Shown here in pieces: positions 1 to 32,640 of a stretch of DNA of 32,640 nt. Every line of letters starts with the position of its first letter. Position 1 is the first letter of the stretch. Source of the DNA: a virus; the IMG/VR virus record IMGVR_UViG_3300006802_000299, positions 1 through 32,640 of that record. One strand, written 5' to 3'. Both the position numbers and the translations under genes were made by a program. The notes beneath the pieces are model-generated. The model made no database searches. It was not told the origin of the DNA and saw only the letters and a list, made by a program, of their open reading frames with translations.

Positions 1-854
1 CCACTTGACCCAGAAGCGCCAGATGTACCACTGGAGCCGCTTGTTCCGCTAGTCCCATCTGTGCCAGAAGTTCCTGACGTTCCAGAGGTACCCGAGGTTC
101 CACTAGTTCCACTTGATCCAGAGGTGCCGCTAGAACCGTTTCCTGCACCACCACTCGTTCCACTAGAACCACTGGTTCCTGACGTGCCACTAGAGCCTGA
201 TGTTCCATCGGTCCCGCTAGTTCCTGAAGTGCCAGACGTTCCCGATGTTCCTGACGATCCAGAAGTCCCACTAGTTCCGCTTGTACCAGAGGTGCCGCTA
301 GAACCGTTTCCTGCACCACCACTCGTTCCACTAGAACCACTGGTTCCTGACGAGCCGCTTGTGCCAGACGTGCCATCAGTTCCACTAGTGCCAGACGTGC
401 CAGATGTTCCAGATGTTCCAGATGAGCCACTCGTTCCAGATGAACCACCAGCACCAGTTGTTCCACTTGTCCCAGCAGTTCCGCTTGAACCCGAAGTTCC
501 ACTTGTTCCAGAAGATCCATCTACGCCAAGAGTTCCGCTAGTTCCACTGGAACCGCTTGTACCTGAAGTTCCTGATGTGCCACTTGATCCATTGTTACCA
601 CTGGTTCCGCTAGATCCATTTGAACCACTTGTACCGCTCGTGCCTGACGAACCATCAATGCCACTTGTACCAGATGATCCACTAGTTCCGCTTGTACCAG
701 ATGATCCAGAAGTTCCTGAAGAACCTCCACCGCCACCAGCACCGCTAGTTCCAGATGTACCGCTGCTACCGCTTGAACCGCTTGAACCGCTAGTTCCTGA
801 CGAACCAGACGTTCCACTAAGCGAGGGTAGACGTTCTTGAAGGATCTTTCTCAT
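1..854 (-). CDS. Collagen-like Gly-X-Y repeat virion or fibre protein, 3' end outside window
   Basis: The minus strand is open from an ATG at 854 to the left edge, giving 284 visible residues; the C-terminus is missing. After a short leader (MRKILQERLPSLS) almost the whole protein is G-X-Y triplets, mainly GTS and GSS, with rare GID, GNN, GVD, GAG and a short poly-Gly patch. Such repeats in phages usually form trimeric collagen-like fibre shafts; a role as surface fibre is inferred. The start overlaps the stop of the upstream gene as TAATG, so translation is probably coupled. The codon-level repeat makes the opposite strand open too (Pro/Val-rich), but that is a shadow. The product's tip, which would tell its function, lies outside the window. 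Confidence 0.8.
   Translation of the reverse strand, partial: MRKILQERLPSLSGTSGSSGTSGSSGSSGSSGTSGTSGAGGGGGSSGTSGSSGTSGTSGSSGTSGIDGSSGTSGTSGSNGSSGTSGNNGSSGTSGTSGTSGSSGTSGTLGVDGSSGTSGTSGSSGTAGTSGTTGAGGSSGTSGSSGTSGTSGTSGTSGTDGTSGTSGSSGTSGSSGTSGGAGNGSSGTSGTSGTSGTSGSSGTSGTSGTSGTSGTDGTSGSSGTSGTSGSSGTSGGAGNGSSGTSGSSGTSGTSGTSGTSGTSGTDGTSGTSGSSGTSGASGSS
118..352 (-). repeat. 168-bp-offset segmental duplication inside the Gly-Thr-Ser gene
   Basis: Positions 118-184 and 286-352 are identical over 67 bp, with an offset of 168 bp (56 codons). The flanking 60 bases are clearly related but diverged. The offset is a multiple of three and keeps the Gly-X-Y phase. This fits recent internal expansion of the fibre shaft by recombination or slippage. 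Confidence 0.8.
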
Positions 855-1201
855 TACTCAATTCTATTTACATAACCATCCACATTCAACACACTGGCAG
901 TTGAGCCATACCCCCTGATTTCTAAAGCTCCATTTAACAATTTACCATCAACAATTAAATAGCGACCAGTCTTCGAAGGGATTGATAGCACCATCTCATC
1001 GGCACTCGTAGAGCCGCCCCACCTCAAAGTGAGCGTAACGGCCTCTGTATGAATATTTGTTACGTATAACCAGACTTCGTCAAAGGACGAAGAACCACTC
1101 ACAGCTGTATGAATCAGAGTCGGCGTGGAACTATTCGCATTCAGGGCTATTTGCTTGCCACTTGTGGACCCGCTTAAAATTCGTTTAGAGTAAGTAGCCA
1201 T
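854..1201 (-). CDS. Small virion-associated protein (115 aa), beta-rich
   Basis: The N-terminus reads MATYSKRILSGSTSGKQI, followed by alternating hydrophobic and polar stretches (FDEVWLYVTN, VTLTLRWGG, RYLIVDG) that suggest a compact beta-sandwich. Small proteins of this style are common beside tail-fibre genes of environmental tailed phages; this is recognition from memory and no named domain was identified. It lies 5 nt downstream of a short fibre gene and its stop overlaps the start of the collagen-like gene (TAATG). The three probably form one late operon. A role in the fibre base or as a head/tail accessory is inferred. Confidence 0.6.
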   Translation of the reverse strand: MATYSKRILSGSTSGKQIALNANSSTPTLIHTAVSGSSSFDEVWLYVTNIHTEAVTLTLRWGGSTSADEMVLSIPSKTGRYLIVDGKLLNGALEIRGYGSTASVLNVDGYVNRIE

Positions 1202-1206
1202 AATAA

Positions 1207-1722
1207 TTAGTTAAAAATCTGGTTAGCTAAAATGTTTTGATCGTTTGATGTTCCTGTTTTCATTATTACCCCTGTCTCTTGAGCGTAACCAGATGGATTT
1301 GTAGAAGGGTAGAAACCAGTATCAATGTAAGTTTGGGTATAATAATTCGAATTAACGAAGCCGCTCAGCGTTGCGACTAAACGTTCAAGGAAAGTTCCTG
1401 TCGCGTTAAACTCTGTTTCAGCAATGACAGTATCTCCATCCTTTAAAAGATAGGTAAAATTGCCAGTTCCATCAGTAACAATTAGATCTTTGCCAGAGAC
1501 ATGAAAATCTGCTGTTGGAGAAGTGAAGCCAAAAGCTAGCTTGCCCCCAGTAAAATAAAGATCAGATCCAGCAAAAGCATCGCCGCTTTTATACTGGACC
1601 TGACCATCTGAACCCGCAGGATTAGTAGATGAACCCGTCCACGGACCCATCACATCCAGAATGTATCCTGAAAACTCGGGCTTATTTACTTGGGTCAGTT
1701 GTATTAAGTTATAGTTCGGCAT
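1207..1722 (-). CDS. Short tail-fibre-like protein with MPNYNLIQ anchor
   Basis: The first 24 residues ([20 protein letters not shown] then ILDV) are nearly the same as those of the 762-residue collagen-like fibre at 17328-19616. The two proteins therefore probably dock on the same virion site. The middle resembles phage fibre stretches that carry DGQVQY and a segment like GFTSPTADFHV, known from proteins that end in an intramolecular chaperone. Here the protein stops at 171 residues with no chaperone domain. A TTACACTTAA element lies just upstream (1740-1753). It may be an adaptor, or a fibre whose tip is supplied by the following genes. Confidence 0.7.
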   Translation of the reverse strand: MPNYNLIQLTQVNKPEFSGYILDVMGPWTGSSTNPAGSDGQVQYKSGDAFAGSDLYFTGGKLAFGFTSPTADFHVSGKDLIVTDGTGNFTYLLKDGDTVIAETEFNATGTFLERLVATLSGFVNSNYYTQTYIDTGFYPSTNPSGYAQETGVIMKTGTSNDQNILANQIFN

Positions 1723-1739
1723 TATTTAAAACCCCCAAC

Positions 1740-1753
1740 TATATTACACTTAA
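1740..1753 (-). promoter_or_regulatory. TTACACTTAA-type late-promoter or operator candidate (site a)
   Basis: Read on the minus strand the site is TTAAGTGTAATATA, 17 nt upstream of the short-fibre ATG at 1722. It overlaps the stop codon of the gene at 1750-2160. It is one of a family of similar sites in front of leftward genes. Confidence 0.5.
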
Positions 1754-2160
1754 CCCAAGATTTGTTTCACCCTTTCTTCCATTTTAGCCAACTCTTCTGG
1801 GCTAAGCTGGTTGGCGTCATCAAGGGGGTGCTTGTACTGAGAAGCGTGTCTTTTATGCTCGGCAATAAGCCTACGCTTTAATAGGTTGGTGTTGTCAATA
1901 GGAACCAAGCCAATTTTGGTAGCATGTTTATAGAGATCAGCGCGATTCAAGCCTGAGAGATAGTCCTTGTATTCTCCTTCGTCAAGAGTCTTGTATTTAC
2001 CGCCAGTTCCTCCATCGCCCCAAATTTGGGCCATAGTTACTGCTTTGTATTTCTTACCCTCTTCGTCTCTGCCATGAATCTGAGTCATCTTGCTCAAACT
2101 AGCCTTGGCTTCCTTACGAGGGCGTCCTCTTCCTCTTTTTGATGTATTTTCGTTAGCCAT
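1750..2160 (-). CDS. AT-hook and SAP/Rho-N-like small protein
   Basis: A 136-residue protein. Residues 9-16 (RGRGRPRK) form a classic AT-hook that binds the DNA minor groove. Residues from about 72 to 106 (LNRADLYKHATKIGLVP, then LLKRRLIAEHKR) resemble the two-helix SAP/HeH/Rho-N fold found in several phage structural and DNA-binding proteins. It follows the major capsid terminator, so it needs its own promoter: TATAATAG plus a GGAAAAGG ribosome site precede the ATG. A DNA-organising or capsid-internal role is inferred. No family name is certain. Confidence 0.6.
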   Translation of the reverse strand: MANENTSKRGRGRPRKEAKASLSKMTQIHGRDEEGKKYKAVTMAQIWGDGGTGGKYKTLDEGEYKDYLSGLNRADLYKHATKIGLVPIDNTNLLKRRLIAEHKRHASQYKHPLDDANQLSPEELAKMEERVKQILG

Positions 2161-2205
2161 AATAATCCTTTTCCTTTCTATTATAGATTGGTTTGTCTAA
2201 AGACT

Positions 2206-2239
2206 AAAAAAAAACTAGGAGGGGTTAGCCTCCTAGCTT
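2206..2239 (-). terminator. Rho-independent terminator after major capsid gene
   Basis: Read leftward, an 8-bp perfect stem CTAGGAGG/CCTCCTAG (2236-2229 with 2222-2215) closes a 6-nt loop and is followed by nine T residues (2214-2206). It lies just past the capsid gene stop codon and is the clearest terminator in the window. Confidence 0.9.
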
Positions 2240-2265
2240 TTGTGAAGATAGATGTTAAGTAAAAC

Positions 2266-3447
2266 TTAGACAATGATACCACTGATGGCACGTCCGTCAA
2301 GACAGACACGGCCTTCTTCAAGGTGACCCCAGAAGCCAGCCTTATCCACACGGGACAAGTTGAACTGGTCATCAGGAAGCACTTGGAAGGTAGCTCCAGT
2401 GTCCTCAGTCATGTCGTGACCGCCACGAGCGACTGGACGGATGAAAGCTCCACGGGTGTTGTCAACTGCGACACAGACCTCGTCTGTTGCGCTGCTGAAC
2501 GCGGAACCGCCAGTACCATCAAGCTTCGCCCAAGAGGTTGCGCCTGCGTAGGTGTCGAACAAGTCGTTGTACTTCTTGTTGATACCGAATTCAATCAACT
2601 TAACAATGTTGACTCCGTAGATGTTCTGCATTCCAGCGTTGCGGAAGATTTCCTCACGCATTGACTCTGGAAGAGGGACGCTTGAGTCAGCATAACCGGC
2701 AGTGTCGGTACCGCTAAGCACACCGGCCTTAGTGTTCAATGGGTTGAACGCGAACGCTCTGATCTGACCAACAATCTCTGGGGAGACGTAAAGGTCAGTT
2801 GGACCATTGGAGAACACCTCGGTTGGGGTGTTACCGGAGTAAGACTCGTTAAGACGGTCGTGACGAGTCATAAGATCGTTAAGATCGTTGATGACGAAAG
2901 AGTTTGCGGTGTTCGCACGAATAGCGTGACGAAGGGCGGAACCATTCTTAGGAGTGGTAGATGCCTCGCCAAGTGCCTTCATGATAACGGACCATGCATT
3001 CTTTTCCTGCTCGATCAAAACCTCGTTGATCATACGCTCGACTGCGCCAGAGATAACGTCAAGACGGCTCTTACGCGCATAACGCTTGTTGAAGGAAACT
3101 GCTGAATCAAGAGTGTAAGTCATAAACTTCATCTCTTGGTTACCAGTTACCTGTGAGGTAGGAAGACCGCCAGCCATGTGCTGTGACCAAACAGTGACGT
3201 AGCCGTCAAGCTCGCCGTAGTAAAGATCAAGCGGGTAGCTTGGTGAATCATCCTCGTCGTATGGAGCGTCTTGGTAAATCGCAGAAGCGGTACCCTTGGT
3301 CATCAAAACCTTCTGAATGACTGGGCCAAGAAACGCTGCCAACGCCTGCTGTGCGTCCATAGAAACCTGAGTGTTCTTGGAGCCGATAGCGTTAACCAGA
3401 GCGATCTGCTGTGGTGTTTCCTTTAATTTAAAAGTTGCTTTCTTCAT
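2266..3447 (-). CDS. Major capsid protein (HK97-fold type)
   Basis: A 393-residue protein in the expected place after protease/scaffold and decoration genes, with a strong AGGAG ribosome site and a dedicated terminator, as for an abundant virion protein. The segment around NKRYARKSRLDVIS (about residues 118-132) followed by a long amphipathic helix is typical of tailed-phage capsid proteins. A possible T4-type prohead cleavage site (L-K-E) lies at residues 8-10. The next 45 residues (TPQQIALVNAIG, then LGPVIQKVL) reappear in a separate small protein at 31512-31763. The C-terminus ends RAISGIIV. Family assignment rests on context and general resemblance. Confidence 0.82.
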   Translation of the reverse strand: MKKATFKLKETPQQIALVNAIGSKNTQVSMDAQQALAAFLGPVIQKVLMTKGTASAIYQDAPYDEDDSPSYPLDLYYGELDGYVTVWSQHMAGGLPTSQVTGNQEMKFMTYTLDSAVSFNKRYARKSRLDVISGAVERMINEVLIEQEKNAWSVIMKALGEASTTPKNGSALRHAIRANTANSFVINDLNDLMTRHDRLNESYSGNTPTEVFSNGPTDLYVSPEIVGQIRAFAFNPLNTKAGVLSGTDTAGYADSSVPLPESMREEIFRNAGMQNIYGVNIVKLIEFGINKKYNDLFDTYAGATSWAKLDGTGGSAFSSATDEVCVAVDNTRGAFIRPVARGGHDMTEDTGATFQVLPDDQFNLSRVDKAGFWGHLEEGRVCLDGRAISGIIV

Positions 3448-3481
3448 GTATAATTCTCCTATTGTTTTCTAGATAACTAAA

Positions 3482-4063
3482 TTATCTGATGTCAAGGCTG
3501 ATAAGCACCCATCCGTTGCTGTCCTTGGAGCCAAGGGCGCGTCCAACAACAGTTGCGTCGTCATCAAGGTCGCCGTTGTGAGCGTTGGCCGCGATGGACT
3601 CGATAACACCGTCTGGGCCAGCGTAAAGTACGTCACCAGCGGTAACCGCACCAGTAATTCCTGAGTAAAGGAACCTACCACGGGTAACCAAAGGCATCGC
3701 CTGTCCAGAGATAACTGCTTCAATTTCCTGTTGCTTGCGAGGGTTGAACTTCAACTGCTCGCCGTTCTCGTCGACTTCCTTAAGATCGAAAAGGGTCATT
3801 CCTACGACCGCATCACCAGTTCCAGCAGCAGTAACCTTAGCGGTAACACCATATCTCTGAGAGACAGTGTTGCCATAGGTTGCGCCCGGGGAACCAAGCA
3901 TTTCGGTAGGGTCTTGGTCAGCAGTCCAGCCAGAGCCGACAAGCTTAACAAGAAGTCCCTTGTTCTGAGGAATAGATCCGCCACCATCTAAAGTGTAGAA
4001 TGGAATTACGTCTTTAGGATCAACGTCCTGTAATGGTCTAAGTGTTTGATTTTCTCCTGCCAT
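3482..4063 (-). CDS. Putative head decoration or capsid-stabilising protein
   Basis: A 193-residue protein between the protease/scaffold and capsid genes, the usual place of decoration proteins. It has a Gly-rich beta pattern (VTRGRFLYSGITGAVTAGD, LYAGPDGVIE, VVGRALG) like the SH3/beta-tulip decoration family, in which a parameter such as 'AGDVLYAGPDG' is common. The ribosome site AATAGGAGAAT is the same as that before the capsid gene, pointing to matched high expression. It could instead be a head-completion protein. Function is inferred from position and fold impression. Confidence 0.62.
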   Translation of the reverse strand: MAGENQTLRPLQDVDPKDVIPFYTLDGGGSIPQNKGLLVKLVGSGWTADQDPTEMLGSPGATYGNTVSQRYGVTAKVTAAGTGDAVVGMTLFDLKEVDENGEQLKFNPRKQQEIEAVISGQAMPLVTRGRFLYSGITGAVTAGDVLYAGPDGVIESIAANAHNGDLDDDATVVGRALGSKDSNGWVLISLDIR

Positions 4064-4102
4064 AATATTCTCCTATTATTTAAAGTCTATATGTGTTGTT
4101 AA

Positions 4103-4690
4103 TTAAGCAAGTGTCAAGTCTTCTTCCTTAAGTGCGTCAGCCCATTTATTCTTAGGCTTAGACGCCTCAGAAGAGTTAGGAATCTTAACGTCCTTCTTTT
4201 CGCCGTTGTCGATTGCGTCTTCAACAGTCTTGGAAGCGTCAGACTCTTTCTTATCTTCAGCTTTTTTGGTGAAAGGCTTCATGAATACAGCCATACCTTC
4301 CTGCCATGCGGTGTAATCTTCGTCGGACTCAACAGACTGAAGCTGCTTAGCAAGAACTTTACGAATATCATCGTTAAGGTCGTAGGTTGCGTCAAGAGAA
4401 GCCATTCTCTCGTTGAATTTCTCTGCCTTCTCAGCAGCAGCCTTTTCTTCCTGAAGGGATGCAAGGTTGTTCTTAAGATCCTCGATCTCTTTCTTAGCTG
4501 CTTCAAAGTCGGTGTTCATTTTCTCAAAGTTTGCTTCAGCTACCTCAAGAGCTTCCTTAGCAGCCTTCTTCTCGGCCTCGTACTTATCGGAGGCTTCCTG
4601 AATCTGTTCGCTAAGATAATCCCTCACGGCAGAAGCTTGAAGCTCCTTCATGGAATCTTGGTTAATCTGATCTAAGCTAGTGATTTTCAT
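4103..4690 (-). other. Possible nested scaffold reading frame (internal start)
   Basis: Codon 376 of the protease-scaffold gene is ATG (4690-4688) and begins MKITSLDQINQDSMKELQ, just after the low-complexity linker. AGAAG and AAGAA purine stretches precede it. Initiation here would give a 195-residue scaffold without protease, as with lambda C/Nu3. The sequence allows this but does not prove it. Confidence 0.4.
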
Positions 4691-5815
4691 AATTTTATTC
4701 TTGCTTCTAGTTTCAATTACATCGGTTTTATTAGAATGTGAAATATTTTTTTCTGAATTGTTGATTTTTTTATTTTGAGCTTCCTCAATGAGACTGTTAC
4801 GGAACTCATCAAGGGTCATTTTTTGTTCCACAAGATACTGATTAAGACATTCCAAAATCTGCTTAGGAGTGAAGTAGGAAGCTTCGCCTTCTTCCTTTTT
4901 AAAAGGGTTTTCCTTCTTCTTCTCGCCGTTCTTCTTGTCTTTATCGTTCTTGTCCTTCTTATCCTTGCTATCCTTGCTATCCTTGTCTTTCTTTCCATCA
5001 TTGGATTCGTCATGATTTTTGTATTGTGCTTCAGCCTCTTCTTTTGCGTCATCATCCTGATTCAATTCTTGATTAGTCTTAGGAGTTGCGATACCCAAAA
5101 CGTCAGCGGCAGGAGTTCCGGTCAAGCCAATACCCAATGGGACAATGTCTCCAACGGGCTTCCTGAACAGAATTTCTCCTTCTTCGCCCTGTGCCTCACC
5201 AAACTTATAGTTCTCACCAAGTCCAGCAATGACTTCAGGGTTGCGATAGATTGTGCAGTCTTCAAGGTTTTTGGATTCTCCATTTGCCTTTGCTAGTTCG
5301 AATTCGGCAAAGCCCAACTCCCAACTAGCGGAAATGCTACCAAATCTCATAGAGGTAGGATCGGAGCTATCTTCAATAGTATCGGCCAATCTCTGATCAG
5401 CAATACGCCAGATAACACCCCCAAGAACAACATTGAAAGGCTTGTTTGAACCCTTCACTTCGTCTTCGGTCAATGGCTTATCAGTTCCGAATTCGCTGAA
5501 TGCAGAACTAAGAATAACACCAATAATCTTGGAACGATCATGTTCGATATTGATTGGTTTGTTTACAAAATTTTGGTGACAAGCAACAGTTTCCTCAGTT
5601 CCTAAAATATCACCATTAGCATTTGCTCTGTTGGCGACGAAGGCATTGAAAGCCACAGGAAGGATGTCGATGTTCGCCTCAGTATCTAGATCAGGAACAA
5701 ATTTTCCAACATCTAAAAGGGACGCAATTGCAAGATATTTATCCTTCTCCTTAGAAACAATAGGCTTCACAGGAGAACTGCCGCTCATATAGTATGGGAA
5801 CTTCTCAATCTTCAT
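4103..5815 (-). CDS. Prohead protease fused to assembly scaffold
   Basis: A 570-residue protein. The N-terminal ~230 residues look like a prohead maturation protease: the putative catalytic His is in NIEHDRSKIIGVIL (about residues 93-106) and the putative Ser is in MRFGSISASWEL (about 155-166). A highly charged Lys/Asp/Ser linker follows (about 270-310). Residues 376-570 are a coiled-coil, Glu/Lys/Ala-rich scaffold ending in LKEEDLTLA. Protease followed by scaffold in one reading frame is known in other phages. An internal ATG at 4690 with a methionine-led scaffold start may yield scaffold alone. A TTACACTTAA site lies just before the start. The protein sits immediately upstream of the decoration and capsid genes. 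Confidence 0.78.
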   Translation of the reverse strand: MKIEKFPYYMSGSSPVKPIVSKEKDKYLAIASLLDVGKFVPDLDTEANIDILPVAFNAFVANRANANGDILGTEETVACHQNFVNKPINIEHDRSKIIGVILSSAFSEFGTDKPLTEDEVKGSNKPFNVVLGGVIWRIADQRLADTIEDSSDPTSMRFGSISASWELGFAEFELAKANGESKNLEDCTIYRNPEVIAGLGENYKFGEAQGEEGEILFRKPVGDIVPLGIGLTGTPAADVLGIATPKTNQELNQDDDAKEEAEAQYKNHDESNDGKKDKDSKDSKDKKDKNDKDKKNGEKKKENPFKKEEGEASYFTPKQILECLNQYLVEQKMTLDEFRNSLIEEAQNKKINNSEKNISHSNKTDVIETRSKNKIMKITSLDQINQDSMKELQASAVRDYLSEQIQEASDKYEAEKKAAKEALEVAEANFEKMNTDFEAAKKEIEDLKNNLASLQEEKAAAEKAEKFNERMASLDATYDLNDDIRKVLAKQLQSVESDEDYTAWQEGMAVFMKPFTKKAEDKKESDASKTVEDAIDNGEKKDVKIPNSSEASKPKNKWADALKEEDLTLA

Positions 5816-5824
5816 TTCATTAAT

Positions 5825-5836
5825 ATTTACACTTAA
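5825..5836 (-). promoter_or_regulatory. TTACACTTAA-type site before protease-scaffold (site b)
   Basis: On the minus strand the site reads TTAAGTGTAAAT and ends 9 nt before the ATG at 5815, in the short gap after the previous gene. It belongs to the same site family as those at 1740, 6562, 10667, 14657, 19662 and 31301. Confidence 0.45.
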
Positions 5837-5837
5837 A

Positions 5838-6554
5838 TTACAGTAAATTTTTCAAAAAAGAAACATCCACGCCGTCATCCTCTAAATAAATATCATGAAT
5901 GGAATTAAAATCCCACCCATCTAGATCGGCGTCTTTCAAGACTTGAGATGCCAATGACAAGTCCTGCTCGGATATTTCGAAGTCGAAGAAATCAACAACA
6001 CCATCCTTCTCAACGCCGCTTTCCGCAAGAATATTAACGTCCTCTTCAAAGGCAACGCCCTTCTTGTTTTTATTTGCGTTCAAAAAAGCATAAACTCTGG
6101 CAAGCGCCCACTGGGAACGAGATACCTCTTCATTTCTAACAAAGTAAGTATTTGCGCCAGATCTATAAATTCTTTTGAGAAGATTGATATTGACTGGAAT
6201 CTTGTTGGTTTGGTTGAAAGCAGCTACCTCCCTGTCTAAAATCTCCAGCAGCTTACTTGAAAATTCAACGGAATCCTTGTGAGAAGAAATGACCTGTCTG
6301 CCCTTACGGGAAAGATCATTTAGTTTAGTAATGAGGGATTCCTGAGTTGCACCCGGCGCATATTTCAAAACCTCCTTGGCGTCTCCAACTGGCGCGGCGA
6401 TGACAATCTCATGGTAAGATGCGGAAAGACCCAACTTCTCAGAAGCTTTAACGGCTTCTTCAGGTGTATCATAAAGGTGATCCTGAACAAGGTCTTTATC
6501 TGCACTAGCAGAGTAAAGTTTGTCAATTTTATCTGAAAAATCGAATTCTGGCAT
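5838..6554 (-). CDS. Unknown phage protein, 238 aa, possible head-module component
   Basis: No family was recognised. The protein is acidic, mostly helical, and ends DVSFLKNLL. It contains LKYAPGATQESLITKLNDLS and a segment RVYAFLNANKNKKG. It is the first gene after the DUF1501/PSCyt1 cassette and directly upstream of the protease-scaffold gene, separated by 22 nt. It has its own TTACACGTAA site just upstream. Similar-looking proteins sit beside capsid genes in marine phages, as far as I recall, but that is not a function. A structural or assembly role is inferred from location only. Confidence 0.55.
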   Translation of the reverse strand: MPEFDFSDKIDKLYSASADKDLVQDHLYDTPEEAVKASEKLGLSASYHEIVIAAPVGDAKEVLKYAPGATQESLITKLNDLSRKGRQVISSHKDSVEFSSKLLEILDREVAAFNQTNKIPVNINLLKRIYRSGANTYFVRNEEVSRSQWALARVYAFLNANKNKKGVAFEEDVNILAESGVEKDGVVDFFDFEISEQDLSLASQVLKDADLDGWDFNSIHDIYLEDDGVDVSFLKNLL

Positions 6555-6561
6555 CTTACGT

Positions 6562-6577
6562 TATATTACACGTAAAA
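6562..6577 (-). promoter_or_regulatory. TTACACGTAA site, best copy (site c)
   Basis: The minus strand reads TTTTACGTGTAATATA and ends 7 nt before the ATG at 6554. The core TTAC-AC-GTAA has 4-bp inverted arms. Together with TTACG at 6556-6560 it makes a wider imperfect dyad (TTACGT...ACGTAA). It lies in the 45-nt gap between the PSCyt1 gene stop and the next gene. Confidence 0.55.
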
Positions 6578-6599
6578 TGCAAAACATTAATAAAAAAGA

Positions 6600-9290
6600 T
6601 TAGTTAATGTATATTAATTCGTTGGATAGTAATAGAGCCTGTGCTAGCTGCTCTTTGGCCGTTAATTTACCCTTTGATGAAGAGCTAATAAATTTGTCAG
6701 CCAAACGCTTTTCTGTAGGAGAAGGTTCCCTTTGATACACGGTCTGATACATATCCTCCACAGTAGAAGAATTGGCCGCTAATTTCTTAGCTTGATTCAC
6801 GATCATTGTATTGTTTAAAAGATACAACGCCTGTTGAGGAATAGTCGTAACGAACCTCTTTCCGTTGGTCATATTAGGATCAGCAAAGTCAAAGTTGACA
6901 AATAACTCAGGAACCCTACTCCTATTGATAACTGCATAAACAGTTCTAATGGGAGCATTAGGGTTTCTGCTGAGATCAATAGATCCAGTGATCTTGTCAG
7001 AATTCAAGCTGCCCGTCAGAGCAAGGATAGTGTCTCTAAGTGATTCAAATTCTAAACGCTGAATATTTTGTCTGTGAAATAGCCTATTACCAGAATCTTT
7101 TGCTTCGTCCTGTGGCTTAGGAAGACTAGACTGCATGTAGGTATGAGAAGTCATAATCAAATGATGAAGAGTTTTAAGACTCCATTTGTTATCTTTCAAA
7201 TATACAGCAAGCCAATCAATCAACTCAGTATGTTGAGGAGTGTTGCTCGCTAAACCAACATCGTCAGGAGTATCAACAAATCCAGCGCCGAAGTGATGCT
7301 GCCAAACTCGGTTCACAATTACGCGAGGAGCGATAGAGCTATTAATGATTGACTCTGCTAAATGCGCTCGGCCAGATGTGGTTTTTGGATATAAGGTTTT
7401 CTTCGGGTCCAAGAATTCGATAAACCTACGAGGTACAGCGTCACCCAACTGGCGAGGGTTACCTCCTTTAAATAAACGTGTATCGCGAGCAGAGCGATCA
7501 ACGACAAGCATAGGTCTTTCCGGTGCGTGTGGGTGAGTCCATTCAAGGGTAATAAATTTTCCTGTTTCAGTTCGAAGACCATTTTCGTAACGAGTTCTTT
7601 CTCTGTTGTTCAACGCACGATAGAAGGTATTAATATCACCAACATCAATAGGACCGCCCTTTCGAGTAAGCACTTCGATTGCTTTTGCGTATAGAGCGTT
7701 ACGAGGTTTATATTTAGGATTTCTTTTCTTGCCTTTAAGATAATCTTCATAGGCTGCACCAAATACATTTCCATACCATTGCGCTACCTGAATCATATTT
7801 GCTGGTTTGCGCTGTTGTAAGCTGCGAACCACGCCAAAGTCATAGGTCTTTTTGTCTTGAGACATTTTGTGAAGAACAAGATTCCAGCCTTGTGGATTTG
7901 TTTTGTTTTTCAAAAGCTCCTGATAAGGACGCCAGAATGAATCGCCCCTGTTCATTTCTCTGTTCCAGTTAGAAAGCATACGGCCCATAAGCTGGGAAGA
8001 TTTTCCTACTTTATTGGTTCTGGAATATTGTCCACGGATATTAGCCTCAATTTCTCTGTAATACATGTGCGCATGAGGAATGTATTCTTTTGATCCCTTT
8101 CTGAAATCATCATACCACTCAGCGTAGTTCTTCAGCTTGTAAGCTTCGATACCCTCGATTCGGGCTGTTCTTTGTTTTACGTAGTCGTCGTTTGGTTTAC
8201 CAGAAGAAACTGGACGCTGGTAATCGGTAGGCTCAGTGATAGAATTGAAGATACCGTGGAGAGCATAGTAATCTTCCTGACTGACGGGATCAAACTTGTG
8301 ATCGTGACAGCGGGCGCAGGATACAGTCAAACCAAGGAAAGCTTTGGTAACAGCATCAATACGATCATCAATAACATTATTAGCGTCCCTATCTCTACGA
8401 CCTAAAGTAATGAAACCTAATGCGTTCAGCCTTTCGTCATTGTATTTGTAAAGGTCAGCGGCCAACTGCTCACGAATGAATTCGTCATAAGGTTTGTCGT
8501 CGTTAAATGCCTCAATGACATAGTTTCGATACGTCCATGAGTAAGTGAATCGAGGATCATCACGCCTATTGTTAAATCCTCCCTTGTAATCTGAGTAGCG
8601 AGCAACGTCAAGCCAGTAGCGACCCCAACGCTCACCATAACGAGGAGAAGCAAGAAGTTTATTGATCAAATTGCTATATGCCTGTGAATCTTTGCTATTA
8701 ACAAAAGCTTCAACGTCTTCGTGTGTAGGTGGAAGTCCAGTTAAATCATAATATGCACGACGAATAAGAGTTCTTTTGTCGGCCACTGGAGAAAGCTTTA
8801 ATCCAGCATCTTCTAATTTATGAGAAATAAAATTGTCGATTGGATTGTCAAAATTCTCCATGTCGTCGTAAGTTGGAACGATAGGTTTTTCTAGCGACTG
8901 GAATGACCAGTGAGTTTGGGTGCCTGTACCCCACTCTCTACCGCCAACCTTCTTGGACATTGTTTGAGGAATTTTAGCTCCTTGTTTTAACCAAGAGAAG
9001 ATGACAGAGGCATCGCGGCCACTCATTTTCTTTTTTGGAGGCATCTCTTTATTAATAATGACTTCCATTAAAGTCGTATTTTCTGGCGAGTTACCCTGCG
9101 TAATACCGCTTAATCCGTCATAAGTGTCGAGTAAGAGGTCGCCTTTTACGCGAGGCGCATCTGCGCTATGGCACTCGTAGCAATTTCTTACAAGCGCGGG
9201 TCTAACCTCTTTTTCGAAGAAGTCTGATGTCTGTGAAAAAGCCCCCAATGGAATGAGGGTCACTAATGCAAAGATTAGAAATTTTTTCAT
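6600..9290 (-). CDS. Planctomycete-type cytochrome with DUF1549 and DUF1553 (PSCyt1/PSD1 protein)
   Basis: A secreted 896-residue protein. The signal peptide is MKKFLIFALVTLIPLGAFSQ. Residues 37-41 are CYECH, a CxxCH haem-binding motif in a PSCyt1-like domain; a second CxxCH (CARCH) lies at about 325-329 inside DUF1549, which also shows LTGLPPT and RYGERWGRYWLDVARYSD. The C-terminal third matches DUF1553 (SGRAHLAE, NRVWQHHFG, RLEFESLRD). The ATG at 9290 is chosen over an upstream in-frame one because it begins the signal peptide and follows the DUF1501 stop by one base. In bacteria such genes pair with DUF1501 genes, mostly in Planctomycetota and Verrucomicrobiota, often near sulfatases. The biochemical role is unknown. 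It is very unusual inside a phage structural cluster. Confidence 0.92.
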   Translation of the reverse strand: MKKFLIFALVTLIPLGAFSQTSDFFEKEVRPALVRNCYECHSADAPRVKGDLLLDTYDGLSGITQGNSPENTTLMEVIINKEMPPKKKMSGRDASVIFSWLKQGAKIPQTMSKKVGGREWGTGTQTHWSFQSLEKPIVPTYDDMENFDNPIDNFISHKLEDAGLKLSPVADKRTLIRRAYYDLTGLPPTHEDVEAFVNSKDSQAYSNLINKLLASPRYGERWGRYWLDVARYSDYKGGFNNRRDDPRFTYSWTYRNYVIEAFNDDKPYDEFIREQLAADLYKYNDERLNALGFITLGRRDRDANNVIDDRIDAVTKAFLGLTVSCARCHDHKFDPVSQEDYYALHGIFNSITEPTDYQRPVSSGKPNDDYVKQRTARIEGIEAYKLKNYAEWYDDFRKGSKEYIPHAHMYYREIEANIRGQYSRTNKVGKSSQLMGRMLSNWNREMNRGDSFWRPYQELLKNKTNPQGWNLVLHKMSQDKKTYDFGVVRSLQQRKPANMIQVAQWYGNVFGAAYEDYLKGKKRNPKYKPRNALYAKAIEVLTRKGGPIDVGDINTFYRALNNRERTRYENGLRTETGKFITLEWTHPHAPERPMLVVDRSARDTRLFKGGNPRQLGDAVPRRFIEFLDPKKTLYPKTTSGRAHLAESIINSSIAPRVIVNRVWQHHFGAGFVDTPDDVGLASNTPQHTELIDWLAVYLKDNKWSLKTLHHLIMTSHTYMQSSLPKPQDEAKDSGNRLFHRQNIQRLEFESLRDTILALTGSLNSDKITGSIDLSRNPNAPIRTVYAVINRSRVPELFVNFDFADPNMTNGKRFVTTIPQQALYLLNNTMIVNQAKKLAANSSTVEDMYQTVYQREPSPTEKRLADKFISSSSKGKLTAKEQLAQALLLSNELIYIN

Positions 9291-9291
9291 G

Positions 9292-10662
9292 TTATGAAAT
9301 AATGTCTTTATGAACTTCACCAAATACGTCAGTCAATCTGAACGGACGACCGTTATAAGTATAAGTCAATTTTTTGTGATCGAAACCAAGAGCATGAAGG
9401 ATTGTAGCATGAAGGTCATGAACGTTCATTTTACCACTAACCACATCAATTCCAAGATCGTCAGTAGAACCATACGCCATTCCACCTTTAACACCACCGC
9501 CGATCATAAGAGTGGAGAATCCGCTGTTCTGGTGACCGCGACCGAAGTTGTTTCTAGAGATTTGATCGCGACGGGCAGTTCTGCCAAATTCACCACCAAC
9601 AATAATCAAAGTCTCTTCAAGCATTCCGCGCTGTTTAAGATCAGCAATCAATTGAGCTAATGGCTTGTCGATGTCTCTTGCTCTATTTGTAACATTATCT
9701 TTTACATTGCTGTGGTGGTCCCAAGAACCATGCCAACACTGCACAAATCGAACGCCGCGTTCTGCAAGGCGACGAGCAATGAGCATCTGCTTGCCCTGTG
9801 CGGTATTTCCATACGCATCGCGGGTAGCCTTGTCTTCTTTGTTTACATCGAATGCGTCAGTAGCCTCGATCTGCATGTTATATGCAAGCTCAAAGGATTT
9901 AATGCGATTTTCAAGATGTTCGTCTTTGTTGTTACCAAGAGAATGAATTGTATTTTGCTTACGCAAGAAATCAAGCATTCCGCGCTGACCATCTAAAGAA
10001 TCAAATCCTTTAATGTTTGTAATCATGTCGCTAACATTACGCAACTGACTATTAATTGGCGTTCCCTGATAAAGCCCCGGCAAGAAGGATGCCTGATAGC
10101 TTTGTGGGCGAGGGTTTCCGCCGGGACGCAATGAAATGAACGCTGGAAGATTCTCATTGTCGGTTCCTAATCCGTAAGTAACCCATGAACCAACAGAAGG
10201 TCGTGAGAATTTAAAATTACCAGTATTCATAAGAATAGTAGCAAGATTATGATCTGGAACATCGGTAGTCATACCACGAAGGATACAAATATCGTCAGCG
10301 TGTTTTTGAAGCTCTGGGAAAACTTCACTGATTTCAAGTCCAGACTTGCCGCTCTTATTAAATTCGAATGGTGATCCATTAGCAACACCACGAGATAGCT
10401 CTTTACCGTCTAGTTTCTTTAGTGTTGGTTTTGGATCGAAAGTATCAATATGAGAAGGTCCACCCTGCAAGAAAATATGGATGACACGCTTGGCCTTTCC
10501 AAAATTTTCTGCTCCATATACTGCTTGTGGTCCTAGCAACGAAGCTAACCCTAATGCTCCCACGCCCATTGCTGTGTTATTCAGGAACTCCCTTTTAGTT
10601 ATGTTGTGAGGGATACCTGCTCGGTTTTGGCAATTTACAAGTGTTTGATCAAAGTTCTGCAT
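9292..10662 (-). CDS. DUF1501 family exported protein (alkaline-phosphatase-like superfamily)
   Basis: A 456-residue protein. Residues 23-26 (KREF) followed by a hydrophobic stretch to about 50 resemble a Tat-type export signal, though the usual RR is KR here. Family hallmarks are LQGGPSHIDTFDPKP near residue 70, a catalytic-like segment GGEFGRTARR, and GRGHQN followed by IGGGVKGG; many relatives have GRDH at that point. It probably binds metal in an active site like the alkaline-phosphatase superfamily, but its substrate is unknown. It is translationally linked to the PSCyt1 partner (TAA, one base, ATG). A TTACACAGTT site precedes it, so phage control is likely. Confidence 0.92.
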   Translation of the reverse strand: MQNFDQTLVNCQNRAGIPHNITKREFLNNTAMGVGALGLASLLGPQAVYGAENFGKAKRVIHIFLQGGPSHIDTFDPKPTLKKLDGKELSRGVANGSPFEFNKSGKSGLEISEVFPELQKHADDICILRGMTTDVPDHNLATILMNTGNFKFSRPSVGSWVTYGLGTDNENLPAFISLRPGGNPRPQSYQASFLPGLYQGTPINSQLRNVSDMITNIKGFDSLDGQRGMLDFLRKQNTIHSLGNNKDEHLENRIKSFELAYNMQIEATDAFDVNKEDKATRDAYGNTAQGKQMLIARRLAERGVRFVQCWHGSWDHHSNVKDNVTNRARDIDKPLAQLIADLKQRGMLEETLIIVGGEFGRTARRDQISRNNFGRGHQNSGFSTLMIGGGVKGGMAYGSTDDLGIDVVSGKMNVHDLHATILHALGFDHKKLTYTYNGRPFRLTDVFGEVHKDIIS

Positions 10663-10666
10663 AACT

Positions 10667-10682
10667 TATATTACACAGTTTT
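10667..10682 (-). promoter_or_regulatory. Weaker TTACAC site before DUF1501 (site d)
   Basis: The minus strand reads AAAACTGTGTAATATA and ends 4 nt before the ATG at 10662. It keeps GTGTAATATA but loses the left arm of the dyad. It ties the DUF1501/PSCyt1 cassette to the same control as the virion genes. Confidence 0.45.
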
Positions 10683-10711
10683 GACATAAAAGTTATAGGT
10701 TTTATTCTGGG

Positions 10712-12022
10712 TTAAACGTAACCGGGACATCCTGACACAGTTGGAGGACATGGGGATGACCAAGAAATTCTAGTGCTTAGCGACAAGTTATCATAAGGAT
10801 CAATGAAAACATAATCACCAGTAAAACTCGTAGTATCAATCGTATAAGCCCCCGTGTCCACTGGGAAATCTAATTCTAGTCCAGATGAAGCGAATAAAAA
10901 ATCAACATAAGGTTTGTAATTACTACCATCGTAATAAGCCATGACCATTGATTTGATTCTGTGTGGGACATTATTTCCATCAACAAATTGATTTTGGACG
11001 TTAGGCCATGAGTAAAGACGGGTGGTAGAACGAGAGCGACCCGTCACAGTATAAGAATCGGGAGTAATAGTTAGAATGCTATTGTTTTTTTGATATACCG
11101 TTTCTATTGACTCGTTTCTAAAATTACCCGTGTCTGGGGTTTCAATATCATCACGACGAGCGTTTAGCAATCTGTTTCTAACTGTACTGTTTAGTTCATT
11201 ATGATAGACCATAATACCAGAACCAAACGCCTTGCCATCTCCATTGTAAGGCTGAAAATCGCCAATGTCAATTTTGCCGCCTGACCAGCCATTTACTGTA
11301 AACTGTCTATTATCAGTAGAAAGATAAGCAACAAGAGTCGAATTACTTGTTTCACTAGGTTCCATCGGCGCACCGAATTCAGGAAGCTGTGTAGCTCCTG
11401 CGGAATTAATAGTTTTCAGTCCATGATGAACCAAGCCATATTTACCAGATAAAACATCCCAGTAACGACAAACCGTACCAGTATCCTCAACAGCATTCAC
11501 CAATGTATCATTGATGATTCCATTGAATGATTTGACGCCAGTAGGCATTGCCACCTCTAACCTATAAGTTACGATGGAATAGTTTCCACTAGGCACATTC
11601 AGAGCTGGGAGCTGACGAGCAAATGCAAGGCCACTGGTTCCTGCATTGGAAGGTGTAACCATGATCTCATTAATATCAAGACCATTAGCGTATGAAGCCC
11701 CATCCAAACCACTAATCAACCAAGCACGATATAAATCAATACCACTAGAAGTATTAATTGTTCCATTGGCATCACTTACATAATTGTTTTTATACTGCCA
11801 ACGAGAATCGCCGCTTTCCAATCCATCGGTGTAAACGCTATTTCCGCTGCTGCCAGAGCCAATGCTTAGATATTTAAAAGAATCACAAAGAGGAAAGCTA
11901 TACAAATAGGATAATCCAGTTGACGTAATAAAGTTCTTCATGTAGTCGGTTGAATTAACCAACTCATGTTCAGGATTGTAAACGTCAATCTTAAACGATC
12001 CCTGTAGTGATAGCAGACTCAT
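10712..12022 (-). CDS. Virion protein, paralogue of the 869-residue neighbour
   Basis: 436 residues if it begins at ATG 12022 (MSLLSLQGSFKIDVYN), one base after the stop of the upstream gene; a start at 12058 would overlap that gene's end. It aligns along its length with the larger gene at 12024-14633: NFITSTGLSYLYSFP against NFITQSGLKYPTTYSFP, INEIMVTPS against INEFMVSPS, HHGLKTI against HHGLRLV, and YDGSNYKPYVDFLF against ENGSNYYPVVDGLF. The paralogues form a tandem duplication. No domain name was recognised. A large beta-rich structural or adhesion protein is inferred from location between portal/neck and capsid genes. Confidence 0.72.
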   Translation of the reverse strand: MSLLSLQGSFKIDVYNPEHELVNSTDYMKNFITSTGLSYLYSFPLCDSFKYLSIGSGSSGNSVYTDGLESGDSRWQYKNNYVSDANGTINTSSGIDLYRAWLISGLDGASYANGLDINEIMVTPSNAGTSGLAFARQLPALNVPSGNYSIVTYRLEVAMPTGVKSFNGIINDTLVNAVEDTGTVCRYWDVLSGKYGLVHHGLKTINSAGATQLPEFGAPMEPSETSNSTLVAYLSTDNRQFTVNGWSGGKIDIGDFQPYNGDGKAFGSGIMVYHNELNSTVRNRLLNARRDDIETPDTGNFRNESIETVYQKNNSILTITPDSYTVTGRSRSTTRLYSWPNVQNQFVDGNNVPHRIKSMVMAYYDGSNYKPYVDFLFASSGLELDFPVDTGAYTIDTTSFTGDYVFIDPYDNLSLSTRISWSSPCPPTVSGCPGYV

Positions 12023-12023
12023 A

Positions 12024-14633
12024 TTATGATGGTTCAGAACAGTCCAGCGCACTTCCACAAGTTGCTGACCAGTTCAAATCTACGAACATTTCAAGCGTGT
12101 TGTCAAAGCTCAATGCTGGATACGTACCACCATGATCGACAGGAGTATAATTCTCATTTCCGCTTGCCTGTGGGTATCCGTGATTAGGAAGCAATCTATA
12201 AGATTCACTGTGCTTCCATACACCAGATGCAGGCTGATACTGGGTGATGATTACGTCGCCACTCAATAAGCTATGACCAATCCACTGATAACCCGGTGAA
12301 GGATCAAGGTAATTACCAGTCATAGCTGAAATATAAACAGGCTTGTCATTTCCATCCACACTATCGTCAATCAGTCCTGTGAAACCAATAGTCAAACGGG
12401 TTCCTGATTCTGGAGTATAACCCAATCCAGATAGCCTCTCACCCAATCCTCCAGAGAAGAAATTCATAACTCTGTAAGCTTGGGAAATTCTTTCGGTTTC
12501 TCCTGCATCTTTGAACTTGAAAAAGATTCCTGAAAGATCAGGTGTAAATGTTGTGATGTAGGACGATGGAACACCGCCAGAAAGAATAATGGTTTCAGTT
12601 ACAGCACGAAGATCGCCTGTTTCTGCAATGTATCCTGTCATTCTAAGGTTGCTGAATCTTGAACTTGCAAGACCAAGTTGACCGCTGAAATTATCTTCAA
12701 CCAAACCGCCCTGCGTCAAACTATCAACACCAGTGAACTGCTCGGTAGTAAGATAAAATCCGTTCCAGTATTTGTAGTCCAAATTGACGTTATATTCTGC
12801 TGGGGTTTCCTCTGGATATTCGTGCGTCCAAGTAAATCCTTCAAGATTGTTCGTGCCAGACTCAACAGCTGTAAGCTTGAAGTTGTTAATCATCTGTCCT
12901 GTCTGGAAGTAAAATTCTGGATCAGTTGTATTAAATCCTGACCTGTTATAACTGACGCTAGAAATGGTAGGATACATTTCCATACCCGGGATACGTGACT
13001 CGGGCCAGTAAAGCTGACCAGTTGTATCAGGGGTAGTATTGTTAGTCAAGGAGTGATCAATGATACCATAGTCAGAAGCCGCACCAGTAACATCCGCTGT
13101 AACCTGACCATTAGCATCCACTACGCCATCGCCGCTAAACAATCCAAGTCCTTGACTGTTAGTAAATGTGATAGCAGAAACGCCGCTACCATTTTGGGTG
13201 ATCTGAAGACCTGTGAAATTTCTATAGTGCTGCATTTGCGCACGACCTGAGTTGTTGTAGAACAATCCATCAACAACAGGATAATAGTTACTTCCATTCT
13301 CAAAAGCGAAGACGAATGAACCAAATCTTGAGTTATGTCCTCTTGAGTTTACAGGAGCAAAGAACAGTTTCCTAGTAAGTTGCTGGTTTCTGTAGCCACT
13401 GTAAGTATATGGAAGGTTAATGGTCAAGGACGAACGAACTACTTTATCTCCCAAGTTAATCAAATCGTCATCGTATCCAGTTGCGCCCGGTGTAGCCACA
13501 GAGATTGGTGTTGCCTTGCTCAAGTGGTCAGTAGCAACCGTGCTATAATCAACACTTTGAATGGATGACTGGTAATTTGATGTATCTGGAACATCGACGC
13601 TGTCGTATCTAATATTCTTGGTGACATCATTTGTGTCAGAAGAAGGAATATTCAAAGATGAAAGATCGCCCTGTGCGTAGTAATCATCATCATCTTCAGA
13701 AACTCTAGACGCATCAACAGCAGAAAAATCTTGACCCGCGAAAACCTTAGATAACCCGTCAGCCGCATAAGCTTTCGCCTCTGTAGCCTGCTTACCTCCT
13801 GAATTGGATATGTCGAACTGAGAGTTATCTGGTGACATGTAGCATTTAAATTTGCTAACGTCAACACGGGCTGGTTCCATACCATCACCATATTTAGGGG
13901 TAAAAGTAGAACCATAAATATCAACCAACCTCAAACCGTGATGAATCTGCTTGTAATAACCTGACAAGCTTTTCCATTCTTCAACGATTCCTAAGTCATT
14001 GTCAACATTAGCGTCACCAGTAGCGAAAGTGTCTTCTCCAAATAGTGTTGCTCCTGTATTTTGAACTTTGACTTGAAGTTGGTAAGAAATAATAGAGCGG
14101 GAATTAGCTGGAATACTAACAGAACGGACAACACGAGAGAAAGCTGCATTACCAGAAATATCTTCTCCAGATGAAGGAGACACCATAAATTCATTAATGT
14201 TGACTTTAGATGAAGTTAGTTTTCCTCCAGATGGAACTTCCCAGCCTCGGAAATAAATAGGGCCAGCAGTTGTAACAATCGTACCACAAGCGCCATCGTC
14301 GCCACCCAAATACCAGTCACGACCCATCCACAAACAGTTTTGGAATCCACCATCAGATGTGGTAATTTGACCATTTGCATTGATATAGTCCTGAAGTCCG
14401 GTAGTCTCCACGCGGCCTGCGCCTACATTTCCTGTCGCGCTGTTGGCTAGTGTTCCCTGCCCGAGAGAAAGGAATCGGAAACAGTCGGGGAATGAGTATG
14501 TGGTAGGATATTTTAGTCCGCTCTGGGTAATAAAGTTGGAGAACCAATCGGTAGATTCCGACAATTTACCATCGGCGTCGTATGTATCCACCTTGAAGGC
14601 ACCTTCTAATCCATATTGTACGTTTGTTTCCAT
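12024..14633 (-). CDS. Large virion protein, 869 aa, tandem paralogue
   Basis: An 869-residue, Gly/Ser/Thr/Tyr-rich protein of beta character. It shares the N-terminal ~300 residues, a middle block and the C-terminal SWS/NWS-Cys ending with the 436-residue protein that follows. It also carries about 350 extra residues (roughly 480-820), with repeated phrases such as TGQLYWPESR and several FTWTHEYPEE-like stretches. A tail-fibre, baseplate-appendage or head-fibre role is possible; no catalytic motif was seen. It has its own TTACACGTAA site and TATAATA box upstream, so it probably heads a separate late transcript that runs into the paralogue. Confidence 0.7.
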   Translation of the reverse strand: METNVQYGLEGAFKVDTYDADGKLSESTDWFSNFITQSGLKYPTTYSFPDCFRFLSLGQGTLANSATGNVGAGRVETTGLQDYINANGQITTSDGGFQNCLWMGRDWYLGGDDGACGTIVTTAGPIYFRGWEVPSGGKLTSSKVNINEFMVSPSSGEDISGNAAFSRVVRSVSIPANSRSIISYQLQVKVQNTGATLFGEDTFATGDANVDNDLGIVEEWKSLSGYYKQIHHGLRLVDIYGSTFTPKYGDGMEPARVDVSKFKCYMSPDNSQFDISNSGGKQATEAKAYAADGLSKVFAGQDFSAVDASRVSEDDDDYYAQGDLSSLNIPSSDTNDVTKNIRYDSVDVPDTSNYQSSIQSVDYSTVATDHLSKATPISVATPGATGYDDDLINLGDKVVRSSLTINLPYTYSGYRNQQLTRKLFFAPVNSRGHNSRFGSFVFAFENGSNYYPVVDGLFYNNSGRAQMQHYRNFTGLQITQNGSGVSAITFTNSQGLGLFSGDGVVDANGQVTADVTGAASDYGIIDHSLTNNTTPDTTGQLYWPESRIPGMEMYPTISSVSYNRSGFNTTDPEFYFQTGQMINNFKLTAVESGTNNLEGFTWTHEYPEETPAEYNVNLDYKYWNGFYLTTEQFTGVDSLTQGGLVEDNFSGQLGLASSRFSNLRMTGYIAETGDLRAVTETIILSGGVPSSYITTFTPDLSGIFFKFKDAGETERISQAYRVMNFFSGGLGERLSGLGYTPESGTRLTIGFTGLIDDSVDGNDKPVYISAMTGNYLDPSPGYQWIGHSLLSGDVIITQYQPASGVWKHSESYRLLPNHGYPQASGNENYTPVDHGGTYPALSFDNTLEMFVDLNWSATCGSALDCSEPS

Positions 14634-14656
14634 CTTATTCCTTGTTGTATTATAGT

Positions 14657-14670
14657 AATTACACGTAAAT
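14657..14670 (-). promoter_or_regulatory. TTACACGTAA site before the 869-residue virion gene (site e)
   Basis: On the minus strand ATTTACGTGTAATT is followed after two bases by TATAATA (14654-14648), then the AAGGAA ribosome site and ATG at 14633. The closeness to a TATAAT-like box makes this copy the most promoter-like of the set. Confidence 0.5.
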
Positions 14671-14689
14671 CTCTCAAAAATATTTATCT

Positions 14690-15325
14690 TTAGCTACCTT
14701 GATATGTTCCTGTGACGAATGTGAAGTCGAATGAGTACTGATCTTCGCCAGAATGAGGATAATTTGCAGGGTCAATCGGAGGAGTGTAATCGCCAGATGT
14801 AACCGTGCCAGTTGTCAATAAAAAATCAAACGCAGCCTCATCCCTGTCATTTCTAATCAGCGCACCTGACCTTAAATCCGCTGCATAACCATCGATTTTC
14901 TCAATTAAAATTCCAGACCATCTACCATCAAAGTCAGCCCCCAGCACAGCAATATCAATGTTGCTCGCTGATTGCTGGCCTGTTGTAGTGACCCTAAAAA
15001 CAGCATCATCACTAGGATAGCCATCAACTAGCCCAGTAATATGAATCCCTCCTGTCATTATATTAAAAGGAATTCCTTCTTGATTACCACTAAATGTAGT
15101 ATCAAGATTTGCTTCGTCTCCTAGCCCGCGTTTAATTTCGCCAGAGCTAAAATTGATATACAGATTTCCGCTATCAACAACGGCAGGAAAGATCTGACCA
15201 GCCACAGTAACAGAAGCATTTACCCTTTCGTTTCCGAAGGTGTAAGGTTTATACTTGTCAACACCGATGTCTCGGCCTGACAAATTAACCGTAATCTGCT
15301 GTAGTTGGTCGAAGGGTGAACCCAT
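14690..15325 (-). CDS. Unknown structural protein after portal (211 aa)
   Basis: Starts as MGSPFDQLQQITVNLSGRDI and shows beta-strand patterning with a Gly/Thr-rich tail (TGTVTSGDYTPP, FTFVTGTYQGS). The start overlaps the portal stop codon (TAATG), so the two are translated together. A gene directly after portal is often a neck, head-completion or tail-completion protein. No family was recognised and the role is inferred from position only. Confidence 0.55.
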   Translation of the reverse strand: MGSPFDQLQQITVNLSGRDIGVDKYKPYTFGNERVNASVTVAGQIFPAVVDSGNLYINFSSGEIKRGLGDEANLDTTFSGNQEGIPFNIMTGGIHITGLVDGYPSDDAVFRVTTTGQQSASNIDIAVLGADFDGRWSGILIEKIDGYAADLRSGALIRNDRDEAAFDFLLTTGTVTSGDYTPPIDPANYPHSGEDQYSFDFTFVTGTYQGS

Positions 15326-17325
15326 TATTTATCCTGCTTGATTTCAGCAGCAAGCAAAATACTAGCAAGGTAAAAGTCAAGATTATGTTGTGCGCCGATA
15401 GCGTAGATTCTTTCTAATCTGTCTTGATTCTTATCTTTAGGATCTTTGATGTAATCATCCACAACCTTGTCCCAGTTCTCCATGTCTTCATTTGCAATAA
15501 TTGTTTCTGCAATCTTGCCGATAAGGAGTTCGTCTGCTGCCTGTAATTTTCTAACCTTGTTTTGTTTTCTGTAAGATTTGGCGACAATCTTCTCCAATTC
15601 TGAAGCTTTAACAAACGCCTCCCTTACTCCGATAGCACTAAAGATAGTCTTATCTGCGGTAGCCTCTTGAATGCCAGTTCCAATAGGGCCAACATTATCA
15701 CCAGACTGAGGAATATTCTCTGTTCCATCAGGACGACCCGGCTCACCATCTGGACCACCTCCGCTGCCACCGTTAATAGGCTCATAAAGACCCATTCCTT
15801 TACGTTCTTTAAATTTTTTCTGAGATTCAAGCGAGGAATCATCATCTGGTAACTCGCCAGTTTCAATGGCCTTCAGAAGCTCTTCTTGAGTAAGCATTCC
15901 GATCTCGGCCATGCGAGTGTAAATCTTAGCTTTAACACCAGCGTCATCCATATCAATATCCTCAAAGCAAGGAGTAGGGTAACCCCTGAAACCAAGTTCT
16001 TTAGAAATCTTTTTGATTTCATTGAATAAAAAGTCATTAATAAATGATTCTCTTGCGTGTTGCAAACGAGCAACAAACACATCGATCTTTTGCTTCTGGT
16101 TAGCAAACTTCTCACCGCCAGCGAACACGTTGTTCAAGCCAGTATTGATGTCCCTGTCAAGAATCTCGTATTTCTTAGGATCAAGAAGGGTTGCAATTTC
16201 TGGGATAATGAATTTAGCTTCTGTGGTATAGTCAGCAACCAACACACGACCGACAGACTGATTCTCAAACAAAGTCTGAAGAGCTGCCAAGTTCTTCTGG
16301 GAGACGCCGCCTTTATCTGGCTCGGTACCAGTTGTAACAAGCAAAATAGCCTGCTGCATGGTTCTCGCGACTGCCATATCGATCTTTTTCATTTCGTCCT
16401 TTGCGTTGATGTCAGCAAGAACGGGGTAACCCATAGGAACAGCAAATGGCTCGTAGTCCTGCTTCTTGTAGAATACAGCCACAGAGTTCTCGGAATCCAA
16501 AGGAAACCGAATAGCCCCTTTGTTTTGTGGTTGTTTAATTGCTTCTCTAACCGAGGAAGGAAGAGACTTTAAAAGCTCCTTGTCTTCGTCAGTTTGAGGG
16601 TTCTTTAGTCTAGAAACTTCATAACCATTCAAAACCTTGTAATACGAACCGTCCAAAAAGTTCGCGTTACCTTCCATACGAACGTCCGCAGGGTTTAAGA
16701 TGATGAATTTGATGGGAATTTCAAAAGTTTCCGCTGCGATAGAAAGCTCGGTCTTTGTAGATCCAAAAACGGTTGTGATCTTTCTCACGTCGTCCTTCTG
16801 AAGGACAGTGTTAAAGCGATACATAAACACATTACCGCTCCTGAAATACTCGCGGAAGAACTGATCCTGCAAATTCCAAATATTAATCTTCTTGAAGTAA
16901 GACTTGAAGAAATCGCGTGATTTTTGTGTTCCGTCTTTGAAGTAAATTTTGCCAGTGGAGAACTCCGTCATCAAGTCAATAATGTTACGGAAGATGGCGA
17001 AGTTCCAATAGGTTTTCTGGCATAGTTCGACCGATTCTTTTACGGAGATAGCGTTTGTCCCAGATGCCAAGCCGTGACTGACATTGTTAAATGGAGTCAT
17101 TCCATCTTCAATGTTCTTGTACTTGTTGGTTCTGTCAATTACACCAGCGACATTGCTTCTTGTGGAAGTTTGTGCTGCTGTAGCCTCATAGGACATAAGA
17201 GGAGTCGTTGACGAAGCAGCGAGAGCCTCCTTATCTATTGCTGGTTTCTTAGCAGCCGCCTTGCTAGGAGCCTTTTTCTTCGCAGGAGCCTTCTTTTTAG
17301 GTGTGTATGATGTTTTAGTAGCCAT
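15325..17325 (-). CDS. Portal protein
   Basis: 666 residues, within the size range of portals. The first ~30 residues are Lys/Ala/Pro-rich (KKKAPAKKKAPSKAAAKK), like a histone H1 tail and probably a DNA- or scaffold-contact segment. The body has typical portal phrasing: NFAIFRNIIDLMTEFSTG, FFREYFRSGNVFMYRF, then NPADVRMEGN and the helical stem region RTMQQAILLVTTGTEPDKGG. The C-terminal half holds a Gly/Pro-rich loop (NGGSGGGPDGEPGRPDG). It lies between the fibre and the next structural gene, two bases after the fibre stop. The portal forms the dodecameric DNA gate at one capsid vertex and docks the terminase, whose gene lies upstream. Confidence 0.8.
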   Translation of the reverse strand: MATKTSYTPKKKAPAKKKAPSKAAAKKPAIDKEALAASSTTPLMSYEATAAQTSTRSNVAGVIDRTNKYKNIEDGMTPFNNVSHGLASGTNAISVKESVELCQKTYWNFAIFRNIIDLMTEFSTGKIYFKDGTQKSRDFFKSYFKKINIWNLQDQFFREYFRSGNVFMYRFNTVLQKDDVRKITTVFGSTKTELSIAAETFEIPIKFIILNPADVRMEGNANFLDGSYYKVLNGYEVSRLKNPQTDEDKELLKSLPSSVREAIKQPQNKGAIRFPLDSENSVAVFYKKQDYEPFAVPMGYPVLADINAKDEMKKIDMAVARTMQQAILLVTTGTEPDKGGVSQKNLAALQTLFENQSVGRVLVADYTTEAKFIIPEIATLLDPKKYEILDRDINTGLNNVFAGGEKFANQKQKIDVFVARLQHARESFINDFLFNEIKKISKELGFRGYPTPCFEDIDMDDAGVKAKIYTRMAEIGMLTQEELLKAIETGELPDDDSSLESQKKFKERKGMGLYEPINGGSGGGPDGEPGRPDGTENIPQSGDNVGPIGTGIQEATADKTIFSAIGVREAFVKASELEKIVAKSYRKQNKVRKLQAADELLIGKIAETIIANEDMENWDKVVDDYIKDPKDKNQDRLERIYAIGAQHNLDFYLASILLAAEIKQDK

Positions 17326-17327
17326 AG

Positions 17328-19616
<2,289 letters not shown>

Positions 19617-19628
19617 ACCTTTTCCTGC

Positions 19629-19676
19629 ATTATAGTATCAAATAAATGTAAGATACTAAAATTTATTACACGTAAA
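19629..19676 (-). promoter_or_regulatory. Late-promoter region before collagen-like fibre, with inverted repeat (site f)
   Basis: In the minus direction, TTTACGTGTAATAAA (19676-19662) is followed by a 7-bp inverted repeat, TAGTATC/GATACTA (19658-19652 and 19639-19633, 12-nt spacer), and a TATAAT box (19634-19629), then GCAGGAAAAGGT and ATG at 19616. Site, hairpin-capable dyad and -10-like box lie together, which suggests regulated initiation. Confidence 0.5.
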
Positions 19677-19712
19677 GGAAAAAATTTTGCGTTATAATTT
19701 AGAAAAAGTGCA

Positions 19713-21695
19713 TTATGATTTCGCAAAGAAAGGAACAAACGTCTCATGTTGCTCCTCTGCAATCTCATTAAACTCATAATAGGACTTTACAGCCCATGTT
19801 CCAATAAGAAGTGCCGTGTAATTGTCTCGACGGGCGCGTTCTGCACCTTGTTCACGGCTAATATGAATAGGAAAGTCGAATGTTTGGGTACCACGAGGAT
19901 TAGATCGGACCTCAATCATGGCGCATTCTTTTTTAGTTAGCTTGATTTTAAATCCAATTTCATCAATAAGTTGAGTCTTGGTAATTTTTTCAGCCTTGAC
20001 GGTATCTTCCTCCAATGCTTTGACAAGATCAAGATCAACATCCTGACGCATCATTGCTGAGTATATTGTCTCAGAACCGCCGGGGTGAGAAGCGAACCAT
20101 ATTTTCTTATAGTCGATCTGTTCCTGTAAATGTTCGTTAGCCTGCCTGATCCAGTTATTGTTAGAGAAAACGATCCTGTTGGCGATCCTATGAATTTTTC
20201 TGTTGTATTCTCGCTTTGCTTTCTTACGCTCTTCGTTGTCATCCTTGGAGGAATCGTAATCGATGAACTTGATGTTGATCTTTTTCTCCCTAGCATAGTG
20301 AGATTCGTTGTAGGAATCCAAGAATTGGTAGCCCGCGTTATCAATTGCGATATACACAATGTTGAAGTTGGTATAAAGATAATGAAAATATTTAATGTGT
20401 TCCTTTAAATCTTTACCATGCTGACCGTATGCATGAACCAAAGTACAAGCTTTCTTTTCAGGATGGATTTCTAGAACAGCCATACCAAAGTCGTCAGAGG
20501 TAGGAGAGTTAGAAAACGAAGGGTCAATTGCTAGAATATATTCAGCCTCGGGATCACCTTTAACCATAAGGGTCGGAGATTCTCCATCAGGGATAGTCTG
20601 AGCCTGCATTTTCTTAGCGGAGAAGAAACCCTCTGAACCATCAGAGAACTGCGCGCAATACTCACGTTGGAAGATGGCGTTATTTGTACCTCCAGATTCC
20701 GCCTCTTTAATGACGGATTTGTTGATCATGTGCTTAGGAATAGCATTCCACGCCAACTGCGAAATGAAATACTTTGGAGGCGTTTCATCTTCATCATATT
20801 CAGCACCAGACTCCTCCTTCATGCTCTCATAGTGACGAGGATTATAAATCTTCTTTACGTAGTCGCAATAAGTAGTATAAAGGTTCTCAAAAGTATAACT
20901 TGCTGATGATAGACCTATTAATTTAGTCTTATCTTCAAAAATGGTTCTTTCCGCCTCGGTCATCGCGCCGTCTTTAATGAGTTCGTCCTCAATTTCGATG
21001 ATTTCCTGACGTTCCGAAATGTCTTGAGGAGCAGTCAAGAACGGACGCAAAACAGTATCAATGATTTCGCGAGACATAAGAAGGTACTCATCAATAACCA
21101 GAATGTTTGCACGGAAACCACGAATCTTTTCACCAGACAAAGGGATAGCCGCGATACCAGAACCATTTGGCAATTCAAACTGGTGAATATCATTACGCTT
21201 GGTAGGCTTGTCAACAAATGCCTGTCTTGCAAGAACGGCCTTCTTGCTTTTTAGAATCTCCTCAACTTTGTTGAAGATAAAACGAGAGGTTCTGAATGTA
21301 GGACCAGCAATAATAATACGAGAATTAGGTTCAAGCATAGCTTGAAGCATACAATATACAGAAGCAATAAAGGTTTTACCACAACCACGACCCCACACAC
21401 AAAGAGAATAGTTTCTATTCATTAACCCTCTTAATGTGATTTCTTGAAATGGAGCAAGCTTCAGGCCAGTCAGCATTTCAGCAGTAAAGCCCAAATTATT
21501 CTTCATGAAATCAACCATCGTAATGACAGCATCATCTTCATCAAGCTCTCCTTTAAGCTCTTCCAAGAACTTTTGATTAACGTTCTCGGTTTCTTTTTCG
21601 TAATCTTCGTGGCAATACCACATGTTAAAAATATCGTTTAATTCTGCGCTCTGGCATAGCGGGTCTTCTCCAAGCTTGGTAGACGACGTTTGCAA
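19713..21695 (-). CDS. Terminase large subunit
   Basis: The DNA-packaging motor and headful nuclease, 660 residues from a TTG start; an ATG at residue 25 is the alternative, and neither has a good ribosome site. The ATPase domain has Walker A WGRGCGKT (about 101-108), Walker B ILVIDE (198-203) and the coupling motif GLSSAS (261-266). The RNase-H-like nuclease half has AIDPSFS (Asp about 391), a second acidic strand YIAIDNAGY (about 448-456) and a later conserved DxxRR-type region before the C-terminus. It lies after the zinc-finger nuclease gene and before the fibre/portal block. The layout suits a T4-like motor of the size seen in myovirus-like phages. Confidence 0.93.
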   Translation of the reverse strand: MQTSSTKLGEDPLCQSAELNDIFNMWYCHEDYEKETENVNQKFLEELKGELDEDDAVITMVDFMKNNLGFTAEMLTGLKLAPFQEITLRGLMNRNYSLCVWGRGCGKTFIASVYCMLQAMLEPNSRIIIAGPTFRTSRFIFNKVEEILKSKKAVLARQAFVDKPTKRNDIHQFELPNGSGIAAIPLSGEKIRGFRANILVIDEYLLMSREIIDTVLRPFLTAPQDISERQEIIEIEDELIKDGAMTEAERTIFEDKTKLIGLSSASYTFENLYTTYCDYVKKIYNPRHYESMKEESGAEYDEDETPPKYFISQLAWNAIPKHMINKSVIKEAESGGTNNAIFQREYCAQFSDGSEGFFSAKKMQAQTIPDGESPTLMVKGDPEAEYILAIDPSFSNSPTSDDFGMAVLEIHPEKKACTLVHAYGQHGKDLKEHIKYFHYLYTNFNIVYIAIDNAGYQFLDSYNESHYAREKKINIKFIDYDSSKDDNEERKKAKREYNRKIHRIANRIVFSNNNWIRQANEHLQEQIDYKKIWFASHPGGSETIYSAMMRQDVDLDLVKALEEDTVKAEKITKTQLIDEIGFKIKLTKKECAMIEVRSNPRGTQTFDFPIHISREQGAERARRDNYTALLIGTWAVKSYYEFNEIAEEQHETFVPFFAKS

Positions 21696-21728
21696 ATGCT
21701 AACAAGATTAGAGAGAAAACCCAAATCA

Positions 21729-22667
21729 TTATAGTTTCCCCAGATCATACTGTAGCTGGAGATCAATATCTTTAAATTGACCCCTACTAGCGAGTATCTT
21801 TTTCATAACCCTTTTAGCTTCATCTCGACCGTCCACAAATAAGAACTGAACACTAGGATAATCCCTAATGATGTCCCTCATTCTGTGAAAAATGAAATCG
21901 GGTTCGGCTTTTATTTTCCTGTATGCTGGTCTTGAGTATTTGTATCCTGACACTTTATCAATCAGATCCTCAGTCAACACAACAACACTTTTATTCTTCT
22001 CGACAGCACGATCTAATTCGCTTCGGAATCTCTCGTTTCCTTTGCTCATCGTACCATAGAAATCGCCCAATGATTTACGTTCAATTACACAACCATGTTC
22101 ATCATCCTCTAAAGCATAGTCTCCCACATCTAATTTCTTTGAAACAACCTTCTGATTTTTGAATTGATATGGTTTTTGTTCGCGGGTATCGATGATAATC
22201 GTCTTATCCTCGGGAAGCTCGAAATCCATGACATTCCCTTCGGGCAGGTAATATTTATTCTCATACCCCAACGTCTCGCACAGCTTGTAATAGTCGCCAA
22301 ATAGCTCGTTCAGGTAATTGGCCGCTGGAATCATAATACTTCTTAGTTCAACCTGACAGGGCGTATATTTTTGCTTCTTTAGAAGTCTTCTTAAAGAAAG
22401 AGCTTCTTTGCACCAAGCCTGAGCGTCTTCTTTTGTTTGTTTAGTAATCCACCAGCGCAAATGATTCTTGTTGTTGAAGTCATTGTTGAAATAGAATTCT
22501 TTGCTTTTGAATTTGATGATTTCGCCATTGTATTTGTCGTAACGAGGGTATTCGGACTGGTAGTATTCGGCAATCCGCATACCATGATCCCTAAAATGGT
22601 AATGAAACTCCTTCTCGGTTTTGAAGGTTTTATCACATCTGTTACATTTGTAATCTATGTTAACCAT
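21729..22667 (-). CDS. C2H2 zinc-finger plus ERCC4/XPF-type nuclease
   Basis: 312 residues from ATG 22667, which overlaps the upstream stop (ATGGTTAA); the longer frame to 22772 lies within that gene and is a shadow. Residues 8-28 form a CX2C-X12-HX3H zinc finger (C8, C11, H24, H28). The C-terminal half has the XPF/ERCC4 nuclease signature: DTREQ (160-164), DVGDY (180-184), ERKS (196-199) and Asp 202. Such enzymes cut branched or flapped DNA. Between the small- and large-terminase genes it may trim DNA for packaging, replication or recombination. Fusion of a eukaryote-looking C2H2 finger to an ERCC4 domain is notable. Confidence 0.85.
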   Translation of the reverse strand: MVNIDYKCNRCDKTFKTEKEFHYHFRDHGMRIAEYYQSEYPRYDKYNGEIIKFKSKEFYFNNDFNNKNHLRWWITKQTKEDAQAWCKEALSLRRLLKKQKYTPCQVELRSIMIPAANYLNELFGDYYKLCETLGYENKYYLPEGNVMDFELPEDKTIIIDTREQKPYQFKNQKVVSKKLDVGDYALEDDEHGCVIERKSLGDFYGTMSKGNERFRSELDRAVEKNKSVVVLTEDLIDKVSGYKYSRPAYRKIKAEPDFIFHRMRDIIRDYPSVQFLFVDGRDEAKRVMKKILASRGQFKDIDLQLQYDLGKL

Positions 22668-23775
22668 TAAGTGCCTCATCCATTGAAATACCAAGAATCT
22701 TAGCCTGAACGTCTTCCATGTTAGCCAATTCTTCAATAGCCTCTTTGACCTTTGCCTTCCTCTTTTCGGCAATGTTGATAAGTTCTTTTCTAGTCTTAGC
22801 GTGTTTCCATTTGTCGATCAGGTTAATGATACTTGCATTCTCTTTAATTCTCTTACTTAAACGATCAGAACGTTTCTGTTTTAGAGAGTTAACTAGATCC
22901 TGCTGCCTTTTGTTGCAGGCGTTAAGCTCAGCGGTAGCTTTACCAATAGCCTCAACCAGAGCCATAGCGACTTTAGCGTTCTCCTGAGAGTCGTCCCCTA
23001 GTCCAGTCTGCTTGTCTAGTAGGTTCTGAAGATGTTCTGCACGACGCTTGATCTTGCGTTCCATGACAGATTCGCCAGCCAGAATAGTATATTGGTCAAC
23101 CTCTTCTTCAGTTAGGTCCGCTTTATCATAGCAGTATCTAACAAAAACAGATTCAAACAATTCCCTATCTTTAGGTTCATCGTACGCATTGATTTGCATG
23201 TCAAACCTGTAAGTATTTAAATACCTCATCAGGGCGCGGATTTCCTTTTCCTGCATAGCCGTCATGTTTTCTTTATCAATAGCGGCGTCAAATTTGATGT
23301 GTTTGTTGGTTCTGGAAACGGTCTGAAGGTATGTATTAGGAGCTTTCCACTCACCCTCTGGAATCTCGCCGGGATCTGAATAAAGATGGATAGGACTAAG
23401 TTCTTTTAAATAGTCATTTACTGTCCTAGACTCGATTGCGGTATTATTTAGTTTTGGATTCTTGAATATAATACGAGCAATCTCAACTGCTGTCATTTTG
23501 TCGCAGTTGTTTTCAATGAACGCTTTATCTTCCTCTGAAAGCTGTTTCCTCTCTTTCGGGACATAGACGTGTGACCCCTTTGGCTTGATCTGAAATTCAG
23601 CTAGGAAGTCCTTCATGGCCCTAGCCTGCTTGCTCCTACCGTCTATTCCCTCACCAAACAGATAAAACGTAAGTTCCGGTAAAGAAGGAGTCTCCCCTTT
23701 CTCAGTTTTGAGTTCCCAATACTCCAGAGCTTTCTTCTTTTGTTCATCTGTAAGTTGATAATCATTCTTAGCCAT
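22660..23775 (-). CDS. Possible terminase small subunit (371 aa, helical)
   Basis: A helix-rich, charged protein. The N-terminal half has an HTH-like stretch around KMTAVEIARIIFKN and TVNDYLKELSP. The C-terminal third is a long coiled coil (ELNACNKRQQDLVNSLKQKR, then IKENASIINLIDKWKHAK). Position two genes before the large terminase and this build (DNA-reading N-terminus, oligomerising helices) suit a small terminase, but no family was recognised. A TTTTACACCC variant of the recurring site lies at 23795-23804, before the ATG. It could equally be a different DNA-binding regulator. Confidence 0.5.
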   Translation of the reverse strand: MAKNDYQLTDEQKKKALEYWELKTEKGETPSLPELTFYLFGEGIDGRSKQARAMKDFLAEFQIKPKGSHVYVPKERKQLSEEDKAFIENNCDKMTAVEIARIIFKNPKLNNTAIESRTVNDYLKELSPIHLYSDPGEIPEGEWKAPNTYLQTVSRTNKHIKFDAAIDKENMTAMQEKEIRALMRYLNTYRFDMQINAYDEPKDRELFESVFVRYCYDKADLTEEEVDQYTILAGESVMERKIKRRAEHLQNLLDKQTGLGDDSQENAKVAMALVEAIGKATAELNACNKRQQDLVNSLKQKRSDRLSKRIKENASIINLIDKWKHAKTRKELINIAEKRKAKVKEAIEELANMEDVQAKILGISMDEALNG

Positions 23776-23828
23776 ACTGTCCTTTCTTAAAAACTTTTAC
23801 ACCCTAAAATACTAAAAGAGAATAAAAA

Positions 23829-24515
23829 TTAATAAATATCCACTTCCCCGTCCTTAATCAGCTTCTTGGCTTTGGCGACTATTGACTTCGTAATGTTCTT
23901 TATTTGCTTATAACCGGGGCTACGATTTTTTTCGTTTGTTTTGTACCCTAATTGATGAGCGACCTCTATCTCAGACATACCCTTAATAAAAAGACCCTCA
24001 TAAACAGTCCATTCAACAGGTTTGAGGGTTTCTTTTAATTTTTTATTCAATTCTAAAACTGAATCAATAGTCTCCATTGATTCTGAAAATTGATTACCTA
24101 CCTCATATGAGTGATGCTCCATAGAGACTGGCAATTTTACGTCATAAGCAGGCTTCTTGCGCTGCTGCCAAATTTTAAATAAGGGGCAGGAGTCACATTG
24201 CTTTTCATACAGTTCGCACCCATTGTCGGGTAAGGAGGCTGAACATTTAAGACAAGGACGGGCGTAATTAGAGAAGTTGTTTCTGACGATGTTGGAAATC
24301 TGACGAGTAATGATTTTATTAATCCAAGGTTCAATAGGTTTGGCGGGATCATACTGCTCCCATTTCCTATGAATGTGGATTCTAATCATCTGAGAGACAT
24401 CATCGAAATCCATCCAAGTTATGGACGTAAGAGTCCACTTCGGTCGCCTTTTAGCGATCTCATTGTCAATGATGTCTATGTATTCTTCGAATTTTGGCTT
24501 ATCAGGCTGACTCAT
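23829..24515 (-). CDS. Phage RNA polymerase sigma factor with Cys-rich insert
   Basis: 228 residues. Residues 34-80 (WMDFDDVSQMIRIHIHRKW, then PWINKIITRQISNIVRNNF) match sigma region 2, which binds the -10 element and core polymerase. Residues about 163-220 (EWTVYEGLFIKGMSEIEVAH, then KQIKNITKSIVAKAKKLIK) match a region-4-like helix-turn-helix. Between them lie five cysteines (88, 91, 100, 107, 110; CLKC...CDSC) that look like a zinc-binding insert. It probably directs host RNA polymerase to late phage promoters in the manner of T4 gp55. The TTACACGTAA sites ahead of late genes are natural candidate targets. It overlaps its neighbour's stop by 4 nt (ATGA). Confidence 0.75.
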   Translation of the reverse strand: MSQPDKPKFEEYIDIIDNEIAKRRPKWTLTSITWMDFDDVSQMIRIHIHRKWEQYDPAKPIEPWINKIITRQISNIVRNNFSNYARPCLKCSASLPDNGCELYEKQCDSCPLFKIWQQRKKPAYDVKLPVSMEHHSYEVGNQFSESMETIDSVLELNKKLKETLKPVEWTVYEGLFIKGMSEIEVAHQLGYKTNEKNRSPGYKQIKNITKSIVAKAKKLIKDGEVDIY

Positions 24516-24886
24516 TTATTATTCTTTTGGAATGCTTGAGCGGCCTGACGATATTCGTTGCATGCTTGTGGGTTCATGCTGTCAAGACTGCCCAAAGTCT
24601 CTCCTCCGTCCCTCGTCCCTTCGGATTCGAACTCCAAACCGTCAATAGAGTCAGAGTCAAAGTAATCAACACTTCTACCTTCAACCCTCTCATCCTCCTC
24701 ATTGACGTAGCCGCCACCCCTTCTCTGCCTCATAGAAAATGGGGTGAATGTTTCTTTTGTTGGTTGTGGCTGTTGCGTAGAGGTAGCCTGACTGAAGCTA
24801 GCTGCTGTATTATGACCACAGTAACTACAAATCTTACCTCCAGCGGCAATACCCTGTTTTCCACATTCTGGACAATATTTACTCAT
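24512..24886 (-). CDS. Zinc-ribbon protein (124 aa)
   Basis: Residues 5-8 (CPEC) and 20-23 (CSYC) give a CXXC-X11-CXXC zinc ribbon. The rest is low-complexity: a Gln/Thr/Ser linker, then an acidic stretch (NEEDERVEGRSVDYFDSD) and a short helical end. It is the first gene of the leftward transcription unit and its stop overlaps the sigma-factor start (ATGA), so it may work with the sigma factor on polymerase. That is only inference from the operon; zinc ribbons of this type are common and nonspecific. A possible sigma-70-like promoter (TTAATA, 16 bases, TATAAT) lies before it. Confidence 0.68.
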   Translation of the reverse strand: MSKYCPECGKQGIAAGGKICSYCGHNTAASFSQATSTQQPQPTKETFTPFSMRQRRGGGYVNEEDERVEGRSVDYFDSDSIDGLEFESEGTRDGGETLGSLDSMNPQACNEYRQAAQAFQKNNK

Positions 24887-24929
24887 TACGATTTATTATA
24901 GTAAAAACGTCGAATTTATTAACATAGAT
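24887..24929. promoter_or_regulatory. Divergent promoter gap between the two gene blocks
   Basis: A 43-base gap separates the leftward zinc-ribbon/sigma operon from the rightward gene block. Leftward it offers TATAAT (24900-24895) with a 4/6 TTGACA-like hexamer 16 bases earlier. No good rightward promoter was made out; AT-rich sequence TTTATTAACATAGAT is present. Confidence 0.4.
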
Positions 24930-25103
24930 ATGGCACAAGATGATAATATCGAGGCATTTTTAAAAGAAGTAATGGATAAGACTTATGCTCTGTGCAAACA
25001 CGATGACAGCGCGGTCGCCTTCATTTCTCAACAATTAAATGGACGAGCTTATCGTCTATTAAAGAAAATTGAACGATCCGAAGAACAACATAGCGATAAT
25101 TAG
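24930..25103 (+). CDS. Small helical protein of unknown function (57 aa)
   Basis: Begins MAQDDNIEAFLKEVMDKTYA and ends RLLKKIERSEEQHSDN. It looks wholly helical and acidic-basic mixed, with one Cys-His pair (LCKHDD) and no known motif. It is the first rightward gene, and its 3' end overlaps the predicted start of the GT9 gene by about 35 bases in another frame. No function can be assigned. Confidence 0.55.
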   Translation: MAQDDNIEAFLKEVMDKTYALCKHDDSAVAFISQQLNGRAYRLLKKIERSEEQHSDN

Positions 25104-25967
25104 ACCCGGTGCCTTGGGTGATGTCTTCTGCCTTCTGACCTTACAGCAAGCCATACGTAAAAAATACGGGGCTTTGATCTGTACACCGCTTCCTCCACCC
25201 TACGTGTCCTAGAAGGCTTTATCAAGGACCACAACCTCGTGGATAACCTGTTTGATTCTGACGTTCTCTCTCCAAACTACGAACTGCGCCCCTCTGAGCA
25301 ATGGTATAAAAATAAACCAATTAAATTAATAGCATATCCATTTAATGAAGGTTATCCATTTAATAGTGGGATGAAAAAGCATCTTAGACAATACATGGAA
25401 AAAGAGATAAATATTAACAGTGAATATGACTTATTACTACAGAGTAAACCGATATGCTTGGAGACATCAGAAGATTACATCACAATCCAAACAAAAGCTG
25501 GATGGAGTAGATACAAAGAATGGTCGTCAGATCAATGGGAAGAATTAATAAAAATAATTAAACAAGAGACGACTCTAAAAGTGCATCAAATCGGAGCGGC
25601 CGCTGAGCCAGTATTGGAAGGTGTGGATTTTAAAGTAATGAGTGGATTTGATGATTGTATTCATCATCAGTGTTATGCTAAGGCTCATGTTGGTATTGAT
25701 TCTATATTTAACCATACGACCGATGTGATCTGGAGTCACAAGGCATGTAAGACGCCCGCAGTCATCATGTTTGGGTCAACTTGTCCCACCGGATTCGGCT
25801 ATGAAGGAAATGAGAATATTTTTCTTGACATTTCGTGCCAACCATGCTATAAAGAGAATGTCGAGATTGTAAATGCAGTAAATCGTACGCCATGCTGGAA
25901 AGATCATGAGTGTATGAAACAGATCGCGCCCGAAATGGTGTGGGAGAGATTAAAAAAGATATTATAA
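25069..25967 (+). CDS. GT9 (ADP-heptose:LPS heptosyltransferase-family) glycosyltransferase, frameshifted
   Basis: The gene reads in two frames. A TTG at 25069 opens LNDPKNNIAIIRPGALGDV, the classic N-terminal nucleotide-fold motif of GT9. The frame then ends at 25212. The continuation GFDLYTASSTLRVLEG, and the rest to 25967, lies in the -1 frame, open from 25161. The C-terminal half fits the family: TIQTKAGWSRYKEW, KTPAVIMFGSTCPTG and the closing Cys-rich segment with CWKDHECM. A missing base in the A6 (25159-25164) or G4 (25168-25171) run would explain the break; programmed -1 slippage, mutation or assembly error all fit. It would transfer a heptose-like sugar. A GTG at 25239 could start a shortened product. 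Confidence 0.72.
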
Positions 25968-26192
25968 ATGAGTGATCTTTGGAAGACAGGTTTTGACAGT
26001 AAGGTATTTCGCGATTTGCATAAATACCTGCAAGCACAGCAACAGACCGACGCTAAAGAACCAAACGAGTACACTGACCCGTTTAATCTTTTTCAGAGAG
26101 AATACGACGCACAGTTCGGTATCTCGACTTCCAAACCAGAGCCTACCCCAATGGAACTTACACGGTCATACAAAGAAGCCGTAAAAGATTAA
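25968..26192 (+). CDS. Small protein with C-terminal tag (74 aa)
   Basis: The start codon follows the GT9 stop directly (TAAATG). The body is polar, with a helix (FDSKVFRDLHKYLQAQQQ) and a Pro-rich linker. The C-terminus ends MELTRSYKEAVKD. This L-T-R-x-Y-K-E pattern recurs at the end of many small proteins nearby and may be a shared sorting or docking tag. No domain was recognised. Confidence 0.6.
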   Translation: MSDLWKTGFDSKVFRDLHKYLQAQQQTDAKEPNEYTDPFNLFQREYDAQFGISTSKPEPTPMELTRSYKEAVKD

Positions 26193-26248
26193 TTTAATTT
26201 TATAATATTTTATATTAAAAAAAAGAAGGGGAAGGAAAGAAAGAGAAT

Positions 26249-26542
26249 ATGGGAGAGTCGTCGCTAAGATATTTCTCGGACAAGGACTTTAATGTGGAAG
26301 ACCTAAACAATCAATTAACCGAAGTTTCTAAGGAAACTGGAGGAAATTCTCCAAAAGTCCTTAAAATGTATCGTTGGCAGTTTGAGCAAATGAAGTTTTG
26401 GTATGCCGGGCATAAAACCTTGGTTCCAAATGCCGCCGAACCAAAAGACGTAATGATTTTTGGCATGAGGCTAGTTATCATAGAAGATTGGGAAGAGGCA
26501 ATAAAACTCACAAAAAAATATAAAAAAAATATAATAAATTAA
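26249..26542 (+). CDS. Small protein with C-terminal tag (97 aa)
   Basis: Starts MGESSLRYFSDKDFNVEDLN after a purine-rich ribosome site (GAAGGGGAAGGAAAGAAAG). The middle has KMYRWQFEQMKFWYAGH and VMIFGMRLVIIEDW, suggesting a small alpha/beta fold with an exposed aromatic patch. It ends IKLTKKYKKNIIN, a copy of the tag seen in neighbours. Function unknown. The ORF sits between two AT-only gaps. Confidence 0.6.
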   Translation: MGESSLRYFSDKDFNVEDLNNQLTEVSKETGGNSPKVLKMYRWQFEQMKFWYAGHKTLVPNAAEPKDVMIFGMRLVIIEDWEEAIKLTKKYKKNIIN

Positions 26543-26626
26543 AAAAATAAAAAAAAATTAAATGTACAACAAAAAAAGACAAACTTTTAAGCTTGTCAAA
26601 AGTGAAAAGAGTGTTAAGCTGGTAAA
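26543..26626. other. AT-rich gap
   Basis: The gap holds A-rich sequence and a weak possible hairpin, GACAA...TTGTC (26578-26597), with no convincing T-tract. Nothing firm was found. Confidence 0.3.
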
Positions 26627-26797
26627 GTGACAAAAATTTTAACCATATACAGCCCAATGATAGTTTGTGTACTTTATACACTTACTGGAATTGGGTTTTT
26701 GTTTAAGAAGAACTGGCCGTGGGCCATCGTTTGGCTCAGTTATGCAATGGCAAACGTTGGATTGATATGGGCTGCATATCAAGGGGTTCAGAAATGA
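26627..26797 (+). CDS. Two-helix small membrane protein (56 aa)
   Basis: A GTG at 26627 or an ATG at 26657 may start it; neither has a clear ribosome site. The protein has two hydrophobic stretches, about residues 4-26 (ILTIYSPMIVCVLYTL then GIGFLF) and 33-52 (AIVWLSYAMANVGLIWAAY), joined by a KKNWPW turn. That is a membrane hairpin. Its stop overlaps the next start (ATGA). Holins and membrane anti-superinfection peptides look like this, but so do many unrelated phage peptides, so the job is not assigned. Confidence 0.5.
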   Translation: MTKILTIYSPMIVCVLYTLTGIGFLFKKNWPWAIVWLSYAMANVGLIWAAYQGVQK

Positions 26798-27012
26798 GTA
26801 ATTTTGATCCAAATGAATATTCTAAGGTCATAGGAAAGACTGTCCAATTTGAAGAAACCGAAGATCCTCTCGTCCAATTCTTGATAAAGGCAGGCAAATA
26901 TGAAGAAGCTTTAAAACTCAAAACAAAATTATTAATTGATGAATACAAAAAAGTTACGAGTACCAGCGGTGACAATGGAAGACCTGATGAAGACGACGAC
27001 GTTTTTACCTAA
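26794..27012 (+). CDS. Small acidic protein (72 aa)
   Basis: Starts MSNFDPNEYSKVIGKTVQF and is linked to the preceding membrane peptide by an ATGA overlap. A longer reading from 26719 overlaps that gene and is less likely. It has helical segments (VQFLIKAGKYEEALKLKTK, LLIDEYKKV) and an acidic tail (DEDDDVF). A YKK element resembling the recurring tag is internal here and not at the end. Function unknown. Confidence 0.55.
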   Translation: MSNFDPNEYSKVIGKTVQFEETEDPLVQFLIKAGKYEEALKLKTKLLIDEYKKVTSTSGDNGRPDEDDDVFT

Positions 27013-27029
27013 ACAGTCTAGCGGATTAA

Positions 27030-27323
27030 ATGAAAGAGAAGATAAAAGACAAAAGAACGAAGGCTCAGAAGCTTGCAGACAAAAAGTTGAGCAAGAAGTT
27101 CATTCGCGTCCGCAATCTTCTTGAGTCTCGTGGAAAAAAGCTGGCTGTTGATTCAGATAATAAAGAAAAAGAACGCAAAAGGTCATTTGATCGAATTTTA
27201 AAGGACATTGAGGAAATAAAAACAAAAGAAGAGCGCGAAGAATATAAAAAGAATAAAACTCTTTTGAAACAATGGAAACATACAGCAAAATGGATGAAAG
27301 GAGAAAATGACAGTCAATCATAA
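27030..27323 (+). CDS. Small, strongly basic helical protein (97 aa)
   Basis: Begins MKEKIKDKRTKAQKLADKKL and is packed with Lys, Arg and Glu. It probably forms a charged coiled coil or binds nucleic acid. The C-terminal part has TLLKQWKHTAKWMKG, a possible diverged form of the nearby tag with Trp in place of Tyr. It overlaps the next gene by 17 bases. No family was recognised. Confidence 0.5.
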   Translation: MKEKIKDKRTKAQKLADKKLSKKFIRVRNLLESRGKKLAVDSDNKEKERKRSFDRILKDIEEIKTKEEREEYKKNKTLLKQWKHTAKWMKGENDSQS

Positions 27324-27681
27324 TCACACATGCACCATGTCGGGCGCGGCGATACCCGTTGTTCAAAAAGGAGCGTTTTATTACAATCAAGCAAATCAAG
27401 TTGGTGCTAACGTTATGGTTACTGGCATTTACAGTCCATCGAATTTTATTATTGCAATACAGAATGTCACCTTTAAAGAATTTAAAAGAGCGCTCAAACA
27501 TCTCTGCGAAGAACACCGTCTTACCATCATTGACAAGCAAAAATACATTGATAAAGTTCTTTATGGAAAGGAAAAGGAAATCAATATTTATAATATTGAG
27601 TATCACATTACTGATATCAAAGATGTTCGAAAAAAGGCCAAATCAAAAATTGTCGAAAGTTACAAGCTATCAATCAAATGA
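27307..27681 (+). CDS. Unknown protein with C-terminal tag (124 aa)
   Basis: Begins MTVNHNHTCTMSGAAIPVVQ and has a His/Cys-rich start that could bind metal. Middle stretches (VTGIYSPSNFIIAIQNVTF, YDKVLYG-like turn, INIYNIEYHITD) suggest a small alpha/beta domain. It ends SKIVESYKLSIK, a copy of the recurring tag pattern. It overlaps its neighbours at both ends (17 bases before, ATGA after), so it belongs to one operon. Function unknown. Confidence 0.55.
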   Translation: MTVNHNHTCTMSGAAIPVVQKGAFYYNQANQVGANVMVTGIYSPSNFIIAIQNVTFKEFKRALKHLCEEHRLTIIDKQKYIDKVLYGKEKEINIYNIEYHITDIKDVRKKAKSKIVESYKLSIK

Positions 27682-27728
27682 GTCTCACGCAGGAAATGGT
27701 AAAAAAGTTTAAAGATTCAACCAAGTAA
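27678..27728 (+). CDS. Possible 16-residue peptide resembling the tag alone
   Basis: The reading frame MSLTQEMVKKFKDSTK starts inside the previous stop (ATGA) and its stop overlaps the GT2 start (TAATG). It is very short, but both junctions are the tight translational couplings seen elsewhere here. Its sequence is nearly just the recurring tag with Phe for Tyr. It may be a coupling leader, a relic of a tagged gene, or nothing. Confidence 0.3.
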   Translation: MSLTQEMVKKFKDSTK

Positions 27729-28864
27729 TGAAAAAAATTTGCTTAACAATGATAGTCAAGAACGAAGCTCACTGCATTGAGCGTTGTCTTGATAGCGTCA
27801 AGGATTTAGTTGATTATTATTGGATTGACGATACGGGGTCAACTGATAACACAATAGAAGTTATAAATAAGTGGTTCGAGAAGAACAAAATTGAAGACTT
27901 TGTTGTTCATGCAACTGGTTGGGCTGGTTTTGCAGAAAGTCGCACGGCTTGTCTTGTGTGTGCCAAGTCAGCATGGAAAGAGGCGGATTACCTTTTGATG
28001 ATTGACGCTGACGAAATCATTGTATGGAAAGATAAGAAAAGTTTACAAAACGTCCAGCAGTTAAAAGACAGCTTGACTTGCGACCTCTACGATATTCGTA
28101 CGGTGATGGCGGGATCAGTTTATGTTCGTCCACAACTCACGAAAGCCAACAAGGGTTTTGTCTATGAAGGTGTAGTTCATGAATTTTTGAGCGACAAGCA
28201 CGACAAAATTGAAACAAGAGGAATCATCGAGGAATTCATCAATAAACCAATTCAAGATTCCGCCCGCAACAAAGACCCTGAGAAATTCAAGAAAGACGCA
28301 GAAGTTTTAGCCAAGGCACTAGAAAATGAGAATGATCGTTTTCTTAGAACACGCTATCGTTTTTATCTGGCTCAATGCTTGAGGGACAGTGGCGACATGG
28401 CGGGCGCATTATACAATTACCAAAAGAGAGCGGAGATGGGAGGTTGGGAAGAGGAAGTTTATTGGAGTCTTTATCAAGCGGCACGAATCAAGGAGCATTT
28501 GGGTTGCGAACACGAGGATGTTATTCAGACATACTTGAAGGCTTACGAAAGCGCACCCCATCGATCAGAAGCTTTACACGGCGCAGCTAAGTGCGCAAGA
28601 GAGAATAAAATGTATCAGCAAGCATATATTTATTCCAAATTCGCCTTGCCCATCCAAATGCCCCAGAACGCCCTCTTCACAGACTCCCATGTATATTCAT
28701 ACGCACTACTAGACGAGTATTCTATTGCAGCTTTCTATACTGGACGCCCAAAGGAAAGCTTAGAGGCTTGTAAGATTTTATTGAAAGAAAAGAAGTTCCC
28801 GCCCGAGCAGGAAGAAAGAATCAAAAGAAACATGCAATTTGCAGTGGAGGCAATGAATGAATGA
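27728..28864 (+). CDS. GT2-family glycosyltransferase with helical repeat tail
   Basis: 378 residues. The GT-A fold is clear: N-terminal TMIVKNEA (7-14), DDTGSTDNT (34-42) and the metal/nucleotide-sugar DxD as DADE (93-96). The C-terminal ~150 residues are helix pairs with TPR-like spacing (RTRYRFYLAQCLRDSGDMAG, then YWSLYQAARIKEH), as in several GT2 proteins with SPW/TPR tails. It probably adds a sugar to phage or host surface, DNA or protein; the acceptor is unknown. It lies downstream of a GT9 gene, suggesting a short glycosylation set. The stop overlaps the next start. Confidence 0.85.
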   Translation: MKKICLTMIVKNEAHCIERCLDSVKDLVDYYWIDDTGSTDNTIEVINKWFEKNKIEDFVVHATGWAGFAESRTACLVCAKSAWKEADYLLMIDADEIIVWKDKKSLQNVQQLKDSLTCDLYDIRTVMAGSVYVRPQLTKANKGFVYEGVVHEFLSDKHDKIETRGIIEEFINKPIQDSARNKDPEKFKKDAEVLAKALENENDRFLRTRYRFYLAQCLRDSGDMAGALYNYQKRAEMGGWEEEVYWSLYQAARIKEHLGCEHEDVIQTYLKAYESAPHRSEALHGAAKCARENKMYQQAYIYSKFALPIQMPQNALFTDSHVYSYALLDEYSIAAFYTGRPKESLEACKILLKEKKFPPEQEERIKRNMQFAVEAMNE

Positions 28865-29036
28865 TGATTTGTCTGCAAAATTTAAAGTCAAATTAGATGA
28901 TACTTCCGATACGTATACAGAAGTAAGATTTAAATTCTGCGACGAAACAGGACAAATGACATGGGAAATTTTAAACAAAGATGAAGAACCCAAAGCCCTC
29001 GTCAAAAGATATAAACAATATATCAGAAGCAGTTGA
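28857..29036 (+). CDS. Small protein with C-terminal tag (59 aa)
   Basis: The ATG at 28857 overlaps the end of GT2. The protein begins MNDDLSAKFKVKLDDTSDT and has a beta-hairpin look (YTEVRFKFCDET, MTWEILNKDE). It ends KALVKRYKQYIRSS, one of the cleanest copies of the recurring L-V-K-x-Y-K tag. A small beta domain plus tag is all that can be said. Confidence 0.55.
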   Translation: MNDDLSAKFKVKLDDTSDTYTEVRFKFCDETGQMTWEILNKDEEPKALVKRYKQYIRSS

Positions 29037-29040
29037 CAAC

Positions 29041-29172
29041 ATGGCTGACGAATTACAAGTAGCTATAGAAGCGAAAGCATGGAGAACTGTTTTTGCTGGT
29101 TTGTTGAATAGAAATTCGAAAGAGCTAGTTAGATTATACAGGGAGTCTCTCAATGACAGAAAAGGAATATAA
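29041..29172 (+). CDS. Small tagged protein (43 aa)
   Basis: ATG 29041 follows the previous stop by four bases. An in-frame ATG at 28981 would overlap that gene by 56 bases and is less likely. The whole protein is a short helix plus ELVRLYRESLNDRKGI; residues LLNRNSKELVRLYRESL align with LLLNPKELTRKYKESL at the end of the leftward gene at 31319. It overlaps the next gene by 20 bases. Function unknown. Confidence 0.5.
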   Translation: MADELQVAIEAKAWRTVFAGLLNRNSKELVRLYRESLNDRKGI

Positions 29173-29668
29173 AGAATTAAGAAAAAGATGCGATGGCAAC
29201 CCTATTCGCTTGCATAAAGAATTGAATAATATGTCAATGGGGGACCGTATTGATTATAAGCGTCTTGACGCACCAAGAATCAAAAAAGAGCAAGAGGCTG
29301 AATTAGCTGCGTTTAAATCGTGGGCTAAAACAGAACCAACGGCCTCAGAAGAAATCAACGACCCAAGAGATGATATACGTGGCTGTACGGGTTGTTCACC
29401 GCCTCACTGTCCAAGTTGTGATTATTTGTATTCAATTGAAAATACATTTACTTTAGATGATCTTGCAGAGATGCAAAAAAAACAAATGGCCATCAACAGG
29501 AAAATAAAATCAAGAAATGATAAGATTGATATAATTTCTCTTGGGGACACTGTTAAAGATGCGGTAAATAAAGTCATCAATCAAAAGATAGCATCTCAAA
29601 AAATTAAAGTCCATTCAGAACGGAAAAAAATAATCAAACAATACAAAAAATGTATAAAAAAAGTGTAA
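29153..29668 (+). CDS. Cys-cluster protein with C-terminal tag (171 aa)
   Basis: A Lys-rich helical protein beginning MTEKEYKELRKRCDGNPIRL. The middle has a CX2C-X4-CX2C metal site (CTGCSPPHCPSC, about residues 78-89). It ends SERKKIIKQYKKCIKKV, matching the recurring tag. It might bind nucleic acid through the zinc site. A GTGTAAT, like part of the leftward late site, covers its stop at 29663-29669, possibly by chance. Confidence 0.6.
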   Translation: MTEKEYKELRKRCDGNPIRLHKELNNMSMGDRIDYKRLDAPRIKKEQEAELAAFKSWAKTEPTASEEINDPRDDIRGCTGCSPPHCPSCDYLYSIENTFTLDDLAEMQKKQMAINRKIKSRNDKIDIISLGDTVKDAVNKVINQKIASQKIKVHSERKKIIKQYKKCIKKV

Positions 29669-29684
29669 TTCTTGGTGTACAGGA

Positions 29685-30062
29685 ATGCACAAAGGCAACT
29701 TTATTCAAAAAGAGTTAAAATACGCCATCCTTACTGACGTAGCAAGTAAATATTGGTGTTACGCTATTTCTTACGTTGACCCTGATAATGCTGATGACAA
29801 TATTGCTGATATTATTGAGCAATACAGCATGATTGATTATCGAAATACCTCATTTTTTCGCAAAATAATCCAAAAGAAGGATCATGAATTCCTTTTTAAA
29901 GAATTAAAAATACACAACGGGATATTTGCTGAACCAAAACGCTGTTACGCCGTCCCTCTTTCTATTAATGAATACGAAGCTTGTAAAATATTTTTGGGTG
30001 TTGCTCTTAAAAGCGATATAATAGAGTACGTTCAAAAATACAAGACATGCTTGAAGAAATAG
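29685..30062 (+). CDS. Unknown protein with C-terminal tag (125 aa)
   Basis: Begins MHKGNFIQKELKYAILTDVA, with a mixed alpha/beta pattern and many aromatics (KYWCYAISYVDPD). It ends DIIEYVQKYKTCLKK, an extended version of the recurring tag. It overlaps the following gene by 16 bases. No motif allows a function. Confidence 0.55.
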   Translation: MHKGNFIQKELKYAILTDVASKYWCYAISYVDPDNADDNIADIIEQYSMIDYRNTSFFRKIIQKKDHEFLFKELKIHNGIFAEPKRCYAVPLSINEYEACKIFLGVALKSDIIEYVQKYKTCLKK

Positions 30063-30541
30063 AATTTAATAAACTGCCTACAGATGAAAAGATCAACATC
30101 TGTAACAAAACTCAGCGCGTTCTCAAAACACACTTCCCAGATAGCGAATTTACCTTGCGCTCCAACAATCTGGAAAAGGGGCTGGAGTTCTATCGTAAAC
30201 TAATTGACGATTTCAAAGGGTGCTGTATTGTCGATAGGAACGCAGTTGTCTTCTACAAGATCAGCGACATCACAGACTTCTACGATAAAAATGGAGAATT
30301 CAGGAAACTAAGAGAAGCTTCTCACAATCCTTATGGTAATTGTATGTTTGTTGATTTTCTTGTTGCTGATTTTAATGAGGATAATGTTGAGGATTTAAAA
30401 GAATTTTTCTTTCGTCCTTGGCGCGTTGAATACTATATGATGCTAAGACGCGGCGAAGTCATATTAAAGACCCGCCGCGACCTAGAAGTTTTAGCTAAAA
30501 GAGTTTCTACTTACCAGCTTATAAGTTCTCTAGCCTCTTAA
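30047..30541 (+). CDS. Unknown phage protein (164 aa)
   Basis: The N-terminal half has helix followed by strand elements, then a well-defined alpha/beta stretch (CIVDRNAVVFYKISDITDFY, NCMFVDFLVADFNEDN). Its C-terminus (LEVLAKRVSTYQLISSLAS) lacks the tag of its neighbours. It converges with the PhoH gene; the two overlap by 23 bases. It may be a small enzyme or a phage regulator, but no family was recognised. Confidence 0.55.
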   Translation: MLEEIEFNKLPTDEKINICNKTQRVLKTHFPDSEFTLRSNNLEKGLEFYRKLIDDFKGCCIVDRNAVVFYKISDITDFYDKNGEFRKLREASHNPYGNCMFVDFLVADFNEDNVEDLKEFFFRPWRVEYYMMLRRGEVILKTRRDLEVLAKRVSTYQLISSLAS

Positions 30542-31292
30542 CGATATATTTGACCAATTCGGACCTCATAATATCTTCCTCGTCAAATTGGAACGTGTAG
30601 ATGCCGTGATCCAATGCTTCCCTATCGTGTTCGAATAGATTGTATAATTTTTGGAATCCACCAGCCTTGCCATTCAAGTCGGTCTGTTTAGGATCAGCGC
30701 AAATAAAACAACGGGTGAAATGACCCAATCTAGTAATAGTTGTGACTAATTCTTTTTCTGTGCTATTTTGTGCTTCGTCTAGGATGATAGCTTTTGCATT
30801 CCAGTTAAGCCCTCTGATATAGTTGATAGGCATACAATGGATTCTAGAGTCATCTATGAGTTTTTTCTGGTCGCCTGATGATAATAGCTCATTCATTTTA
30901 TCCCAGAATGGAGCGTTATAGACGGCCATCTTTTCTTCTGCGGAACCGGGCAAGAAACCAATTCCAGCATCAGACGATTCAACTGCGGATCTTAAATAAC
31001 AAATGTCGGAAATTTTTCTTTGATTAAGTAGATGAAGGCTTACGTAGGATGCAAGTAAAGTCTTTGCTGTACCGGCAGGCCCGTTTACAAACATGACGCG
31101 CATGTTTTTTTGCATTGCAAGATCAATGAAACGCTCTTGATTTAGTGTCCAATCAAGGTCGCGGATGTTGAGATCGCATTTGATCTTGTCGCGCTGCCAA
31201 ACGTATGGAGACTGGTCCTTGTTTTCATTATTAACCACTTCAGGCTTTTTGGCCTTAGTGCCGCCACGAGGAGATGATTTCTTCGCAGGCAT
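30519..31292 (-). CDS. phoH: PhoH-like ATPase
   Basis: 257 residues, a common size for phage PhoH. It has Walker A GPAGTAKT (71-78), LRSAVESSDAGIGFLPGS-type middle motif, and Walker B ILDEAQN (about 170-176), followed by ITRLG and DPKQTD, all family hallmarks. A basic Lys-rich N-terminus (MPAKKSSPRGG) is extra. PhoH-like proteins are common in marine phages and act as nucleotide-binding, possibly RNA-linked ATPases; their role in phage is not settled. The gene is last in a leftward set whose start has a TTACACGTCA site, so it might have its own promoter. Confidence 0.88.
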   Translation of the reverse strand: MPAKKSSPRGGTKAKKPEVVNNENKDQSPYVWQRDKIKCDLNIRDLDWTLNQERFIDLAMQKNMRVMFVNGPAGTAKTLLASYVSLHLLNQRKISDICYLRSAVESSDAGIGFLPGSAEEKMAVYNAPFWDKMNELLSSGDQKKLIDDSRIHCMPINYIRGLNWNAKAIILDEAQNSTEKELVTTITRLGHFTRCFICADPKQTDLNGKAGGFQKLYNLFEHDREALDHGIYTFQFDEEDIMRSELVKYIVKRLENL

Positions 31293-31300
31293 GTAATAAG

Positions 31301-31312
31301 TATTACACGTCA
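31301..31312 (-). promoter_or_regulatory. TTACACGTCA site before phoH (site g)
   Basis: The minus strand reads TGACGTGTAATA and ends 8 nt before the ATG at 31292. It matches the late-site family at nine of ten core positions and lies outside the virion cluster. Confidence 0.45.
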
Positions 31313-31318
31313 GACGGG

Positions 31319-31531
31319 TTATTGGGAAGGCTTTTCGAGCGACTCTTTATATTTGCGCGTTAGTTCTTTAGGGTTTAGCAGCAATTGAACTAAAAATTTA
31401 GCCATTTCAACTTGCTTCTGACTAGTTAAACTAGAAAAGATATAAGGGGCTGTCAAAATACCAGCATCATCCAGTATCTTGGTCGCTTTAGCAGATAAAG
31501 GGTACCCTATATTAGCTTTTGCATTTGCCAT
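31319..31531 (-). CDS. Small helical protein with C-terminal tag (70 aa)
   Basis: The ATG at 31531 is preferred over a TTG at 31570; it overlaps the previous gene by 20 bases. The protein begins MANAKANIGYPLSAKATKIL and has a helix pair (IFSSLTSQKQVEMAKFLVQL). It ends NPKELTRKYKESLEKPSQ, the fullest copy of the recurring tag, shared with the rightward gene at 29041. It lies with its tagged neighbour and PhoH in one leftward operon. Function unknown. Confidence 0.55.
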   Translation of the reverse strand: MANAKANIGYPLSAKATKILDDAGILTAPYIFSSLTSQKQVEMAKFLVQLLLNPKELTRKYKESLEKPSQ

Positions 31532-31763
31532 ACATTTTTTTGTATTTTTTAGCCAGATCGCGCCGATCAAGCATCAAAAGGTCGTCAATCTTTCTATCGA
31601 TTTCAGGAGAAAACATAATGTCAGCGGCCGTTTGATTGCCTAAAACTTTTGATATAACAGGACCAAGACAATTAGCAAAAGATTTTTGGGCACTTTGGGC
31701 TGAAACGCCTACCTTGCCAATAGCCTTAACTAGCTCTATTTGTTCTTTGGTACTAAGATTCAT
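31512..31763 (-). CDS. Small protein resembling the capsid N-terminal arm, with C-terminal tag (83 aa)
   Basis: Residues 4-42 (STKEQIELVKAIGKVGVSAQ and on to LGPVISKVLG) line up with residues 10-50 of the major capsid protein (ETPQQIALVNAIG...LGPVIQKVL), with matches clustered in I-x-LV-x-AIG, AQ, A-x-LGPVI-x-KVL. The remainder is new: a helix and the tag RRDLAKKYKKMYG. It lies in the leftward PhoH group, away from the capsid gene. It may be a partial duplicate that competes with, or steers, the capsid arm. The homology is judged by eye. Confidence 0.65.
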   Translation of the reverse strand: MNLSTKEQIELVKAIGKVGVSAQSAQKSFANCLGPVISKVLGNQTAADIMFSPEIDRKIDDLLMLDRRDLAKKYKKMYGKCKS

Positions 31764-32049
31764 CTTTTTTTCGACGATAGTAAGTCCGCTTGTATTCTTT
31801 GGTTTTGTCCAAATTCTGCTGCTGCCACTCGACTACCTGCTTGGTAATTCGCGCTTTATTCCTTTGGTAATGTTCCGCCGCTGCTTTCTTTTCGCATATT
31901 TTACACGCGTAACGATAGCCGTCTTTATTTTTGGCATTCTTAGAAAACTTTTCAAATGGTAATAGTTGAAGACATTTAGTACACTGTTTTACACTAACGT
32001 CTTCATTCAAACTAGAGAATTCAATAGAATTAGATGCTTCTTCGTTCAT
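31753..32049 (-). CDS. Zinc-binding phage protein like the endonuclease VII N-terminal region (98 aa)
   Basis: Residues 23-26 (CTKC) and 46-49 (CKIC) give a CXXC...CXXC site in the pattern CTKC-LQLLPFEKFSKN, DGYRYACKIC, then a long basic helix AEHYQRNKARITK. This pattern is typical of a zinc-ribbon seen at the N-terminus of phage recombination endonuclease VII-type or HNH-linked proteins, but no nuclease half follows. It overlaps the next gene by 11 bases. It probably binds nucleic acid. The upstream AT-rich region has TATAATAA but no certain promoter. Confidence 0.7.
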   Translation of the reverse strand: MNEEASNSIEFSSLNEDVSVKQCTKCLQLLPFEKFSKNAKNKDGYRYACKICEKKAAAEHYQRNKARITKQVVEWQQQNLDKTKEYKRTYYRRKKDES

Positions 32050-32440
32050 GATATTTATTTATTGATTATTAATAATTTATTATATGAGATTTTAAGAAAA
32101 TGTTCTAGTTTATTTGTGTTGGTGTTTTTGGCATATTTTTTTGTTGGGTTTTTGATTTTTTTGTGTTGAGTTGGGGTTTTTGGGTTATTTTGTTTTATTT
32201 ATGATGGGTTTATGATGAGTTGGATTTTAAGATAATATCTGGACAAATCCTCGGGGCCATATAAGTAAGCGTCCCCCCGCCCGTTGTCAAAGCTCCACGG
32301 CATGTTTTTTTCAATAATAGGGGTGGGGGTCAATAATAGGGGTGGCTCCCGCTCGACGTAAGTGCTTGGCTATCAATGAGTTACAAAAGCATCAGCAAGT
32401 ATCATGCCAAAAAAAAATAAAAATAAATTCACACAAGGGG
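32050..32440. other. Non-coding stretch: AT-rich leader, T/G-rich tract, then GC-richer segment
   Basis: No convincing gene was found. From 32050 to 32090 it is AT-rich and holds TATAATAA in the leftward direction. From about 32092 to 32220 the plus strand is nearly only T and G, with long T runs. From about 32240 it turns GC-richer, with C6 and G5 runs and a pair of 16-bp direct repeats. This sharp change could mark a control region, an origin-like feature or a join in the assembly. Confidence 0.6.
32311..32345. repeat. Two 16-bp direct repeats, period 19 bp
   Basis: TCAATAATAGGGGTGG occurs at 32311-32326 and again at 32330-32345, separated by GGG. The arrangement resembles a paired protein-binding site. 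No other copy was noticed in the window. Confidence 0.75.
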
Positions 32441-32468
32441 TTGACATATGGCTGGGATGTGGTAATAT
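32441..32468 (+). promoter_or_regulatory. Strong sigma-70-type promoter
   Basis: TTGACA (32441-32446, a perfect -35) is followed after 16 bases by TAATAT (32463-32468, a near -10). A start seven bases on would fall at 32475, the first base of the ORF's ATG. It is the best sigma-70-like promoter in the window. TTGAC reappears at the last five bases, perhaps the next promoter. Confidence 0.7.
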
Positions 32469-32474
32469 CTATGC

Positions 32475-32627
32475 ATGGTTAAGAACGAAATAGATTGGTT
32501 CGCGAAAGCGGAAGCAGACTTCGGTGTGGACGTTGTGGACGAGTGGTGCGGGGCGGTTGCTCTGGACTTCGATCCCGACGAGTTCGACGAGGGCTGCTAC
32601 AACGCGGTTCGCGACGGCGAGGTGTAA
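32475..32627 (+). CDS. Small acidic protein, apparently leaderless (50 aa)
   Basis: MVKNEIDWFAKAEADFGVDV... is a 50-residue protein rich in Asp and Glu (DPDEFDEG near the end) with two cysteines. It has no ribosome site. The promoter places the RNA 5' end at or very near the ATG, so a leaderless message is likely. Its codons are much richer in G and C than the phage genes around it. Its net charge recalls DNA-mimic or inhibitor proteins, but nothing else supports that. It may be a phage early gene or foreign sequence joined on. Confidence 0.55.
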   Translation: MVKNEIDWFAKAEADFGVDVVDEWCGAVALDFDPDEFDEGCYNAVRDGEV

Positions 32628-32640
32628 AAACCCTCTTGAC

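Follow-up and report, generated by a model that had tools for sequence, protein, structure and literature searches.

Small genes of an uncultured phage were found to encode two-part proteins, in which a common C-terminal tag is joined to a variable body and in which the body of at least three proteins resembles a piece of a phage head protein. The set was identified in an IMG/VR record of 32,640 bases (32.6 kb; the window, meaning the whole stretch of DNA analysed), which is probably a piece of a larger phage genome. The tag follows the pattern [EK]-[LIM]-[TVIA]-[KR]-x-[YF]-[KR]-x-[SACN]-[LIV] with the consensus K/E-L-V/T-K/R-x-Y-K-x-S-I/L and is, as had been noted earlier, always located near the C-terminus, being 0-16 residues away from the end. 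Ten such endings had been listed in the initial annotation, each of which was recovered at its position and on its strand, and an eleventh, looser one was identified in the gene ending at 27012. As an explanation it is tentatively suggested, with clearly less than even confidence, that the tag would serve as a docking helix carrying differing head-protein-like baits which act on head assembly.

Most of the tagged genes are located on the plus strand, where they flank two glycosyltransferase genes, and two more are found on the minus strand past PhoH. The plus-strand series opens with 25968..26192 (74 aa; tag MELTRSYKEAVK at 26151-26186) and is continued by 26249..26542 (97 aa; tag IKLTKKYKKNII at 26501-26536) and by 26795..27012, encoding a 72-aa protein whose looser tag copy KLLIDEYKKVTS (LLIDEYKKVTS) locates to 26927-26962, 16 residues before the C-terminus. 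The stop of 27307..27681 (124 aa; tag SKIVESYKLSIK at 27643-27678) is overlapped by an ORF of 16 codons (27678..27728, plus strand, 16 aa, MSLTQEMVKKFKDSTK), which is nearly all tag and adjoins the start of the next gene. Further downstream, 28857..29036 (59 aa; tag KALVKRYKQYIR at 28992-29027) is overlapped in a different reading frame by 28981..29172 (63 aa; tag KELVRLYRESLN at 29119-29154), followed by 29153..29668 (171 aa; tag KKIIKQYKKCIK at 29624-29659) and 29685..30062 (125 aa; tag IEYVQKYKTCLK at 30021-30056). On the minus strand, 31319..31570 carries the tag KELTRKYKESLE at 31334-31369 and likely starts with the ATG at 31531, giving 70 aa, while 31512..31763 (83 aa) carries RDLAKKYKKMYG at 31527-31562. 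The tagged proteins span 16 to 171 aa, which agrees with the earlier statement that their bodies differ in length and sequence; the accompanying statement that the bodies are unrelated did not hold for three to four of them, which are head-protein-like. Because stop-start overlaps are present in several tagged genes, translation of these is probably coupled.

Tagged genes are inserted into a conserved operon. Within two syntenic relatives (L064 and L092) a GT9-like gene, a family-2 glycosyltransferase gene (GT2) and a homologue of gene 30047 are consecutive and essentially gapless, the GT9-like gene directly abutting the GT2 gene, and tagged genes between these operon genes are absent. In the window, ~1.8 kb and ~1.2 kb, consisting mostly of tagged genes, reside exactly at the junctions of the GT9-like gene (25239..25967, plus strand) with GT2 (27728..28864, plus strand) and of GT2 with gene 30047, and tagged arrays hence flank GT2 on both sides. 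The late genes, i.e., those for terminase, portal-like, decoration and capsid proteins, occupy the minus strand.

For assessing the tag, a leave-one-out PSSM was used with per-position p values taken against 518,000 background residues. Here, nine tags gave p values between 0 and 2.4e-4, and the tags of 26795 (p=0.002) and 31512 fell at 0.002-0.003, values which are conditional on the tagged set, as ten members were picked by the initial annotation and the eleventh by the analyst. The left-out tag was the top-scoring site within its own protein in 10/11 cases. A comparison of C-terminal pairs across the whole set, which is independent of the choice of tagged proteins, revealed that 14.3% of the pairs in the tagged region scored at least 28 as compared to a maximum of 0.19% among seven related genomes (contigs of 116-203 kb), an excess of C-terminal similarity of ~75-fold or more, and no pair reached a score of 28 when stretches from inside these proteins were compared. 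An initial and cruder motif-discovery test had given an observed value of 112.5 against a mean of 92.7 and a maximum of 113.2 for internal windows. Within the window, matches to the tag profile were 10 at C-termini versus 1 at internal sites, and the virion genes are without the tag, as had been claimed. The profile check at C-termini which the initial annotation had proposed hence turned out in favour of the tag, with values above the shuffled, internal and related-genome controls.

Conservation of the tag is found at the level of the protein. Amino-acid identity among the tags is 32% and falls to 9% in the 12 residues upstream, which is like unrelated sequence, whereas the mean DNA identity among the tags is 0.50 and tag positions with the same residue use the same codon in 107/210 cases versus 99.7 expected from codon usage. 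Synonymous codons are therefore randomised in the tags and DNA-level copying does not account for them; with the codon match near expectation and 9% identity upstream, it is at the protein level that the tag is maintained or has converged, and its upstream edge is sharp. Its sequence fits an amphipathic-helix pattern, so that the tag may be pictured as a helix with a single hydrophobic face (L, V/T, Y, S, I/L).

The bodies of the tagged proteins were compared with HMM profiles built from 65-104 clade homologues, for which 6000 reversed ORFs served as the null. The strongest similarity was obtained for 31512-31763, whose residues 5-52 (31608-31751, minus strand) match the major capsid protein (MCP) in its N-arm with 32.1 bits (E=5e-11), above all 6000 reversed ORFs; blastp against the N-terminus of gene 2266-3447 gave E=2.6e-5 and homologues were matched too. 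This similarity covers just MCP residues 10-64 of 393, and the 83-aa protein does not comprise a complete HK97 capsid fold. A segment of 27307-27681 (MSGAAIPVVQKGAFYYN..., 27334-27420, plus strand) matches the profile of the decoration protein (15.8 bits, E=5e-6), and one of 28981-29172 (29020-29103, plus strand) that of the MCP at its spine helix (9.5 bits, E=3.6e-4), with 0/6000 reversed ORFs scoring as high in either case; the latter match is short and becomes weak when scored among 895 proteins (E=0.023). Suggestive is also FQREYDAQF in 25968-26192 (26091-26117, plus strand), which recalls FQREYCAQF of the large terminase (19713..21695, minus strand), a motif of nine residues only for which 4/6000 reversed ORFs scored as high. 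In a ranking that included 895 small proteins from the seven genomes, the first two places for the MCP model went to tagged proteins, 27307 came 1st for the decoration model and 25968 came 1st for the terminase model, the last with E=0.78. These head families had been picked once the capsid hit was known, and a screen going beyond head genes was based on 74 conserved families from the seven related genomes and the window, with 3000 reversed ORFs as the null; four matches exceeded all 3000, namely those of 31512, 27307 and 28981 and a Lys-rich one to a kinase-like family. In a profile-profile control, 4/14 window proteins as opposed to 1/127 others exceeded 20% probability. Similarity to head proteins is absent in 7/11 tagged proteins, and small ORFs with head-like pieces in the relatives were found to be just truncated ends of full genes.

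Several further candidates were discarded. A portal-like stretch in 29153 was equalled by 19/6000 reversed ORFs and was outside the top 5 for the portal model, that of 30047 was lost with deeper profiles or unranked, and the Lys-rich match between 29153 and a kinase-like family was discounted. Likewise, MCP-likeness of 26249 (136/6000 reversed ORFs as high) was not retained, and on profile scoring 31319 was unsupported as a copy of the g1750 C-terminus.

Identity of the resembled head proteins was approached by structure prediction. The AlphaFold model of 2266..3447 (minus strand; mean pLDDT 71) matched capsid and encapsulin structures in Foldseek with E to 3e-8, and the stretches resembled by 31512-31763 and 28981-29172 correspond to helices 12-21 and 26-51 at the model's N-terminus and to the long helix spanning 129-161. 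For 3482..4063 (minus strand; pLDDT 85.5), resembled by 27307-27681, the top structural matches include capsid decoration and head-fibre proteins at modest E-values (2e-3 and above), and a homologue gave weak matches to head-decoration and head-scaffolding families. The predicted folds thereby confirmed the identities as an MCP of HK97 fold and a capsid decoration protein, respectively; the portal-like protein (15325-17325, minus strand) was assigned by a weak match. Ranked by similarity, the phage's own MCP came 66/76 for 31512 and 46/76 for 28981 and its own decoration protein 36/93 for 27307, the exception being the own terminase with 2/101 for 25968. As own MCP and decoration protein rank low, recent copying from own genes is disfavoured; pieces that target related phages or derive from them would fit these ranks, as would old homology.

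Among the records searched, which may lack those closest to the window, the tag is known from one phage only. Relatives of the tagged proteins 31319, 29153 and 26249 were not found in IMG/VR, and neither the tag profile applied to 13 + 30 other virus records, several >130 kb, nor a scan of C-termini in ~3 Mb of loci retrieved another tagged genome; within the ~3 Mb of other loci 28 scattered C-terminal profile matches were counted, ~1 per 107 kb. A search for conserved stretches in other phage proteins from which the tag might have been copied gave nothing beyond the level of the reversed profile; the C-termini of a neck-region family (SEMVKNFRRNIQ) and of the sigma factor are somewhat similar to it. 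In INPHARED (50,697 phage records) a cultured relative was not found with DNA or the portal-like protein as query, and the concatenated tagged proteins returned a single chance match (E=5). Relatives were located with PhoH and sigma-factor queries, with contigs reaching 164 kb, and as judged only from these contigs the phage is probably of marine origin.

The reading tentatively preferred assumes that the small genes yield two-part proteins whose shared C-terminal amphipathic helix would dock on one common partner. The body, in at least three of them a head-protein piece (MCP N-arm, MCP spine helix or decoration protein) and possibly a terminase piece in another, would bind the assembly partners natural to the protein it resembles, and the set would block or time head assembly, perhaps that of co-infecting related phages. 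An effect on head assembly is considered most likely because the pieces would bind natural assembly partners, and interference with co-infecting relatives would be the likeliest use because the pieces match clade phages at least as well as the own proteins. A more specific version, which is regarded as rather doubtful, describes a modular, protein-level weapon set against related phages, placed within an existing operon as arrays of head-protein pieces that are each fused to the common helix, whereby the helix would recruit the same effector or block an assembly site. A self-immunity factor was not seen in the 32.6-kb fragment. The head-like pieces could also reflect old paralogy instead of bait. 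The sorting or docking signal proposed by the initial annotation fits with the protein-level conservation, the near-C-terminal position, the sharp edge and the helix pattern, and the link of the tagged proteins to the virion is strengthened as several bodies resemble head proteins; its degradation variant fared poorly.

Several other explanations were weighed. Tagged genes are Lys-rich and AT-rich, which is why chance or compositional bias had to be considered as the source of the tag; this is highly improbable, given that the leave-one-out, shuffled, internal and related-genome controls oppose it and that shuffling the same Lys-rich proteins fails to give the tag. Common descent would explain the set as diverged duplicates that retained just their C-terminal helix, which may be a structural element, an idea encouraged by some tags being 61-69% identical across 13 aa (25968 or 28981 versus 31319). 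Identity drops immediately upstream of the tag, lengths vary more than tenfold between the shortest and longest protein and distinct bodies match distinct head proteins, for which reasons this descent is deemed unlikely.

Unlikely to a similar extent is a packaging signal, an idea raised by the initial annotation, by which the tag, alone or together with the head-like segments, would direct the small proteins into the prohead, to be carried inside it and injected. The T4 internal head proteins, several small unrelated proteins with a common capsid targeting sequence, are a precedent and resemble the tagged set in that one short head-linked signal is shared, and 31512 possesses the MCP N-arm, a region contacting the scaffold in many phages. 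The T4 signal, however, lies at the N-terminus and the prohead protease cleaves it, whereas the tag is C-terminal and lacks a conserved cleavage motif ([YF][KR]E[AS] occurs in just 3/11 tags); furthermore, decoration protein and terminase are not inner-core proteins, making a resemblance to them unexpected, and the tagged genes are mostly on the strand opposite the late genes. Avs recognises terminase and portal, and decoys that occupy host immune sensors (CapRel, Avs) of capsid, portal or terminase without triggering them would account for pieces derived from the very protein types which sensors recognise. Sensing of capsid proteins by host immunity is documented in two reports (PMC9712102, PMC11312562), but known sensors recognise folded proteins rather than short stretches and the common tag is left unexplained, rendering decoys improbable. 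Still less credit is given to a degradation tag sending the proteins and their bound partners to a host protease: the C-terminal position would suit it and pairing bait with degron would offer an easy means of removing head proteins, but the last residues vary (KD, IN, IK, SS, GI, KV, KK, SQ, KS), are mostly polar or charged and show no ssrA-like end, and as many as 16 residues follow the core.

Many small phage genes have unknown function, and the common C-terminal element unites ~11 of them into one group, with some of the bodies indicating a concrete target, the head. If the preferred reading of docking helix and baits is true, the set would represent a new path of phage-phage competition or of assembly control and offer a ready set of short peptides interfering with capsid assembly. 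A general screen is suggested as well, namely for shared C-terminal motifs fused to virion-protein fragments.

The tag fits none of the known tag families considered, and similar tags were not found in a brief search of the open-access literature. Encapsulin cargo-loading peptides are short, C-terminal and located on unrelated proteins, being bound by an HK97-fold shell, and in these respects they are like the tag. Their consensus differs from K/E-L-V/T-K/R-x-Y-K-x-S-I/L, a comparison made by reading only, and the phage MCP has only the fold in common with the encapsulin shell. Satellite capsid-remodelling proteins (SaPI, PLE) are, as described, small and redirect or block helper head assembly, a likeness to the proposed set; they differ in being satellite-encoded, not among a phage's own head genes, and in not being a tagged family (PMC5052747, PMC10945586). 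The nearest functional parallel is, by analogy, Tab, a prophage protein that keeps invading phages from assembling their tails (PMC10884400). Tab is expressed by a prophage, whereas signs of lysogeny were not seen in the 32.6-kb fragment, and it is a single protein directed against the tail tape measure, with neither a multi-gene set nor a shared C-terminal tag described in the available part of that report (PMC10884400). The Tab copy JBD26 lies on the minus strand, a likeness to tagged genes, and Tab corresponds to the proposed set in being a small phage protein that halts the virion assembly of another phage (PMC10884400).

Upstream of the tagged array, the GT9-like gene is present in two pieces (25069-25212 and 25239-25967), both of which match one intact gene in each of the two syntenic relatives L064 and L092. 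Judged from these matches, the gene appears to be split by a frameshift; the break may be real or an error of sequencing. Within the array, the tagged genes 28857-29036 and 28981-29172 are read in different frames and have 56 bases in common; the tag of the former covers the start of the latter. On the minus strand, the small protein encoded by 31753-32049 is Cys-rich (C-x-x-C...C-x-x-C), ends in NLDKTKEYKRTYYRRKKDES and yielded weak family matches only; it is perhaps HNH-like. Further, the large products of the adjacent minus-strand genes 10712-12058 and 12024-14633, which share 30% over 460 aa, are by sequence paralogues of each other.

In the related phage G001, a 71-aa protein (37286-37501, minus strand) reached 39.7% probability against the N-arm region of the major capsid protein in one profile comparison. 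Tag-like C-termini were also observed in other proteins. The zinc-ribbon protein, whose gene (24512-24886, minus strand) adjoins the sigma factor gene, ends in relatives L072-L096 with a conserved FLxEF[KR]xEAG, which matches the tag's loose pattern. Likewise, the helical C-terminus of a neck-gene-region protein family (G001 113863-114537 and homologues), e.g., SEMVKNFRRNIQ or SNIIEKFKNSFK, somewhat resembles the tag, and this terminal helix could hint at the tag's partner.
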